Positions 1-64,000 of a DNA stretch of 64,000 nt are shown piece by piece (position 1 is the first letter of the stretch; every line of letters starts with the position of its first letter). This stretch comes from a bacterium (GTDB lineage: Bacteria > Myxococcota_A > UBA9160 > UBA4427): contig JANSYR010000010.1 in the NCBI GenBank assembly GCA_024742285.1, forward strand, positions 1 to 64,000, read 5' to 3'. The notes below the pieces were generated by a model. That model worked only from the letters and a program-made list of their open reading frames with translations, was not told the DNA's origin and searched no databases. The translations under genes were made by a program, and so were the position numbers.

Positions 1-448
1 GGTCCAGCGGCCAGTACTGGCTGTGCTCGAAAGTCCGGAAGCCGTCCAGGACCAGCGGCTCTTGCGGGCACGTTCTCGGTCTCATGGACTCGTGGAACAG
101 AAGGCAATGTCGGCCCAACCGATCGCTGAGCCGGCGAACGGTCGAGTGCGAGACGCGCTTGGCCCGGGCGATCTGGCGGAAGCCGGCACAGCTCACCAGG
201 AGGTGAAACACGTCCTCGAGGAGATCGCCTCGCCTCAACCAGTAGGACGGGGAGAATGTCTGTGAACTGAAGTAGCGGCCGCAGTCGGTACAGCGGTACC
301 GCTGGATCCGGCGCGGCCGGGCCTCTCGTTCGTAGAAGCCCTTCTTCTGAAAGCGCCAACCGGTCGGATCTGCATGGAAATCACAGTCGGGGTTGGGGCA
401 GTAAGGTGGGCGGCGAGGGACGTGCAGCGTCGGCATGCAGACCGACAT
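1..448 (-). CDS. Transposase-like protein, N-terminal part only
   Basis: An open frame starts at ATG 448 (in-frame alternative ATG 436) and runs off the left edge after about 149 codons, so the C-terminal part is not visible. An in-frame TAG nine codons upstream limits the start. The visible protein has a zinc-ribbon pattern (C17-x4-C22 and C53-x2-C56), a helix-turn-helix-like stretch at about residues 90-107, and a segment with VLDGF where D135 could be the first acidic residue of an RNase H-like core. Zinc ribbon, HTH, then DDE core is the order known for IS1- and IS1595-like transposases; the exact family is inferred. Terminal inverted repeats cannot be judged because the other end lies outside the window. 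It is the only mobile-element sign seen here. Confidence 0.6.
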   Translation of the reverse strand, partial: MSVCMPTLHVPRRPPYCPNPDCDFHADPTGWRFQKKGFYEREARPRRIQRYRCTDCGRYFSSQTFSPSYWLRRGDLLEDVFHLLVSCAGFRQIARAKRVSHSTVRRLSDRLGRHCLLFHESMRPRTCPQEPLVLDGFRTFEHSQYWPLD

Positions 449-486
449 CGCAGGATGCGTGCCGGGTGCAGACTACGGTCCACGTC

Positions 487-1464
487 TCAGTCGGCGCGGT
501 CGACGGGCCGAATGGGCATCGGCTCCGGTGCTCGAGGCGGCTCCGGTCCGTCGTCGTCCTTCACGATCTTGGTCGCCATCGCGAGCATCGAGGCGATGTC
601 GCTCAGATTCGCGGGGATCACCAGGCTGTTGGCCTCCTTCGCGAGCTCGCCGAACTGCGCGACGTACTGCTCGGCGACGCGGAGCTGCATCGCCTCGTGG
701 CCTCCGGGCGCCTCGACCGCCGAGGCGACCTCGCGCAGTCCGCTCGCGGTCGCGGTCGCGACGGCTTCGATCGCCGCCGCCTCGCCCTGCGCCTCGTTGA
801 TCTGCTGCTCGCGCTTCGCCTCGGACTCCTTGATCACCTTCTGTTTCTGGCCTTCGGCGCGGTTGATCTCCGCGTCGCGAACGCCCTCCGACTCGAGCAC
901 GACCGCGCGCTTCTCGCGCTCCGCGCGCATCTGCTTCTCCATCGCCTCGATCACGTCGGCGGGAGGATTGATGTTCCGGATCTCGTAGCGGAGGACCTTC
1001 ACGCCCCAGGGATCGCTCGCGACGTCGACTTCGCTCACGACGTTCCCGTTGATCAGGGCGCGCTCCTCGAAGGTGCGGTCGAGATCGATCTTGCCGATCT
1101 CGCTGCGGAGGGTCGTCTGGGCGAGCTGGACGATCGCGAAGATGTAGTCCTGGATCCCGTAGGAGGCTCGCTCGGGGTCGAGGATCTGCATGTACAGCAC
1201 ACCGTCGACGCCGACCTGCACGTTGTCCTTCGTGATGCAGATCTGCTCCGGGATGTCGATCGCCATCTCCTTGAGGGAGTGCTTGTAGGCGATCCGCTCG
1301 ATGAACGGAACGAGGATGTGGAAGCCGGCCCGGAGGGTCCGGCTGTACTTGCCGAGGTTCTCGATCACATAGGCGTGCTGCTGTGGAACGATCGTCGCGG
1401 TCTTGGCGATCACCACGATCGCGAGGAGGACGACGCCGATGATGGCGATGGTGAAGAGCTCCAT
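487..1464 (-). CDS. SPFH-domain membrane protein (stomatin/QmcA type)
   Basis: A 325-residue protein with an N-terminal membrane anchor (about residues 4-20), an SPFH/band 7 domain (about 25-185, with VPQQHAYVIENLGKY near its start) and a charged Ala/Glu/Lys/Arg coiled coil at about 175-245. The tail is proline-rich. Stomatin and QmcA-like proteins form oligomeric scaffolds in membranes and are linked to membrane organisation and protease control; that role is family knowledge. The start has AGGAG nine bases upstream. It lies directly downstream of an NfeD-type gene on the same strand, the standard partner arrangement, so the two are likely one operon. It is not specific enough to separate QmcA from other stomatin-like subgroups. 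Confidence 0.9.
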   Translation of the reverse strand: MELFTIAIIGVVLLAIVVIAKTATIVPQQHAYVIENLGKYSRTLRAGFHILVPFIERIAYKHSLKEMAIDIPEQICITKDNVQVGVDGVLYMQILDPERASYGIQDYIFAIVQLAQTTLRSEIGKIDLDRTFEERALINGNVVSEVDVASDPWGVKVLRYEIRNINPPADVIEAMEKQMRAEREKRAVVLESEGVRDAEINRAEGQKQKVIKESEAKREQQINEAQGEAAAIEAVATATASGLREVASAVEAPGGHEAMQLRVAEQYVAQFGELAKEANSLVIPANLSDIASMLAMATKIVKDDDGPEPPRAPEPMPIRPVDRAD

Positions 1465-1548
1465 GACGGTGGTCTCCTGTCTCGAGAGGGCGGGTGCGTC
1501 GAGGGCTTCGAGGGTATCGGGGGCTTCGGAGTCCCGGAAGCGGAGCGG

Positions 1549-1983
1549 CTACTCGGCGCGAACGTCGACGACGAGGCCCTCGGTCCGCTCGACGACGCAG
1601 GCGCCGCCTTCCTGGATCGGTGCGTCGCCGACGTTTCGAGCGGTCCATGTCGCGCCCCGCAGCATGATCGAGCCGCGAGCGCCCGCTGCGATGGCTTCGC
1701 TCGCGACCCCGCGATCACCGGCCAGGCCTTCGCGGATCTCTCCGTCCGGCGGCGGGCGCAGTCGCGTGTAGAGCGCCTTGCGGAAGAAACCGAAGGAGGC
1801 CGTCGCGAGCGCCGCGAAGAGGAGCCACTGGCCCCAGATCGGGAGAGTGGCCCCGCCGAGCATCACGAGTCCGGTCAGAAGGGCGGAGGCGCCGAGAAAG
1901 ACGAGGTAGAACTCGAGATCGACGATCGCGATCTCGGCGACGAGCAGGAGCGCACCGACTGTGATCCAGCCCCACCAGGGCAT
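1549..1983 (-). CDS. NfeD-like membrane protein
   Basis: A 144-residue protein opening MPWWGWITVGALLLVAEI, with two to three membrane helices in the first 75 residues and a small C-terminal OB-like beta domain (about 80-144). This is the short NfeD architecture without a ClpP-class protease domain. The ATG at 1983 is chosen because GAGGAG sits seven bases upstream; the frame extends further upstream but without membrane-protein character. NfeD proteins partner SPFH proteins, and the SPFH gene follows 84 bases downstream. The role is probably to form or stabilise the SPFH membrane assembly. Confidence 0.85.
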   Translation of the reverse strand: MPWWGWITVGALLLVAEIAIVDLEFYLVFLGASALLTGLVMLGGATLPIWGQWLLFAALATASFGFFRKALYTRLRPPPDGEIREGLAGDRGVASEAIAAGARGSIMLRGATWTARNVGDAPIQEGGACVVERTEGLVVDVRAE

Positions 1984-2180
1984 GACTCGACTCCTCGGAA
2001 GGGGACGCGCGAGGAACATAACAGATCCGTCTCGACCGTCCGATCCTCCGTTCGGACCAGGCGGGTCACTCTTGGGGCGGCGAGCGTCGGATCGTCTCGA
2101 AGGCAGGCTCGAGAAGCGCTCGTTCAGGCCTCCCGTCGGACCTCGTCCGTCGCTCCCGCCTCGTGCGGAATGGGGGCGGG

Positions 2181-2390
2181 CTATCGGAAGGGGAACGGGC
2201 TTCCCGCGTCGCTCGTCAGGCACCAGGTCGCGAGGCTTGCCGCGCCGGTTCCCAGCACGACCGCGACGAACACGAGCGCGAGGACGGCGGCGAAGCACCG
2301 CACCGCGAACGGGTGCCTTCGTGGCGTGCGCACGAAGCCGTCGGGGATTTCGGTCACGCCGACGGGGTTCACGCGGGGAGGATCGATCAT
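2181..2390 (-). CDS. Small single-span membrane protein, hypothetical
   Basis: A 69-codon frame between the NUDIX and NfeD genes, on the same strand as both. It has a basic N-terminal third and one convincing hydrophobic helix at about residues 30-52 (CFAAVLALVFVAVVLGTGAA). No family is recognised. The start at ATG 2390 has no clear Shine-Dalgarno sequence, which weakens the call. A TM-like stretch in this G+C-rich genome could arise by chance. If it is not real, 1984-2421 is an otherwise empty interval in which I see nothing else. Confidence 0.4.
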   Translation of the reverse strand: MIDPPRVNPVGVTEIPDGFVRTPRRHPFAVRCFAAVLALVFVAVVLGTGAASLATWCLTSDAGSPFPFR

Positions 2391-2421
2391 GCGGGAGACT
2401 ACGATTTCCGTCCCGAGCGGG

Positions 2422-3192
2422 TTACACGAGTCCCTGACCGCGCAGCAGCTCGCCGTAGAAGCCGATGGCGATCGAGACCGTGACCCCGGTCAACATCAGG
2501 CCCTCGCGTTCGGCGTCGTCGGGGAAGTCGAGGGCGAAGTGGGCCCGGTCCTGGCGGTCCGCAAAGCGGAAGAGGAAGTAGTGGGCGGGATTGGTGAGCG
2601 CGGAGAGCGGCACTTCGGCGATCGTCTCGACCTCGCCCGGGTGGGGCCGGAGATCGATCGGGGGGCGAACCAGCGCGATCGTCGGGACGACCCGGAAGCC
2701 GCTGTGGCTCACGTAGTCACCGAGGCATCCGAGGACCTCGACGCGATCGGGATCGAGCCCGATCTCCTCCTCGGCTTCGCGGATCGCCGTCTCGATCGGC
2801 GTCGCGTCGCCGTGATCCGCGCGCCCGCCGGGAAAGACCCAATGGCCCGGGAAGGAGATCCCGTGATGGCGCTGAGTCACGATCAACGTGGGTTCCGCTT
2901 CCCGCAACACGACCGCGAGCAGGACCGAGGCGGGGGTCGCCTTCGCGCGATCCTCGAGGCTCACCCGGGGTTCGAGGTGCGGGTTCTCGAGCTCCCGAGC
3001 CGCCCGTCCGACCGGTCCCGCGAAGTGGGCGCGCAGACTCTCCTCCGTCGGACGGAGCGCCGGCCGCACGAGCGCAGACTCGTGGATTCGGAGCTTCTCG
3101 GCGGCGTCGAAGCGGCGACGCTGCTCCTCGTCGATGGTCGGGTTCGACATGCGGGCCTGCGAGGGCATGGGGGAGCGGTCGGTCGAGCTCAT
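2422..3192 (-). CDS. NUDIX hydrolase, coenzyme A pyrophosphatase-like
   Basis: A 256-residue protein whose core carries the NUDIX box: [20 protein letters not shown] continuing into EEIGLD, with the REAEEEIG catalytic helix that binds the metal. Just upstream is [18 protein letters not shown], which resembles the extra signature of CoA-cleaving NUDIX enzymes (NudL/PCD1 type). The likely reaction is hydrolysis of CoA or acyl-CoA to 3',5'-ADP and phosphopantetheine. An N-terminal segment of about 75 residues precedes the domain. The ATG overlaps the stop of the PQQ dehydrogenase gene as ATGA, so translation is probably coupled. It is the last gene of the minus-strand oxidation operon. The substrate is inferred from family resemblance. 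Confidence 0.85.
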
Positions 3193-5339
3193 GGGGCCGT
3201 TTCGGCGAGCGCCTTTCCACGCCAGGCCTGCTGGATCACGTAGGCCCGGATCGCTGCGCTCTCCTCGGCGTCGAGCTGCTCGCCGAAGGCCGCCATGCCG
3301 TTCTGTCGGAGCGCGCCACCCAGCACGACGCTGTCGAAGGCCGTCTGGTCGTGGAGATAGGCGGAGCCGCGCAGGTCCGGGATCAAGAGACCGGAGACCG
3401 CGTTCAAGCCGTGGCAGCCGAGACAGACGTCCTGGTAGATCGAGTACCCCTTGCGGATCGTCTCGGGCGAGGCCGTCTGCACCGGCGGATCGAAGGCCAC
3501 GCGCTTCTGCCACTCGACCTCGGGCAGGGCGCCGTCCGCTCCGAGCTTGAACGTCAGGACGCGGCTCACGTTCGGCATGCTCTCCGAGCGCACGTACTCG
3601 CCGAAGACCAGCGCGAAGGCGCCGCCCCAGCCGACGTTGACCGAGACGTACTGCTCTCCGTCGAGCTCGTAGGTCATCGCCGGCGCGACGACGCCGGTCT
3701 GCGTCGGGAAGGACCAGAGCCGTTCGCCGTCGTTCGCCCGGAAGGCGACGAGCTCGCCGTTCGACGTGCCCTGGAAGACGAGATTGCCAGCGGTCGTGAG
3801 CGTTCCTCCGTTCCAGGTCCCCGGGTGTTCGACCCGCCACGCTTCCTTCTGCTGGACCGGATCCCAGGCGAGCAGCCGTCCCTTCACGAGGGCGCCGAGG
3901 GCGTCGCGCTCGGCCTGGTCGTCGGGGAGCGACCCCGTGATGCCGTCGATCCCGAGGTTCGGGGCGCCGGGGCGGTACTCGAAGCCGAACTCGTCCGGAT
4001 GCCCGTAGTTCGCCGGGAAGTCGAGGACCGGGATGTAGACGAGCCCGGTCTCGGGGTTGAAGGACATGGGGTGCCAGTTGTGACCGCCGAGATAGGACGG
4101 CCAGGTGAGCTGGGGCCCGTCGCCGTAGCGCGCGTTCTCGGTCTCGACGGGGCGGCCGGTCTCCATGTCGACGTGACTCGCCCAGGTCGCGCCCATGAAC
4201 TTCTCGGCCGACAGGAGCTCGCCCGTCTCGCGATCGAGGACGTAGAAGAAGCCGTTCTTCGGCGCCTGCATCAGGACCTTGCGGTCGCGGCCGTCGATCT
4301 CGAGCTCCGCGAGGATGATGTGCTGGGTCGCGGTGTAGTCCCAGGTCTCGCCGGGCGTGGTCTGGTAGTGCCAGACGTATTCGCCGGTGTCGGGCCGGAG
4401 TGCGACGATTGACGAGAGGAAGAGGTTGTCGCCCCCGCCCGGAGAGCGGATCGCCTGGTTCCAGGGCGTGCCGTTGCCGACGCCGATGTAGAGGAGGTCG
4501 AGATCGGGATCGTGGGCCATCGCGTCCCAGACCGTTCCGCCGCCGCCCCCGAGCGCCCACCACTCGCCGTTCCAGGTCTTCGCGGCCATCTCCATCGCGT
4601 CGTTCTCGAAGCCCTTCGCGGGGTTTCCGGGGACCGTGTAGAAGCGCCAGGCCAGCTCGCCGGTCGCGGCATCGTAGGCGGAGATGAATCCGCGGACGCC
4701 GTACTCGGCGCCGCCATTCCCGATCAGGACCTTGCCGCGGATCACGCGCGGGGCGCCGGTGATGGTGTAGGGGAGCGCCGGGTCCACCGTCGCGACCGAC
4801 CATTCGACCTGGCCGGTTGCCGCGTCGAGGGCGATCAGACGACCGTCGAGCGCGCCGAAGTAGACGCGACCCTCCCAGACCGCGACCCCGCGGTTGACCA
4901 CGTCGCAGCAGGCGTGCTTCTGCTTGTCCTTGGCGACCTGCGGGTCGTAGGTCCAGAGCTTCTCGCCCGTGCGCGCGTCGAGCGCGTGGACGATCGACCA
5001 GGCGGAGGTCGCGTACATCACACCGTCGACCACGATGGACGTCGCTTCGATTCCTCGCTCCGTCTCGAGATCGAAGGACCAGGCGAGGCCGAGGTCGGAC
5101 ACGTTCTGGGTATCGATCGTGTCGAGGGGACTGAAGCGCTGTTCCGAGTAGGTCCGGCCGTAGCTCATCCAGCTGCCGGGCTCGCTGTCGGCGGCGAGGA
5201 GGCGCGCGCTCCCGACCGCCGCCGCCGCGCTGGGCTTCGCGGGGCCGGCTTCCTCCCTCGGGCCGCCCGGGAGGCAGGCGAGCGCGCAGGCGGCAACGAG
5301 CAGGGCGGGCAGAGCGAGACGGAGCACGGGCACGGGCAT
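3189..5339 (-). CDS. PQQ-dependent quinohemoprotein alcohol dehydrogenase
   Basis: A 716-residue exported protein. The leader (residues 1-22) is hydrophobic and ends in Cys-containing motifs VAAC and ALAC, so it may be a lipoprotein. An eight-bladed propeller follows with W-type repeats ([20 protein letters not shown]). It has the vicinal cysteines C144-C145, a Ca/PQQ-ligand-like AEYGVRG, and the catalytic Asp in ETWDY (D334). The C-terminus is a cytochrome c domain with CLGCH from C639 and a possible axial Met in NGMAAFG. Known members oxidise alcohols or aldehydes in the periplasm and pass electrons to cytochromes. ATG 5339 has GGAGAAG upstream. The preceding gene is an FG-GAP lipoprotein on the same strand. 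The substrate is unknown. Confidence 0.92.
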
Positions 5340-5382
5340 GGTCTTCTCCAATCGGCGCGCCGAGGCGCGAAGTCGGCCGATG

Positions 5383-6804
5383 CTAGCGCGCGAAGGGAGG
5401 GAGCTGCCGACTGTCGGTCTTCCAGGCGCTTCGGAAGACGGCAACGGGAGCCTCGGTTCGGCGCTGCTGCAGCCAGAACACGCCGTCGAGGTCGCCGCTG
5501 TTGCCGCGGGTCCCCAGGAAGTCGACGAGGCCGTCCCCGTCGAGATCGCGGGGCACGAACACGTCGTACATCCCGCGCACGCGACGGGATACGTCGTGGC
5601 GCATCCACGCTTCGGTGGCGTCCGCCGGTTGCTCGAACCACCAGATGCCGGCGCCGCGATGGAGGAAGCCCGGGTCGGGGGTCTCCGTCTCGCGCGGGTC
5701 TTCGCTGTAGCCGCCGGAGAAGAGATCGAGGCGACCGTCGCCGTCGACGTCCACGAGGGTGAGGGCGTTGGGCGAATCGGGCAGGGCCCAGCCGATGCGA
5801 TGCGCAGTCCAGGGCGCGTCGAGTCGCTCCGGTTGCTCCAGCCAGACGATGCTCCAGACCGTGTCGTTGACGGCGATGTCGAGTCGGCCGTCGGCGTTCA
5901 GGTCGGCGAAGGCCAGCTCGAATCCGGAGAGGCCCTTGGGAAGGCCGAGCCAGCGGATCGGTTGGGGGTTCGCGACGGCGATCGGCCAGGTCACCCAGCC
6001 GTCCTCGCGGTTCTCGTGGACGACCATGCGGGACTCGCCCCGGGAGCCCGCGAGCACGTCGAGGTCGCCGTCGGCGTCGAGGTCGACGGGACGCGCGTTC
6101 ACCGGAACGACGTACTCGGCGAGGGGCGATTCCCGCCACGCGTCGGGATCGGCCGGGTCGCCGTCGAGCTCGAAGATCGAAACGGGAGAGCTCGCCACGT
6201 CCATCGAGCCCTTGCCGCTGGGCATCGGGATGGACTTGTTGGTCGCGACGACCTCGAGCTCGGGGTCGTCGTCGAGGTTCGCCGCGTACACTCGGATCCA
6301 GGATCCGCGATCGCGTGTCGCGGTCGGGATCACCGATCGCCAGGCGGCAGCGCGCCGCGCCTGCGCGCCGCCGGGATTCTCGAAGTACGCGAGGTGGGCG
6401 TCTTCGCAGGCGACGACGAGGTCGAGATCGCCGTCCGCGTCGAGGTCGGCGAGGGCGGGGTCCTCGACCTCGGCCACGAGGGCGCCTTCGGCCAGCGTGA
6501 CCGAGTGCCAGTCGTTCGGATCGCCGGTGCCGAAGGAGAGGCGCAGGTGGTCGCTGTCCTCGTGGACCACGACCAGGTCGTCGAAACCGTCTCCGTCGAG
6601 GTCGCCGATCGCGAGCCCGTCCGCGCCGCGGAGCCGCGTTTCGGCGAGGGCCGAATCGTCGATCCGATGCTCGACCCAAGAGATGAAGCGGCCGTCTTCC
6701 GCGCGGGCTTCGGTGAGACGATCTCCGACGCCGCGCTCGTCACGCGCGCAGCCGAGCACGACGACCTGGAAGAGGACGAGCGCGATTGCCCTCCGCGGGG
6801 TCAC
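5383..6804 (-). CDS. FG-GAP/VCBS repeat lipoprotein
   Basis: A 473-residue protein with a short signal and the lipobox VVLGC at about residues 15-19, so it is probably anchored in the cell envelope. It contains at least six calcium-binding-like repeats of the pattern DLDGDGxxDLVV (for example [38 protein letters not shown]), the signature of FG-GAP/VCBS beta-propellers. Translation starts at GTG 6804, which overlaps the TGA of the preceding SnoaL-like gene as GTGA. It lies between that gene and the PQQ dehydrogenase. Such propellers commonly mediate envelope protein contacts; a scaffold role for the dehydrogenase next door is only a guess. Confidence 0.85.
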
Positions 6805-7229
6805 TCGGCGAGCTTCCCGCCCGCCTCCATCCAGCGCTTGATCACGTCCTGTCCCTCGCGCGGGTTGTAGAGGTCCTCCTGGCGGGAGAAGAGCCCGTCC
6901 CCGGCGTACTCGAGGATCGTGACGCAGCCGAAGCGGTAGACCTCGTCGCCACCCTTCGGGTCGGGCATCACCTGCCACGGGTAGTAGACCACGCGGTTGC
7001 CCTCGATCACGTGCCAATCGACCGGAAAGACCATCATCGGGACGGGCTTCATCACCTCGAGGATCGCCTTGCGGATCGCTTCGCGCCCCTGGAAGGTGCC
7101 CAGGTGGCGTTCGACCCAGACGCCGTCCTCGCTGTGGAGGTCGGCCCAGGCGTTCCAGTCGCCCGAGTCTCCGACCTCCACGAAGTGGTGATAGGCGGCT
7201 TCGACTTCAGCGCGGTCGAAAGTAGGCAT
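6801..7229 (-). CDS. SnoaL-like (NTF2-fold) protein
   Basis: A 142-residue cytoplasmic protein with the NTF2/SnoaL pattern: an N-terminal helix pair (AEVEAAYHHFVEVGDSGDW), then WADLHSEDGVWVERHLGTFQG and GREAIRKAI, then beta strands. The fold includes ketosteroid isomerase-like isomerases, hydratases and cyclases. It starts 37 bases after the flavin monooxygenase gene and its TGA overlaps the GTG of the FG-GAP gene, so it belongs to that operon. It may act on the monooxygenase product or substrate. Two further SnoaL-like proteins of different length occur in the window (25720 and 54337). Confidence 0.8.
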   Translation of the reverse strand: MPTFDRAEVEAAYHHFVEVGDSGDWNAWADLHSEDGVWVERHLGTFQGREAIRKAILEVMKPVPMMVFPVDWHVIEGNRVVYYPWQVMPDPKGGDEVYRFGCVTILEYAGDGLFSRQEDLYNPREGQDVIKRWMEAGGKLAE

Positions 7230-7266
7230 GGATGGCGTCTCCTCGGGGTTTTCGGATTGCGCGAGG

Positions 7267-9090
7267 CTAGCTGCTGAACACCAGACCTTCGAACCCGCCG
7301 TTCTCCCGCCACTTCGCGAGCTTCTCGAAGAACTGGATCGAGCCCCCGCCGTAGGGCGAGTTCTGCTGGGCCAGCGGGTTGTCGTGGCCTTCGTTGTTGT
7401 AGTAGCCCGGCGTGCAGTCGGGGCTCCCGATCACGCCGACGCCGCTCATCGACTTCTCGATGATCTCACCGACCCAGGCCGCTTCGGCCGCGGGCGTCGC
7501 CTCGATCGTCGAATGTCCGTTCGAGCGGGCGTGCTCGATCAGCTGCGTCACGTGGGTGGAGAGCTCTTCCAGCATGTGGGGGAAGTTCGCCGTGAAGCCG
7601 CCCTGCGTCTGGCTCAGAATGAAGCAGTTCGGGAAGCCGTGGGCGTGCATGCCATGGAAGGTGCGTACGCCGTCCTTCCAGTGCTCGGTGAGCGTGCGTC
7701 CTCCGCGGCCGACGGTCTCGTAGCCCGCACGACGGCTGTACTCCGTCCCGACCTCGAAGCCGGTCGCGAAGATGATGCAGTCGACCTCGTATTCCTTGTC
7801 GTCGACGACGAGGCCCTTCGCGGTGATCCGGTCGACGCCCTTGCCGTCGGTGTCGACGAGTTCGACGTTCGGACGGTTGAAGGTCGGCAGGTAGTCGTCG
7901 TTGAAGCAGGGCCGCTTGCAGAACATCTTGTAGTAGGGCTTCAGCTTCTCCGCGGTCTCGGGGTCGTCGACGAACGCGTCCACGCGGGCGCGGATCTCCT
8001 CCATCTTCTCGAAGTTCGCGGTCTCGAGCAGGGCAGGGAGGTCGAGGTTCGCGCCGCCGTCGGCTTGTGCCGCCCGCGTGGCGAGATTCACGGTCTTGCC
8101 GATCAGGTCGGTCCAGCCGTCGTTCACGAGGTCTTCCGGTTGCGGAACGCCCGTGACGAGGTTGTTGAAGCTCTCCATCCGGTGCTTGTGCCAGCCCGCC
8201 TCGAGGGAGCTCGCCCAGGCTTCGTCGGTCGGCGCATTGCCGCGGACGTCGACGGTCGAGGGCGTTCGCTGGAAGACGTAGAGCTGCTGGGCCGCGGCTC
8301 CCACGTGCGGGACGCACTGGATCGCGGTCGCACCCGTCCCGACGATCGCGACGCGCTTGTCGGCGAGGCCCTCGAGGTTTCCCTCCGCGGTCCCTCCGCT
8401 GTAGTCGTAGTCCCAGCGACTCGTGTGGAACGTGTGCCCTTCGAAGTCCTCGAGCCCGGGGATGCCCGGGAGCTTCGGCCGATTGAGCGGGCCGGTCGAC
8501 ATCGTCACGAAGCGCGCGCGCAGACGGTCGCCCCGGCTCGTCGAGACGATCCAGCGCTGCGCCTCGTCGTCCCATCGCAGCGCCTCGACCTTCGTCTGGA
8601 AGAACGTCTTCTCGTAGAGCCCGAAGTGGCGCCCGATCGCGCCCGCGTGGGCGAGGATCTCCTTCGCGAACGAGTACTTCTCGCGCGGCAGGTAGTCGAG
8701 CTCCTCGAGGAGCGGCAGGTAGATGTAGGACTCGATGTCGCACTGGGCGCCGGGATAGCGGTTCCAGTACCAGGTCCCGCCGAAGTCGCCGCCCGCCTCG
8801 ATGATCCGCACGTCCTCGATCCCCGACTGGACGAGGCGGGCGCTGGTCTGAAGGCCGCCGAAGCCCCCGCCGATCACGACCACTTCGCACTCGTCCATGC
8901 ACGGCTCACGCGGCGTCGCTTCGCCGACGTAGGGGTCGTCGAGGTAGCGGGCGAAGCGGCCCTCGACGTTCACGTACTGCTCGTTGCCTTCGGCCCGGAT
9001 CCGCTTGTCGCGCTCCTTCAGGTAGCGCTCGCGCATCGCGTCGGCATCGAAGTCCTCGGGCAGACTGGTCAGGTTCTCGGCGGAGCTCAT
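7267..9090 (-). CDS. Flavin-containing Baeyer-Villiger-type monooxygenase
   Basis: A 607-residue enzyme with an N-terminal extension of about 65 residues, an FAD site GGGFGG (74-79), the GGTWYWNRYPGAQCD stretch (about 104-118) typical of Baeyer-Villiger enzymes, the fingerprint FEGHTFHTSRWD (216-227), and a second dinucleotide site GTGATA (251-256). These enzymes use NADPH and O2 to turn ketones into esters or lactones; cyclic ketones, including steroid ketones, are common substrates. ATG 9090 was chosen over upstream in-frame codons because the preceding translation is low-complexity Arg/Pro. It is the first gene of the minus-strand operon and is divergent from the LLM oxidoreductase across a 205-base gap. 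Confidence 0.92.
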   Translation of the reverse strand: MSSAENLTSLPEDFDADAMRERYLKERDKRIRAEGNEQYVNVEGRFARYLDDPYVGEATPREPCMDECEVVVIGGGFGGLQTSARLVQSGIEDVRIIEAGGDFGGTWYWNRYPGAQCDIESYIYLPLLEELDYLPREKYSFAKEILAHAGAIGRHFGLYEKTFFQTKVEALRWDDEAQRWIVSTSRGDRLRARFVTMSTGPLNRPKLPGIPGLEDFEGHTFHTSRWDYDYSGGTAEGNLEGLADKRVAIVGTGATAIQCVPHVGAAAQQLYVFQRTPSTVDVRGNAPTDEAWASSLEAGWHKHRMESFNNLVTGVPQPEDLVNDGWTDLIGKTVNLATRAAQADGGANLDLPALLETANFEKMEEIRARVDAFVDDPETAEKLKPYYKMFCKRPCFNDDYLPTFNRPNVELVDTDGKGVDRITAKGLVVDDKEYEVDCIIFATGFEVGTEYSRRAGYETVGRGGRTLTEHWKDGVRTFHGMHAHGFPNCFILSQTQGGFTANFPHMLEELSTHVTQLIEHARSNGHSTIEATPAAEAAWVGEIIEKSMSGVGVIGSPDCTPGYYNNEGHDNPLAQQNSPYGGGSIQFFEKLAKWRENGGFEGLVFSS

Positions 9091-9295
9091 CGGATCGTCT
9101 CTCTCGCGGTCCCGCCGGCAGAGACTCGGGCGGACCGCACGCGGGGCGTGTGCCGTTCGGCGCTCGTCAGGGTGTAACCCATCGTTCGGGGCTTTTCCGA
9201 GACTCCGGGGTTCGTCGGCGTCGCCGCGTCGAAGGCTCGGAAAGCCCGGTATCCTCGCCCCGAGCCGCCGCGATCGGCGAGGGGAGGGGAGGGGC

Positions 9296-10132
9296 ATGGA
9301 GTTCGGGTTCGTCCTGCCGAACCACGTCGGTGTCGAGGATCCCTACGACGTGGTCTCGATCGGCGTCCACGCCGAGATCGCGGGCTTCGATTCGCTCTGG
9401 GTGAACCACCATGTGATCAACGCGGGCTACGTCCGCGAGCGTCTCGGCACGCGTCCCTACCATGACGCCCTCGTCCTGCTGACGTGGCTCGCGTCCAGGA
9501 CCGATCACGCGCGGCTCGGGACGAGCGTGCTCGTGCTCCCCTATCTCCATCCGATGGTGCTGGCGCGCGAGCTCGCGACCCTCGACCACCTCTCGGGCGG
9601 TCGACTGGTGGTCGGGGTCGGCGTCGGGAGCCTGCCCGACGAGAACGAAGCGATGGGCGTCCCGTACAAGGGGCGGGGGCGCTTCGCGGACGAGTTCCTC
9701 GACGTGATGGATCTCCTCTGGACCCGGGACGAGGCGAGCTTCGCGGGCGAGCACTTCTCCTTCGAGGACGTGATCTCCTCGCCGAAGCCCCTGCAACGAC
9801 CACGACCGCGGATCCTCGTGGGTGGGAACAAGCGGGCTTCGATGCGTCGCGTCGCGCAACGGGGAGACGGTTGGCATCCGCTGATGCTCTCGCCCGAGGG
9901 CGTGCGGAACCGCATGGACTTCCTGCGCGAGGAGGCTGCGTCCGCCGGGCGCCCGGAGGTCGCCGAACGGGTCTCGGTGCGCGTCGACATGAGTCGGGTC
10001 CACCCAGGGACCGTCGCCGAATACGCCGAAGCGGGGGTGAGCGAGCTCGTCGTCGGCCTGGGCACCGCCGACGTGACCGCGATGCGCGACGAGATCGATC
10101 GATTCGCCGAGGCGATGCTCTCGGGGCGGTGA
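9296..10132 (+). CDS. LLM-class flavin/F420-dependent oxidoreductase
   Basis: A 278-residue TIM-barrel enzyme of the luciferase-like monooxygenase class. Its start MEFGFVLPNH, the HARLGTSVLVLPYLHPMVLA segment, and LSGGRLVVGVGVG match that fold, with the last forming the phosphate-binding strand. The short size and lack of a separate partner subunit resemble F420-dependent dehydrogenases or reductases in the TIGR03619-like group. Whether it uses F420 or FMN cannot be read from the sequence. ATG 9296 follows a purine-rich GGGGAGGGGAGG. It is divergent from the flavin monooxygenase and 35 bases upstream of a BCCT transporter. Confidence 0.85.
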   Translation: MEFGFVLPNHVGVEDPYDVVSIGVHAEIAGFDSLWVNHHVINAGYVRERLGTRPYHDALVLLTWLASRTDHARLGTSVLVLPYLHPMVLARELATLDHLSGGRLVVGVGVGSLPDENEAMGVPYKGRGRFADEFLDVMDLLWTRDEASFAGEHFSFEDVISSPKPLQRPRPRILVGGNKRASMRRVAQRGDGWHPLMLSPEGVRNRMDFLREEAASAGRPEVAERVSVRVDMSRVHPGTVAEYAEAGVSELVVGLGTADVTAMRDEIDRFAEAMLSGR

Positions 10133-10167
10133 TCTGCGCGAAGGCGCGAGGCTGCTAGGTTCGATCC

Positions 10168-11697
10168 ATGCCCGACGCCGACGAGTTCCTGTCGCGAATC
10201 GGCCTGCCGAACGCGACGGCCCGGAGCGCGGTCGCCGGGATCTCTCTGGTCGTCGTGGTCGCCCTCGTGTTCCTCGATCGGGCACGGTCCGTGCTCCTGG
10301 CGGCGCGGGACGCCGTGATCTCCGGCGCCGACGTGCTCTTCGTCGTCTCGGCGAACGTCTCGCTCGTCGTGCTCGCGATCATCGCCCTCCATCCGGTCGG
10401 TCGTCTTCGCCTGAGCCCCGACGACGAGGGGCCCGAGTTCGGGACCGGGGCCTGGCTCGCGATGCTCTTCTCCGCCGGCCTCGCCTCGGGCCTCCTCTAC
10501 TGGGCGACGGCGGAGCCCCTCCTGCACGCGGCGGCGAATCCGTTCCTCGAGGACGGCGCTTCTGGCGACGAGGCAGCGCGTGTCGGCCTCCGGGTCACGA
10601 TGTTCCACTGGGGGCTTCACGGGTGGGGATTCTACGTTCTGGCCGCCCTCGCGATCGCGATTCCGGTCCACCGCGATGGCGCCGCGCTCCGGTTCCGCGA
10701 GATCCTGGGGGCGACCCGGAACGGCGTCGGTGCGCGAGGGGCTTCGGGCTCGGCGCTCGACCTGCTCGCGATCTTCGGCACCGTGTGCGGCGTCGCGACG
10801 TCGATCGGCCTCTCGGCGAGCAGCATGAACGCCACCCTGGCGGGACTCTTCGGCGGCGGCGCGGAAGCGCCTCTCGACGTCCGTGTCCAGGTCGGGATCA
10901 TCGCCGTCGTCGCCGGACTCGGAATCGCATCGGCGCTCTCGGGGGTCGCACGCGGGATCCGCTGGCTCTCGACGCTGAATGCGTGGGTGAGTCTCGGATT
11001 GATGTTCGGCTTCCTGCTGCTCGGGCCGACCGCGGACGTGCTGGCGTTGATCGGTTCGAGCTTCGTCGACTATGCGTCGACGGCGCCCGCACTCGGCCTC
11101 TTCGTCGGTGAGTCGACGGCGGATCGCGCCTGGCAGGCGGACTGGACGATCTTCTACTGGGCCTGGTGGCTCGCATGGACGCCCTTCGTCTCGCTCTTCA
11201 TCGTCCGGATCTCTCGCGGCCGGACGATTCGCGAGCTGGTCGTGGGCGTCACTCTGCTGCCCACCGCGGCCACGCTCGTCTGGATGGGGCTCTTCGGGGG
11301 CACGGCGCTGCTCGAGGATCGCGCTGCCTCGGGCGCGATCTCCCGAGCCGTCGAGATCGACTACGCCCTCGGTCTCGTCGCGGTGATCGAGCAGCTCGCG
11401 TCGGGCCCTTGGGCGACTGCGCTCGTCGCCGTCGCGGCCTTCCTGCTCTTCACGTGGCTGATCACGAGTCTCGACTCCGCGACGTTGGTCCTGTGCGAGC
11501 TGATGGGGACGGCGGGCGTGCCGGCGGCCAAGGTCTTCTGGGGCCTCGCCGTGGCGGCGGTCGCCGCGATCCTGCTGGTCGTCGGTGGACTCACGGCGCT
11601 GCAGGCGGCGTCGATCGTGATCGGTCTCCCGCTGGCCCTCGTGCAGCTCGGCGCGGCGGGGCTGCTTCTCCTGAGGGTCCTGCGCGGTCGCGTCTGA
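10168..11697 (+). CDS. BCCT-family transporter (betaine/choline/carnitine type)
   Basis: A 509-residue membrane protein with about 12 hydrophobic segments. It carries the BCCT signature DWTIFYWAWWLAWTPF, followed by VRISRGRTIRE, and an earlier FHWGLHGWGFY. Family members import quaternary ammonium compounds such as betaine or choline using Na+ or H+, or as antiporters. The translocation path in BCCT proteins is tryptophan-rich, as seen here. The ATG at 10168 has only a weak Shine-Dalgarno. No choline or betaine catabolic enzymes are next to it, so the substrate stays open; osmoprotection is plausible. Confidence 0.92.
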   Translation: MPDADEFLSRIGLPNATARSAVAGISLVVVVALVFLDRARSVLLAARDAVISGADVLFVVSANVSLVVLAIIALHPVGRLRLSPDDEGPEFGTGAWLAMLFSAGLASGLLYWATAEPLLHAAANPFLEDGASGDEAARVGLRVTMFHWGLHGWGFYVLAALAIAIPVHRDGAALRFREILGATRNGVGARGASGSALDLLAIFGTVCGVATSIGLSASSMNATLAGLFGGGAEAPLDVRVQVGIIAVVAGLGIASALSGVARGIRWLSTLNAWVSLGLMFGFLLLGPTADVLALIGSSFVDYASTAPALGLFVGESTADRAWQADWTIFYWAWWLAWTPFVSLFIVRISRGRTIRELVVGVTLLPTAATLVWMGLFGGTALLEDRAASGAISRAVEIDYALGLVAVIEQLASGPWATALVAVAAFLLFTWLITSLDSATLVLCELMGTAGVPAAKVFWGLAVAAVAAILLVVGGLTALQAASIVIGLPLALVQLGAAGLLLLRVLRGRV

Positions 11698-11859
11698 TCG
11701 CAGGGCATCGCTTCGTCGAGGCGCTCGACGCGGATCGCCCGCGTGGGGGCTCGGGCGTCTGCGAGACCCTCGCGATCATTTGTGCCGGATCGGGGTTCGC
11801 CTACGCTCCGCCGCGCGTCGCGAGGCGTTCGGTCCGGGCCGGGCCGCGGAGGGAAGGGC

Positions 11860-13863
11860 GTGAATCGACTGAAGGCGATTGGACTCGGATTCCTGGCGGC
11901 CAGCGTGTCCGCCTGCGGAAGCGAGGCTCCGGCCCCCGAGCGCTTCGCCGTGCCGGAGGGGGTGGAGGCGCCGACCCGGGAGGCCTGCGCCCACCGCGAC
12001 GAGCGGAAGCTCGCGCTCTGGGGCGATCTCCACGTCCATACGATGCTCTCGTCGGATGCCTGGAACTACGATCTCCAGGTCCGGCCGGATGGCGCCTATC
12101 GCTACGCCTTCGGCGGCGAGACCAAGCTCCCGCCGAACGACGAGAACGGAATGGGGACGCGGATCGTTCGGATCGATCGACCGCTCGACTTCGCGGCGGT
12201 GACCGACCACGCCGAGTTCTTCGGCGAGCAGCTCCTGTGTACCGACGAGATCTCTCCCGCCTACTACACCGAAATGTGCAAGTCGATCCGGGACGCGACC
12301 GCGCCGACCGACTCCCCCCTCGGCTTCAAGATCATGCACCCGCTCCCATCGCGGGAAGAGGAAATCTGCGGCGAGGACGGAGCGCGATGTGCGGAGGCGC
12401 TCGAGAAGGGCTGGGCCGAGACGGTCGCCGCCGCGGAGCAGTGGAACGATACGAGCTCCGCCTGCGAGCGGACGACGTTCATCGCCTACGAATACAGCTC
12501 CTTCCGGCTCGGCTCGAACCTCCACCGCAACGTGATCTTCCGGGGGAGCGCCGTCCCGAAGCGCCCGATCAGCTACATGGACGTCCAGCGCGAATGGGAG
12601 CTCTGGTCGCTCCTCGACGCCCGGTGCAACGAATCCGCGACCGGCTGCGAGGCGATCGCCATTCCGCACAACTCGAACATCAGCAACGGTCGGATGTTCA
12701 ACATCGATTACCCGGGTGCACACTCCATCGAGGAGGAGGCGGCCCGCGCTCGGCTCCGGATCAAGGTCGAGCCGATCGTCGAGATCATGCAGCACAAGGG
12801 CGACTCCGAATGTCGGCGAGGCCTGCCCGGCGTGATCGGCGTGGACGATGCGCTCTGTGACTTCGAGAAGTTCGAGAACAGCGCGTTCCGCTACCGCAAT
12901 GGCGACGAGCCGCCGCGCGAGTGCTACGACGGCTTCCTGCAGGATTCGATTCCCCATCTCGGTCCGAACTGTCTCTCCCGCCGGAGCTACGTTCGATATG
13001 CGCTCGCCGACGGGCTCGCGGAGGAAGCGCGGATCGGGGTCAATCCGTTCAAGTTCGGCCTGATGGCGAGCACGGACACCCACAACGCGATGCCGGGCGG
13101 CGTCGAGGAGCGCAGCTGGCCCGGCCACCTCGGGATCGCCGACGGGACGCCCGAGGCGCGTCTGCGACCAGGCGACGGCGGCATGGGCAACTACGCGAAC
13201 GGGCCGGGCGGGTTGATCGGCGTCTGGGCCGAGGAGAACGCCCGCGACGCGATCTTCGATGCGATGCAACGCAAGGAGGTCTTCGGGACCAGCGGGCCGC
13301 GGATCGAGCCGCGCTTCTATGGCGGGTGGGGGTTGCAGGCGGGCCTGTGCCGGCGCGCCGACGTCGTCGGCGAAGTGCTCGCTCGCGGCGTGCTGGCCGT
13401 ACCCATGGGCGGCGATCTGCCGCCGCGGGTCGACGACGGCGGTCCGACCTTCGTGGTCACGGCCAGCCGCGATCCCGGGACCGCCGGTGCGCCGGGCGGG
13501 CTCCTGCAGCGGCTCCAGGTCGTGAAGGGCTGGGTCGACGACGAGGGCCTCGTTCACGAGCAGGTGGTCGACGTTGCGGGGGGTCCCAATGACGCCGACG
13601 TCGATCCGGCCACCTGTGCGCCGCGCGGGCCCGGTCACGACGCGCTCTGTGGCGTATGGCGCGACCCGGACTTCGACCCCGCGCGCCGGGCCGTCTACTA
13701 CGCGCGCGTGGTCGAGAACCCGAGCTGCCGGTATCACGCCTGGCAATGCCTCGGTCTGCCCGAGGACGATCGGCCCGCCGGCTGCGACGACGACCTGATG
13801 CAAGACGTCCAGCAGGAGCGGGCCTGGACCTCGCCCATCTGGTACACGCCCGAGGCCGGGTGA
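11860..13863 (+). CDS. DUF3604-family lipoprotein
   Basis: A 667-residue exported protein starting at GTG 11860 behind GGAGGG. The leader MNRLKAIGLGFLAASVSAC ends in a lipobox, so membrane anchoring is likely. The mature protein has LWGDLHVHTMLSSDAWNYD and FAAVTDHAEFFG near its start, an AIPHNSNISNG block in the middle and MASTDTHNAMPGG later, all metal-ligand-rich motifs resembling PHP hydrolases. This matches DUF3604, a family without an established reaction. It is unusually rich in cysteines, which suggests disulfides. It ends SPIWYTPEAG, as does the second family member at 54854 (SPIWYTP), so the two are paralogues of one type. It lies between the BCCT transporter and a P450. Confidence 0.88.
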   Translation: MNRLKAIGLGFLAASVSACGSEAPAPERFAVPEGVEAPTREACAHRDERKLALWGDLHVHTMLSSDAWNYDLQVRPDGAYRYAFGGETKLPPNDENGMGTRIVRIDRPLDFAAVTDHAEFFGEQLLCTDEISPAYYTEMCKSIRDATAPTDSPLGFKIMHPLPSREEEICGEDGARCAEALEKGWAETVAAAEQWNDTSSACERTTFIAYEYSSFRLGSNLHRNVIFRGSAVPKRPISYMDVQREWELWSLLDARCNESATGCEAIAIPHNSNISNGRMFNIDYPGAHSIEEEAARARLRIKVEPIVEIMQHKGDSECRRGLPGVIGVDDALCDFEKFENSAFRYRNGDEPPRECYDGFLQDSIPHLGPNCLSRRSYVRYALADGLAEEARIGVNPFKFGLMASTDTHNAMPGGVEERSWPGHLGIADGTPEARLRPGDGGMGNYANGPGGLIGVWAEENARDAIFDAMQRKEVFGTSGPRIEPRFYGGWGLQAGLCRRADVVGEVLARGVLAVPMGGDLPPRVDDGGPTFVVTASRDPGTAGAPGGLLQRLQVVKGWVDDEGLVHEQVVDVAGGPNDADVDPATCAPRGPGHDALCGVWRDPDFDPARRAVYYARVVENPSCRYHAWQCLGLPEDDRPAGCDDDLMQDVQQERAWTSPIWYTPEAG

Positions 13864-13870
13864 ACCAACG

Positions 13871-13898
13871 CGCCCCGTCTGCGAAGCGCGTCGGGGCG
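13871..13898 (+). terminator. Hairpin downstream of the DUF3604 gene
   Basis: Eight bases after the stop, arms CGCCCCG (13871-13877) and CGGGGCG (13892-13898) form a 7-bp G+C-rich stem. No T-run follows, so this is terminator-like rather than a classical intrinsic terminator. Confidence 0.4.
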
Positions 13899-14009
13899 GG
13901 CGTTCCGCGTCATGGGGCGCTGCACTAGAGTGCGAAGTACGCGCGTTGCGGGCCGGTGCCCGGGGTTCGCGCGAATCGCTCGCCCTGCCTTCCTCGAGGA
14001 GACCGCCCG

Positions 14010-15266
14010 ATGGCCGCTGCTGCCGAACTCATCGAATCGCTTCACCTGGTCGAGCCCGACAGCTATGCCGAACGCGGCTACCCGCACGTCGAGTGGGCGA
14101 AGCTTCGCCAGACCGCGCCGATCGAGCGCTTCGAGCCCGAGGGCTGGCCGCCTTTCTGGGCCGTGACGCGCTACGCGGACATCGTGCAGATCTCGAAGAA
14201 CCCGCAGTCCTTCCTCAACAAGGATGGGATCAGCTTCGATCGTCTCGAGGGTCTCGACCGCGACGAGGCCGGAATGAAGATGCGGACCATCATCGAGATG
14301 GACAACCCGGACCATCGGAAGTACCGCGCCGTCGCGAGCCGCTTCTTCACGCCGCGCAGTCTCGGCCGTTGGGACGCGATGATCGAACAGGTCGCCGTCC
14401 GACTCGTCGACGCGCTCGGAGAGGAGGGGGAGGCCGACTGGGTCACCGACGTCGCCTCGCTCCACCCGCTCGCGGTCATCTGCAGGATCCTCGGCGCGCC
14501 AGAAGAAGACGAGCCCTTCGTCCTGAAGACGACCAACGAGATCTTCGGCCGCGACGATCCCGAGTTCCAGCGACCGGGCATGACCGCGCGGGAATCGGTC
14601 ATGGCCGCCGCGATGGACTTCGGCGCGTACTTCCACGAGATCCTGGAAGACCGGCGCAAGACGCCGCAGGACGACCTCGTGTCGCTCTTCGCGAACGCGC
14701 GGGTCGACGGCGAGCCGATGAACGAGATCGACACGATGGGCTACTGCCTGGTGATGTTCATCGCCGGTCACGAGACGACCCGCGGCGGACTGACCGGCGG
14801 GATGAAGGCGCTGCTCGACCATCCGGATCAGCTGGCAAAGTGGAAGTCGGACCCGGCCGCCTACACGAAGTCCGGGGTCGAGGAGATTCTGCGCTACGTG
14901 ACGCCGGTCAACACGATGGCCCGGACCGTCGCCGAGGACATCGAGATCGGCGGGCGGCAGATGAGAGCCGGCGACCGGCTGATCATGTACTACGCCTCGG
15001 CGAACCGGGACGAGGACGTCTTCGAGGCGCCGAACACGTTCCGGATCGACCGCCATCCGAATCCGCATCTCGCCTTCGGGATCGGGGAGCACTTCTGCCT
15101 CGGCGCGCACCTCGCGCGGAAGACCCAGCAGTCGATGTTCCGCGAGTTCGTCTCGCGGGTGGAGCACGTCGAGCAGGTCGGGGAGGCGGAGCGCACCGCC
15201 TCCAACCTCGTTCCCGGACTCAAGCACCTGCCGATCCGCTATCGGCTGCGACCGCACGCGGCCTAG
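14010..15266 (+). CDS. Cytochrome P450
   Basis: A 418-residue soluble bacterial P450. The oxygen-binding I helix reads AGHETTRGG (252-260), the K helix ExxR is E292-I-L-R295, and the heme loop is FGIGEHFCLGAH with C363 as the thiolate ligand. The size and motifs match class I P450s that need separate ferredoxin and reductase partners, neither of which is in the window. Related bacterial enzymes hydroxylate sterols, terpenes or fatty acids. ATG 14010 has GAGGAG upstream and is preferred to an in-frame ATG at 13956 with no such site. It stands alone between the DUF3604 gene and the signalling cluster. Confidence 0.93.
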   Translation: MAAAAELIESLHLVEPDSYAERGYPHVEWAKLRQTAPIERFEPEGWPPFWAVTRYADIVQISKNPQSFLNKDGISFDRLEGLDRDEAGMKMRTIIEMDNPDHRKYRAVASRFFTPRSLGRWDAMIEQVAVRLVDALGEEGEADWVTDVASLHPLAVICRILGAPEEDEPFVLKTTNEIFGRDDPEFQRPGMTARESVMAAAMDFGAYFHEILEDRRKTPQDDLVSLFANARVDGEPMNEIDTMGYCLVMFIAGHETTRGGLTGGMKALLDHPDQLAKWKSDPAAYTKSGVEEILRYVTPVNTMARTVAEDIEIGGRQMRAGDRLIMYYASANRDEDVFEAPNTFRIDRHPNPHLAFGIGEHFCLGAHLARKTQQSMFREFVSRVEHVEQVGEAERTASNLVPGLKHLPIRYRLRPHAA

Positions 15267-15464
15267 ACCCGGTGGGAGCGCGCCCGCCCGGTCGCGCGAA
15301 ACGCGTCGGTCTCGCGCTCGTTCGCCGGCTCCACGCCGTCAGGGCGGCGCGAGGTCCTCATCCAGCTCCGCGTCGCATGGCCCTCGGAATCGCGCCAATT
15401 CGCCTCGTTCTGTGTCAAAATGGCACGAAACCGAGGGGGAGAGTGGCCTCAGGAGCAGCATAGT

Positions 15465-15480
15465 GGGCACGCCACCTGCA
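15465..15480 (+). promoter_or_regulatory. Sigma-54 promoter candidate for the NtrC-type activator
   Basis: GGGCACGCCACCTGCA fits the sigma-54 consensus TGGCACG-N4-TTGCA with two mismatches, and the invariant GG (15466-15467) and GC (15478-15479) have the required ten-base spacing. It lies about 67 bases before the activator start. Thirteen of its central bases recur almost unchanged at 18306-18319 in front of the stress protein. The identification is by eye. Confidence 0.6.
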
Positions 15481-15546
15481 TTCGTCTGCATTTGTCGCTC
15501 GTAGGTGGGCAGTGCGGTGCGCCCGGCAGCGCGAAGGGGAGTGGGC

Positions 15547-16938
15547 GTGATTCGAAAAGTCCTGGTGGTAGACGACGACCCCGTCATGCGCGAGATGGTC
15601 GAAGAGATGCTCTCCAGCCACGGCCACCCCGTGGTCGTGGCGGCGTCCGCCGAGGAGGCGCTCGAGCGGGCCGCGTCCGAGCCCGATTTCGGCTGCGTCG
15701 TGACGGACCTGCAGATGCCGGGGATGGACGGGCTCGGGTTGCTCGGCGCGTTGCGCGAACGTCACCCGTCGACCCCGGTCGTGCTGATGACCAGCTTCGG
15801 CTCGGTCGACACGGCGGTCGAGGCGATGCGGCTGGGCGCACACGACTTCGTCACCAAGCCCTTCCAGGCGGAGCGCCTGCTGCTGACCCTCGAACGCGCC
15901 CTCGAGAATCGCGCGCTCGTCGACGAGAACAAGCGACTGCGCGCCGCGGCGGAGCGGACCGCATCGTTCGGGGATCTGGTCGGGAAGAGTCTGGCGATGA
16001 ACGAGATCTACGCGCTGATCCGCAAGATCGCGAGCAATCGCAGCAACGTCCTGATCACGGGCGAGAGTGGAACGGGCAAGGAGGTGGTCGCGCGCACGGT
16101 CCACATGTCGGGCGCTCGCGCGGAGGGCCCCTTCGTTCCGATCAACTGCACGGCCATGCCGGAAGGGCTCCTCGAGAGCGAACTCTTCGGCCACGTGCGC
16201 GGCGCGTTCACGGGCGCGAACTCGAACAAGAAGGGGCTCTTCGAAGCCGCCAACGGGGGCACGCTCTTCCTCGACGAGATCGGGGACATGTCGCCGACGC
16301 TCCAGGGCAAGCTCCTGCGCGTGATCCAGGACCAGGAGATCCGCCCCGTCGGCGGGACCCAGTCCATCAAGGTCGACGTCCGGCTCGTGTCCGCGACGAA
16401 TCGCGACCTGCGTGCGGACATCGCGGAGGGGCTCTTCCGCGAAGACCTCTTCTACCGGCTGAACGTGATCCCGATCCACATCCCGCCGCTTCGCGAGCGC
16501 CCCGAGGACATCCCGCCGCTCGCGCAGGCCTTCGTGGCGCGATTGTCGGAGGGAGCGCCGTGCACGCTGTCGGAGAACGCGATGCGCAAGCTCTGCCGTT
16601 CGCCGTGGCCGGGAAACGCCCGCGAGCTCCAGAACTGCCTGGAGCGGAGTCTCGCCCTGGCCGATGGGAACGAGATCCACGCGAGCGACATCCTGATTCC
16701 CGACGACCCGGTCCAGGGCGACGGCAGTCTCGAGGAAGCGATCACCCAGCTCGCGCAGCAGCGCAGGCTCTCCCTGTCCGAGCTCGGCGACCTCTACGTG
16801 GAGGCCGTGCTCGAGGCGACGGACGGGCGAAAGAGCGAGGCGGCCCGGGTGCTCGGAGTCAATCGGCGAACGCTCTATCGCCGCGAGGAGCGGCGGGCGC
16901 GAGGGCAGGACGCCTCCCCGGAGCGCCAGGCGAGCTGA
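15547..16938 (+). CDS. Sigma-54-dependent response regulator (NtrC family)
   Basis: A 463-residue regulator with all three NtrC domains. The receiver (1-120) has the acidic pocket VVDDD, phospho-acceptor D54 in CVVTDLQMPGMDG and K104 in TKPF. The AAA+ domain has Walker A GESGTGKE (172-179), the sigma-54 contact loop GAFTGA (219-224), Walker B TLFLDE (239-244) and the sensor/arginine region. A Fis-type HTH (AARVLGVNRRTLYRREER) ends the protein. It should activate sigma-54 promoters after phosphorylation, probably by the PAS kinase encoded next. GTG 15547 is chosen for its GGGAG five bases upstream; GTG 15541 is possible. A sigma-54-like promoter precedes it, so autoactivation is plausible. Confidence 0.93.
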   Translation: MIRKVLVVDDDPVMREMVEEMLSSHGHPVVVAASAEEALERAASEPDFGCVVTDLQMPGMDGLGLLGALRERHPSTPVVLMTSFGSVDTAVEAMRLGAHDFVTKPFQAERLLLTLERALENRALVDENKRLRAAAERTASFGDLVGKSLAMNEIYALIRKIASNRSNVLITGESGTGKEVVARTVHMSGARAEGPFVPINCTAMPEGLLESELFGHVRGAFTGANSNKKGLFEAANGGTLFLDEIGDMSPTLQGKLLRVIQDQEIRPVGGTQSIKVDVRLVSATNRDLRADIAEGLFREDLFYRLNVIPIHIPPLRERPEDIPPLAQAFVARLSEGAPCTLSENAMRKLCRSPWPGNARELQNCLERSLALADGNEIHASDILIPDDPVQGDGSLEEAITQLAQQRRLSLSELGDLYVEAVLEATDGRKSEAARVLGVNRRTLYRREERRARGQDASPERQAS

Positions 16939-17022
16939 ATCGTCGCCCCCTCGTCCGGGGTCGGGCGGTATTTCGCCGTCCGCACTGTACATCCCTCGGA
17001 TCGTGCCTAGCGTTTCGACGTG

Positions 17023-18120
17023 ATGGACAGAGAAGCCCGCGAAACTGCCGATCGCCTGGAGTCGATCCTCGAGTCCGCCGTCGACGGCATCATCTCGATG
17101 GACGAGGCCGGCACGATCGAGTCGGTGAACCAGGCCGCCGTCCACATCTTCGGCTACGACCGGGAAGAGATGATCGGCTCGCCGGTGACGATGCTCATGC
17201 CGTCGCCCCATCGCGAGGAGCACGGGACCTACGTCGCTCGGTACATCGAGACGGGCGAAGCGCAGATCATCGGCCGAGGGCGCGAGGTTTCGGGTCTCCA
17301 CAAGGACGGCACCGAGTTTCCGCTCTACCTTGCCGTCAGCGAGGGCCGGCATCGGGACGCGCGCGTCTTCACCGGGATCGTCCGCGACCTGTCCGCGCTC
17401 CACCTCGCGGAGGAGCGCGCACGCTCCGCCGAGCAGCTCGCCTCGCTCTCGCTCCTCACCGCCGGGATCGCCCACGACATCGGCACGCCGATGAACGTGA
17501 TCCTCGGCTACGCGGACATGCTCAAGGACTCGCTGTCCAACGAGAAGGATCGTCGTCGCGCGGAGATCATCTCGGAGCAGGTGCGGCGCGTGACGAACCT
17601 GATCGAGACCCTCCTCAACATCGCGCGTCCGCACGAGATGATCCGAGCTCCGATCCTGGCCGCCGACGTGATGGATCACGCTCTCGACTTCTTCCGGGAG
17701 AAGCTCCGGTCCCGGGGCGTCGACGTCGAACGCAGCTACCCGGACCGCGGCGAGATCCTCGGCGACAAGGATCGGCTCGAGCAGACCTTCCTGAATCTGA
17801 TCGTGAACGCCGCGGACGCGATGTCCGGCGGCGGCAAGCTCTCGGTGTCGGTCGCGACCGGCGAGGACGGCTGGATCGAGATCGCGCTCCGCGACACCGG
17901 GGAGGGGATCGAGGAAGGGATGCTCGACCGGGTCTTCGAACCCTTCCAGACGACGAAGGGGCGCGGGGAAGGGACCGGACTGGGCCTCGTCGTCTGCCGC
18001 TCGATCGTGCTCGCCCACCATGGAACGATCGGCGTCGAGAGCGAGGTCGGGCAGGGCACGCGCTTCCTCCTGCGCTTCCCGCCGCGTGATCAGGCCGAGG
18101 TCCTTCATCGTCAGGGCTGA
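17023..18120 (+). CDS. FixL-like PAS-domain sensor histidine kinase
   Basis: A 365-residue cytoplasmic kinase without membrane helices. The PAS domain (about 10-125) follows the FixL pattern closely: H67, R73 and R87 occupy the positions of the heme ligand and the two ligand-contact arginines of rhizobial FixL. A DHp domain follows with H151 in IAHDIGTPMN, then an HATPase domain with NLIVNAADAM, DTGEGI and GTGLGL. It should phosphorylate the NtrC-type protein encoded 84 bases upstream. Heme binding, and therefore oxygen sensing, is an inference: many PAS domains share this motif. The gene may start at ATG 17023 or the preceding GTG 17020; neither has a strong ribosome site. Its stop lies in the first unit of a tandem repeat. 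Confidence 0.9.
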   Translation: MDREARETADRLESILESAVDGIISMDEAGTIESVNQAAVHIFGYDREEMIGSPVTMLMPSPHREEHGTYVARYIETGEAQIIGRGREVSGLHKDGTEFPLYLAVSEGRHRDARVFTGIVRDLSALHLAEERARSAEQLASLSLLTAGIAHDIGTPMNVILGYADMLKDSLSNEKDRRRAEIISEQVRRVTNLIETLLNIARPHEMIRAPILAADVMDHALDFFREKLRSRGVDVERSYPDRGEILGDKDRLEQTFLNLIVNAADAMSGGGKLSVSVATGEDGWIEIALRDTGEGIEEGMLDRVFEPFQTTKGRGEGTGLGLVVCRSIVLAHHGTIGVESEVGQGTRFLLRFPPRDQAEVLHRQG

Positions 18121-18188
18121 GGCTCTGTCGGGGCTGAGGCTCCATCAGGGCTGAGGCTCTGTCAGGGCTGAGGCTCCGCGAAGGCTGA
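18110..18188. repeat. 17-bp tandem repeat, four units plus a partial
   Basis: Four consecutive 17-bp units of the form GTCAGGGCTGAGGCTCT (18110-18126, 18127-18143, 18144-18160, 18161-18177) differ by one to three bases, followed by a partial unit. The first unit contains the stop codon of the kinase gene. The array ends about 118 bases before the sigma-54 element of the stress-protein gene. Function unknown. Confidence 0.85.
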
Positions 18189-18305
18189 CGCACGGCCCTG
18201 TGAGCGGATTCGCGCACCCCGAGGCGACTCGTCACCGAGATGTGGCGGGATGTCCCGATCGCGCCCGTGGGGCTCCCTGAGGCGCGGTAGACGCTGCCGC
18301 CGTCC

Positions 18306-18319
18306 GGCACGCCACTTGC
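18306..18319 (+). promoter_or_regulatory. Sigma-54 promoter for the universal stress protein
   Basis: GGCACGCCACTTGC matches the sigma-54 consensus GGCACG-N4-TTGC at every defined position, with GG at 18306-18307 and GC at 18318-18319 exactly ten bases apart. It lies about 50 bases before the ATG at 18370. A short inverted repeat CGGGA-TG-TCCCG at 18246-18257 could be part of an activator site, but this is weaker. The NtrC-type activator encoded just upstream is the obvious candidate regulator. Confidence 0.75.
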
Positions 18320-18369
18320 GTTGCGTGGGGCAGGACCGCCGGTCGTGCAACGCGGTCCGGGAGGCGAGC

Positions 18370-19530
18370 ATGGCGAGAACGATCCTGGTCCCCGTCGATT
18401 TTTCCGAGGCATCGCGTGCGGCCGTGCTCCGCGCGCGGGCCATCGCGCGCGCCACCGGTGCCCGCATGAGGCTCCTCCACGCCTGCCCTCCGCCGAACGA
18501 CGGCCTCGACGCCCGTCTGGCAGAGAAGCTCACCGAGGAGCTGCGACGCGACGCCAAGCTGCGCCTGGCGGCGTTCGCCGGAACCTACGACGACGGCCGG
18601 GGCGGTCTCTCGACGGCCTTCGAGGAGGCGGACCCCGCGCGCGCCATTCGCGATGCCGCCGAGGACGAGGACGTCTCCCTGATCGTCATGGGCTCCCATG
18701 GCCGACGGGGGATCGACCGCTTCCTGCTGGGGAGCGTCGCAGCGCGGGTCGTCCGGTGGGCGGCGAAGCCGGTCCTCGTCGTTCGGGGCGAGCCCGCGGT
18801 CGCCGACGACGGACCGCCCGTGCGATCGGTCCTGCTCGCGACGGACTTCTCCGATCAGGCGCGGGGCCTCGAGCCCGGCGTCGCCGACTGGGCCCGCCGC
18901 TTCGGCGCCGAGGTCGAAGTGTTCCACGTGATTCGCGAGACCTCGGTCCTGCTGGCGCCCTACGCGGTGACCGGCTCGAGCGACTTCGAGGGAGAGATGC
19001 TCGAGGCCGCCGAGTCGCGGATGGAGGGCGTCCTCCGGCGATTGCGGGGCATGGGCGTCCACGCGAAGTCGAAGATCGTCTACGGCGTCCCCGCCGAAGA
19101 GATCCTCCGCCGTGCCGAGGCGACCAACGTCGACGTCGTCGCCGTCGGGACGCGCGGCTACTCCGGACTCCAGCGCTTCCTGCTCGGAAGCGTCGCGCAG
19201 CGTGTCCTGTCCCAGGCGCCCTGCGATGTGCTGGTCGACGCCGGTCACGAGCGGCCGGTCGAGGCCGAGGCGCCGAAGCCCTCGCTCCAGGTCGAGATGG
19301 CCTGGGCGGAAGCCGTCGAGCCCGTCTCGGGGACCGCGGCGCGGGTCGAGACCGTGACTGCTGCCTGGGGTGTGGGAGAAGTGCCGATCTCCGCGGGCGC
19401 TTCCCACGAGGCCGAGGATACCTGGGTTCCTCTCGAAGCCGCGGATCTCGCGAACCGACTCTTCGCGCTCGTGATGGCCGGCGTGCTGGGCGTCATCCTC
19501 GCGATGTCGATCACGGCCGCGGGCATCTGA
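18370..19530 (+). CDS. Tandem universal stress protein with C-terminal membrane segment
   Basis: A 386-residue protein made of two UspA domains (about 1-140 and 150-292). Both keep the ATP-binding loop G-2x-G-9x-GS: GSHGRRG..FLLGS (108-122) and GTRGYSG..FLLGS (260-274). After the second domain comes a linker of about 70 residues rich in Ala, Glu and Val, and then a hydrophobic helix (364-384, LFALVMAGVLGVILAMS) close to the C-terminus. Usp proteins are normally soluble, so a C-terminal anchor is unusual. ATG 18370 has GGAGG six bases upstream. A sigma-54 promoter precedes it and a hemerythrin gene follows after 60 bases. The domains are certain; membrane anchoring is inferred from hydrophobicity. 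Confidence 0.92.
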   Translation: MARTILVPVDFSEASRAAVLRARAIARATGARMRLLHACPPPNDGLDARLAEKLTEELRRDAKLRLAAFAGTYDDGRGGLSTAFEEADPARAIRDAAEDEDVSLIVMGSHGRRGIDRFLLGSVAARVVRWAAKPVLVVRGEPAVADDGPPVRSVLLATDFSDQARGLEPGVADWARRFGAEVEVFHVIRETSVLLAPYAVTGSSDFEGEMLEAAESRMEGVLRRLRGMGVHAKSKIVYGVPAEEILRRAEATNVDVVAVGTRGYSGLQRFLLGSVAQRVLSQAPCDVLVDAGHERPVEAEAPKPSLQVEMAWAEAVEPVSGTAARVETVTAAWGVGEVPISAGASHEAEDTWVPLEAADLANRLFALVMAGVLGVILAMSITAAGI

Positions 19531-19590
19531 GGCGGGAATGCGGGAAGAGACGACCAGGGCATCTCGCCCGACGTTCGAGGAGGATCGACG

Positions 19591-20064
19591 ATGGGGACGG
19601 ACACGAATCTCGGGGATGCCGGCGAGCGGCTTCGGATGCGATCCCACGAACGTCGGATCGAGGGGCAGCACGCGCGGCTGGACGAGTTCGCGCACGACGT
19701 CTACGACACCCTCCAGAAGAGCGCCCTCGACAAGGAAGGCATCGCCGCGGCGCTCGAGGACTTCCGGCTCTACGAGACCGCGCTCGAAGCACACATGAGC
19801 CTCGAGGAAGACGTGACCTTCCCGCGCCTCCATGGCCTGCGACCGGATCTCGGGGAACGACTCACGACGCTCATCCGCGAGCACGACCGGCTCCGGGAGG
19901 AGGTCGAGGGCATCAAGGCGCAGCTGGGGAAGGGCGACCGATCCGGCGCCCGGTTCGCCCTCGAGGCCTTCGCCCGGCGCCTCGACCGCCACGAAGCGAG
20001 CGAAGAGGAGCTCATGGCGCGGGTGGGCGAAGGGCCGATGGTCGCGGTCGACCCGACCTCCTGA
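19591..20064 (+). CDS. Hemerythrin/HHE-domain protein
   Basis: A 157-residue, mostly helical protein. Possible di-iron ligands are spaced as in the HHE cation-binding family: H27, H68 with E72, H98, and H134 with E138 (context GQHARL, EAHMSLEED, REHDRL, DRHEASEEE). Such domains bind O2, NO or iron, or sense oxygen. GAGGAGG precedes the ATG. It lies 60 bases after the stress-protein gene on the same strand, so it is probably transcribed from the same sigma-54 promoter. Together with the FixL-like kinase this suggests an oxygen or redox response, which is an inference from context. Confidence 0.82.
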   Translation: MGTDTNLGDAGERLRMRSHERRIEGQHARLDEFAHDVYDTLQKSALDKEGIAAALEDFRLYETALEAHMSLEEDVTFPRLHGLRPDLGERLTTLIREHDRLREEVEGIKAQLGKGDRSGARFALEAFARRLDRHEASEEELMARVGEGPMVAVDPTS

Positions 20065-20407
20065 CTGCGCGCTCGCCCGGCCGGACTTGCCGGCTAAAGA
20101 TCGGTGAGTGGACGGCCGATCGAGGGAGAGCTACATACTGCGGCGGCGGGAAACCCCGCCCGGGCGGCGACGACTCGAATCTTCGAGGACAGGATCGCCG
20201 ACCCCACCGGTGAACAGCAGGATCTACCTCAGTTCGCGCTCCGTCCGCATTGCGGCGGATTCGTCGATTCGACACGCGAGCCCCTCCTAGTCGGTAGATC
20301 ACACCGGACCTTTTCTCCCATCCATCCCTGCACTGTTGTCGGGGATCGAGTTCGAGAAGAGTCGTGCGCGCGCGCCAAGGGGGCGGCGTCCACGACGGAG
20401 TATCATT
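20065..20407. other. 343-base gene-free interval before the helicase
   Basis: No coding frame is convincing here. A 7-bp hairpin with arms CGGCGGG and CCCGCCG (20145-20162, loop AAAC) and a smaller GCCGG/CCGGC hairpin just after the hemerythrin stop are present. Neither is followed by a T-run. The last 120 bases are pyrimidine-rich and could be a long leader for the helicase mRNA, as known for some cold-regulated DEAD-box genes. I recognise no riboswitch or tRNA. Confidence 0.4.
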
Positions 20408-21889
20408 TTGTCCAGCGCACTCGCGCAACCCGATTCCGCGGCCGACGACTTCGGCCAGTTCTCCTTCCACCCGTCCCTCGAGAAGGGACTCTCCCGCGCC
20501 GGCTTCGAGGCGCCCCGCCCGATCCAGCGGGAGACCATTCCCGCCTGTCTCGATGGCCGCGACGTCATGGGACTCGCCCAGACGGGCACCGGCAAGACCG
20601 CCGCGTTCGCCCTTCCCATCCTCCAGCGACTGATCGAGGAGCCCGGCCGTGGCCCCCTCGTGATGATCCTCGCCCCGACCCGTGAGCTCGCGATCCAGAT
20701 CCACGCGGAGATCGAGGAACTCGCGCGCTTCGCGAAGGTCCAGGCGACGACGCTGATCGGCGGCGTGCCGATCGGCAAGCAGCTCCGCGCCCTCCGGCGC
20801 GATCCCGAGATCGTCGTCGGCTGCCCCGGTCGCGTGCTCGACCTGATCCAGCAGCGCGAGCTCGACGTACGCGGGATCGACACCCTCGTGCTCGACGAGG
20901 CCGATCACATGTTCGACATGGGCTTCCTCCCGGACCTGCGTCGGATCCTGAAGTCGTTGCCCGACGATCGGCAGAACCTCCTCTTCTCGGCGACGATGCC
21001 GCGAGAGGTCCGCAAGCTCGCCAACGATCTGTTGGACGATCCGCACGTCGTCGAGCTGGCGCCGAGCGCGCCGGCAGAGGCGATCGAGCACGGTCTCTTC
21101 GAGACGGATTCGACGCGCAAGCAGGGGCTGCTCGACGCCTTGCTCTCCTTCGAGGACTGCGGCTCGGCGATCGTCTTCACGCGAACGAAGCACCGCGCCA
21201 AGCGCCTCGCCGACAAGCTCGACCGCCAGGGCCGCCGGGCCGTCGCGCTCCAGGGCAACATGTCCCAGGGCCAGCGCCAGAAGGCGATGGGCGGCTTCCG
21301 GGAAGGGCGCTTCGACATCCTCGTCGCGACGGACATCGCGGCCCGGGGCATCGACGTCGCGGGCATCGACTACGTCGTGAACTTCGATCCGCCGGACACG
21401 CCCGAGACCTACACCCACCGGATCGGCCGCACCGGCCGGGCCGGGGCCTCCGGTCGCGCGATCACGTTCGTGACGCGCGAGGACCGCGGCTGGGTCCGCG
21501 ACACCGAACGCATGCTCGGCGAGAAGCTCATCCGCTTCGAGACGCCGGAGGTCGAGGTCTCGAAGGAGGCCCTCGAGAGCCCCGGACGTCGCGGCCACGG
21601 GCGAGGCGGCGCGGGTCGCGGTTCGCGGTCCCGGAACGGCGGCCATGGCGGCGCGGGGCGTCGCAGCAATCGTCCCGGGGCGGATTCCGGCTCGCGGGAC
21701 GGACAGCGCGCCGGCGCGAATGCGAGTGCGAAGGAAGGCGGTCGCTCCGGACGGGGCGGTGCTTCGAAGAACCGCTCGCGCAGGGGCGCCGGCAAGAGCG
21801 AGGCGCGATCGGGTCGCGAAGGCGCTCCGAAGGCCGGCGGTCGTCGCCGCCGCGGCGGACGCCCGAACGCCCGACCCACCGCGCCCTGA
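20408..21889 (+). CDS. DEAD-box RNA helicase, RhlE type
   Basis: A 493-residue ATP-dependent RNA helicase. It has the Q motif (GFEAPRPIQ), motif I AQTGTGKT, Ia PTRELA, motif II DEAD, III SAT, V ATDIAARGID and VI HRIGRTGRAG. After the core (about residue 365) the tail of about 125 residues is a low-complexity Gly/Arg/Ser/Ala region, basic and disordered, which in RhlE-like proteins binds RNA. TTG 20408 is taken as start because GGAG lies exactly seven bases before it; an upstream in-frame TTG at 20336 lacks a ribosome site. Likely roles are ribosome assembly, RNA turnover or cold adaptation. It stands alone. Confidence 0.93.
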   Translation: MSSALAQPDSAADDFGQFSFHPSLEKGLSRAGFEAPRPIQRETIPACLDGRDVMGLAQTGTGKTAAFALPILQRLIEEPGRGPLVMILAPTRELAIQIHAEIEELARFAKVQATTLIGGVPIGKQLRALRRDPEIVVGCPGRVLDLIQQRELDVRGIDTLVLDEADHMFDMGFLPDLRRILKSLPDDRQNLLFSATMPREVRKLANDLLDDPHVVELAPSAPAEAIEHGLFETDSTRKQGLLDALLSFEDCGSAIVFTRTKHRAKRLADKLDRQGRRAVALQGNMSQGQRQKAMGGFREGRFDILVATDIAARGIDVAGIDYVVNFDPPDTPETYTHRIGRTGRAGASGRAITFVTREDRGWVRDTERMLGEKLIRFETPEVEVSKEALESPGRRGHGRGGAGRGSRSRNGGHGGAGRRSNRPGADSGSRDGQRAGANASAKEGGRSGRGGASKNRSRRGAGKSEARSGREGAPKAGGRRRRGGRPNARPTAP

Positions 21890-21953
21890 GCGCTTCCCTC
21901 ACGCGCGACGTGCGCCGGTCCCCCGGATCGGCACGCGTCGCGGCGTGGGCCCG

Positions 21954-22020
21954 GGCCTGACCGCGTGAAACAGGCCTGACCGCGGGAGACAGGCCTGACC
22001 GCGTGAAACAGGCTCGACCG
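21954..22020. repeat. 19-bp tandem repeat, three units plus a partial
   Basis: Three 19-bp units of the form GGCCTGACCGCGTGAAACA (21954-21972, 21973-21991, 21992-22010) and a decayed fourth lie between the convergent helicase and YeiH-type genes, ending just before the latter's stop. Unit two differs at two or three positions. It does not resemble the 17-bp array at 18110. Function unknown. Confidence 0.85.
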
Positions 22021-22025
22021 GTGCG

Positions 22026-23267
22026 CTAGGCGTACGGGCCGATCAGCGAGACGAGCACGAAGCTCATCGCGCCGACCAGCGCGGCCGCGACCAGGCCCAC
22101 GGCCAGGGGCCGGAGGCCGAGGCCGCGGAGTCGCGCGAAGCTCGTGCCGAGTCCGACCGAAGCCATCGCGACGGTCAGCAGGAGCTTCGCGAGATCGGTC
22201 GTCCAGCCGATCAGGGCGTCCCAGGACGCGCTCGTCAAGAGGCCCCAGAAGGGCTCCGCCCCGGCGTCGCCGAGGGTGCGGAGCAGGCTCATCGCGATGA
22301 ACCCGAACACGAAGAGCGGGATCGCCGCCTTCAGCTGTTCGCCGAGCGAGGTGTCCGGGCGCCGCCGACGCGTCGCGAACGCCATGGCCGGGATCACCGC
22401 GACCATGAACATGTTGCGCTGGAGCTTGGTGACCGTGGCGGCGTCGAGCGCGTCCGGCGCGCCGAACTGCTCCGCGTACACGAGGCCGGCGCCCGCGACC
22501 TGAGCGGTGTCGTGGATCGCCGTCCCGAGAAAGAGTCCCACGAGCGTCGGGTCCCCGTCGAAGAGCGCGTGGCCCAGGAAGGGGTGGAGGATCAGCGCGA
22601 CGAGGCCGAAGAGCGTCACGCACCCCACCGCATAGCTGACCTCGTCGTCGGTCGCTTCGATCGTCGGTGCGAGGGCGACGATCGCCGAGTTGCCGCAGAT
22701 CGCGGTTCCGACCGCGATCAGGGTCGCGAGTCGCGGCGGCAGATCGATCGCGCGACCGATCCGGGTCACGAAGAGCAGCGCCGTCGCGATGCATCCGATC
22801 ACGATCGGAAGTGCGACGAGCCCGATCGATCCGGCGGCGGCGAGGCTCAGGCGGATCCCGAGGAGCGCCACGCCGATCCGGAGCAGGCGCTTGAGCGCCA
22901 GGCTCAGCCCCGATTCGAAGATCGCGGGCAGGCCGACCCCGTTGCGGATCGCGAGGCCGAGCAGGATCGCGACCAGGATCGGGCTCAGCGGCGCGCCGGA
23001 GAAGCCGAGCGCCGCGGAGAACGCGTCCGACACCACGCCGCCGACGGCGGCGATCGCCAGCGCCAGGGCCACGCCCGGAAGGATCTCGCCGAAGCGCGCG
23101 AAGAGCGCGTTGCCCGAGTGCTGCCAGGGCGCCCAGCGCTCCCGCTCGGCCTCGGTTTCGCCCGGACCGAGGACGTCCGGCAGGCCCTCCATCGAGTCGA
23201 GGTACTGGACGAGGTCGGGATTCGAGTACGGATCACCGGCGGATCGATTCGGACGGACCTGATCCAA
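22026..23267 (-). CDS. YeiH/UPF0324-family membrane protein, putative sulfate exporter
   Basis: A 413-residue protein with about ten hydrophobic segments and the conserved motifs GNSAIVALAP, VGLFLGTAIHDTAQVAGAG and RNMFMVAVIPAMAF of the YeiH/UPF0324 group. Members are annotated as putative sulfate or sulfonate exporters; the substrate is poorly established. The N-terminus carries an extra hydrophilic segment of about 55 residues. Translation begins at TTG 23267, supported by GAGGAG five bases upstream. It converges with the helicase gene and is followed on the same strand side by a small membrane protein gene upstream at 23723. Confidence 0.88.
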   Translation of the reverse strand: MDQVRPNRSAGDPYSNPDLVQYLDSMEGLPDVLGPGETEAERERWAPWQHSGNALFARFGEILPGVALALAIAAVGGVVSDAFSAALGFSGAPLSPILVAILLGLAIRNGVGLPAIFESGLSLALKRLLRIGVALLGIRLSLAAAGSIGLVALPIVIGCIATALLFVTRIGRAIDLPPRLATLIAVGTAICGNSAIVALAPTIEATDDEVSYAVGCVTLFGLVALILHPFLGHALFDGDPTLVGLFLGTAIHDTAQVAGAGLVYAEQFGAPDALDAATVTKLQRNMFMVAVIPAMAFATRRRRPDTSLGEQLKAAIPLFVFGFIAMSLLRTLGDAGAEPFWGLLTSASWDALIGWTTDLAKLLLTVAMASVGLGTSFARLRGLGLRPLAVGLVAAALVGAMSFVLVSLIGPYA

Positions 23268-23342
23268 GCGGCTCCTCTCCGCGTGGCCTCTACCTGCGCG
23301 CGCGGCGCATACGATAGTCGATCGCCGCCTGCGTCGGTCGCG

Positions 23343-23723
23343 CTACTCCGACGGGGCCGGCGTGCCGACCTTCGCCGCTGCGAGGAAGAAGAGGCTCCCC
23401 GTCACGACTTCGATCGCGATGAACTGCGTCGCGAAGTCGGCGCCGGACACCACGGCGGCGAGGGTCCGGCCGAACGCCGCCCCGAAGAGGAGCAGGCCCG
23501 CCGCACGGATCCAGGTCGGCGCCTGGCGATAGGCGCCCCAGAGCCCGAAGCCGCCCAGGCAGAGAAAGAACCCCGTGAGGTCACCGACCTGCGTGCTGCG
23601 GGCCATACCGTCGAGGAGCGGCATCCCGAGCCCCTCCGCGGCGCCCTTCGCGTCGATGATCCATCCGAGGCCCTGGAGGAAGAAGAAGGCCCCGAGCAGG
23701 CCACCGAGAATCCGAAACGCCAT
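23343..23723 (-). CDS. Small four-helix membrane protein, DUF4345-like
   Basis: A 126-residue protein with four hydrophobic segments (starting FRILGGLLGAFFFLQGLGWI). The central part, VGDLTGFFLCLGGFGLWGAY, and the Arg in GRTLAA resemble DUF4345-type membrane proteins, whose function is unknown. The assignment is by pattern only. ATG 23723 has GGAGG seven bases upstream and is preferred to a longer frame. It lies between the YeiH-type gene and an SDR gene, all on the minus strand, and could be co-transcribed with either. Confidence 0.7.
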   Translation of the reverse strand: MAFRILGGLLGAFFFLQGLGWIIDAKGAAEGLGMPLLDGMARSTQVGDLTGFFLCLGGFGLWGAYRQAPTWIRAAGLLLFGAAFGRTLAAVVSGADFATQFIAIEVVTGSLFFLAAAKVGTPAPSE

Positions 23724-23812
23724 CGTGCGCCTCCCCGTCGAATCGATTCGGCGCAGTCTAGGCGTCGGGCCCGACGATGGCACCTGCGTCGGCGCCGGTC
23801 TCGACGGGCGGG

Positions 23813-24667
23813 TCAGCCCCGCATGATCCGGTCGGCCAGTCGCTTCCGGACCCACATCGGCAGGAGTCGGGAAGCGATCCGCAGGCCCTTCGCGTCCCGA
23901 CCGACCGTGTAGAAATCACGCGGACGGGGCTCGGTCAGCGCCCGGTAGTAGGTCTCCGCGACTTCCTCGGGCTCCTTGCCCGAGCCCTCCATGTCCTCGG
24001 AGAGCCTCGACATGCGGTCGAGCATGTCGCCGTAGAGGGCCTCCGCCTCCGCGGGGAGCTTGGTGCGGGCCTTCGCGCTCGCGTCGCCGGCGGTCTGGGT
24101 CATGCGCGTCTTGATGTGGCCGGGGTCGAGGACGCAGACGTGGATGCCGAACTGCGCGACCTCCGCCTGGAGCTGCCGCGACAGGAGCTCGAGCCCGATC
24201 TTCGACGCGGGGTAGGTGCTCATCAGGGGCATCGTGAAGAGGACCGATCCCGACGTGACGTTGACGATCCGTCCCTTCGCCTTCCGGAGCAGCGGCAGGA
24301 AGGCCTGCGCACAGTGGATGCTCCCGTAGAGATTGACCTCGACCGGAATCGCCATTTCGTCCCGGTCGAGGAACTCGATCGGACCGCTCGCGCCGACGCC
24401 CGCGTTGCAGACGAGGCCGTCGAGGCCGGCCTCGCCGACGGCGGCTCGGACTGCGTGGGCCATCTCGAAGACCTGATCGCGCTCGCGGACGTCGCAGAGG
24501 ATGGCGCGGAGCGAGCCCGGTGCTTCCTTCTCGAGGGCGGCGGCGTCCTCCGGCTTGCGCACCGCCGCGAAGACCTGCCAACCGGCGCGGGCCATCCGGA
24601 AGGCCGCCGCGCGGCCAGCGCCCACGGAGCACCCGGTGATCACGACCGACTTCTGTCCTGCCCCCAT
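23813..24667 (-). CDS. Short-chain dehydrogenase/reductase (SDR)
   Basis: A 284-residue classical SDR. The cofactor loop is TGCSVGAG (11-18), followed by CNAG (88-91) and the catalytic S139, Y152 and K156 (YPASK). The AVRKPED segment after the second strand has Arg and Lys where NADP-preferring enzymes bind the 2'-phosphate, so NADPH is likely. The C-terminal part ends in a basic helix (RLLPMWVRKRLADRIM). Substrates of such SDRs are often lipids, steroids or retinol-like alcohols, but none can be named. The ATG has GAGGGAG upstream. It is divergent from the SDR at 24860 across a region filled by 38-bp repeats. Confidence 0.9.
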   Translation of the reverse strand: MGAGQKSVVITGCSVGAGRAAAFRMARAGWQVFAAVRKPEDAAALEKEAPGSLRAILCDVRERDQVFEMAHAVRAAVGEAGLDGLVCNAGVGASGPIEFLDRDEMAIPVEVNLYGSIHCAQAFLPLLRKAKGRIVNVTSGSVLFTMPLMSTYPASKIGLELLSRQLQAEVAQFGIHVCVLDPGHIKTRMTQTAGDASAKARTKLPAEAEALYGDMLDRMSRLSEDMEGSGKEPEEVAETYYRALTEPRPRDFYTVGRDAKGLRIASRLLPMWVRKRLADRIMRG

Positions 24668-24717
24668 CGCCCGACTCCCTCGCGAATGGATTCACCTCGA
24701 CGCTACCACGCGCCCGT

Positions 24718-24836
24718 GACCGTTCTATCGTTCGAGCCCCGGCCGCGATGCCCGCGACCGTTCTATCGTTCCCGCTCCGGTCGCGAAGTCCTCGACCGTC
24801 CTATCGTCCCGGCTCAGGCCGCGATGCCCGCGACCG
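24718..24836. repeat. 38-bp tandem repeat between divergent SDR genes
   Basis: Three contiguous 38-bp units (24718-24755, 24756-24793, 24794-24831) each start GACCGTTCTATCGTTC or a close variant and end near CCGCGATGCCCGC; a fourth is only a few bases long. They occupy the centre of the interval between two divergent SDR genes. Repeated direct sites in a shared promoter could bind a regulator; this is inference. Confidence 0.85.
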
Positions 24837-24859
24837 ATCGATCCGGAGTCTCCCCGTTC

Positions 24860-25696
24860 ATGGCGAATCATCTCGAAGGCCGCGTCATCGTGATCACCGG
24901 CGCCGGCGGGGGCTTCGGCCGCCTCGTCGCCCAGAAGACCGCGGCGCGCGGCGCGAAGATCGTGGCCTCCGACGTCGACCGGTCCGGTCTCGACGAGACC
25001 GTCGCGAGCGTCGAGGCCGCAGGAGGGGAGGCGATCGGCGTCGTCGCGGACGTGACGGATCGGGCGGCGATGGCGGCCCTCGCGGCCGCCGCCCTCGATC
25101 GCTTCGGGGCGATCGACGTCATGCTGAACAACGCCGGCGTCATGCCGCTCGCGTTCTTCACGGATCACGCCGAGGCGGCGGCGGCCTGGGATCGTTGCAT
25201 CGACATCAACCTGAAGGGCGTGCTGAACGGGATCTGCGCGGTGCACGACGCGATGACCCGGCAGGGCAGGGGGCACGTCGTGAACGTGTCGTCGATCTAC
25301 GGCAACGGTCCGGTCCCTGGAGCAGCGGTCTACGGCGCGACGAAGGCGGCCGTGCGATTCCTCTCCGAGGCGCTGCGGCAGGAGTCCCAGGGCCGCATCA
25401 AGGTCACGACGATCCGTCCGACCGGGGTTCCGGGAACGAATCTGGGCGCCGGCATGATCAACCCGGCGGCCTTCTCGGGCATCCTGGGCGCCGGGGCCGA
25501 GGCATTCATGGCGAAGATGGGGCAGGTCTTCGGCGAGGATCCGCCGACGGACCTCACGGATCCCGAAGCGATCGAGTACTTCGCCCTGGCGCCGGAGCTG
25601 CTCGCCGATCAGATCGTCTACGCGATCGACCAGCCCTGGGGCGTGTCGATCAGCGACGTGACCGTCCGCGCCTCCGGCGACGGATACATGCTCTAG
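24860..25696 (+). CDS. Short-chain dehydrogenase/reductase (SDR)
   Basis: A 278-residue classical SDR with TGAGGGFG (13-20), NNAG (90-93), S144/S145, Y158 and K162. The residue after beta-2 is Asp in SDVDRSG, which favours NAD(H). GGAG lies a little far (about 12 bases) from ATG 24860; an in-frame ATG at 24824 falls inside the tandem repeat and is less likely. It is followed after 23 bases by a SnoaL-like gene on the same strand, so the two probably form an operon. The substrate is unknown. Confidence 0.9.
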   Translation: MANHLEGRVIVITGAGGGFGRLVAQKTAARGAKIVASDVDRSGLDETVASVEAAGGEAIGVVADVTDRAAMAALAAAALDRFGAIDVMLNNAGVMPLAFFTDHAEAAAAWDRCIDINLKGVLNGICAVHDAMTRQGRGHVVNVSSIYGNGPVPGAAVYGATKAAVRFLSEALRQESQGRIKVTTIRPTGVPGTNLGAGMINPAAFSGILGAGAEAFMAKMGQVFGEDPPTDLTDPEAIEYFALAPELLADQIVYAIDQPWGVSISDVTVRASGDGYML

Positions 25697-25719
25697 CCGA
25701 GCGAAGAGGAGAAGGCTTC

Positions 25720-26241
25720 ATGGCGGATCTCGAAACCCTGGCGGCGCAGGTCGCCGAGCTGCGAGACCTCGAAGAGATCAAGAAGGTCAAGTACCGCTAC
25801 TTCCGCGCGATGACCGACAACGACCACGATGCGCTGAAGGAGACGCTCACCGAGGACGTCGTCACGTCCTACTCGGACGGAAAGTACGTCTTCGAGGATC
25901 GCGCCCAGCTGCTCGGGTTCCTGATCGAGTCCCACGACCCGAACGCCGGGATCATGGCGTACTGGATGGCGGGGATGCCCGAGATCACTCTCGAGAGCGA
26001 GACGAGTGCAACGGCTGTCTGGGCGATGTACCACTACTTCTACAGCCAGAAGGGCGGCTTCGTCGACGAGATGTTCGTCTACTACGACGACGCCTACCGC
26101 AAGGAAGACGGCGTGTGGCGCATCTCGAAGACCGGCTATCGCCGCGTGATCAACCAGCTGCTCGACCGGCGGGAGATGCCCTACACGATGCAGGCACCGC
26201 AGTGGGCGGTGGACGCGCAGAAGGCGACGAAGGAGGGCTGA
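25720..26241 (+). CDS. SnoaL-like (NTF2-fold) protein
   Basis: A 173-residue protein with an N-terminal coiled helix (LETLAAQVAELRDLEEIKKV), then KYRYFRAMTDNDHDALKETL and the beta-rich NTF2 core, ending with the VWRISKTGYRRV strand. It fits the SnoaL_4 subgroup, in which members are ring hydroxylase-like, cyclase or dehydratase-like proteins. GAGGAG precedes the ATG. It is co-directional with the upstream SDR at 23 bases. Its stop codon lies inside a hairpin shared with the convergent SDR gene. Confidence 0.82.
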   Translation: MADLETLAAQVAELRDLEEIKKVKYRYFRAMTDNDHDALKETLTEDVVTSYSDGKYVFEDRAQLLGFLIESHDPNAGIMAYWMAGMPEITLESETSATAVWAMYHYFYSQKGGFVDEMFVYYDDAYRKEDGVWRISKTGYRRVINQLLDRREMPYTMQAPQWAVDAQKATKEG

Positions 26242-26256
26242 AGCCTTGCTTCAGCC
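26236..26256. terminator. Two-way hairpin holding both convergent stop codons
   Basis: GGCTGAAGC (26236-26244) and GCTTCAGCC (26248-26256) form a perfect 9-bp stem with a three-base loop. The TGA of the plus-strand SnoaL gene is in the left arm and the TGA of the minus-strand SDR gene is in the right arm. No clear T-run follows on either strand. Confidence 0.6.
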
Positions 26257-27180
26257 ATCGCCCTTCTGGGCCTCGCGTTCCTCCGCGCCGGCGGACATCA
26301 GGTTGACCTCGACCAGATAGTCCGGCGGGGTCAGGTTCTTCATCGACGCGTAGCGCTCGTCGAGCTTCTGCATCTGATGCGGGAGCGCGTAGGTCGCCCA
26401 GAAGAGATCTTCCTCGATCCCACGCAGGCACAGATCCGCCACGTCCGAGAGCGGGGCTTCCACGACCTCCTGTCCGGCGGCGGCGGCGCGCTGCCTGTAG
26501 TCCTCGAGGGCGTCGCGCGGATTGTTGTCGTCCGGATCGTTGCGCAGGTAGCGGTCGGGGCGATTCGCGCCGGCGCGCCAGATCCCCGTGGCGAGCACGC
26601 CCGGGGTCGGACTCGAGGGGAGCAGGAGCGACGCGCTCACTTTCGAGCCCATCTCGCGGAGCTGGCCCCAGAGGCATTCGGTCAGCGTCGTGACCGCCGC
26701 CTTGGTCACGGGATAGATCCCGCTGCTCGCGATCGGGTAGTAGGCGCCGTTGCCCGACGAGGTGTTCACGACGTGTCCCTCGTCCTGCTCGACGAGCAGC
26801 GGCACGAATGCGTTCATGCCGTTGATCACGCCCATCACGTTCACGTCGAGGCTCCACTTCCAGTCGTTCAGGTGGTGCTCCCAGACGCTGCCCTTCGCGC
26901 CGGCGCCGACCGCCGCGTTGTTCACGATCACGTGGCAAGCGCCGAATCGGTCGAGGGTCCGGTCGCGGAGCGCGCAGAGGGCATCGAAGTCCGTCACGTC
27001 GACGCTCTCGCCGACGACGTCCGGGGATCCGAGGTCGCGCGTCGCCTCATCGAGGGCCGCCTGGTGGAGGTCGGCGAGGACGACCTTCATGCCCTTCGCG
27101 AGCATCGCGCGCCCGATCTCGATCCCGATTCCGCCGCTTCCGCCGGTCACTACGGCGACCTTGTCGCGCAGGTCCTTCAT
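26251..27180 (-). CDS. Short-chain dehydrogenase/reductase (SDR)
   Basis: A 309-residue classical SDR with TGGSGGIG (12-19), NNAA (87-90), S141/S142, Y156 and K160 (YPVTK). LADLHQ after beta-2 carries Asp, which favours NAD(H). The region after the catalytic helix is longer than usual, with an inserted PDDNNPRDALEDY loop that could form a substrate lid. GAGGAG stands nine bases before the ATG. It is followed on the same strand by the opposite-end neighbour 27276 (upstream), a sterol-desaturase-like gene, at 95 bases. The substrate is unknown. Confidence 0.9.
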   Translation of the reverse strand: MKDLRDKVAVVTGGSGGIGIEIGRAMLAKGMKVVLADLHQAALDEATRDLGSPDVVGESVDVTDFDALCALRDRTLDRFGACHVIVNNAAVGAGAKGSVWEHHLNDWKWSLDVNVMGVINGMNAFVPLLVEQDEGHVVNTSSGNGAYYPIASSGIYPVTKAAVTTLTECLWGQLREMGSKVSASLLLPSSPTPGVLATGIWRAGANRPDRYLRNDPDDNNPRDALEDYRQRAAAAGQEVVEAPLSDVADLCLRGIEEDLFWATYALPHQMQKLDERYASMKNLTPPDYLVEVNLMSAGAEEREAQKGDG

Positions 27181-27275
27181 CGTTCTTCGCTCCTCGTTGC
27201 CGACCGGGTCGGATCGTGGGTGGAGGAACGATGTTGGTATGGAAATCGGGGCGCTGCCACGCGCGGGATCCCGGC

Positions 27276-28004
27276 TCAGGCCGCTTCGCGATTCACCGGC
27301 TCCTCGAAGGTCCCGAAGAGCTTGTCGTAGAACATCGTGAGCGTCGCGTAGTTGCCGTGGCTCATGTCGACGTGGTGCGCGTGGTGGACGCCCGTGATGT
27401 AGTCGACCGTCCGGAAGAACCAGCTGTCCTTCGGCAGCCGCGTGTACGTGTGATTGATCGTGTTCAGCTGGGTGAAGATCAGCGTCGCGATCGCCGCGGA
27501 GACCGCGTGAAGCGCGCCGCCGCTGATCAGAGCCACGATCGGGATCGAGAAGAGGAAGAGGCAGAGGCCGATGAAGGTCTCGAGGGGATGGACGTAGAGG
27601 GAGTCCGCCCAGGTGGGCTTGCGTGCCTGGTGGTGGAGGGCGTGGACCTTCCGGAGCAGGTCGCCGTGGAAGAGCGAGCGATGGGTCCAGTAGTACATGA
27701 AGTCGAAGATCGCGAGGACGGCCACGATCTCGAGGAGGTGCTGCCAGAGCGGTCGCGAATCGAAGCTCACGCTGAAGGGCAGGACCGCCACGAAGAAGCC
27801 GAGATTCGTGTACTTGCCGATGTTCTCGCTCGCCTTCATGCCGTCCCGGAAGCTGTCGCGGGCCATCTTGATCTTGTCCGCGGCGCGGTTCTCGAGGCGC
27901 ATCTCCTCCATGACGGGGATGCTGAAGACGAGCTTCTTGCCGACGATCGTGAGGCCGACGAGGACGGCGATGTAGGTGAGGGCGGCGAGCCAGTCGTAGG
28001 TCAT
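27276..28004 (-). CDS. Fatty acid hydroxylase/sterol desaturase-family protein
   Basis: A 242-residue integral membrane protein with the histidine clusters of the di-iron family: YYWTHRSLFH, KVHALHHQA and VHHAHHVDMSH, plus NHTYTRLP. Several hydrophobic helices surround them. Family members use O2 to hydroxylate or desaturate sterols, fatty acids or carotenoids. The start at ATG 28004 is taken because upstream sequence is low-complexity. A MarR-type regulator gene lies 88 bases upstream on the same strand, and an SDR gene downstream. A second family member occurs at 60649. Confidence 0.88.
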   Translation of the reverse strand: MTYDWLAALTYIAVLVGLTIVGKKLVFSIPVMEEMRLENRAADKIKMARDSFRDGMKASENIGKYTNLGFFVAVLPFSVSFDSRPLWQHLLEIVAVLAIFDFMYYWTHRSLFHGDLLRKVHALHHQARKPTWADSLYVHPLETFIGLCLFLFSIPIVALISGGALHAVSAAIATLIFTQLNTINHTYTRLPKDSWFFRTVDYITGVHHAHHVDMSHGNYATLTMFYDKLFGTFEEPVNREAA

Positions 28005-28092
28005 CGGGGTTCTCCTGGGCTCGAAGCGAGCCTTGGGGTGGGGCTGGGCGTAGACGAGTGTCCGGGCCTTTCTCTCGTGGAGCGGTCGGTTC

Positions 28093-29208
28093 TCAGCCGT
28101 TGTGCAGCGCCGCTTCCGCGGCGGTGGGGTTCGTGGGTTCGGCGAGCAGCGCCGCGAGGCGCCTGGCCGCGTCGTGTCCGAGGTCTCGGCGGAGGCGCTC
28201 CGCGAGTCGTTCGAGAGGCTCTCCGTCCTGGGGCGTGCCGTCGAAGACCTCGCGCTCGAGGCCGAGGGATTCGTAGAGCGCGCGAGCCCCTCGCTGGAGC
28301 GCGCCGAAGCGCCTTGCGCCGATCGCCGCCGCATAGCGCTCGTCCAGCGCGTCGAGGGCCGAGACCGAATCGCGGATCAGGGTCTCGCCGGCTTCGGAGA
28401 GGAGGAAGACGACGCCCCGGCGATCGCGCGGGTCGGGCTCGCGGCGCAGGTAGCCCATGCCCTCGAGCTCGCGGGCGGTCGCGCTGATCGCCTGGCGCGA
28501 GATCCCTTGCACGCGGGCGAGGGCGGCGACCCGTGCGCCTTCAGGGCCGATCAGCGGCAGCACCTGGGCGTGGGACATCTTCAGGCCGGCGTGTCCGCGC
28601 GCGGCGGTTTCGTCCATCAGCGTGCGCTGGGCGTCGACCGAGAGGAGAGGGAGGGTTCCGATCGAAGCGTTCCGTCCCGCGATCGGCAGCACGTCCGGCG
28701 TGTCCGAGAGGGCGCGGAGGAGCCGCGCGGCGGCCTCTTCGAAGCGCGCCATGGCGTCTTCCCCGATCCGCTCGGCGTACTCCACCGAGAGGAGCCGGAG
28801 CTGGCGGCTGGCGTCGGAGACCAGGCGGCGGCCCGGATCGGTCAGGTCGATCACCCGGTTGCGGCCGTCCTTCGGGTCGGCGCGGCGCTCGGTGTAGCCA
28901 GCCTTCTCGCAGGCGCTGACCAGTTGGCTGACGGCCTGGGGCGAGATCGAGAGCGCCGCCGCCAGCGCGCCGAGCGGTCGCGCGCGCTGGGCCACGAGGG
29001 CGAGCACGGGGCCGAAGCTCGGGCGGAGATTCGCGTAGCCATCGCTCGAGGAGAGGCGGCCGAGCATGCGGTTCTCGAAGTCCCGCGCGACGCCCATCAC
29101 GTGGCGAGCCGTGTTCGAGCGGTAGCGGGACCAGACCTCGTCGCTCATCGGCGGCGGGACCGGGGCGCTCGCGGCACCGATCGGGGCGCGGGGGGTGGGC
29201 TCGACCAT
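28093..29208 (-). CDS. Single-chain double MarR-type regulator
   Basis: A 371-residue protein with two winged-helix MarR domains. The first spans about 63-130, with recognition-helix region SISPQAVSQLVSACEKAGY and wing RADPKDGRNRV. The second spans about 212-280, with QGISRQAISATARELEGMGY and wing EPDPRDRRGVV. MarR proteins are usually about 150 residues and work as homodimers; here one chain carries two DNA-binding units. Each is flanked by helical dimerisation-like segments. ATG 29208 gives a proline-rich leader; ATG 29148 is an alternative. It is divergent from the SDR at 29352, with candidate operators in between, so autoregulation and control of that SDR are plausible. Confidence 0.85.
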   Translation of the reverse strand: MVEPTPRAPIGAASAPVPPPMSDEVWSRYRSNTARHVMGVARDFENRMLGRLSSSDGYANLRPSFGPVLALVAQRARPLGALAAALSISPQAVSQLVSACEKAGYTERRADPKDGRNRVIDLTDPGRRLVSDASRQLRLLSVEYAERIGEDAMARFEEAAARLLRALSDTPDVLPIAGRNASIGTLPLLSVDAQRTLMDETAARGHAGLKMSHAQVLPLIGPEGARVAALARVQGISRQAISATARELEGMGYLRREPDPRDRRGVVFLLSEAGETLIRDSVSALDALDERYAAAIGARRFGALQRGARALYESLGLEREVFDGTPQDGEPLERLAERLRRDLGHDAARRLAALLAEPTNPTAAEAALHNG

Positions 29209-29237
29209 CGCGGAACCCTAGAGGAGAAGGGGTAATT

Positions 29238-29282
29238 AATCAAGAATGATTGACAAGTTTGGCAGATTCCCTTGAGGGAATC
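29238..29282. promoter_or_regulatory. Divergent control region with two palindromes
   Basis: GATTCCCT-TG-AGGGAATC (29265-29282) is a perfect 18-bp inverted repeat. Upstream, AATCA-AGAA-TGATT (29238-29251) is a second, A+T-rich one, and TTGACA at 29250-29255 is a perfect -35 hexamer toward the SDR gene, although no good -10 follows at 17 bases. The A+T-rich patch is unusual for this genome. The adjacent double MarR protein is the likely binder. Confidence 0.55.
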
Positions 29283-29351
29283 GGGCTGGCTCCCCCGCCT
29301 GCGCCGCGCGACCGTTCCGACCGGCGGCGAGCCGCGAACGAGGAGAGGGCG

Positions 29352-30227
29352 ATGCAGGATTTCGAGGGGCGGACGGCGGTGATCACCGGGAGCGCGAGCG
29401 GTATGGGCCTCGCCTTCGCGGAGAGCTTCGGCCGGGTGGGCATGAACGTCGTCCTGGCGGACATCGAGGAGGATGCCCTCAAGGCCGCTGCGGCCCGGGT
29501 CGAATCCCTCGGCGCGACCGTCCTGCCGGTCGTGACCGACGTGGGCGACGCCGCTGCGATGGACCATCTCGGCGAGGCGACCCGCGAGGCCTTCGGCGCG
29601 GCCCACGTCGTCTGCCTGAACGCGGGCGTATCTGCGCCGACGGTGCCGATGGACGCGCTCTCGGCGAACGACTGGCAGTGGACCCTGGACGTCAACCTCT
29701 ACGGGGTGATCCATGGCATCCGCGTCTTCCTTCCGGGCCTCAAGGCCCAGGACGAGGGCTGCGTCGTCGTGACGGCTTCCGTCGCCGGCCTGACCTCCCA
29801 TCCCTGGCTCGCCCCCTACAACGCGTCGAAGCACGCGGTCGTCTCGATCGCCGAGACGCTCCACGCGGAGCTCGTCAACACGGGCTCCAACGTGACCGCC
29901 CACTGCCTCTGCCCGGGCATGGTCGCGACCAACATCGGGACCTCCGAGCGCAACCGGCCCAAGGCGCTCGCGGACGAGGTCGCGAACGTGTCGATGCCCG
30001 GCGCGATGGGCGAGCTCGGCGAAGACGTGGACGAGTTCCTGAAGCTCGCGCAGACGCCGGATGCGGTCGCCGAACGCGTGCTCGCCGCCGTCGTCGAAGG
30101 GCGCTTCTGGATCGAGACCGACGCCTACTACCGGGACACGATCAAGGCGCGGCACCACTCGATCGAGACGCGGACCGCGCCGCCGGTCGCGAAGAGCGTG
30201 ATGGATCCCTACTTCGCGAAGCGCTAG
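29352..30227 (+). CDS. Short-chain dehydrogenase/reductase (SDR)
   Basis: A 291-residue classical SDR with TGSASGMG (12-19), LNAG (89-92), S143, Y156 and K160 (YNASK). LADIEED after beta-2 favours NAD(H). The C-terminal region has FWIETDAYYRDTIKARHHSIE, an extra segment that resembles those of SDRs acting on bulky substrates. GGAG lies a few bases before the ATG. It is divergent from the double MarR gene and is the likely target of that regulator. It converges with the DUF1295 gene ten bases downstream. Confidence 0.9.
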   Translation: MQDFEGRTAVITGSASGMGLAFAESFGRVGMNVVLADIEEDALKAAAARVESLGATVLPVVTDVGDAAAMDHLGEATREAFGAAHVVCLNAGVSAPTVPMDALSANDWQWTLDVNLYGVIHGIRVFLPGLKAQDEGCVVVTASVAGLTSHPWLAPYNASKHAVVSIAETLHAELVNTGSNVTAHCLCPGMVATNIGTSERNRPKALADEVANVSMPGAMGELGEDVDEFLKLAQTPDAVAERVLAAVVEGRFWIETDAYYRDTIKARHHSIETRTAPPVAKSVMDPYFAKR

Positions 30228-30236
30228 CGGAGAGCG

Positions 30237-31109
30237 CTAGGCGCGCGGGGGTCGCGGGACGAGGAGCGACGTGCGCGCGCGGTAGGCGACGAACTCGGGA
30301 TCGTCCCCCCAGCGCTTCTCGGAGCGAGCGCGCAGGAGCGGGATCCCGCTGATCCGGGTGAGCAGGACGAAGACGAAGACCGGCGAGATCAGCGTCGCGA
30401 GCTGCGTGCCCTGGAGCGTGGGCAAGGCGACCACCGCGATCCCCGCCCAGAGCAGGATCTCGCCGAAGTAGTTGGGGTGCTGGGACCAGGACCACAGGCC
30501 GGTCGTGATGAAGCGCCCGTCGTTGGCGTCGTCGTGACGGAAGACGCGCTTCTGCTGGTCCGCGATCACTTCGATCGACCAGCCGATGACCCACATGCCG
30601 AGGCCGATCCCCGCCGGCAGACCGAGGGCGACGGGCTCCGCGGTCGTCATCGCCACCAGCCCGCAGGCGAGGGTGAGGAAGACCCAGAGCCCCTGCAGCG
30701 TCCAGGCCATCAGGAAACGAGCGAAGTCGGGCTTGATCGCGTCGAACCGCCCGTCGCCACCGTCCTCGGAGATCCGTCGGACGAGGAAGGTGCCGAGGCG
30801 CAGCGCCCAGAGCATCACGCAGCCGCCGATCAGAAGCGCCCGCGGATCCCGGGGTCCCAGGGCGAGGGCGACGCCCGTGAGCGTCAGGTAGGTCAGGCTC
30901 CCCGTCGCATCGTAGTAGCGCTCGGTCTGGGCCGAGAAGGCGTGGGCGAACACGATCCAGTTGAGGACGAAGGCACCGAGCCCACAGAGGGCGAAGAGCG
31001 GGAGGCCGAGGGCGACCGGGGGGCCGGCGCTGCCCGCCCAGGCGATGGCGGCGCCGATCGCCAGAATCAGGGGCAGGGCGAGCCAGGCCTGGCGGGTCGC
31101 GGGTTTCAT
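30237..31109 (-). CDS. DUF1295/steroid 5-alpha-reductase-like membrane protein
   Basis: A 290-residue protein with about seven hydrophobic helices and a conserved C-terminal block: RRISEDGGDGRFD, IADQQKRVFR, then GLWSWSQHPNYFGEILLW and ARSEKRWGDDPEFVAYR. This matches the DUF1295 family, related to steroid 5-alpha reductases and isoprenylcysteine methyltransferases. Those relatives use NADPH or SAM at the membrane; the reaction here is not known. It is divergent from the DyP-P450 fusion across 199 bases that contain a 6-bp-arm palindrome. Confidence 0.85.
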   Translation of the reverse strand: MKPATRQAWLALPLILAIGAAIAWAGSAGPPVALGLPLFALCGLGAFVLNWIVFAHAFSAQTERYYDATGSLTYLTLTGVALALGPRDPRALLIGGCVMLWALRLGTFLVRRISEDGGDGRFDAIKPDFARFLMAWTLQGLWVFLTLACGLVAMTTAEPVALGLPAGIGLGMWVIGWSIEVIADQQKRVFRHDDANDGRFITTGLWSWSQHPNYFGEILLWAGIAVVALPTLQGTQLATLISPVFVFVLLTRISGIPLLRARSEKRWGDDPEFVAYRARTSLLVPRPPRA

Positions 31110-31275
31110 GGTCTCGTCCTCTCGCGCGGGGTGTCGGTTTCGGGTCGACGGGCCGTGGCGGCCCCCGACCCGAACGGGCGCGGCGGACCATAGCCGTCCC
31201 GCGCGCCAGCGAGGCGATCGGCCCCGGGCGGAAGTGTAAAGCAGACGTCATCTCCCCCGCGTCGGGTGCGGTAGA

Positions 31276-31292
31276 CACGACACACGGTCGTG
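31276..31292. promoter_or_regulatory. Palindrome upstream of the DyP-P450 fusion gene
   Basis: CACGAC (31276-31281) and GTCGTG (31287-31292) are inverted repeats five bases apart, 17 bases before the ATG at 31309. The GAGGAG ribosome site follows. It could be an operator or a small mRNA hairpin. Confidence 0.35.
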
Positions 31293-31308
31293 ATCGAGGA
31301 GAGCGCCC

Positions 31309-34300
31309 ATGCGAATGATTCCCAGCAAGAACATGGGCTCGGTCAGCGAGCTGACCGTCCTGGTGGACGTCCGGCCGGAGCTCTGCGACAGCCGGGCGAC
31401 GATGACCCATGGGACGCGGCTGCGGATCCTGCTGCGGACCCTCTACGGAATCCGCCGCGCGGCGGTCGAGGAGAGCGTCGACGGCCGCCTTCCCGGTCCG
31501 CTCGAGTCGCTCGAGTTCCTCCACTTCGTCCGATTCGCGCTGCTCGACAACGACACGAAGTTCCTGCTCGGCGTGACCTTCGACGGCGCCTGGGAGCCCT
31601 ACATCCGTGCGATCGCCGAACGCGCCGGGCCGCTGCTCGACGTGATCTTCTGCCACACGGTCGACTACAACGCGCACGCGTCCGACCGGGGCTACCTGCG
31701 CTTCTCCGAGTGGGTGCGCGGGCATCAGGTCGAGGCCGACTTCTTCTTCGCGGACTCGCCCGGAACGACGGCCCGGGACGTGCGTCTGCTCGAGGCGTTC
31801 CACCAGCGGATGATGGGGCAGGCGGAAACGCCGCCGCCGACCGCGGGACCCGAGGACGTGCGTCGCGGGATCAAGGCACTCCACCAGCTTCACGGCCTCG
31901 ACGCCTACTTCCCGGCCGAGCACGAGAAGAACTTCCTGCGTCGGACGGCGCAGATGATCCTTTCGCCCGTGATCGACGGGATCGAGGCGCGCTTCGACGA
32001 GTACGAGGCGTTCGGGACGGGCCAGCACCGGGTGCACGCGCAGCAGATGGACTGGATCCGCAAGCAGGACGAGACGCCCGGAGCACCTTCTTCTTCAGGC
32101 GCACCGATCGATCCGGTCGCCGTTCCGTGGCCGCCGATTCCGAAGCGCGACGAGCGGAGGACGGCGCCGGCGCCGCCCGGCGATGTGCAGGGCAACATCC
32201 TGACCGGGTACGAAGGGATGACCCACGGCGCCACGCTGCTCCTGCAGATCACCGATCTCCCGCTCGCACAGCGATTCCTCCGCGAGCTCGAGCTCACGCG
32301 GGAGGGCGAGGCCACGCCAGACGTGACGTGCAATCTCGGCTTCACGTATCGCGGACTCGAACGACTCGGCCTGCCCGAGGAGGATCTCGAAGACCTGCCC
32401 TTCGAATTCCGGCAGGGCATGGACGCGCGCGCCGGGTGGCTCGGCGATCTCGGGGTGAACCACCCGAGCCGTTGGACGCTTCCCCGGCGCAACTGGCCCG
32501 TCGACCTCGCCCCGCAGGCGCTCCGGATCCGGATGTCGAGCGTCGACTTCGTGATCCAGCTCCAGACGCGAGCGGGCTGCTCGGAAGGCGACGATCATCT
32601 CTTCACCGAGGCCCACCCGCTCCACGATCTGATCGCGGCGCGCTTCGGCGACGAGGCGCGGCACGGCGTCCGGATCCTCGCCGTCGAACCCACCCGGCAC
32701 GTGGGCGTCGCCGAGACCGAGGGCAGGCCGTGGGGCATGGAACATTTCGGCTACCTCGACGGCGTGAGCCAGCCGGCGGTCGAGTACCTCGCCGACGAGC
32801 GGACGCCGTCCCGGGATCGCATCGCCCTCGGCGAGCTGCTTCTCGGCTACGGCGACGACAGGGACGGCGTCCAGGCGGAGTGCAAGCCGGCGTTCCTGCA
32901 CAACGGCAGCTTCCAGGCGATCCGCAAGCTCTCCCAGGACGTGGGCCGCTTCTGCGAGATCATCGACGGCCACGCGCAGACGTTCCCCAAGCTCGCCGAG
33001 GCGATGATGGGCCGACCGCTGGCGCGCTCGATGTCGGGGCGTCCACTCGGGGACGAGGTCGATCCGCTCGTCGACGCCGAGCCGTCGAAGGTCGGTCGCC
33101 TGCTCAGTTACGGATTCGGTAAGGGGCCGCTCAGTCGCGCGGACGAGGTCGCGCCGGATTCCCACGTCCGCCGCTCGAACCCGCGGAACGGTCCCTGGCA
33201 CCGGAAGGACCGCGTGCGAAACCGCCAGCGGCCTGCGCTCCCGCGGATCGCGCGGCGCGGCATGCCCTACGGCTCCGAGTTCTCGGCGGAGACCGAAGGC
33301 GAAGCGCGCGGGATGCTCTTCAGCTGCTTCAATGCGAGCCTCGCCGATCAGTTCGAGGTCGTGCAGCGCTGGCTCGCCGGGGCGAATTCGTCCGGCGTCG
33401 TGGGGCTGCGGAGCGATCCCTTCATGGGGCTCCCGAAGCCGGGGCAGCACAAGCACTTCGCGCTCTTCGACGAGGACGGAAAGGTGGTCGACGGCACGCG
33501 GGTCGATCTGGGCGCGACGCCGCTCGTCCAGCTCGAGTGGGGTCTCTATCTCTTCACGCCGGCGCCCTCGGCGCTGGAGTCGCTGACGAGCGTCGATGCG
33601 AAGGCGCTCGCACTGGCGGATCGGGCCTCGGATGCGGATGTCCGGGAAGGGGAGGCGGTGATCGGCCGGATGGAAACGCTGCTCGAGGTCGAGCGCGCGC
33701 GGGATCCCGAGCGCGCGTACTTCGTGATGGCGCTCCGCTGGAAGGCACTGCTCGAGGATCTGTCGGCGCGGGAGACGAGCCGAAAGGTCTGGGCGGCGAT
33801 CCGGGCTCGCGGGGGGAGTCTCGAAACGCCCTACGGCGTGCTCGTCGGCTCGCGGGAACAGATCGGAAAGATCTTCGCGCATCCGCGCGACTACTCGGTG
33901 AGCGGGTACTGGGCTCGCATGCGCGACTCCCTCGGTGAGCACTACCTGGGGATGGACCCGAATCCGGAGGCGATGGCGGCCCACGCGAACGCGCCGGCGC
34001 GGGTTCAGCAGGACGGGTTCCTGGCGGTGGTGGACCGTGATCGTTACGCGCGAGAGGCGACCCTTGCGAACGACTGGATCTCGCGGATCGACGAGCGTGC
34101 CGCCTTCGACCACGCCTACGCCGAGGCGCGCGCGGTGCTCGAGCTGATGGTCTGGGCGGGCGCCCCCATGGCCGAGGACATCCCGCCGACGCCGGACACC
34201 ACGGTCGTCGACGTGGGGCGGCTCGTGGACGAGACGGTCGCGCGCATGTGTACGAAGTGGTTCGACCTGCCGGTCCCGCACCGACCCGAGCTCATGCAGT

Positions 34301-35427
34301 TCGGGACCCCGCCCCCGACCCGGGCTCACAACCCCGACAACTTCAAGTCCACGGCCCGCTACATCTTCTCGCCCAATCCGACCGACTTCGTTCGGAAGGA
34401 CGGGCAGGAGAAGGGAACCGAGCTCCTCGAGGGAGCGACGCGCTTCGTGTCCGAGATCCTCGCCGGCGACGCACCGCGGCCCGAGGGCACGCTCCTGGCG
34501 GCGCTCCTCGACGCGAAGGCGGAGCTGATCTCCGCCGGGATTCCCGCGCGGGGATTCGCGCGGTTCTGCGCCGGGATCCTGCTCGGGACGATTCACGGCT
34601 TCGTCGGCCCGGTCGGTGGCAGCCTGACTTCGCTGCTCAACGAGTGGATCAAGGACCGGGCGCTCTGGCGACGGCAGCTGACGTTGCTCCAGGCGTTCCC
34701 GGATCCGGAGATCGAGCTCACCTGGGACGACGTCGCGCCGCTCTTGCTCGCCGACGTCGAAGAAGGGATGCGCATCCAGCCCTTCCCCTACGTGTTGCAC
34801 CGCCTCCCGGTTCGCGACGTAGTGCTCCGGCAGAAGCCGCGCCCGCGTGGGGATCGCAAGGACGGTCCGGCGCCGGACGCCTACGACGTGCGGGTCGAGG
34901 CGGGCACGAAGATCGTGCTCGGCATGGTCTCGGCGGCCCACGACTCGACCCGGGTGACGGGCGAGGACGACATGCCGATCGGGGACCTGCTCTTCGGCGG
35001 GGCCTATCCCCGGCCGAACGGGGGCTACGAAGGGGAGAAGTCCGGGCTGCACGCCTGTCCGGGCAAGGCGATCGGCATGGGCACGATCCTCGGCGTCCTC
35101 GCCGCGCTCACCCAACAGGGGAACCTTCGACGGATCGCGCCGCTCAAGCTCGAACTCACGCCCTTCACGCCCTACAAGCAGCGGGTGGAGACGGGCAGCG
35201 ATCGGCTGGCGGTGATGGCGGCCGCGCTTCGCCAGGCCGGAGAGCACGCCCTGGAGGCGCGCACCGGTCGTCGGCGGGCGCGCGAGGAAGCCGCGAGGGG
35301 GGCCGATGAAGCGGCCCGGGCGGAGCGGCACGAGCGGGCCCGGGCGCGTGTGCGGGAACGTCGGGCGAGGTGGGACGCGTTCGTCGCCTCGGGCGGGGAA
35401 CCGGAACCGCGAGAAGACGACGCCTAG
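31309..35427 (+). CDS. DyP-type peroxidase fused to a cytochrome P450
   Basis: A 1372-residue cytoplasmic protein with two heme domains. Residues 15-260 are an alpha/beta region with ferredoxin-like character (FLHFVRFALLDND, LGVTFDGAWEPYI). The DyP domain begins near 289 (GDVQGNILTGYEG). It has the GxxDG motif GYLDG with distal D484, proximal H619 in SHVRRSNPR, R649/R650 in ARRGMPYG and FSCFNASLADQFE. A helical linker leads to a P450-like domain (about 820-1325) with E1152-G-M-R1155 and the heme Cys C1250 in GLHACPGKAIG. The I-helix region (FCAGILLGTIHGF) lacks the usual acid-Thr pair, as in hydroperoxide-using P450s. The tail is highly charged. There is no signal peptide. GAGGAG precedes the ATG. 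A peroxide-driven oxidation coupled between the two hemes is inferred. Confidence 0.9.
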   Translation: MRMIPSKNMGSVSELTVLVDVRPELCDSRATMTHGTRLRILLRTLYGIRRAAVEESVDGRLPGPLESLEFLHFVRFALLDNDTKFLLGVTFDGAWEPYIRAIAERAGPLLDVIFCHTVDYNAHASDRGYLRFSEWVRGHQVEADFFFADSPGTTARDVRLLEAFHQRMMGQAETPPPTAGPEDVRRGIKALHQLHGLDAYFPAEHEKNFLRRTAQMILSPVIDGIEARFDEYEAFGTGQHRVHAQQMDWIRKQDETPGAPSSSGAPIDPVAVPWPPIPKRDERRTAPAPPGDVQGNILTGYEGMTHGATLLLQITDLPLAQRFLRELELTREGEATPDVTCNLGFTYRGLERLGLPEEDLEDLPFEFRQGMDARAGWLGDLGVNHPSRWTLPRRNWPVDLAPQALRIRMSSVDFVIQLQTRAGCSEGDDHLFTEAHPLHDLIAARFGDEARHGVRILAVEPTRHVGVAETEGRPWGMEHFGYLDGVSQPAVEYLADERTPSRDRIALGELLLGYGDDRDGVQAECKPAFLHNGSFQAIRKLSQDVGRFCEIIDGHAQTFPKLAEAMMGRPLARSMSGRPLGDEVDPLVDAEPSKVGRLLSYGFGKGPLSRADEVAPDSHVRRSNPRNGPWHRKDRVRNRQRPALPRIARRGMPYGSEFSAETEGEARGMLFSCFNASLADQFEVVQRWLAGANSSGVVGLRSDPFMGLPKPGQHKHFALFDEDGKVVDGTRVDLGATPLVQLEWGLYLFTPAPSALESLTSVDAKALALADRASDADVREGEAVIGRMETLLEVERARDPERAYFVMALRWKALLEDLSARETSRKVWAAIRARGGSLETPYGVLVGSREQIGKIFAHPRDYSVSGYWARMRDSLGEHYLGMDPNPEAMAAHANAPARVQQDGFLAVVDRDRYAREATLANDWISRIDERAAFDHAYAEARAVLELMVWAGAPMAEDIPPTPDTTVVDVGRLVDETVARMCTKWFDLPVPHRPELMQFGTPPPTRAHNPDNFKSTARYIFSPNPTDFVRKDGQEKGTELLEGATRFVSEILAGDAPRPEGTLLAALLDAKAELISAGIPARGFARFCAGILLGTIHGFVGPVGGSLTSLLNEWIKDRALWRRQLTLLQAFPDPEIELTWDDVAPLLLADVEEGMRIQPFPYVLHRLPVRDVVLRQKPRPRGDRKDGPAPDAYDVRVEAGTKIVLGMVSAAHDSTRVTGEDDMPIGDLLFGGAYPRPNGGYEGEKSGLHACPGKAIGMGTILGVLAALTQQGNLRRIAPLKLELTPFTPYKQRVETGSDRLAVMAAALRQAGEHALEARTGRRRAREEAARGADEAARAERHERARARVRERRARWDAFVASGGEPEPREDDA

Positions 35428-35437
35428 GGTCGGCCGC

Positions 35438-38400
35438 TCAGCCGCGCTCGAGCGATTCCGCGAGGCGGCGCGCGTCGGCGGCGTACCACTCGAGGCCCAT
35501 CCCTTCGAGCTCCGGAAGCGCGATCGCGAGTCGCTTGCCTGCGAGATCACGTTCGCCGCGGTGGGCGAGGATCTCGGCTTGGGTCGCGATCGTGAGTGCG
35601 GACTCGCGGCGAGAGCCCCTCTGCACCGCCGCGTGGAGCGCGCGATCGAGGTACGCGTCGGCGCGATCGGGCTGGTTCGGCGTCTCGCGCGCGGTGATCC
35701 GGGCGAGGACGCGCAGCGCCATCCCTTCTCCGAGGGGATCGAGTCGCTCGGCGCGTTCGAGCGCGCGCTGCGCGAAGCGGCGGGCGACATCGAGGCGTTC
35801 GACGCGGACGTAGGCCTCGGCGAGGCAGCCATAGGCGAGCGAGATGTAGAGCTTGATCTCCTTTTCCTCGAGCCAGTCCGTGGTTCGGCGCAGCGTATCG
35901 AGCGCTTCCGGGTCGCCCTCGAGCATGAAACGCGCGAAGGAGCCTTCGGTTCGTCCGCGCCCGAAGAGGAAGGGGCCGTTCATCCGCTCTCCGGCGGCTT
36001 GCACTTCCTTCGCGATCTCGAGCGCCCGCTCGAAGCGCCCGAGCAGGAGCTGGGCGGTTCCCTGGAAGGCGAGGCAGGATCCAGCGACCGGATGACCCGT
36101 GCCGGCGACGGCTTCGAGGGCTTCCCCGAACCATTGCTCGGACATCGGTGTGTCGCCGCGCTCGGCGGCGATGAAGCCCTTGCAGGCGAGCGCGTAGGCA
36201 GATCCAGTAGGCGCGCGTGAGCGTTCCTTGCCGTTGCGTGCGTCTCCGTTTGCCGAGTGGAGGCGGCGCTTCGCCTCGATCGACTCGTCGAGCAGTCGCT
36301 CGGCCGCCTCGTACTCGCAGGTCGCCGCTCGACTCTCGCCGATGTTCGCCCGGATCTGGGCGACGAGCTTCTCGTCGCCCGCGCGCTCGGCCACCTCGAG
36401 GCCCTCGTCGTAGGCTTCGAGCGCCTCGCTCATGTTGCCGAGGGAGTAGTGAATGAAGCCGCGCCAGAAGAGCGCGTGACCGACCGCGCTCAGGTCGCCC
36501 AGGGCCGTGCCGATCTCGGCCGCGCGGGCGAGCATCTCGGTCTGCTCGCGCGCCGGGTTGAAGACGCACGCGAAGGCGCGGCGCTTGCTGACCGAGAGCC
36601 AACGCCGCTGGTTCTCCTCCGTCTCGGGGAGATGATCGAGGGCGTCGAGGGCGTTGCCGTACTGCAGGCGCGTGCGGTCGAGGGCGGCGGTGGCCCACGC
36701 GCGATCGCCGGCGCGCTCGGCGTAGCGGCTCGCGCGCTCGAAGTCGGCGGCGCCCTCGTAGTGATGGGCGAGGCTCTCGAGGGGAACGTCCGGCCCGTCG
36801 CCGTCCTGGTTCCCCTCGAGGATTGCGGCAACCCGCGCGTGGTATCGCCGTCGGTCGGCCAGGCGCACCGAGTGGTAGACGACGTCGCGGGTGATGCCGT
36901 GCTTGAAGCGGAGCGTGCCGCCGACGACGCCGGGATGGAGCAGGTCCGCGTTCGCGAGGTCGGAAAGGAGAGGGGCGCCTTCCGCGAGACCGGTCAGGCC
37001 CTCGAGCAGCCAACAGGGCACGACGTTCCCGATGACCGCAGCGGCGCGGAGTGTCTCGGCCTGCTCCGTCGGAAGCGAGTGCACACGATCCTCGATCAGC
37101 CCGTGGAGCGTCGCCGGGACGTCACCGGCCTCGATTCCGGCTTCGTCCCGCGGCCGGAGGCTGCGGCAGAGCTCTTCGAGGAAGAGGGGGTTCCCTCCGG
37201 AGCGGACGTGCAGCCGTCCCGCGGTGTCGAGGTCGAGCCCGCTGGGCGCGAGCAGGTCGATCGCGCGGGCGGATTCTTCGTCCCGAAAGGGCTCGAGCTC
37301 GATCCTCCGCTCGTCGCCGTGGGGCGCGTCGCTCGTCTCGGTCGGGCGCGTCGCGGTGATCCAGAGGAGGGGCTCGTTCGCGAGCATCGCCTGCAGCGCA
37401 CCCGCGGCCACGCGCGAGGCGTCGTCCGACCACTGCCAGTCGTCGAGGAAGAGCACGATCGTCTCGGTCTTCGCGAGCGCAGACAGCAGCGCGGCGAAGG
37501 CGGCGAGAGCCTTCGCGCCGCCCTCGGCCCGGGCGGACGGGTCGCCATGGCGGCCGGTCGGTCGGACCGAGAGCAGGGCCAGCAGCTCGAGCGCATGGGG
37601 CGCGAGTCCGAGGGCCTCGAGTCGGTCCTCGACGTCGGCGGCCTCGACGAAGGCCTTCGGATCGGCGGAGAGATCGAAGACCTCGCGCATGATCTGCTGG
37701 AAGGGCCAGAGCGGGGCGATGCTGCCCTGCTGTTCACTGTAGCCGGAGAGCGTTCGAGCGCCCGACTCGCGCGCGCCTTCGACGGTTCGCGTCTTCCCGA
37801 TCCCCGCGTCGCCGACGACCAGGACCCGTCGAAGCCGACCGTGTCGCGCTTCCGCGAAGGCGGTGCCGAGCGTGTCGAGGGCTTCTTCGCGTCCGATGAA
37901 GGGCGTGAGTCCGCGTCGCTGGCTGGCCTCCCAGCGTCGCGTGATGCCGGTGGTTCCCGACACGCGGTAGACCTCGACGGGGGCGTCGATGCCCTTCAGC
38001 GAAACGGGCGCAACGGATGCGGTCTCGAAGAAGGGGAGGTGACCGACGAGCGCCGTCCGACTCGCGAGGATCTCGTCGACGCCGGCGCGGCTCGCCAGGC
38101 CCGCCGCGGTGTTCGGGGCGTCCCCGACGAGCTCGAGGGCGCCGAGGATCGCATCGCCTTCGCGCACGAGCACCAGTCCCGCATCGAGCCCGGAGTGCAT
38201 GCGCAGCTCGAAGCCCCGCGGCGTCAGGTGCGTGACGTCGAGGTCGCGAATCGCCGCGTGGAGATCGAGGGCCGCTTCGGTCGCGCGACGCACGTCGTCT
38301 TCGCCGGGATCCGGATGCCCGAAGACGGCGAGGACGCCATCCCCGTGGAACTGGGCGACGGTTCCGCCGTGATCGGCGATGGTCCGGAAGGCCGCTTCCT

Positions 38401-38551
38401 TCACGTGGCCGAGGATCTCGTCGAGGACCTCGGGATCGATGGCGTGACCGAGGCGGGTCGAGCCGCAGAGGTCCGAGAACAACACGGTCATGTGCCGACG
38501 CTCGTCGACACCGTCCCTTCCGCGCTCGAACTGCCCGCCCGCCCGACTCAT
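35438..38551 (-). CDS. Class III cyclase-AAA ATPase-TPR regulatory protein
   Basis: A 1037-residue protein. The N-terminal class III nucleotide cyclase domain (about 18-200) keeps both metal Asps, D27 in LFSDLCGST and D71 in FHGDGVLAVFG. An AAA/NTPase domain follows with Walker A GDAGIGKT (247-254) and Walker B LFLDD (D370/D371), and then a long helical TPR-like region (about 600-1030). This cyclase-ATPase-TPR layout is common in actinobacteria and deltaproteobacteria and is linked to signalling. No DNA-binding domain is seen. Whether the cyclase makes cAMP is unproven. It converges with the DyP-P450 gene with only ten bases between stops, so antisense effects at the ends are possible. Confidence 0.9.
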   Translation of the reverse strand: MSRAGGQFERGRDGVDERRHMTVLFSDLCGSTRLGHAIDPEVLDEILGHVKEAAFRTIADHGGTVAQFHGDGVLAVFGHPDPGEDDVRRATEAALDLHAAIRDLDVTHLTPRGFELRMHSGLDAGLVLVREGDAILGALELVGDAPNTAAGLASRAGVDEILASRTALVGHLPFFETASVAPVSLKGIDAPVEVYRVSGTTGITRRWEASQRRGLTPFIGREEALDTLGTAFAEARHGRLRRVLVVGDAGIGKTRTVEGARESGARTLSGYSEQQGSIAPLWPFQQIMREVFDLSADPKAFVEAADVEDRLEALGLAPHALELLALLSVRPTGRHGDPSARAEGGAKALAAFAALLSALAKTETIVLFLDDWQWSDDASRVAAGALQAMLANEPLLWITATRPTETSDAPHGDERRIELEPFRDEESARAIDLLAPSGLDLDTAGRLHVRSGGNPLFLEELCRSLRPRDEAGIEAGDVPATLHGLIEDRVHSLPTEQAETLRAAAVIGNVVPCWLLEGLTGLAEGAPLLSDLANADLLHPGVVGGTLRFKHGITRDVVYHSVRLADRRRYHARVAAILEGNQDGDGPDVPLESLAHHYEGAADFERASRYAERAGDRAWATAALDRTRLQYGNALDALDHLPETEENQRRWLSVSKRRAFACVFNPAREQTEMLARAAEIGTALGDLSAVGHALFWRGFIHYSLGNMSEALEAYDEGLEVAERAGDEKLVAQIRANIGESRAATCEYEAAERLLDESIEAKRRLHSANGDARNGKERSRAPTGSAYALACKGFIAAERGDTPMSEQWFGEALEAVAGTGHPVAGSCLAFQGTAQLLLGRFERALEIAKEVQAAGERMNGPFLFGRGRTEGSFARFMLEGDPEALDTLRRTTDWLEEKEIKLYISLAYGCLAEAYVRVERLDVARRFAQRALERAERLDPLGEGMALRVLARITARETPNQPDRADAYLDRALHAAVQRGSRRESALTIATQAEILAHRGERDLAGKRLAIALPELEGMGLEWYAADARRLAESLERG

Positions 38552-38702
38552 CGCATCCGGAGTGTATCACCCAGAACACGCCGCAGAGCGTGGGGTCCGA
38601 CGGCATTCGCCGATCGAGCGGAATCGCGGTCGAAGGAGTTAGGCGCGCTCCCGCGCTCGTGATCCTCCCGTCGGAGCGGCGAACGAAGCTACGCTTAAGT
38701 CG

Positions 38703-38932
38703 ATGAACCTCCCGCTCGATCGTCTGGCACGTCCCTTCGTCGTCCTCGCCGAACGCTTCCGTCCCGATCCCTTCGTCTTCGCGATCGTCCTCTCGTTCGC
38801 GACGCTCGCGATGCCGGTACGGCTCCTCTCGTTCGCGGGACGGCAGGCGTGCAGGATCGCGGGGGACTGCTCCGTCGCATTCGTGTCGGCGGGGGGTGTC
38901 TCGGGGGCGGGTTGCTCCTGATCGGAGCGGAC
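38703..38932 (+). pseudogene. Deletion remnant of a short-chain fatty acid transporter
   Basis: The first 39 codons read MNLPLDRLARPFVVLAERFR followed by PDPFVFAIVLSFATLAMPV, which aligns codon by codon with the start of the intact AtoE-type gene at 38985 (LDRLAGPFVAFSERYYPD and PFVFAIGLTF). After that the similarity stops. About 70 bases later, in another frame, CLGGGLLLIGA (38897-38929) matches the last residues of the intact protein (CLGGGLLLLGAG), also at DNA level. The middle of about 400 codons is missing. The open frame now ends at 38921. This is a tandem paralogue reduced by an internal deletion. Confidence 0.8.
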
Positions 38933-38984
38933 GAGTCCTGTCCGGCGGTCGTCCGGGACCCGGGCCCTGCTAGGTTTCCGCGCC

Positions 38985-40331
38985 ATGCGCCTCCGCCTCG
39001 ATCGCCTCGCAGGACCCTTCGTCGCGTTCTCGGAACGTTACTACCCGGACCCGTTCGTCTTCGCGATCGGCTTGACCTTCGTGACCTTCGCAATGGCCGT
39101 CGGGGCGACGCCCACCACGGCTGCGGAGGCGCTCGCGCTCTGGGGGACCGGGCTCACCGGCTTTCTCGGTTTCGCGATGCAGATCTGCATCGTCCTCGTC
39201 GCGGCCCACGCGCTGGCCCACACCGACGCGGTCAAGCGCGGGATCGACGCGATCGCGCGCTGGCCGCGTTCGGCACCGCAGGCCTATGCCCTGATCTGCG
39301 TGCTTGCCGGGCTCGCGAGCATGATCGCGGGGGCGCTCGGGCTGATCGTCGGCGCCCTCGGCGCCGTCTCGATCGCGCGGGAGGGCGCCGCGCGCGGACT
39401 CGCGCTCCACTTCCCGCTTCTCGTCGCGAGCGCCTACGGCGGGTTCGTGATCTGGCACATGGGCTATTCGGGGACGGCCCCCCTCGCGGTCGCCACGCCC
39501 GGCCACACTCTCGAATCCGTCATGGGGCTGCTGCCCGTGACGGAGACGACCTTCACGGTCTGGAACCTCGGGCTCGCCGCGTTCACCCTCACGGCCGTCG
39601 CGCTCGTCTGCAGCCGCCTCGGACCGGGCGACGACGCGATCGTTGCACTCGACCCTGCGGAGGCGCCCGGCCTCGAGACGCCGGAAGAAGTCACGTCGCC
39701 GACGCTCGGTGACCGGCTCGATCACGCGCGGGGCCTGTCGATCGCCCTCGGCCTGCTCTTCGCGGCCTTCCTCTACACCTGGTTCCGGGACCGGGGCTTC
39801 GCGCTCACGCTGAACCTGGTGAACTGGTCCTTCGTCGCGGTGGGGCTCCTGCTCGCCCGGTCCCCGATCCACTACCTGCGTCTGATCGAGAACGCGAGTC
39901 GGACCCTCGGTCCCGTCGTCCTGCAATACCCGCTCTACGCCGCCGTCGTCGCCCTGATCACGCAGACCGAGCTGGTCGGACTCTTCTCGGACGGCTTCGT
40001 GGCGATCTCGACGGAGCGGACCCTCGGCTTCTGGGCCTTCGTGTCGGGCGGCGTGCTGAACTTCTTCGTGCCGTCGGGCGGCGGGCAGTGGGCGGTCCAG
40101 GGACCCATCTTCCTCGAGGCGGCTCGGAGCCTCGGGGTCGCGGACGCCGTCGTGGTGATGGGCGTCGCGTACGGCGATCAGTGGACGAACATGATCCAGC
40201 CCTTCTGGGCCCTGCCGCTCCTCGCGATCGTCGGACTCGATGCCCGCGCGATCATGGGATACTGCTTCGTCATCTTCCTGACGTCGTTCGCTTGTCTGGG
40301 CGGTGGATTGCTCCTGCTGGGCGCCGGATAG
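38985..40331 (+). CDS. atoE: Short-chain fatty acid transporter, AtoE family
   Basis: A 448-residue membrane protein with about 12-13 hydrophobic segments. Hallmarks of the AtoE/TIGR00366 family are LDRLAGPFVAFSERYYPDPF at the start, FLGFAMQICIVLVAAHALA, HFPLLVASAYGGFVIWHMGYSG, FFVPSGGGQWAVQGP and YGDQWTNMIQPFWALPLL. It probably imports short-chain fatty acids or acetoacetate by proton symport. The ATG at 38985 is 53 bases after the end of the deleted paralogue. It converges with the CMD gene at 40361. No ato CoA-transferase genes are adjacent, unlike in Escherichia coli. Confidence 0.9.
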   Translation: MRLRLDRLAGPFVAFSERYYPDPFVFAIGLTFVTFAMAVGATPTTAAEALALWGTGLTGFLGFAMQICIVLVAAHALAHTDAVKRGIDAIARWPRSAPQAYALICVLAGLASMIAGALGLIVGALGAVSIAREGAARGLALHFPLLVASAYGGFVIWHMGYSGTAPLAVATPGHTLESVMGLLPVTETTFTVWNLGLAAFTLTAVALVCSRLGPGDDAIVALDPAEAPGLETPEEVTSPTLGDRLDHARGLSIALGLLFAAFLYTWFRDRGFALTLNLVNWSFVAVGLLLARSPIHYLRLIENASRTLGPVVLQYPLYAAVVALITQTELVGLFSDGFVAISTERTLGFWAFVSGGVLNFFVPSGGGQWAVQGPIFLEAARSLGVADAVVVMGVAYGDQWTNMIQPFWALPLLAIVGLDARAIMGYCFVIFLTSFACLGGGLLLLGAG

Positions 40332-40360
40332 GAAGCCGGCGCATCCATCGCCCGCGCGCG

Positions 40361-41173
40361 CTAGGCCGAGACGCCGCGTTCGCCGAAGACCTTGCGGGCG
40401 AGGATCATCCCGTCGATCACGCGCGGAAAGCCGCCGTAGGGGATCAGCGAGATCATGATCTCTTCGATCTCGGCGGGGGTGAGACCGTGGTTCAGGCCGA
40501 CGCCGATGTGGATCTCGAGCTCGTGCTTCATGTTCAGCGCGGTCAGCGCCGAGATCACGACGAGGCTGCGGTCGCGGCGGGAGAGCTGGGGGCGGGACCA
40601 GACGTCGCCGAACGCGTAGTTCATCATGATGTCCCCGAGGTCGCCGTAGCCGTCGAGGATGGACTGCTCCGTCGCTTTCTTGTCGAGGTCCGGGTCGCCG
40701 ACGATCGTGGTCAGGACGTCGAGCGCGGCGGCGCGCCGCTCGCCATCGTCCATCAGAGAGGCGGGGGAGCGAGGCACCTCGCGGTGCTCGGTGTCCTCGC
40801 GTTCGGCGATCACCTCGTCGACGACGTTCTGTGCGGAGAGACAGCAGGGCATGCCGACGTAGGCGCTCAGCTGGACCAGGATCTCGTCGACCTCGTCGTA
40901 GCGGAGACCATGGTTCAAGCCGCCGTGGACGTGCTGTCGCAGCTCGGACTCGCGCGCCATCGCCGTCAGGGCCGAGATCACGATCGCGCTCCGGTCGCGG
41001 CGGGAGATCGCGTCGCGGATCCAGACCTCGCCTGCCGCGGTGCGCAGGGCGATGCTGCCGAGGGCGCCGCGGCTCTCGAAGTAGTCGGCGATCTCCTGCC
41101 CGGCTTCCGGCGAGCCGGCGATCGTCGAGAGGGCATCGAGCCCGCGTTCGGCTCGCGTCTTGGGGTCGCTCAT
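40361..41173 (-). CDS. Carboxymuconolactone decarboxylase-family protein, two domains
   Basis: A 270-residue protein made of two CMD repeats (about 5-125 and 145-268). Each has the RRDRS(A/L)xVISALTA helix and a later GLNHGL plus EIxxxLxxY segment (GLNHGLRYDEVDEIL and GLNHGLTPAEIEEIM). The first domain has MPCCLSAQNV, close to the CxxC region of AhpD-like peroxidatic members, but with adjacent cysteines; the second has GGFPRVIDG. CMD proteins act in protocatechuate breakdown or as peroxidases. ATG 41173 has GAGGAGG five bases upstream. It lies downstream of the Rieske oxygenase gene on the same strand. Confidence 0.86.
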   Translation of the reverse strand: MSDPKTRAERGLDALSTIAGSPEAGQEIADYFESRGALGSIALRTAAGEVWIRDAISRRDRSAIVISALTAMARESELRQHVHGGLNHGLRYDEVDEILVQLSAYVGMPCCLSAQNVVDEVIAEREDTEHREVPRSPASLMDDGERRAAALDVLTTIVGDPDLDKKATEQSILDGYGDLGDIMMNYAFGDVWSRPQLSRRDRSLVVISALTALNMKHELEIHIGVGLNHGLTPAEIEEIMISLIPYGGFPRVIDGMILARKVFGERGVSA

Positions 41174-41302
41174 GAGGCCTCCTCGGCCTCGCGCGTCCGG
41201 CATGATCGTCGGTCGAAGCGAGGCTTGCTCGTCACGCGAGTCACGCTATCGCGGCCGGTCGTCCCCGCAAGATCGCGTGAATGGCGTTCGCCCCGCGAGA
41301 CG

Positions 41303-42262
41303 CTATCCGGCGAGCTGGTCGGGCGAGTAGAACTGCTTCGCCCAGCGGCGGAACTCGGCGAGGAGCGTGTCCGCTTCGCAGAGGACGGGCTCGGCGCGGT
41401 GGATCTTGTTCGACCAGATCCGCATGTCGTCGAACACGCCCTTCGTGATGTTGTCCATCCACTCTTCGCCTGCGACGTCGACGGCGTTGTTCGTCGTCGT
41501 GAGCGCCCAGCGCGAAACCGTCGTGTCGCGATCGATCGGGCTCGTCGACGTGAACATGTAGAGGCCGACACCAGGGATGCCCGAGCTCTCGACGGTCCCG
41601 AGACCCAGGCCATAGGTCTCGCGAACGAGCTGCATGTCGAAGGTCCCGACCGGCGTCTCCTGCTGGCTGTAGCTGACCGCGTGGAGGACGCGGCCCTCGT
41701 CTTCGAAGGAGATCTCGGTGTCCGGGGTGCCGCTCATCTTGTGGACGTACTGGAAGTGGACCGGGTCGAGGTTGTTCTCGGCCATGTCCTGGAGATGGAC
41801 CGGGACCTCGATCTCGAAGGTTCGGACCGGGGACCAGTCCGGATCGTCGTAGTGGGGCGACTTCGGCACTTCCCAGTCGGGCGCCTTGCCTTCGGCGTGG
41901 TGCCAGACGTAGATCATGTGATTGAGCTCGCGGACCTCCCAGGCGCGAACGCGCGCGCGGGCCGGGATCCGGGCGCAGTAGGGGATCTTCGAGCACGCGC
42001 CGGATTCGCCGTCGAACTCCCAGGCGTGGAAGGGGCAGCGAACCGACTCGCCCTGGACGCGCCCGCCTTCCGCGAGATGGGCCCCGAGATGGGGGCAGTA
42101 GGCGTCGAGGACGCGTGCCTTCCCGGAGCGCGTGCGGAAGAGCACCATCTCGTTGTCGAAGTAGCGGATGCGCTGGACGTCGCCGACGCCCAGGTCCTTG
42201 CTCCAGGCGACGGCGTACCAGCCGTTGGGAAAGCCGGGCGCGCCTCGGTCCTTGTTCTCCAT
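41303..42262 (-). CDS. Rieske non-heme iron oxygenase, KshA-like
   Basis: A 319-residue oxygenase with the Rieske cluster motif C56-x-H58 and C76-x2-H79 (YCPHLGAHL, RCPFHAW) and the mononuclear iron motif with D166, H169 and H174 in ENNLDPVHFQYVH. The ENN-x-D-x2-HF-x3-H spacing resembles 3-ketosteroid 9-alpha-hydroxylase (KshA) and related oxygenases. It is shorter than typical KshA (about 380 residues). These enzymes need a separate reductase, none of which is in the window. The substrate may be a steroid or aromatic ring; the steroid choice is context only. It lies between the kinase-like and CMD genes on the minus strand. Confidence 0.9.
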   Translation of the reverse strand: MENKDRGAPGFPNGWYAVAWSKDLGVGDVQRIRYFDNEMVLFRTRSGKARVLDAYCPHLGAHLAEGGRVQGESVRCPFHAWEFDGESGACSKIPYCARIPARARVRAWEVRELNHMIYVWHHAEGKAPDWEVPKSPHYDDPDWSPVRTFEIEVPVHLQDMAENNLDPVHFQYVHKMSGTPDTEISFEDEGRVLHAVSYSQQETPVGTFDMQLVRETYGLGLGTVESSGIPGVGLYMFTSTSPIDRDTTVSRWALTTTNNAVDVAGEEWMDNITKGVFDDMRIWSNKIHRAEPVLCEADTLLAEFRRWAKQFYSPDQLAG

Positions 42263-42314
42263 CGGGAAATCCTCGTCGATGTCTCGGGTCCCGGAAACGT
42301 AGCGCCCGGACGAA

Positions 42315-43409
42315 TCAGAAACCGGCGAATTCGCGGAGCGCGGCGCGCGGGTCGAGGTCTTCGATCACGCACTGGGAGCGTTCGAGGAAGCTCCGGGAGA
42401 GCGGCTTGTTCTCTTCCGGCTCGTCCTCCGGGAACATCACCAGGGGGCACGAAGCCGGCGCCGCGTAGGCGGCGTGGACGCGGTGGAGCAGCCAGGCCTC
42501 GTCGAAGGACCCGGTCTCGGCGCCGAGGGCGGCGCGGGCGTCGAGATAGCGCTGGATCAGGTCCCGCTCGTGCGCCCGCCGGTTCTCGGGGGAGAGGGCC
42601 ATCGTGATGAAGTAGCCGACGTCGCGCATCGGCGTGCCGAGTTGGATCAATCCCCAGTCGAGGAAGCCCACGCGCCCGCCTGCCCGTCCGTTCGGATCGA
42701 GGAAGAGATTGCCGATGTGGCTGTCGCCCTGGAGGACGGTGATCGGGCCGCGCATCCAGATCTCGTCCAGGGTCGATCGGTGATCGATGTAGAGGTGCGC
42801 CATCTCGGCGTAAGGGTCGCGGAGCTTGTCCCGGTGGTGGTCGAGGCCGTACTGGAGCATCCAGATGCCCATGTCGCTGTCGCCGCCCATCGGCGCCACC
42901 CAGGGCACATTCGCGCGACGCGTCGCCTCGTCGGCGAAGCGCACGTGGAGCGCCGCATAGTCGTCCATCGCCGCCGCCGCCTGATCGACCTCGATCCCCG
43001 TCGTCACGTCGGCGAGGGTGCACGCCGTCGGTCCGAGATCCTCGAGCAGCAGCACGAAGCTGCCGTCGCGCTCGTCGAGGCGCGCGACGTAGGGGCGCGG
43101 GACGCGCATCGGGACGGTGTCCGCGAGGTGGCGGTAGAAGAGCGCCTCACGGCGTCCCATCCCGGTGTCGACGATCGTCTTCCGGCGCTCGGGATCGAGG
43201 GGGAGCATCTTGAGGAAGAACGTCTCGGGCAGGTCCTCGGCCTGGTCGTAGCGAACGCCGAGCTTCGCGTTCGAGTTCGTGCCGTGATGGATCTCGAGCA
43301 CGTCGACGGAACACACGCGCGTTCCGGGGAAGCGCTCCGAGAGCGCCTCGGAGAGCCACTCGGGGGTCACGTCCGCGGGGGTCTCGGGCAGGCGGGCTTG
43401 GGCAGACAT
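42315..43409 (-). CDS. APH-like phosphotransferase-family protein
   Basis: A 364-residue member of the aminoglycoside phosphotransferase/choline kinase-like fold. The catalytic loop is VLQGDSHIGNLF, with D229 and N234 (the usual H-G-D is Q-G-D here), and the metal-binding Asp is D251 in FLDWGLIQLG. The N-terminal lobe has K67 (FFLKML) as a possible ATP contact, with LLLEDLG as the hinge. Enzymes of this subgroup often lie beside oxygenases and CoA-ligase genes in steroid- or lipid-degrading bacteria, with unknown substrates. It lies 52 bases upstream of the Rieske gene on the same strand, so co-transcription is likely. Confidence 0.85.
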   Translation of the reverse strand: MSAQARLPETPADVTPEWLSEALSERFPGTRVCSVDVLEIHHGTNSNAKLGVRYDQAEDLPETFFLKMLPLDPERRKTIVDTGMGRREALFYRHLADTVPMRVPRPYVARLDERDGSFVLLLEDLGPTACTLADVTTGIEVDQAAAAMDDYAALHVRFADEATRRANVPWVAPMGGDSDMGIWMLQYGLDHHRDKLRDPYAEMAHLYIDHRSTLDEIWMRGPITVLQGDSHIGNLFLDPNGRAGGRVGFLDWGLIQLGTPMRDVGYFITMALSPENRRAHERDLIQRYLDARAALGAETGSFDEAWLLHRVHAAYAAPASCPLVMFPEDEPEENKPLSRSFLERSQCVIEDLDPRAALREFAGF

Positions 43410-43521
43410 GGAAGAAGACTAGCGAGGTGTCGCGACGGGAATCAGGCGTCGGGCGCTCGCGATTTTCGCCCAGCCTGGCGCTCTGTGGTGATAGGATGAA
43501 TCGAACCCGTGGAGGCCCATC

Positions 43522-44082
43522 ATGCGGACAACCCTAGGAATCTCGATTCGCGTACTCGCAGCCCTGGCTTTCGGAGCCTCGGCGGCCTCGGCCGCGGTCC
43601 ATACCGGCACGATCGACGGCGACGAGGCGCAGGCCGCGACGTGTAGCGCCGGCAGCGTCTCCCGAATCGTGGGGACGTGGGCCTACGACGACGTCACGGG
43701 CGTCTTCAGCTGGAGCTACACGTACGGAGACAACGCGCCCGCCTACGACGATGGTGACCTGCTCGGATCCCCGAGCTCCGCGCACTTCCACGGTCCGGCG
43801 GCGCCGGGCGTCGGCGCGGGCGTGCGTGTCGGAACGACGACGGTCAATCCGAACACGGACTCGACGACGATCTCGGCGGGCTTCGGCACGGAGCTGCTCT
43901 CCGAACTCTGGTATCTGAACGTGCACTCCTCGACGTGCACTGGCGGCGAGCTGCGTGGACAGCTGCTCGTCGACGCGCCGACGGCGGTGCCTTCGATCGG
44001 ATGGCCGGCTGCGCTGGTCTTCACGATCGGGCTGACCGGACTCGGCTCGCTCGCGTTGCGACGGCGGGCGAGGGAAGTCTGA
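43522..44082 (+). CDS. Exported CHRD-domain protein with a sorting-like tail
   Basis: A 186-residue secreted protein. A signal peptide (1-25, ending SAASA) leads to a CHRD domain with SAHFHGPAAPG and LWYLNVHSSTCTGGELRGQL, both typical of this chordin-type fold. The C-terminus (about 153-186) is a short proline motif VPS, a hydrophobic helix and an RRR cluster (LALRRRAREV), the layout of PEP-CTERM-like sorting signals. No exosortase is in the window. GGAGG lies six bases before ATG 43522. Surface or envelope location is expected; function is unknown. Confidence 0.8.
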   Translation: MRTTLGISIRVLAALAFGASAASAAVHTGTIDGDEAQAATCSAGSVSRIVGTWAYDDVTGVFSWSYTYGDNAPAYDDGDLLGSPSSAHFHGPAAPGVGAGVRVGTTTVNPNTDSTTISAGFGTELLSELWYLNVHSSTCTGGELRGQLLVDAPTAVPSIGWPAALVFTIGLTGLGSLALRRRAREV

Positions 44083-44104
44083 CCGACGGCGGTGTGGACG
44101 CCGC

Positions 44105-44743
44105 TCAGCGTCGAACGGCGGAGACGATCATCCCGATCGCCGTGTCGATGATGCGCGGATCGTCCGGGAAGTCGGCGTCGTTGCGATAGGCGCGGCCGGA
44201 ATAGTCCGACTGCAGCTGGCAGATCACGTCGGCGGTCGAAGAGACGTCGAGATCGCGCCGGAACTCGGCGGCCTCGATTCCGCGTACGAGGATCGAAGCG
44301 ACGAGGTCCCGGTGCGGGCCCACGCGGTCGCGTCCAGCGGATCCCATGCGGGCGAGCTGGAGCGCCGGGTCGCCGCGCAAGAGCGCGGGCAGCAACGGGT
44401 GACTCCGGCAGAACTCCACGGAGCGTCGGAACATGCCCTCGAGCGCCTCTGCCGCGGACTCCTCCGTCCGCGGAACCATCGCCCGGACCCAGTCGCGCAC
44501 GATCGCCCCGAGGACCTGCTCGATCAGCGCCTCCTTGTTCTTGAAGAACTGGTAGAGAAGGCCGTTCGAGACTCCCGCGCGTCGGGCGATCTCGGTCACC
44601 GTCGCCCCGGCGTAGCCGAGCTCGCCGAGGCATTCCTGGGCCGCCTCCAGGATCCGCGCACGCTTGCGTTCGCTCTCCTCCCGGCGCCGGCTCGGGGCGG
44701 GTGTGGCGGGGTCGGTCGGGGATTGCGTCAGGTGGGCGGACAT
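44105..44743 (-). CDS. TetR-family regulator
   Basis: A 212-residue repressor-type protein. The HTH occupies about residues 28-73 (RILEAAQECLGELGYAGATV, then EIARRAGVSNGLLYQFFKNK), followed by an all-helical ligand-binding part. The start is ATG 44743; a disordered Arg/Pro segment precedes the HTH. It is divergent from the amidohydrolase gene and converges with the CHRD gene. The divergent arrangement suggests that it controls the amidohydrolase gene and itself. The ligand cannot be deduced. Confidence 0.9.
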   Translation of the reverse strand: MSAHLTQSPTDPATPAPSRRREESERKRARILEAAQECLGELGYAGATVTEIARRAGVSNGLLYQFFKNKEALIEQVLGAIVRDWVRAMVPRTEESAAEALEGMFRRSVEFCRSHPLLPALLRGDPALQLARMGSAGRDRVGPHRDLVASILVRGIEAAEFRRDLDVSSTADVICQLQSDYSGRAYRNDADFPDDPRIIDTAIGMIVSAVRR

Positions 44744-44802
44744 CGCGGCCTCTCCGGCGGCTGAGAGCCGCGAGATACTCTTTGAAGAAAATCTACCCGA
44801 AG

Positions 44803-44835
44803 TTCATTGAATATTGAAGCGTGATTGTTCAGAAT
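44803..44835 (+). promoter_or_regulatory. Candidate sigma-70 promoter and TetR site
   Basis: TTGAAT (44807-44812) and CAGAAT (44830-44835) are spaced 17 bases and each match four of six consensus positions; they point to the amidohydrolase gene. TTCATTGAA (44803-44811), a 9-base palindrome, overlaps the -35 and a nearby TATTGAA. The area is A+T-rich compared with the rest of the window and lies between divergent TetR and amidohydrolase genes. Confidence 0.45.
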
Positions 44836-44888
44836 AGGGCTCGCCGGGACCCGAGGGCCCGGACCCACCCTCTGGAGGATTCAGACCC

Positions 44889-46067
44889 ATGGCCGACCTG
44901 AGTTTCAAGGCCTTCGACGCCGACCATCACTACTACGAGCACGAAGACGCGTTCATCCGCCACATCGACCCCCGCATGAAGCGACGCTGCATGGACTGGG
45001 CGGTCGTCAACGGAAGGAAGCGCCTGCTCGTCGGCGGGAAGATCAACAGCTTCATCCCGAACCCGACTTTCGATCCCGTCGCGAAGCCGGGGATCCTCGA
45101 CGAGTACTTCCGCGGTCGGAACCCGGAAGGGAAGGGGATCGTGGAGCTCTTCGGCGAGCTCGACCCGATCAACCCCGCCTATCGCGATCGCGACGCGCGG
45201 ATCAAGCTCCTCGATACCCAGGGCCTCGAGGGCTGCTGGCTGTTCCCGACCCTGGCCGTCGGGATGGAGGCCGCGCTCGAGGACGATCCGGAGGCGATGT
45301 GCGCCGCGTTCCGTGCGTTCAATCGCTGGATGCTCGAGGACTGGGGCTTCGACTACCAGGGCCGGATCTTCGCCGCGCCGTACATTCCGCTCGCCGATCC
45401 CGCCTGGGCCGAGGAAGAGCTCGAGTGGGCGATCGCGAACGGCGCCAAGATGATCTCGCAGACGCCGGGCCGCGTGCGCGGCACGAAGCACGGCTCGCCG
45501 GGCGACCCGATCTACGACGGGTTCTGGGCGCGCATGGCCGAGGCGAACCTCACGCTGGGCATCCACTCGGGTGACGCGAGCTACAACGCGTTCGCGGATC
45601 AGTTCGGCGTCGGTGGCACGTTCAAGGCCTTCGACTTCGACCCGCTGCGGATCGCCATGTCGGCGGAGCCGGTCGCCGACAAGCTGGCCGCGATGGCCTG
45701 CCACGGCGTGTTCACGCGCCACCCGCAGCTGCGCGTCGCGACCGTCGAGTGTGGCAGCCAGTGGGTTCGCGGACTGATCAAGCGTCTCAAGAAGGTCTAC
45801 GGCCAGATGCCGATGTTCTTCAAGAACGATCCCGTCGAGCAGTTCAAGCGGAACGTCTGGGTGGCGCCCTACTACGAGGACGACCTGGACGAGCTGAAGC
45901 AGCTGATCGGTGCGGAACACGTGCTCTTCGGCTCGGACTATCCCCACGCCGAAGGGCTCGCGGAGCCGACGGACTTCATCCACGACTGCGAGGGCTACTC
46001 CGACGCCGAGGTCCAGCTCGTGATGCGGGACAACGCGATGGGGCTGCTCCAGCCGGCAGTCGTCTGA
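44889..46067 (+). CDS. Amidohydrolase-family (metal-dependent) protein
   Basis: A 392-residue TIM-barrel protein of the amidohydrolase_2 group. Possible metal ligands are DADHHYYE at the N-terminus, H in LGIHSGD, and D in FGSDYPHAEG near the C-terminus, with VECGSQWV on another strand. Members decarboxylate or hydrolyse small ring compounds. In steroid- and aromatic-degrading bacteria such proteins are common, often with unknown substrates. GGAGG precedes the ATG. A TetR gene is divergent and a strong hairpin follows the stop. Confidence 0.88.
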   Translation: MADLSFKAFDADHHYYEHEDAFIRHIDPRMKRRCMDWAVVNGRKRLLVGGKINSFIPNPTFDPVAKPGILDEYFRGRNPEGKGIVELFGELDPINPAYRDRDARIKLLDTQGLEGCWLFPTLAVGMEAALEDDPEAMCAAFRAFNRWMLEDWGFDYQGRIFAAPYIPLADPAWAEEELEWAIANGAKMISQTPGRVRGTKHGSPGDPIYDGFWARMAEANLTLGIHSGDASYNAFADQFGVGGTFKAFDFDPLRIAMSAEPVADKLAAMACHGVFTRHPQLRVATVECGSQWVRGLIKRLKKVYGQMPMFFKNDPVEQFKRNVWVAPYYEDDLDELKQLIGAEHVLFGSDYPHAEGLAEPTDFIHDCEGYSDAEVQLVMRDNAMGLLQPAVV

Positions 46068-46091
46068 TCCAGACGATTCGCGCCTGACACC

Positions 46092-46135
46092 AGAGGCCAG
46101 CTCCGACGCCTCCGAGGGCGACGGGGCTGGCCTCT
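46092..46135. terminator. Strong hairpin between convergent genes
   Basis: AGAGGCCAGC (46092-46101) and GCTGGCCTCT (46126-46135) pair perfectly, and three more pairs extend the stem to about 13 bp. It is followed on the plus strand by TCGTGTT, a weak T-tract. It lies between the stops of the amidohydrolase and SF2 helicase genes and may terminate both. Confidence 0.65.
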
Positions 46136-46142
46136 TCGTGTT

Positions 46143-47825
46143 CTAGCTCCGCTCGAGCCAGCGTCGCGCCGCTTCGAGGCGCTTCTCCAGCTGCACGACG
46201 GTCGCCTCCGTCACGCGCTTCAGCCCGACGCGCTTGTTCAGCTCGGCATTCACCTGCGCGTGACCGAGCCGTGTCTTGTGAACGAGGGCGCGGACGATCG
46301 CGCTGTTCTGCTCCCGCAGCCGCCGCTTCTTCGAGCGCGGCGACTGGGCCACGATCGGGCTGGGCTCCGGGGTCGGAACCGGATCGTCGAACTCCTGGGC
46401 CGTCAGGGTGAAGGGAGCGGGCGTCGGCGCGTCGTCGTCCTCGCCCACGAGGCCGGGGATCGACTCCTCTTCGTCGATCGGGGCGGGGGCCGCCTCTGCC
46501 TCCGGGTCTTCCAGGGGCTTCTCGTCGAGGGGGTTGCCGTGCTCGTCGAGGGGCACCGCCTTGATCACCGTGAACAGCGACATCTGGTCCATCTCGGGCG
46601 CGGCCCGTTCCTCGGGCGGCTCGTCGAAGAGCTCGTCGTCGGGGCGCTCCGGCTTGCGGAGCGAGTGGCGGCGCTGCTCGGCGATTCCCCCGGCGAAGGC
46701 GCGCAGGCGTGGATCGTCGGGGATGAACATGTAGGCGCGTTGTTGCCGCGCAGACGCGGTCGTGCGAACGAGGCGCCCGACGGCCTGTCGGAAGAAGAGG
46801 TCGGTGATCGTGTTGGTCGCGTAGACCCCGACCTTGAGGCGCGGGATGTCGACGCCCTCGGAGACCATCCGCACGGCCACGATCCAGGGATCGCTCCCGT
46901 CGGTGAAGTCGGCGATCTTCCGGGAGGCGGAAGGGTCGTCGGAGGTCGCGATCGTCGCGCGGACGCCGCAGCGATCCGTGAGCAGCTTCGCGATCCCGCG
47001 CGCGTGATCCTGGTCGATCGCGATCACGAGGCCGGCGGCGCGGGGATCGGACTGGCGCAGGTGCATGACCTGGCGGTGGGCCTTCACGAGGACGGCGGGG
47101 AGCCATTCGCCCTCGACGTCGAGGGCCGCCCGCAGCCGCTGGCTCGCGCGGGTCCGGCCGACGGGATCGTCGAAGCTCGCGGCGTGGGTCGACCCGTCCG
47201 GGGCCGTCCACTCCATCTGGCCGTTGATCCGCGGAAAGTAGACGGGCCGAACGACCTTCCGGTCGCGTAGCGCCTCGCCATAGCCGTATTCATAGTCGGC
47301 GTGGGCCTCCTCGCCGACGTACCGGACGAAGGGAATCGCGCTCTGGTCGGAGCGGAAGGGGGTGCCCGAGAGGCAGAGCCGGACGGGGGCGCCTTCGAAG
47401 GCGTGCCGGATGCCGTCGCCCCAGGAGCGGGCATCGGCGGCGTGGTGGACCTCGTCGAGGACGATGAAGGCCTGCGAGACCAGCCGTCGCAGCGCGAGCG
47501 GGTTCGCTGCGACCTGCTGGTAGGTCACCGCCACCCCATGGACATCCGAGGGCAAGGTCCCGTCGGACGACGACCACTCGGGGTCGAGATGGATGTCGAA
47601 GCGTTCGGCCGCGAGCGCCCACTGCAGCTTCAGGTGCTGGGTCGGCACGACGACGACGCAGCGCCGGACTTCGCGTCGGACGAGCGCCCGGCGAATGGCG
47701 CCGAGGGCGAACGTCGTTTTGCCCGCACCCGGGGTCGCGACGGCGAGGAAGCTCGAATGCACACGGGATTCGAGCTTGGCGAGCGCCTCTTTCTGCCAGG
47801 CGCGAAAGCGGATCTTCGCCGCCAC
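46143..47825 (-). CDS. SF2 helicase (type III R-like) with acidic linker
   Basis: A 560-residue superfamily 2 ATPase. The first RecA-like domain has Walker A TPGAGKTTFA, DEVHH as motif II and SGTPFRSD as motif III. The second has VRMVSEGVDIPRL and QAVGRLVRT as motifs V and VI. This matches ResIII-type helicases rather than RNA helicases. After about residue 400 comes an acidic/proline-rich linker of about 100 residues, then a basic C-terminal domain (KKRRLREQNSAIVRALVHKT). The start is GTG 47825. Such stand-alone helicases occur in DNA repair and in phage defence; neither can be assigned here because no partner nuclease or methylase gene is adjacent. Confidence 0.85.
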   Translation of the reverse strand: MAAKIRFRAWQKEALAKLESRVHSSFLAVATPGAGKTTFALGAIRRALVRREVRRCVVVVPTQHLKLQWALAAERFDIHLDPEWSSSDGTLPSDVHGVAVTYQQVAANPLALRRLVSQAFIVLDEVHHAADARSWGDGIRHAFEGAPVRLCLSGTPFRSDQSAIPFVRYVGEEAHADYEYGYGEALRDRKVVRPVYFPRINGQMEWTAPDGSTHAASFDDPVGRTRASQRLRAALDVEGEWLPAVLVKAHRQVMHLRQSDPRAAGLVIAIDQDHARGIAKLLTDRCGVRATIATSDDPSASRKIADFTDGSDPWIVAVRMVSEGVDIPRLKVGVYATNTITDLFFRQAVGRLVRTTASARQQRAYMFIPDDPRLRAFAGGIAEQRRHSLRKPERPDDELFDEPPEERAAPEMDQMSLFTVIKAVPLDEHGNPLDEKPLEDPEAEAAPAPIDEEESIPGLVGEDDDAPTPAPFTLTAQEFDDPVPTPEPSPIVAQSPRSKKRRLREQNSAIVRALVHKTRLGHAQVNAELNKRVGLKRVTEATVVQLEKRLEAARRWLERS

Positions 47826-47987
47826 TTCTCTCGCTCAGTCGCTTCGCGCAGCGCCTTCGTGGGGGGGACGAGCGCGCGCATCGATCCGGGGGCGCGCATC
47901 CTAGCACCGATCCGCGTTTCGGATCAGCGGCGATCGTCGAGGAAGAGCGCGAAGGGCTACGCGGCATGCCCGTGTCTGCGCGTCCTC

Positions 47988-49043
47988 TCATCGCGCCGTC
48001 GGCGCGCGAAGGGTCCGGCCCTCGTCGTCGGTCACGACGAGCTTGATCGCAGGCTCGAGCCAGGCGTCCGCCGCCTCTTCCCAGGGCACCTCGATCGTCG
48101 TGACCTCCTCGGGCGAGAGCGTCCCCGCGGAAACGAGACGCATCACTTCGGGGAGGAGAGCGGCCGAGTCGGCGCGACCGATCTCGAGCCGGAGCCCGAG
48201 GGTATAGAGCTTGCCGAGCGGCAGCGGACTCGCCTCTCCCAGGATGTAGGACGCGCTATGGAGTGTTGCGCCCGGCGCCGCGGCATCGACGGCGTAGGCG
48301 AAGCCCTCCGGCGAGTTGCCGCAGTCGGAGACCGTCGGGAAGCGGCCGATCCGCTGGCCGGGGGACCAGGCGCAGCCCTCCGCGCCGAGCCGTTCCGCGA
48401 GGGCGATCGCCGCCGGGTCGCGTCCCGCCAGGACCACGCGTTTCGCGCCGAGGGCGAAGGCCGACTGGACCGCGTAGAGCGCGATCGCGGGGGAGCCGTG
48501 TTCCACCACGAGCACGTCGCCCTCCGGCTGGAGCGTCAGTCCGTCGCGAACGGTCCGGTAGCCGTCGAGGACGTTGTCCGGGAGGCTGGCCAGCGCGGCG
48601 GGAGCGCAGTCCGACGGGATCCGCGTGAGCATCGCCTCGGCGTGCGGCACGTACGCGAGGCTCGCGAGCATGCCGCCGTACTCGTGGCCCGAGAGCGGCT
48701 CCATTCCGTAGTCCGAGAGGGTCGGGTACGTGTCGCAGAGCGCGGAGCGGCCCCGAACGCAGGGGCCGCAGCGGCCGCAGGAGACCTGGAACGAGATGGC
48801 GACCCGGTCGCCGATCTCGAGGCCCTGGACGGCGCCGCCCAGCTCGACGATCTCGCCGATCGCCTCGTGACCGAGCGTGAAGGGCCGCTCGAGGCCGAAG
48901 GCGCCATGAACGAGGGGCAGGTCGATCTCGCAGCGCGCCACCGCGATCGGGCGCACGATCGCGTCCTCGTCGGTGCGGAGCGCGGGGTCGGGAAGCTCGC
49001 GCCATTCGAGTCGTCGATGTCCGGTACAGAAGAGCTGTCGCAT
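47988..49043 (-). CDS. Zinc-dependent alcohol dehydrogenase (MDR family)
   Basis: A 351-residue medium-chain dehydrogenase. Catalytic zinc ligands are C38, H59 and E60 in GHEAIGE. The structural zinc site is complete (CGRCGPCVRGRSALC, C89, C92, C95, C103). The nucleotide-binding part has a less typical VVEHGSPAIALYAV in place of the usual GxGxxG, which raises doubt about cofactor use. The NADP/NAD preference is not visible. A LysR pseudogene lies upstream on the same strand; the 135-base gap holds a perfect 16-bp palindrome and a repeat. The substrate is unknown. Confidence 0.85.
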   Translation of the reverse strand: MRQLFCTGHRRLEWRELPDPALRTDEDAIVRPIAVARCEIDLPLVHGAFGLERPFTLGHEAIGEIVELGGAVQGLEIGDRVAISFQVSCGRCGPCVRGRSALCDTYPTLSDYGMEPLSGHEYGGMLASLAYVPHAEAMLTRIPSDCAPAALASLPDNVLDGYRTVRDGLTLQPEGDVLVVEHGSPAIALYAVQSAFALGAKRVVLAGRDPAAIALAERLGAEGCAWSPGQRIGRFPTVSDCGNSPEGFAYAVDAAAPGATLHSASYILGEASPLPLGKLYTLGLRLEIGRADSAALLPEVMRLVSAGTLSPEEVTTIEVPWEEAADAWLEPAIKLVVTDDEGRTLRAPTAR

Positions 49044-49088
49044 GCCGGCAGTCTTCGGCGAAGTCGGCCCGGGAGCAAACGCGAAGTC

Positions 49089-49104
49089 TGCACGCGCGCG
49101 TGCA
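49089..49104. promoter_or_regulatory. Perfect 16-bp palindrome upstream of the zinc dehydrogenase
   Basis: TGCACGCGCGCGTGCA is a perfect inverted repeat 46 bases before the dehydrogenase start (49043, minus strand). It may be an operator; the alternating CG core could also arise by chance in this genome. Confidence 0.4.
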
Positions 49105-49110
49105 TGGGAC

Positions 49111-49178
49111 GCAAGCGGGGGGAGGAACGTGGCGCGTGCGTTCGGCGCAAGCGGGGGGAGAGCGCGGCGCGTGCCGGC
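49111..49178. repeat. Two diverged copies of a ~36-bp direct repeat
   Basis: GCAAGCGGGGGGAG starts both copies (49111 and 49147), and each continues with a GGCGCGTGC segment. They lie between the palindrome and the end of the LysR pseudogene. Function unknown. Confidence 0.6.
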
Positions 49179-50111
49179 TCAGCCCGCCTCGAGCGCGTCG
49201 ACCAGCCAGTCGCGGAGGGCGGTGATCCGAGGGTCGTCGAGGGCCTCCGTCTTGCACACGAGGCAGTAGGTCGCGCGGGACGGACAGGCGAGGTCGAGGG
49301 GGGCGACGAGCTCCCCGCGAGCAAGGGCCGGGCCCGCGAGCACGGGGGACGAGAGGGCGATCCCCTGGCCGGAGGCGGCGGCGCTCAGGGCGATGCCCAC
49401 GTGATCGAAGTGGAGCTCGCTCGGAGGCGCCAGGTCGCGGCAGCCGGCGTGTCGACACCAGTCCCGCCACGCGTTCGGGACCTGCTCGACGTGGATCCAG
49501 GGAAAACGGGCCACGTCGCCAGCCGTTCGGAAGGGTGGATCGGCCTCGAGCAGGGTCGGGGCGCAGACCGGGAAGAAGGCGAGGTCGACGATCGGTTCCG
49601 CGTGGAGGTCGCCCCAGGGACCGACGCCGAAGCGGATCGCGACGTCGGCCTCGTCGCGTTCGAGATCCGCATAGCGAAGTGTCGCTTCGAGCTCGATCTC
49701 GATCTCGGGATGGCGCGCGTGAAAGTCCGGGAGGTTCGGGACCAGCCAGTTCGCGCTGAACGATTCGAGGGTGCTCAGACGGAGCGGCCCCTCGCGACCG
49801 CTGGCGGCGCGTCCGAGCGCGGCGAGGTCAGCGAGGATCCGGGTCGCCCGCGGTCGGATGCGCGCGCCCGCGGCGGTGAGGGCGAGGCCAGGATTCAGCC
49901 GCTCGAAGAGGGGCTCGCCGAGCAGTTATTCGAGGGACTGGATCTGTCGACTCAGGGCCGAGGGCGAGAGGCCGAGGGCCCCCGACGCCGCCTTGAAGCT
50001 GCCGCGCTCGGCGGTCTCCAGGAACGCGCGCAGCGCCTGCGGCGACGCCAGTTCCGCGGTCGGCGCCGCAGCACGGTCGGAGGGCGCCTCGCTACGGGAC
50101 GATTCCGGCAT
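49179..50111 (-). pseudogene. LysR-family regulator (GcvA type) with one in-frame stop
   Basis: From ATG 50111 the frame reads a normal LysR HTH (AFLETAERGSFKAASGALGL, then SALSRQIQSLE), then TAA at 49928-49926 (codon 62). It continues in the same frame as LLGEPLFERLNPGLALTAAG and a full effector domain down to TGA 49181-49179. The total length of about 309 residues is right for the family. The TAA stands where relatives have Glu or another polar residue, so one G-to-T change would explain it. A sequencing error is possible. The downstream half could be translated from GTG 49514 but would lack the HTH. It sits between icd and the zinc dehydrogenase, all on the minus strand. Confidence 0.85.
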
Positions 50112-50134
50112 GCCGGAGGAATACTCCCTCCGGC
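50112..50134 (-). promoter_or_regulatory. Hairpin at the LysR pseudogene start, after icd
   Basis: Arms GCCGGAGG (50112-50119) and CCTCCGGC (50127-50134) pair perfectly around a 7-base loop, right next to the ATG at 50111. In the minus-strand transcript the 5' arm contains the GGAGG that would serve as ribosome site. It could mask translation or act as an end signal for icd (stop at 50158). Confidence 0.5.
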
Positions 50135-50157
50135 GCCGGGTCGCTCGTGGATCCGCG

Positions 50158-52470
<2,313 letters not shown>

Positions 52471-52639
52471 TCAAGAATGGAATCAGGATTGGAACGGCGT
52501 TTTGCTTCCGCTCGATCCGATCGACGGCGCGATCGGGGCGGGGCTCGCCGCAACGGGCGCCGAGTGTCTACAACACTTGGCGGCGCGGGACCATCCGGGC
52601 GAGGACCGGCCCAGACCCGCGCCCGACGGGCTCGCGGCG

Positions 52640-53350
52640 TCAGCCGGCGCCGAGATCGGCGAGCAGCCGCGGCTGAACGACCTCGGTCCAGAGGGCGTAG
52701 CCCTTCTCGGTGAGGTGGAGCCCGTCGATCCAGAAGAGATCGGCGGGCGGAGCGTCTCCATCGCCGACGTCGAGCATCGGCGCGCCGATGTCCAGCACGG
52801 TCATCCGCGGGTCGGCGTCCGCGATCCGCGCGATCCGATCGTTCGTCTCGTCCATCAGAGGCCACAGGTCCCAGCGCAGCCGCGAGGGTTTGATGGTGAT
52901 GTAGTAGATCGGCAGCGCGGGCTGGTCGGCGCGGACGTGGGCGACCAGCGCCTGGAAGTCGGAGACGACCGTCTCCGGTGTCTTGCCGGCGCCGATGTCG
53001 TTGTCGCCGACGTAGATCACGAGGGCGCGGGGCGCGTAGGGCGTGATCACGCGGTCGGCGAAGTGGACGACGTGGGACATGTGCGCGCCGCCGAAGCCTC
53101 GATTGAGGACCTGCATCGGCGCCATGTCCCGCTCGAGGGTCTTCCAGAGACGGATGCTCGAGCTGCCGGTGAAGAGGATCCGTCCGGGCTCGGGCGGGGC
53201 GGTCGCATCCGCGGCTTCGAAGGCCTCGATCTCGGACGCCCAGAAGTCCGGCTCGTTCATCGCGTCGCCGCGCACGAAGAGATAGAGGGCGCCACCCCCG
53301 ACCACGAGGACAGCGAGCGCGAGCACGGCGAGCAGGATCTTCTTGAGCAT
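52640..53350 (-). CDS. SGNH/GDSL-type hydrolase, membrane-anchored
   Basis: A 236-residue protein with an N-terminal membrane helix (about 5-26, LAVLALAVLVVGGGALYLF). The SGNH blocks follow: the serine in FTGSSSIRLW (about 60-69), the Gly block (NRGFGG), YVGDNDIG (N117) and the Asp-His pair in DGLHLTEKGY near the end. The family hydrolyses esters, lipids or acyl groups. Placement of the helix suggests a periplasm-facing enzyme. It lies 25 bases downstream of an SDR gene on the same strand, so they are likely co-transcribed. The substrate is unknown. Confidence 0.88.
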   Translation of the reverse strand: MLKKILLAVLALAVLVVGGGALYLFVRGDAMNEPDFWASEIEAFEAADATAPPEPGRILFTGSSSIRLWKTLERDMAPMQVLNRGFGGAHMSHVVHFADRVITPYAPRALVIYVGDNDIGAGKTPETVVSDFQALVAHVRADQPALPIYYITIKPSRLRWDLWPLMDETNDRIARIADADPRMTVLDIGAPMLDVGDGDAPPADLFWIDGLHLTEKGYALWTEVVQPRLLADLGAG

Positions 53351-53374
53351 CGGAGGATTCCGCGACCGCGCGGC

Positions 53375-54187
53375 CTAGCCCTGGATGATCCAGGGCGACG
53401 GGAAGTCGTCGGCGCGGAGCAGGGCGTCGGTCCCGCCATCGACGAAGAAGATCGAGCCCACGATGAAGCGTGCCTTGTCGGAGAGCAGGAAGCCGATCAG
53501 CTCCGCGATCTCCTCCGGCTTCCCGTTCCGACCGATCGGCATCGGGAACTTGTCCATGTGTTGGCCCAGGATGGGGTCGTTCATTCCTTCTTCGACCATC
53601 GCCGTCATCGTCTTGCCCGGCGCGACCGCGTTCAGGTTGATGCCCCGCCCGATCCACTCCTCCTTGACCGCACGGGCGCGCAGCCAGCGGGCCAGCGCCA
53701 TCTTCGTCGCCGGGTAGGCCGCGATCGAGCCGGTCTTGTCGCCGACCGCGCGGGCCGCCGTCTCGTCTCCCGCGATCAGCGCTTCGACGAGCTCGATCGG
53801 CGGGTTGGGCGCGGTGGTCGTCGAGTTCGAGCAGAGGCCGACGACCGACGCCTCTCCGCTCGCGGCGAGGGCGTCGTGGAGGCCCTCGATCAGCTGGATC
53901 GTGCCGAAGAAGTTGAGGCTCACGAGGAGGCTGCCCGGGCGATCCGGAAGGCCCGAGAGTCCGGCGCAGGGCACCAGGCCGTCGAGCTTTCCGTCGCATC
54001 GCTCGAGGATCCCGGCGATCGCGGCCTGACGGCCATCCGGGCTCGCGAGATCGGCGGTGAAGGACTCGCTGCAGCCCTCGGCGGGGTTCAGGTCGATGCC
54101 GATGGTCTTGTGGCCTTCGCGGGCGAGCAGAGCGGCCGTGGCCGCGCCGATCCCGCTGGCGGCGCCGGTGATCGCGATCGTCTTCAT
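53375..54187 (-). CDS. SDR, 3-alpha-hydroxysteroid dehydrogenase-like
   Basis: A 270-residue SDR with TGAASGIG (7-14), CAGLSGLP, S120/S122, Y158 and K162 (YPATK). Its layout follows the 3-alpha-hydroxysteroid dehydrogenase/carbonyl reductase of Comamonas testosteroni: a truncated strand region (GIDLNPAE), LASPDGRQAAIAGILERC and LDGLVPCAG, an extra helical insertion before the catalytic Tyr (NPPIELVEALIAGDETAARA), and a late DGGTDALLR. IDL after beta-2 favours NAD(H). The steroid substrate is inferred by resemblance; coniferyl alcohol dehydrogenases have the same insertion. GGAGGAG precedes the ATG. The SGNH hydrolase gene follows. Confidence 0.85.
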   Translation of the reverse strand: MKTIAITGAASGIGAATAALLAREGHKTIGIDLNPAEGCSESFTADLASPDGRQAAIAGILERCDGKLDGLVPCAGLSGLPDRPGSLLVSLNFFGTIQLIEGLHDALAASGEASVVGLCSNSTTTAPNPPIELVEALIAGDETAARAVGDKTGSIAAYPATKMALARWLRARAVKEEWIGRGINLNAVAPGKTMTAMVEEGMNDPILGQHMDKFPMPIGRNGKPEEIAELIGFLLSDKARFIVGSIFFVDGGTDALLRADDFPSPWIIQG

Positions 54188-54336
54188 GGGGGTCTCCTCC
54201 GGAGGGGCGTCGGAGCGACGCCGACGGGCGAACCAGACTAGCCCTCGCTCGCGCGAGTCGCCCGGGACCTCCCGAGTGGCCCCTCGGATCCGTTACCCTC
54301 GCTCGACCACGCATCGCAAAGGAGGCGCCCCTCGCC

Positions 54337-54840
54337 ATGAGCCACCCCGACGTTCAGCTCCCCGGCCGCTTCACCCCGCAGCAGGCCGCCGATCTCGCCG
54401 AGATCCAGCAACGGATCTTCTTCTACGGCTGGTGCATCGACCACCGCCGCTTCGACGATCTCGACGGCGTCTTCCTGCCCGACTCCGTCATCCACTACGA
54501 CACCGACGGCGGCAGCAAGGGCCCCTGGACCGAGATGAAGCCCTGGCTCACCAAGCTGTCGGTCTTTCGCTGTACGCAACACAACATGTGCAACCCGATG
54601 GTGCGCTTCGACGAGAGCGGCGACCGAGCCTGGTCGACGACCTACGGCTACCTGATGCACATGCAGGAGACGACGAGCGGCGAGAAGAGCGTGATGAAGC
54701 ACTCGGCGATCTACCGCGACGAATGGCGGCGCATCGACGGCGAGTGGAAGATTCTCGCGCGAACGCTCTCGGACGTGGGCGTCGAGGGCACCGTCCACTT
54801 CGACGGCGTCGTCGGCTACGACGCGCCCGTCTCGTGGTAG
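54337..54840 (+). CDS. SnoaL-like (NTF2-fold) protein
   Basis: A 167-residue protein with DLAEIQQRIFFYGWCIDHRR at the N-terminus, FDDLDGVFLPDSVIHYD and a beta-rich core with YRDEWRRIDGEWKILARTLS at the end. It fits the SnoaL_4 group, like the protein at 25720. AAAGGAGG lies about 11 bases before ATG 54337. It is divergent from the SDR at 53375 across 149 bases and converges with the DUF3604 gene 13 bases downstream. A hydratase, isomerase or accessory role is possible. Confidence 0.82.
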   Translation: MSHPDVQLPGRFTPQQAADLAEIQQRIFFYGWCIDHRRFDDLDGVFLPDSVIHYDTDGGSKGPWTEMKPWLTKLSVFRCTQHNMCNPMVRFDESGDRAWSTTYGYLMHMQETTSGEKSVMKHSAIYRDEWRRIDGEWKILARTLSDVGVEGTVHFDGVVGYDAPVSW

Positions 54841-54853
54841 CCCCGGCTCGCGT

Positions 54854-56815
54854 CTAGCCGCCTTCGGTCGGCGGCGTGTACCAGATCGGCGACGAGTAGG
54901 CGCGGTCCTGGTTGACGATCGCCTTCGCCTCGTCGGGGAGCGCCGCGCCGAAGGCCGCTGCGTCGTAGTCGCTCCAGCGCGGCGTCGGAATCTCGAGGAC
55001 ACGGACGTAGTAGAAGGCCGCCTCGGCGGGATCGAAGTCCGGGTCGCGCCAGACCGTCGACAGCTCCGCCGCTCCGATGGCGTTGGTGTAGCTCGCGTTC
55101 GCGAGATCACGGGTGTCGCCGACCGGATCGAGCTTCCCGTTTCGGCGGATGCGGCGACGGTCCCGTCGATTCGGATCGTTCTTCGACCAGTCGATGTCGT
55201 AGACCCGCTCGTGGGTCTCGCCGGACGCGTCTCGCCATCCCTTCACGACCTGGAGACGATCGAGGTTCGCGCCGATCGGGTCGCGCTGGGCGGCGATCAG
55301 GAAGGAGGGCACGCTGCCGCGGGGCCTCTCGCCGAGCGCCCCGCCCATCGGCACGCCCTTCGCGTAGCCGAGCCGCGCGGGGTCCGAGGCGTCGGCGTCC
55401 TCGTCGCCGAAGGCCCAGCCCCCGAAGAAACGCAGCGTGATTCGCGGCCCCGTGGTCGCGTAGACCTCGCGCCGGGCCATCGCGTCCCAGATCGCCTCGC
55501 GCGTGTTCTCCGTCGCCCAGACCGCGGCATAGCCCGAGGCGGCCTGCTGCCAGCCCATGATCGTGATGTCCCCGGAGTGGCCGACGGGGCTCGTGGGGCG
55601 CCGTGCGCTCGGCTCCTGCCCCGCGCTGTGCTTGCCGAAGAAGTTGGCTTCGTCGGCGGTTGCGAGCGCAGTATGGGAATCCGTCGAGCCGATCATGCCG
55701 AAGCGGAAGGGGTTCACGCCGAGCTCGCCGTAGAGTCGCAGGCCGACCCGGAGCGCCGAGCGCGCGTATTCGTACTGGAACATGTCGTCGGTCTTCGGCA
55801 CGCCGGCGAAGTTCGCGAGGTCCCAGCTCTCGTAGTCGGCGAACTCGTCGTCCGGCGAGAGGAAGGGGTGGGTCTCGCCGTCGCCCTTGATCTGGGTGAC
55901 CTCGACGAGCGGCTCCCAGCGCGCGCGTCGCTTCGCGTAGTCGGCATCGATCGGCTCGCCCGCCCGGGTTTCGGGGAGGAACATCAGGCCGTTCGAGAGG
56001 TTGCCGTTGTGCGGAATCGCCAGGACCTTCCCACCGGTCTCCGCCTCGTAGCGCCCGAGCGCGGCCCAGAGGTCCTCGGGGTCGTCGCTCATGAACGCCG
56101 AGAAGGGGAGGCGGTCCTTCAGACGATCGGCGCCGTCGCGATAGACGACGACGCGGTGCAGGTTGCTGCCGCCGGGCCAGGACGTCCACTCGTACCCGAT
56201 GAACGCGGTGAAGCGGCCCGGCGCGTTGTGGCGTTCGGCGGCCTCGACGACCTGGCTCCAGGCGGGAGCGACGATCTCGGGATCGTTCAGCTCGGTGGGC
56301 CAGCCCTGCATTCGGCCCTCCTCGGAGATCGCGAGGCCCGCCTTCGCGCCGCCGACCTCGACCAGCAGGCGGCGCCACTCCTTCAGCCGGTCGTTGGCGA
56401 GGAGCTTCTCGTTGCCGGCGACGAGTGCGTCCATCGAGCCCAGGCCGTTGGCGTGATCGGCGATCACGAGGAAGTCGAGCGGTCGGTCCAGGCGGGCCTT
56501 CTGGCCGTGGGTCGCGACGAGGGTCTCCCCCTTCGCGAAGCGGTAGGCGTCGTCGGAGTCGAGGGTCACACCGAAGCTGTAGGCATCCTGGGAGAGGCGG
56601 GTGTGGAGGTGGGTATCGCCCCAGAGCGGCGTCCGGGGGATCGGCGCATGGGCAGGCGTCGAGTACGGCGCCAGCGGCGCGGGGGCGGCGGATCGGGCGG
56701 TGGCTTCGTCCGGGACGGCGGGGTCGTCCGCGGCGGCGGGCGGCGCGGCGCAGGCGAGGGCCAGCAGGAGGGCGCGCGCGACGGCGTCCAGAGGGATCGG
56801 GGAAACGATTCGCAC
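54854..56815 (-). CDS. DUF3604-family exported protein
   Basis: A 653-residue protein starting at GTG 56815, with GGAGG seven bases upstream. The leader (DAVARALLLALACAAPPAAA) is a Sec signal with no clear lipobox. The core repeats the motifs of the protein at 11860: LWGDTHLHTRLSQDAYSFG, FLVIADHANG, AIPHNGNLSNG, MIGSTDSHTALATA and a C-terminal SSPIWYTPP. These are probable metal ligands in a PHP-like fold of unknown reaction. Unlike its paralogue it has almost no cysteines. It is divergent from the GMC dehydrogenase across 132 bases. Confidence 0.88.
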   Translation of the reverse strand: MRIVSPIPLDAVARALLLALACAAPPAAADDPAVPDEATARSAAPAPLAPYSTPAHAPIPRTPLWGDTHLHTRLSQDAYSFGVTLDSDDAYRFAKGETLVATHGQKARLDRPLDFLVIADHANGLGSMDALVAGNEKLLANDRLKEWRRLLVEVGGAKAGLAISEEGRMQGWPTELNDPEIVAPAWSQVVEAAERHNAPGRFTAFIGYEWTSWPGGSNLHRVVVYRDGADRLKDRLPFSAFMSDDPEDLWAALGRYEAETGGKVLAIPHNGNLSNGLMFLPETRAGEPIDADYAKRRARWEPLVEVTQIKGDGETHPFLSPDDEFADYESWDLANFAGVPKTDDMFQYEYARSALRVGLRLYGELGVNPFRFGMIGSTDSHTALATADEANFFGKHSAGQEPSARRPTSPVGHSGDITIMGWQQAASGYAAVWATENTREAIWDAMARREVYATTGPRITLRFFGGWAFGDEDADASDPARLGYAKGVPMGGALGERPRGSVPSFLIAAQRDPIGANLDRLQVVKGWRDASGETHERVYDIDWSKNDPNRRDRRRIRRNGKLDPVGDTRDLANASYTNAIGAAELSTVWRDPDFDPAEAAFYYVRVLEIPTPRWSDYDAAAFGAALPDEAKAIVNQDRAYSSPIWYTPPTEGG

Positions 56816-56947
56816 GCGAGGGCCTCCAGGCGCGCCAGCGGCGACGCGCGGTCGCGATGGTAGGGGATTCGTCGACTTTTCACGGTGCCATCGACGTGGG
56901 ATGATCGGAGGCGCGGCGCCACCGCGGGTGCCGGCGGGAGGGAATGC

Positions 56948-58603
56948 GTGGCCGAGGAATACGATGTCTGCGTGATCGGGACCGGCGCCGGGGGCGGGGT
57001 CATGATCGACCAGCTGACGGCGGCCGGGTTCCGGGTGGTCGCGCTGGAGCGAGGGGGGCGCGTCGGCCCCCTCGACTTCGACGACGACGAGCTCAAGAAC
57101 GTGATCCGTGATCAGGTCTTCTCGCCCCATCAGCTCGAGACCTATCGGTTCGACGCGGAGAGCGATTCGATCACCGGCCGATTCAGCCATCTCGCCCACT
57201 GCGTGGGCGGAACGATGACCCATTGGGCGGCCTGGTCCTGGCGTTTCCGACCCGACGATTTCGAGGTGCTCTCGAAGGAAGGGCCGCTCGCCGGCGCCAA
57301 CCTCGCCGACTGGCCGATCAGCTACGACGAGCTCGAGCCCTTCTACACGAAGGCGGAGCAGGACTTCGGCGTCGCCGGGGATCACACGATGAACCCCTTC
57401 GGCGCGCCGCAGAAGACGCCGCTCCCCAATCCGCGCCATCCCGAGCGGGTCTCCGCGAAGAAGTTCGCGGCGGGCGCGAAGAAGCTCGGCTACCACCCCT
57501 TCCCCGTTCCGAAGGCGATCAATTCGCGGCCCTACGGCGGCCGGCCGCGTTGCATGTACGGCGGGGCGTGTCGGGCCTACGGCTGCCCGATCCACGCGAA
57601 GGCGACGACGCTCTCGGTCTCCCTTCCTCGGGCGGAGCGAACGAAGAAGCTCGACCTGCGGATCGAGGCGATGGTCTACGAGCTCCCCGTCGACGACCGG
57701 GGTCGCGTGACCGGGGCGCGCTACCTCGACGCGAAGGGCAACGCCCACGAAGTGCGCGCGCGACACACGATCGTGTCGGCCGGCGCGATCGGCACGCCCC
57801 AGCTCCTGCTCCTGTCGAAGTCGAACCGGTTCCCGGACGGCCTCGCCAACGGTTCGGGGCAGGTCGGGCGAAATCTCACGTTCCACCATCATCCCTCGGT
57901 GGTCGGCGTCTTCGACGAGGACCTCCGGACCTATGCCGGCTTCGAGAGCCACGCGGCCTTCGACGACCTGCATGCGAGCGATCCGAAACGCGGCTTCATC
58001 CGGGGTGGCGTGGTCGGCGAGCTGAACACGTTCACCCATCAGCCGATCGCCTACTCGGTCGTTCTCGCGGGGGATCACCGCTTCGGATCGAGCTGGGGAG
58101 CCGGGCTCAAGGATCGGATCCGGGCGTTTCCGCGGACGCTGACCCTGGCGTTGATCGGGGAGGAGATGCCGATGGAGGAGAACGGCGTCGACCTCGATCC
58201 CGAGGTCGAGGATCGTTTCGGGCTGGCCGTCCCGCGCGTCACGAAGCGCCACCACGAGAACGACCTCGCGATGTACGAATGGTACGAGAAGAAGCTCATG
58301 GAGGTGGCGGAGGCCGCCGGGGCGAAGCACGTCGCCCCCGGTCGCAATCCCGAAGTCCACATCTCGAAGACCCAGGCCCAGAAGGGCAATGCCCACAATC
58401 ACGGGACGGCACGCATGGGCAACGACCCCTCGAGGTCGGTCCTCGACAGGTGGTGCCGGAGTCACGAGGTGCCGAACCTGTGGGTGGTCGACGGGAGCTT
58501 CATGCCGACGACGGGCGGTTACAACCCGACGCTCACCATCCTCGCCAACGCCTATCGCGTCGCGGACCACTTCATCCGCGAAGCGAAGAAGGGATCGATC
58601 TGA
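56948..58603 (+). CDS. GMC-family flavoprotein dehydrogenase, large subunit
   Basis: A 551-residue FAD enzyme. The dinucleotide fold is at the N-terminus (VIGTGAGGG, 9-17). The middle has a Cys cluster (CMYGGACRAYGCPIHAKAT) typical of large subunits of gluconate-2-dehydrogenase-type enzymes. The C-terminus has the catalytic HNHGTARMG and WVVDGSFMPTTGGYNPTLTI. GTG 56948 has GGGAGG upstream. The stop overlaps the ATG of the small-subunit gene as TGATG, so the subunits are made together. Known relatives oxidise sugars, alcohols or sterols in the periplasm. The usual cytochrome c subunit gene is not present here. The protein itself has no signal, so it may be exported with the Tat-targeted partner. 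Confidence 0.9.
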   Translation: MAEEYDVCVIGTGAGGGVMIDQLTAAGFRVVALERGGRVGPLDFDDDELKNVIRDQVFSPHQLETYRFDAESDSITGRFSHLAHCVGGTMTHWAAWSWRFRPDDFEVLSKEGPLAGANLADWPISYDELEPFYTKAEQDFGVAGDHTMNPFGAPQKTPLPNPRHPERVSAKKFAAGAKKLGYHPFPVPKAINSRPYGGRPRCMYGGACRAYGCPIHAKATTLSVSLPRAERTKKLDLRIEAMVYELPVDDRGRVTGARYLDAKGNAHEVRARHTIVSAGAIGTPQLLLLSKSNRFPDGLANGSGQVGRNLTFHHHPSVVGVFDEDLRTYAGFESHAAFDDLHASDPKRGFIRGGVVGELNTFTHQPIAYSVVLAGDHRFGSSWGAGLKDRIRAFPRTLTLALIGEEMPMEENGVDLDPEVEDRFGLAVPRVTKRHHENDLAMYEWYEKKLMEVAEAAGAKHVAPGRNPEVHISKTQAQKGNAHNHGTARMGNDPSRSVLDRWCRSHEVPNLWVVDGSFMPTTGGYNPTLTILANAYRVADHFIREAKKGSI

Positions 58604-59238
58604 TGTCCCACGAAGACCAGCGACGCGACGTTCTCGATCGGCGGGCCTTCCTCCAGCGGGGCGGGATCTACGGCGCGGGCGTGCTCGTCGCGCTCCACCT
58701 TCCGCGACCCGAGGCGGCCCGGGCCGCCGCCGAGAGCACCGCGCCGGTCGTCCTGTCCCAGGCGGAATGGGCGACCCTCGAGGCCGCGACGGCGCGGATC
58801 ATCCCGACCGATCGAGAGCCCGGCGCGAAAGAGGCCAACTGCGTGAACTTCATCGACAAGGCCCTGGCGAACGAGGACGCCGCCGCCGTTCCGCTCTACA
58901 AGGGTGGGCTCCCGGCCCTAGACGGGGTCGCCCGCACCCGTCACGGGAAGGCGTTCGTCGAGCTCACGCCGGCGGAGCAGGATGCGGTGCTCGGGGATCT
59001 GGAGAAGGGCGCTGCCGCCGAATGGACGATCGGCGGGCAGCTGCCCTCGCCCGTGTTCTTCGAGACGTTGCGGGTGCACACGATCGTGGGGTTCCTCGCG
59101 GATCCGTCCTACGGCGGAAACGCCGATTACGCCGGTTGGCGGGTCGCCGGCTATCCCGGGCCCCGCCATCGCCGGGGCGGCTTCACGCCGGATCAGGTCG
59201 AGGGCAAGGCGCCGGTCGTGCCCGTCTGGGAGCGCTAG
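58603..59238 (+). CDS. Gluconate 2-dehydrogenase subunit 3-family protein, Tat-exported
   Basis: A 211-residue protein with a twin-arginine signal (DRRAFLQRGG at 12-21, then a hydrophobic stretch to about 45). The mature part is of the small-subunit type: LSQAEWATLEAATARIIPTD, then FIDKAL, FVELTPAEQDAVL and FETLRVHTIVGFLADPSYGG, as in gluconate-2-dehydrogenase subunit 3. It forms a complex with the GMC subunit encoded directly upstream and probably carries it through the Tat system. The ATG overlaps that gene's stop by one base. Confidence 0.88.
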   Translation: MSHEDQRRDVLDRRAFLQRGGIYGAGVLVALHLPRPEAARAAAESTAPVVLSQAEWATLEAATARIIPTDREPGAKEANCVNFIDKALANEDAAAVPLYKGGLPALDGVARTRHGKAFVELTPAEQDAVLGDLEKGAAAEWTIGGQLPSPVFFETLRVHTIVGFLADPSYGGNADYAGWRVAGYPGPRHRRGGFTPDQVEGKAPVVPVWER

Positions 59239-59337
59239 GGCAGCGGGCGTGGCCGAGGCGCGCAGGGGAGCGGTCTTCACAGGCGGGATCCGGAACCTAG
59301 GGTCCGGCAGGCCGCCTGATGGCCGCCGGAGCATCCC

Positions 59338-59637
59338 GTGCCCTTCGAACCCCTCGAATACGCCCAGGAACAGCTGGTGCCGATCCTCGACGTCCTGCGC
59401 GAGAGCGCGGAAGCCGAGGGCAAGGCGGATCAGGCGGCGTTCTTCGGGCGCATCCACGCCGGCATGACGAACGCCCATGACGCAGTCGATCTCGCGGAGC
59501 CCTTCATGGAGCTCTCGGCGAGCGCGTTCATGGGCTTCGATCTCAGTCCGCCGGTCGCGATGCTCCTCGACCAGTTGCTGCTCCATGCCAGCCAGCTCTC
59601 GGAAGTCCTCTCTCTCGACGAGGGCGAGATCCACTAG
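59338..59637 (+). CDS. Conserved small helical protein, hypothetical
   Basis: A 99-residue protein starting at GTG 59338 with GGAG about nine bases upstream. It is predicted mostly helical, acidic, with alternating Leu/Ala/Glu (LEYAQEQLVPILDVLRESAE) and no membrane helix. No domain is recognised. It lies between the small-subunit gene and the LLM oxidoreductase, all on the plus strand, so it may belong to the same operon. The codon usage looks like real coding sequence. Confidence 0.65.
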   Translation: MPFEPLEYAQEQLVPILDVLRESAEAEGKADQAAFFGRIHAGMTNAHDAVDLAEPFMELSASAFMGFDLSPPVAMLLDQLLLHASQLSEVLSLDEGEIH

Positions 59638-59720
59638 CTCCGGGGCTCCCCACCCGCCCGCCGTCTCGTTAGAGTTTCGGTTCGGCGCCGTTCTGCCCGT
59701 GCGGCGCTCCAGGAGATTCC

Positions 59721-60596
59721 ATGCGCTTCGCCTACCACGCCACGATGTGCAACCCCGACTTCTACCTGCCGCTCGCGCTCGCGTGCGAGGAGGCGGGGGT
59801 CGATACGTTCACCCTTCCGGACAGCATCTGTTATCCGGAGGAGTCCGACAGCAAGTACCCCTACAACGGGACCGGCGATCGGGAATTCCTCGAGGGCGTG
59901 CCCTTTCTCGAACCCTTCGTCGTGGTACCGGCCATGGCGGCGGTGACCGAGAAGCTCCGCTTCTCGACCTCCGTCTACAAGCTCGCGATCCGCCAGCCCG
60001 TCGTCGTAGCCAAGCAGCTCGCCTCGCTCGGGACGATGTTCCCTGGTCGCTTCACCTTCGGCGTCGGGATCAGCCCCTGGCCCGACGACTTCGCCGCCTG
60101 CCAGATTCCCTGGGAGAAGCGCGGGAAGCGGCTCGACGAGATGCTCGACATCCTGCGCGGTCTGATGACGGGCGACTACTTCGGATACGACGGCGAGATC
60201 TTCCAGATCGACTCCATGCAGGTCACGCCGGTCCCGAAGGTCCCGGTTCCGATCCTGATCGGCGGCCACGCGAAGCCGGCGCTTCGCCGCGCGGCGCGCG
60301 TCGCCGACGGTTTCATCCACGCGGGCGGCTCCTACGAGGACCTCGCGGCGATGGTCGACGAGATCGACGGCTACCGGAAAGAGTACGGGCGCGAGAACGA
60401 GCCCTTCGAGTACCAGTCGATGGGCGCCGAGGCGTTCAGCGTCGACGGTGTGAAGCGGCTCGAGGACCTCGGCGTGACCGAGGCGATCTTCGCCTTCCGC
60501 AACCCGTACGACGGGACCCCGGACACGCAGACCCTCGACGAGAAGATCGCCCAGATCAACTGGTTCGCGGAGAACGTCATCCACAAGGTGCGCTAG
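59721..60596 (+). CDS. LLM-class flavin/F420-dependent oxidoreductase
   Basis: A 291-residue TIM-barrel enzyme of the luciferase-like class. Hallmarks are MRFAYHATMCNPDFYLPLAL at the start, TEKLRFSTSVYKLAIRQPV, MFPGRFTFGVGISPWPDD and VPILIGGHAKPALRRAARVADGF. It is longer than but similar in pattern to the protein at 9296, so they are paralogues of the same class. AGGAG precedes the ATG. It may use F420 or FMN. It lies at the end of the plus-strand series that begins with the GMC dehydrogenase; a strong hairpin follows the stop. Confidence 0.88.
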   Translation: MRFAYHATMCNPDFYLPLALACEEAGVDTFTLPDSICYPEESDSKYPYNGTGDREFLEGVPFLEPFVVVPAMAAVTEKLRFSTSVYKLAIRQPVVVAKQLASLGTMFPGRFTFGVGISPWPDDFAACQIPWEKRGKRLDEMLDILRGLMTGDYFGYDGEIFQIDSMQVTPVPKVPVPILIGGHAKPALRRAARVADGFIHAGGSYEDLAAMVDEIDGYRKEYGRENEPFEYQSMGAEAFSVDGVKRLEDLGVTEAIFAFRNPYDGTPDTQTLDEKIAQINWFAENVIHKVR

Positions 60597-60598
60597 CG

Positions 60599-60622
60599 CG
60601 GGCGCGGCGTTGGCCGCGCCCG
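60599..60622 (+). terminator. Strong hairpin after the LLM oxidoreductase gene
   Basis: CGGGCGCGGC and GCCGCGCCCG pair perfectly over ten bases around a 4-base loop (GTTG), two bases after the stop. No T-run follows, so it may pause or protect transcripts rather than terminate alone. Confidence 0.5.
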
Positions 60623-60648
60623 GCACGCCGGGGCATCATCCCGCCGCC

Positions 60649-61560
60649 ATGACGTCCCGAATCGAGACCGCCCTTCAGACGCTGCTGGACGACGAGCTGA
60701 TCCAGTACGTGCTCCCGATCTTCTTTCTGGCGATCGTGGTGGAGGCGATCTGGTCGGCGCGCGCGAGGCGGGGCCTGTATCACGGCCGCGACTTCATTGC
60801 GTCCCAGTGCATGCTGATCGGCTCGGTCCTGATCGAGATCGTGCCGAAGACGCTGCTGATCGCGCTCATGTCCCTGATCCACGAATGGAGTCCGCTGCGG
60901 GACGTCGTCGGTCGACAGCCCTGGGCCTGGGTCGTCCTCTTCCTTCTCGACGACTTCACCTACTACTGGTTCCACCGCCTGAACCACGAGGTCCGGTTCT
61001 TCTGGGCGGGTCATGTGAATCATCACTCGTCGGAGTACATGAACTTCGGCACGGCGCTCCGACAGGGCGTCGTCGAGCGGGTGTACAAGCCCGCTTTCTG
61101 GCTCTGGATCGCGGCGCTCGGTTTCGATCCGGCGATGATCCTGCTCATGATGGGCGTCAATCTGACCTATCAGTTCTGGACGCACACCGAGGCAGTCCGT
61201 CGGTTGCCTGCCTGGTTCGAAGCGGTCTTCAACACCCCGTCTCACCATCGCGTCCACCACGGTTCGAACACGCGCTATCTCGACCGGAATCACGCCGGGG
61301 TGTTGATCGTCTGGGACAAGCTCTTCGGCACCTTCAGTCCGGAGCTCGACGAGGAGCCGGTCGTGTACGGCCTCACGAAGAACCTCGGGACCTTCGACCC
61401 GTGGACGGTGCTCGTCCACGGTCACGCGTCGCTCTTCCGCGACATGCGACGGGCGGGGAGCCTCCGGAAGGCGCTCCGCTACTTCTTCGACGCGCCCGGC
61501 TGGAGCCACGACGGACCGGACGAGCGGGCGAAGACGCTCCGGGCGGAGGCGGGGTTGTGA
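60649..61560 (+). CDS. Sterol desaturase/fatty acid hydroxylase-family protein
   Basis: A 303-residue membrane protein with the family histidine motifs FTYYWFHRLNHE, GHVNHHSSEY and TPSHHRVHHGSN, and several hydrophobic helices. The pattern is typical of sterol C4/C5-type and related di-iron hydroxylases. It is longer and better conserved in motif pattern than the protein at 27276. The stop overlaps the GTG of the next gene as GTGA, so both are translated together. A lipid or sterol substrate is expected; none is proven. ATG 60649 is preferred over an in-frame codon 39 bases upstream in the hairpin region. Confidence 0.9.
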   Translation: MTSRIETALQTLLDDELIQYVLPIFFLAIVVEAIWSARARRGLYHGRDFIASQCMLIGSVLIEIVPKTLLIALMSLIHEWSPLRDVVGRQPWAWVVLFLLDDFTYYWFHRLNHEVRFFWAGHVNHHSSEYMNFGTALRQGVVERVYKPAFWLWIAALGFDPAMILLMMGVNLTYQFWTHTEAVRRLPAWFEAVFNTPSHHRVHHGSNTRYLDRNHAGVLIVWDKLFGTFSPELDEEPVVYGLTKNLGTFDPWTVLVHGHASLFRDMRRAGSLRKALRYFFDAPGWSHDGPDERAKTLRAEAGL

Positions 61561-62639
61561 CGGAGGAGGCGAGCCTGCCGTCGGTCGAGCTCGAGCGCGC
61601 GTGGAGCGCGCTCTCGGGCGGGTTCGAGGTCGAGCCGGGCGTGACGGGTCTGCTCCATCAGACCGTCCGCCTGAATGCGAACGCGGGCGGGCGTTTCGTG
61701 CTCCAGCGCGTGAGCGACGTCTTCTCGCCGGCGATCCAGGACAACATCGTGGCGGTGACGCGACACCTGGCGTCGCGCGGCTTCGAGACCTTCGAGCTGG
61801 TCGCCACGACCGACGGCAACTTCAGCCTGGATCTCGGCGCGGCGGGGCGCTTCCGCCTGTTGACGCGACTCGAGGGCGTGAGCTTCCACCGCCTGCAATC
61901 CACCCCGCAGGCCCGGTCCGCCGGGGCGCTCGTCGGTCGCTTCCACGCGGCCCTCGACGATTTCGACGCTCCCCTGGCGCCGATGGGCATTCCGTTTCGA
62001 GACACGCCCCTCTATCGCCGGCGTCTCGTCGAGGCGCTCTCGGCGCATGCGGATCACGATCGACGGGCGGACGTCGCGGGCCTGCACGCACGCATCGAGG
62101 CGGGCTTCGCGGCGCTCGGGGAGGTCCCCGCGACGCGGGATCGCGTGATCCACGCCGACCTCAAGATCTCGAACGTCCTCTTCGCCGGCCAGGAGCCGCC
62201 GGCCCGCCACGAGGCGGTCGCGTTGATCGACTTCGACACGCTGATGCGGGCGCCGCTCCACAGCGAGTGGGGGGACGCCTGGCGGTCGTGGTGCAACCGG
62301 CGAGGCGAGGACGAGCGGGAAGCGGTCTTCGACCTCGAGGTCTTCGAGGCGTCGATTCGGGGCTTCGCCCAGGGCTACGGTCGCCCGATCGATCGCGCGG
62401 AGCGCGATTCGCTCGTCGATGCGACGGAGCGGATCGCCCTGGAGCTGGCCACGCGCTACGCGACGGACGCACTCGAGGAATCCTACTTCGCCTGGGATCG
62501 CGACCGGTTCCGTCGCGCGACGGATCACAACCTCGTGCGAACGGAAGGCCAGCTCTCCCTCGTCGAGGCCGCGCGAAGCTGCCGCGATGCGCGCGTCTCG
62601 ATCCTCGAGTCGGTCTTCCCCGTCGAGGATGGGGCCTAG
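61557..62639 (+). CDS. Phosphotransferase-like kinase (N-acetylhexosamine kinase-like)
   Basis: A 360-residue APH-fold protein. The catalytic loop is VIHADLKISNVLF (H199, D201, N206) and the metal site is ALIDFDTLM (D225/D227). The pairing of HxDxKxxNVL with ID(F/L)DT resembles N-acetylhexosamine 1-kinases (NahK type) and related sugar kinases more than antibiotic kinases. It opens directly from the desaturase gene by a GTGA overlap. The true substrate may be a sugar or another small molecule. Its TAG overlaps the stop of the convergent histidine kinase gene within CCTAGG. Confidence 0.85.
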   Translation: MTEEASLPSVELERAWSALSGGFEVEPGVTGLLHQTVRLNANAGGRFVLQRVSDVFSPAIQDNIVAVTRHLASRGFETFELVATTDGNFSLDLGAAGRFRLLTRLEGVSFHRLQSTPQARSAGALVGRFHAALDDFDAPLAPMGIPFRDTPLYRRRLVEALSAHADHDRRADVAGLHARIEAGFAALGEVPATRDRVIHADLKISNVLFAGQEPPARHEAVALIDFDTLMRAPLHSEWGDAWRSWCNRRGEDEREAVFDLEVFEASIRGFAQGYGRPIDRAERDSLVDATERIALELATRYATDALEESYFAWDRDRFRRATDHNLVRTEGQLSLVEAARSCRDARVSILESVFPVEDGA

Positions 62640-63919
62640 GGCCTGCGCGCGACTTCAGCGCCGCGGGCGGGGAGCGCGACGGTCACGCGGGTCCCGCGTC
62701 CCTCGTCGCTGTCGATCGTGAGCCGGCCATCGTGGTCGGCGACGATGCCGTGCGAGACGGAGAGCCCGAGTCCGGTCCCACCTGCGTGCAATCGGGTCGT
62801 GAAGAACGGGTCGCGGGCGCGCGCGAGCACGTCCTTCGACATGCCGATCCCGTGATCGCGGACGGTGCACTCGACCTCGGTGCGAAGGTCGTCTGCGATC
62901 CAACGCGTCGTGATCTCGATCCGGCCGCCGGCCGAGCTGGCGTTCGTAGCGTTCTGGATCAGGTTCAGAAGGACCTGCGCGAGCTCCGTGGCGTTCCCGT
63001 CGATCGCGGGGAGACTCGCGTCGAGGTCGACCTCGAGCTCGACACCCGCACCGCGCGTCTGGTGGCGTGCGTCGTCGCGCGCGCGTCGCACGACGTCGTT
63101 CATCGAGATCGAGCGCTTCTCCGAGGACTCGTTGCGACCGAAGCGCAGCATGCTCTTCACGATGTGGCTGCACCGCTCGACGTCCCGCCGGATGCCGGCC
63201 AGGGCCTCGTCCCGTTCTTCCTCGTCGGTCGTGAGGGCCGCCATCTCGGTTCCGATCAGGATCGTACCGAGGGGGTTGTTCAGCTCGTGTGCGAGGCCCG
63301 CGGCGAGGGTGCCCAGCGCGGCGAGCTGTTCGTTGCGGCGTGCGTCCTCTCGGGAGGCCTCGAGCTCACGTGTCCGTTCGGCGACGAGGGCTTCGAGGCG
63401 TTCACGGTACGCGGCGAGCTCCGCCTGCTCGAGCTTTCGGTCGCTGATGTCGTGGGTCACGGCGAGCTGGGCCACGATCCGGCCATTCTCGTCCTCGAGC
63501 GGCGCTGCGAAGGTCTCCATCTGGCGATGGGTGCCCTTGCAGCCCTCGATCTCGAACTCCAGCCGCGCGTGCTCTCCCTCGAAGACGCGCTCGTTCAGCG
63601 CGATGAACGCCGCGCGATCGCGGGGCACGACGAGGTCGTAGACGCACGCCCCGATCATCTCTTCCTCGCGATCGGCCTCGATCATCGCCAGTCCGGCGGG
63701 ATTCATCGACAGAAGCGAACCGTCACGCGCGACGAGCTTCACGCAGGCGGGCTCCGACTCGAAGATCGTCCGATAGCGCGCCTCGCTCTCGATCATCGCT
63801 TCGACGAGTGCGTCGCGGTCCGAGCGAGTCGGCCGGTCGTCGTCCTCGATCGACGGTCGGCCGCCGAGTGCATGCGCGTCGGGCCGTTCGGCGTGCTCGG
63901 AGTCACGTCGCTGGGACAA
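62636..63919 (-). CDS. PAS-domain sensor histidine kinase
   Basis: A 427-residue cytoplasmic kinase. A PAS domain spans about 46-165 (ARYRTIFESEPACVKLVARD, then AVTHDISDRK), followed by a coiled coil, a DHp domain with H211 in LAHELNNPLG, and an HATPase with N-box NLIQNATNA, G1 DHGIGM and G2 GGTGLGLS. It has no FixL-type heme motif. No response regulator is adjacent, so it is an orphan in this window. TTG 63919 is the start, supported by AGGAGG six bases upstream; the next ATG (residue 42) would drop the leading segment only. The gene converges with the kinase-like gene. Confidence 0.88.
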   Translation of the reverse strand: MSQRRDSEHAERPDAHALGGRPSIEDDDRPTRSDRDALVEAMIESEARYRTIFESEPACVKLVARDGSLLSMNPAGLAMIEADREEEMIGACVYDLVVPRDRAAFIALNERVFEGEHARLEFEIEGCKGTHRQMETFAAPLEDENGRIVAQLAVTHDISDRKLEQAELAAYRERLEALVAERTRELEASREDARRNEQLAALGTLAAGLAHELNNPLGTILIGTEMAALTTDEEERDEALAGIRRDVERCSHIVKSMLRFGRNESSEKRSISMNDVVRRARDDARHQTRGAGVELEVDLDASLPAIDGNATELAQVLLNLIQNATNASSAGGRIEITTRWIADDLRTEVECTVRDHGIGMSKDVLARARDPFFTTRLHAGGTGLGLSVSHGIVADHDGRLTIDSDEGRGTRVTVALPARGAEVARRP

Positions 63920-64000
63920 TCCGGGCCTCCTGTCCGGGGAGCCTGGATCCTCGCACGCCGTCGGCCCGAGGTCATCCGTCCCGCGTGGGCGATCGCTGAC

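Follow-up and report, generated by a model that had tools for sequence, protein, structure and literature searches.

Does the long open reading frame in the window (the whole stretch of DNA analysed, 64,000 nucleotides) encode a genuine enzyme with two haem domains on one chain, and, if so, on what kind of compound would that enzyme act? The original prediction was that a DyP-type peroxidase and a P450 had been fused in one protein of 1372 residues, behind an extra N-terminal domain, and that the peroxidase haem would make or use a (hydro)peroxide while the adjoining P450 rearranged or transferred it. We have analysed the gene, its relatives and the loci in which its parts occur, and we consider below what the protein may do.

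The fusion gene and its neighbour

The predicted fusion proved correct in its extent and in the order of its domains (Table 1): the frame is intact, without an internal stop, shows a coding-type GC pattern by codon position (0.73/0.48/0.89) and is present as a single copy in its genome. The extra N-terminal domain is likewise real and conserved, with the limits given in the table. A first scan of genome contigs with the single protein as query returned no relatives, and the viral collection yielded none. The search for proteins with the same domain order that had accompanied the prediction was positive in two further genomes, both Myxococcota, which encode full three-part orthologues of 1207 aa (G008/OFTM107, locus L079) and 1263 aa (G345, locus L028). 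Since these two genomes also carry the three-part protein, the fusion is real and not an assembly error; indeed, an artefact of assembly or frame is ruled out both by these independent orthologues and by DyP-P450 fusions at other loci, one of them on a complete Sphingopyxis plasmid. A supposed stop inside the G008 orthologue was rejected, as it is the natural end of that protein, in which the C-terminal Arg/Glu/Ala-rich tail is missing.

The synteny extends to the adjacent gene, whose cyclase-AAA_16-TPR product is 45% identical to the neighbour of the G008 fusion and 34% identical to that of the Sphingopyxis fusion. A signalling ATPase gene adjoins every DyP-P450 fusion examined, and in the 13-Mb genomes a kinase replaces the cyclase in this ATPase partner. 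An anti-phage system was considered and ruled out: neither the fusion protein nor the tested cassette proteins had a PADLOC match, and the only models hit by the cyclase-ATPase neighbour were those for Pycsar cyclases, with the hit confined to its cyclase domain.

Table 1. Features of the fusion locus, in window coordinates.
Feature	Position	Strand	Evidence
Fusion gene, N-domain - DyP - P450, 1372 aa	31309..35427	+	Single ORF; three-part orthologues G008/L079 and G345/L028
N-domain, ~residues 1-194	31309..31890	+	36-sequence alignment, AlphaFold2, VIA-align
DyP peroxidase domain, ~residues 284-763	32158..33597	+	D484 of GxxDG, H619 proximal, R649/R650 distal (putative)
Divergent P450 domain, ~residues 770-1286	33616..35166	+	C1250, E1152..R1155, predicted fold, profile comparison
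C-terminal Arg/Glu/Ala-rich tail, ~residues 1287-1372	35167..35427	+	
Class III cyclase - AAA_16 - TPR protein, 1037 aa	35438..38551	-	Pfam; tail-to-tail with fusion gene

Two predicted haem domains on one chain

The DyP half scores 21.4 against Pfam Dyp_perox_C, above the gathering score of 20, matches solved DyP structures at 2e-22, and reaches 67.9 bits with TIGR01413, under the cut-off of 100.5. Its haem residues had been correctly picked out, and they are near-invariant among the DyPs of the cassettes described below: in an alignment of 88 such proteins, 86 rows of which have a residue at the scored positions, H619 is conserved in 86/86 and D484 in 85/86, as are the putative distal arginines R649 (86/86) and R650 (85/86). 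Judged by its residues, the window protein has the GxxDG aspartate, the proximal histidine and the distal arginine of the DyP superfamily. These and the DyP core are held in common with the known DyP-type peroxidases (TIGR01413/PF20628; PDB 8re3, 6fsk, 7anv), from which its clade differs in being tied to the N-domain and, here, to a P450.

The comparison of both halves with Pfam and with structures, as originally proposed, had a mixed outcome: beside the Dyp_perox_C match and a P450 fold, no Pfam p450 match was obtained even at E 10 with the window, G008 or Sphingopyxis domains. This is the failure of a detection tool and not of a structural requirement. The AlphaFold2 model of the P450 half (pTM 0.75, mean pLDDT 72, with a low-confidence insert in the Cys loop) matches P450 crystal structures with a Foldseek probability of 1.00 and a VIA-align Z of 24.9 over 350 residues, and hhalign against the standalone P450s of the cassettes gives 99.4%; the predicted structure is clearly a P450 fold. 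C1250, proposed as the haem ligand, is invariant across a 17-sequence P450 alignment, as is the HAC motif in the sister fusions, and it lies in an FGxGxHxCxG-like loop (HACPG), though with an insertion between FGG (1229-1231) and HAC (1248-1250). The ExxR motif at 1152-1155 is genuine in the window protein, where E1152..R1155 aligns with the ExxR of ordinary P450s and with the K-helix EALR of the standalone cassette P450s; as an argument it is weaker than first stated, because three sister fusions (G008, G345 and Sphingopyxis) have lost it. The I-helix reads GFVGPVGG. The lack of an acid-alcohol pair, originally reported for this one protein, turns out to be general in the fusion clade: none of the aligned DyP-P450 fusions has the pair, nor do L038 and L036. 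This pair is partly eroded in other cassette P450s, and several standalone ones retain the acid-Thr form, so that some of them may depend on O2 and on redox partners encoded elsewhere. The missing pair and the insertion in the Cys loop would be no more than indirect signs of a hydroperoxide isomerase or lyase activity that, as in the CYP74 clan, requires neither O2 nor a reductase.

Is the P450 half of the fusions then a working enzyme, or a non-catalytic or purely structural appendage to an enzyme made of the N-domain and the DyP? Invisibility to Pfam, loss of the ExxR in the three sister fusions, loss of the acid-alcohol pair and the poorly modelled insert would all suit an appendage, but the HAC cysteine has stayed invariant, the fold is preserved and the window copy retains its ExxR. 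We regard this explanation as unlikely.

A widespread cassette with exchangeable partners

Homologues of the N-domain match no Pfam or NCBIfam family. Six residues are invariant in the 36-sequence alignment (H72, R75, D80, D92, Y98 and Q140). With the AlphaFold2 model (pLDDT 81, pTM 0.72), Foldseek found nothing at E <= 0.001, and the VIA-align list was dominated by ABM/NIPSNAP/mutarotase folds (best Z 8.5, most 5-7); the model suggests that the domain probably has a dimeric alpha-beta-barrel (ferredoxin-like) fold. A PDB sequence search for a relative yielded nothing convincing, and homology with the N-half of DyP was unsupported (hhalign, 0.1%).

Retrieval by the N-domain alone gave 80 loci from many phyla. 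A DyP is present in 79 of them, and lies within 700 nt in 78, a co-occurrence that rules out a generic DyP without context. When genes within 2.5 kb were counted, the third partner was a P450 in 18 loci and a catalase-like protein in 25, the two never occurring together in the 80 loci, and at least five switches between them can be counted on the DyP tree. In 31/80 loci, some of them on truncated contigs, neither of these nor the cyclase-ATPase is found nearby, so the core of the cassette may be only the N-domain and the DyP. The parts are also joined in other ways: N-N-DyP (L071), catalase-like-N-N (L069), DyP-catalase-like (L116) and DyP-P450 (L005, L031-L033, L039 and L040). The window fusion thus belongs to a widespread bacterial N-DyP-haem cassette that has its own partner domain and takes several forms.

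What the cassettes act on is suggested by a minority of the loci. A homologue of fatty-acid alpha-dioxygenases lies near the cassette in six, all catalase-type (for the one in L097, structures of fatty acid alpha-oxidase were matched at 4.5e-57), and a patatin in four others, from Sphingomonas, whose locus also carries export genes, and from three 13-Mb myxobacterial genomes; none of these genes adjoins a three-part fusion. The Methylorubrum locus has a ferredoxin/reductase pair, of which no homologue was found in the remaining loci with a P450-type cassette. A partnership between a DyP and a hydroperoxide-using P450 gains indirect support from this absence, from the alpha-dioxygenase and patatin loci and from the exchange of P450 and catalase-like partners.

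Two other functions have to be weighed. In the first, the DyP, catalase-like and P450 parts would simply remove lipid hydroperoxides, as detoxification or repair without defined products; the alternation of the two partners would fit, as would the membrane-like segment that a hydropathy scan found in 59/70 double-N proteins, but the dedicated cyclase- or kinase-ATPase partners, the alpha-dioxygenase, the patatin and the export genes of Sphingomonas suggest a pathway more than scavenging, and in the catalase-like proteins the position aligned with the catalytic histidine of catalases varies. The second, a tailoring enzyme for a sterol, a terpenoid or another secondary metabolite, is suggested by the genes near the window fusion (DUF1295/steroid-reductase-like, Rieske KshA-like, fatty-acid-hydroxylase-family and SDR genes, and another P450); however, apart from SDRs in 10 loci, these families do not recur beside the cassettes, and no biosynthetic core gene was present among the window genes scanned. 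We hold both to be improbable, and equally so.

A possible route through lipid peroxides

Haem oxidases paired with hydroperoxide enzymes have precedents: (i) in the dihaem dioxygenase-P450 fusions of fungi the P450 isomerises a hydroperoxide and needs no reductase (PMC13049297); (ii) oomycete CYP5619 comprises peroxidase/dioxygenase-P450 fusions (PMC5919972); (iii) in Nostoc, a dioxygenase (10S-DOX) and a catalase-related hydroperoxide lyase form such a pair as separate proteins (PMC13049297); and (iv) cyanobacteria have catalase-lipoxygenase and catalase-haem dioxygenase fusions (PMC11719350). The fungal DOX-CYP proteins, such as the linoleate diol synthases, resemble the window protein in having a P450 behind a haem oxidase domain on the same chain, but their first domain is a cyclooxygenase-like haem dioxygenase, whereas here it is a DyP, from another superfamily, with an N-domain added; PF03098 (An_peroxidase) had no match in the window protein and was not detected in its genome. 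The window fusion is best read as analogous to, not homologous with, the fungal fusions. CYP5619 resembles it in joining a P450 with an altered haem-binding loop to a peroxidase-type domain (PMC5919972), but is eukaryotic and has a peroxidase/dioxygenase domain in place of DyP and N-domain. The Nostoc and catalase-fusion systems pair an oxygenase with a catalase-like enzyme for the hydroperoxide, an arrangement suggested for the catalase-type cassettes, from which they differ in the N-domain and DyP core, and the window fusion employs a P450.

As to substrate, reaction and direction of the chemistry, we infer an all-in-one N-DyP-haem cassette acting on a lipid (hydro)peroxide, a reading whose chances we judge to be evenly balanced. 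The N-domain would bind or present the substrate, which would be hydrophobic and probably fatty-acyl; the haem of the DyP would carry out its peroxide-dependent oxidation or produce a (hydro)peroxide; and the P450 half, with no acid-Thr pair and no evident reductase, would use or rearrange the (hydro)peroxide as an isomerase, lyase or peroxygenase. Fusion could retain the reactive intermediate between the haems by channelling, and the linked cyclase-AAA-TPR protein may sense or regulate the pathway. Neither an animal-type haem dioxygenase nor a lipoxygenase was detected in the window's genome, so the source of the hydroperoxide would be the DyP itself or something else; we know of no DyP that makes lipid hydroperoxides. 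More tentatively, the cassettes could form an oxylipin-like bacterial pathway spanning phyla, not described before, in which the DyP and its partner domain stand in for a cyclooxygenase-type dioxygenase and feed either a P450 or a catalase-like hydroperoxide enzyme. In myxobacteria this pathway would be linked to a signalling ATPase resembling soluble adenylyl cyclases, and the window protein would be its fully fused form.

Our literature searches found no DyP-P450 fusions or cassettes; fungi and oomycetes are known to have dihaem peroxidase/dioxygenase-P450 fusions, and the literature searched contained no bacterial counterpart built on a DyP. The natural substrates of DyP peroxidases are, to our knowledge, largely unknown. 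The occurrence of these parts as neighbouring separate genes in many bacteria points to an uncharacterised bacterial processing of oxidised lipids. If this is true, DyP peroxidases would gain a definite partner in the cell and a class of substrates open to testing, a widespread domain family outside Pfam and NCBIfam would be defined, and the pairing of a haem oxidase with a hydroperoxide enzyme would have been independently invented once more, with P450 and catalase-like proteins as interchangeable partners.

Architecture of the fused protein

The fusion gene, single copy in its genome, forms one uninterrupted frame of 1372 residues with a base composition of coding type, in which an N-terminal domain (N-domain), a DyP peroxidase and a P450 follow one another. 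The same order recurs in genomes G008 (Deltaproteobacteria bacterium OFTM107, 1207 aa) and G345 (1263 aa), and the single-protein DyP and P450 architecture originally predicted is therefore real. Two loci of genome G292 and three related 13-Mb genomes have DyP-P450 fusions whose N-domain lies on a separate gene, and a further fusion is carried by the complete Sphingopyxis plasmid pDB-1. An assembly or frame artefact is ruled out by the three-part proteins of G008 and G345, together with the DyP-P450 fusions elsewhere. The Sphingopyxis protein, missing the N-domain and the first half of the DyP, was probably cut off at its transposase-side end. The DyP tree places the fusions together with the unfused protein of locus L038 in one supported group, and joins the proteins of the window, G008, G345 and Sphingopyxis with support 99.

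Residues and folds of the three parts

(i) The N-domain (about residues 1-194), the predicted extra domain, had no match among Pfam and NCBIfam families; a structure prediction (pLDDT 81) suggests a dimeric-alpha-beta-barrel type fold, the match being modest (best Z 8.5) and the fold consistent down the list. The residues H72, R75, D80, D92, Y98 and Q140 do not vary across 36 aligned sequences. (ii) The DyP part, alone in matching Pfam/NCBIfam, did so weakly, and matched solved DyP structures with a best value of 2e-22. D484 and H619, the haem-site residues previously proposed, are near-invariant among 88 aligned cassette DyPs, as are R649/R650; judged by sequence, the catalytic set is complete. 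(iii) No Pfam profile matched the P450 half, but its AlphaFold2 model, from 17 aligned sequences (pTM 0.75), matches P450 crystal structures (Foldseek E 6e-9, probability 1.00; P450BioI, VIA-align Z 24.9 over 350 residues), and profile comparison with standalone P450s of related loci gave 99.4% probability. C1250, the proposed haem Cys, lies within a conserved HAC motif, and the Cys loop between FGG and HAC carries a variable-length insertion in the three-part and Sphingopyxis fusions. The proposed ExxR fared less uniformly: E1152/R1155 line up with the ExxR of 13/13 standalone cassette P450s, but the position reads ATMQ in G008, RTMQ in G345 and QAMC in Sphingopyxis. As predicted, the I-helix acid-alcohol pair is missing, here across the aligned DyP-P450 fusions.

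A widespread cassette and its neighbours

A search with the N-domain alone (one genome per species, DyP not in the query) found 80 loci, many in MAGs, in Myxococcota, Bacteroidota, Cyanobacteria, Chloroflexi, Pseudomonadota, Acidobacteriota, Planctomycetota, Armatimonadota and Thaumarchaeota records; within the window's phylum, 24 of the 379 genomes sampled carry the domain. DyP is present in 79 of the 80 loci, within 700 nt in 78. The architecture and cassette membership of the fusion protein are firmly established. Most loci encode two tandem N-domains in one protein, and a simple hydropathy scan gave a transmembrane-like stretch in 59 of 70 such proteins. Within 2.5 kb, the third partner is a P450 in 18 of the 80 loci, a catalase-like gene in 25 and both in none, with at least five switches between them on the DyP tree; Methylorubrum (L008) has the two together, with ferredoxin and reductase. 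In the catalase-like proteins an RxxxY motif resembling the proximal motif of catalases is retained, but the residue aligned with the catalytic His varies. The parts are also joined as N-N-DyP (L071), catalase-like-N-N (L069) and DyP-catalase-like (L116), a recurrence that speaks for their working together. Among repeated neighbours, GMC oxidoreductases stand in ten cassette loci, and a protein of ~150 residues lies near the N-domain gene in 20, mostly just upstream; most of those 20 loci are catalase-type.

Genes homologous to the cyclase-AAA_16-TPR neighbour adjoin the fusion, or the P450 gene, in G008, G345, Sphingopyxis, L038, G188 and G292 (there on the same strand), and the 13-Mb genomes have a kinase-headed version. 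In the class III cyclase NxxxR motif, the G345 and Sphingopyxis neighbours keep the transition-state Arg, but those of the window and G008 have Gly there (GDAPNTAAGL and GDAVNTAAGL), so that cyclase activity of the latter two is uncertain.

Coordinates of the fusion, its neighbours and related features
Feature	Location	Strand	Remarks
N-domain-DyP-P450 fusion	window 31309-35427	+	
Class III cyclase-AAA_16-TPR gene	window 35438-38551	-	directly downstream of fusion, tail-to-tail, 10 nt gap; likeness to TIGR03903 TOMM kinase/cyclase fusions, far below cut-off
Second, ordinary P450 gene	window 13956-15266	+	Pfam p450 1.1e-28; about 16 kb from fusion
Steroid/lipid-like neighbourhood	window 26251-31109, 40361-43409		DUF1295/steroid-reductase-like, FA_hydroxylase, SDRs, tandem MarR, KshA-type Rieske, EcKL kinase
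Sphingopyxis DyP-P450 fusion	L005 (NZ_CP102385.1) 7965-10394		start 63 nt past Tn3-family transposase gene
N-domain and DyP genes	L065 584-1754; L076 666-1145		MAG contigs labelled Thaumarchaeota/Nitrososphaera
~150-residue protein, example	L115 5399-5863		no Pfam family
Alpha-dioxygenase homologue	L097 4394-7384		beside N-DyP-catalase cassette; also L093, L096, L102, L106, L108

A possible link to lipids

At six loci, all catalase-type, an alpha-dioxygenase homologue (PF03098) lies within about 2.2 kb of the cassette, with a 4.5e-57 match between the L097 copy and fatty acid alpha-oxidase structures; no PF03098 or lipoxygenase gene was detected in the window's genome. Patatin-like phospholipases adjoin the cassette in Sphingomonas and three 13-Mb myxobacterial genomes. 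Precedents are the fungal dioxygenase-P450 fusions and a dioxygenase of Nostoc paired with a catalase-related hydroperoxide lyase (PMC13049297), and the catalase-lipoxygenase and catalase-haem dioxygenase fusions of cyanobacteria (PMC11719350). The best-supported reading, whose chances of being right or wrong we put about equal, is that the DyP and then a hydroperoxide-type P450 would work in sequence on a lipid.
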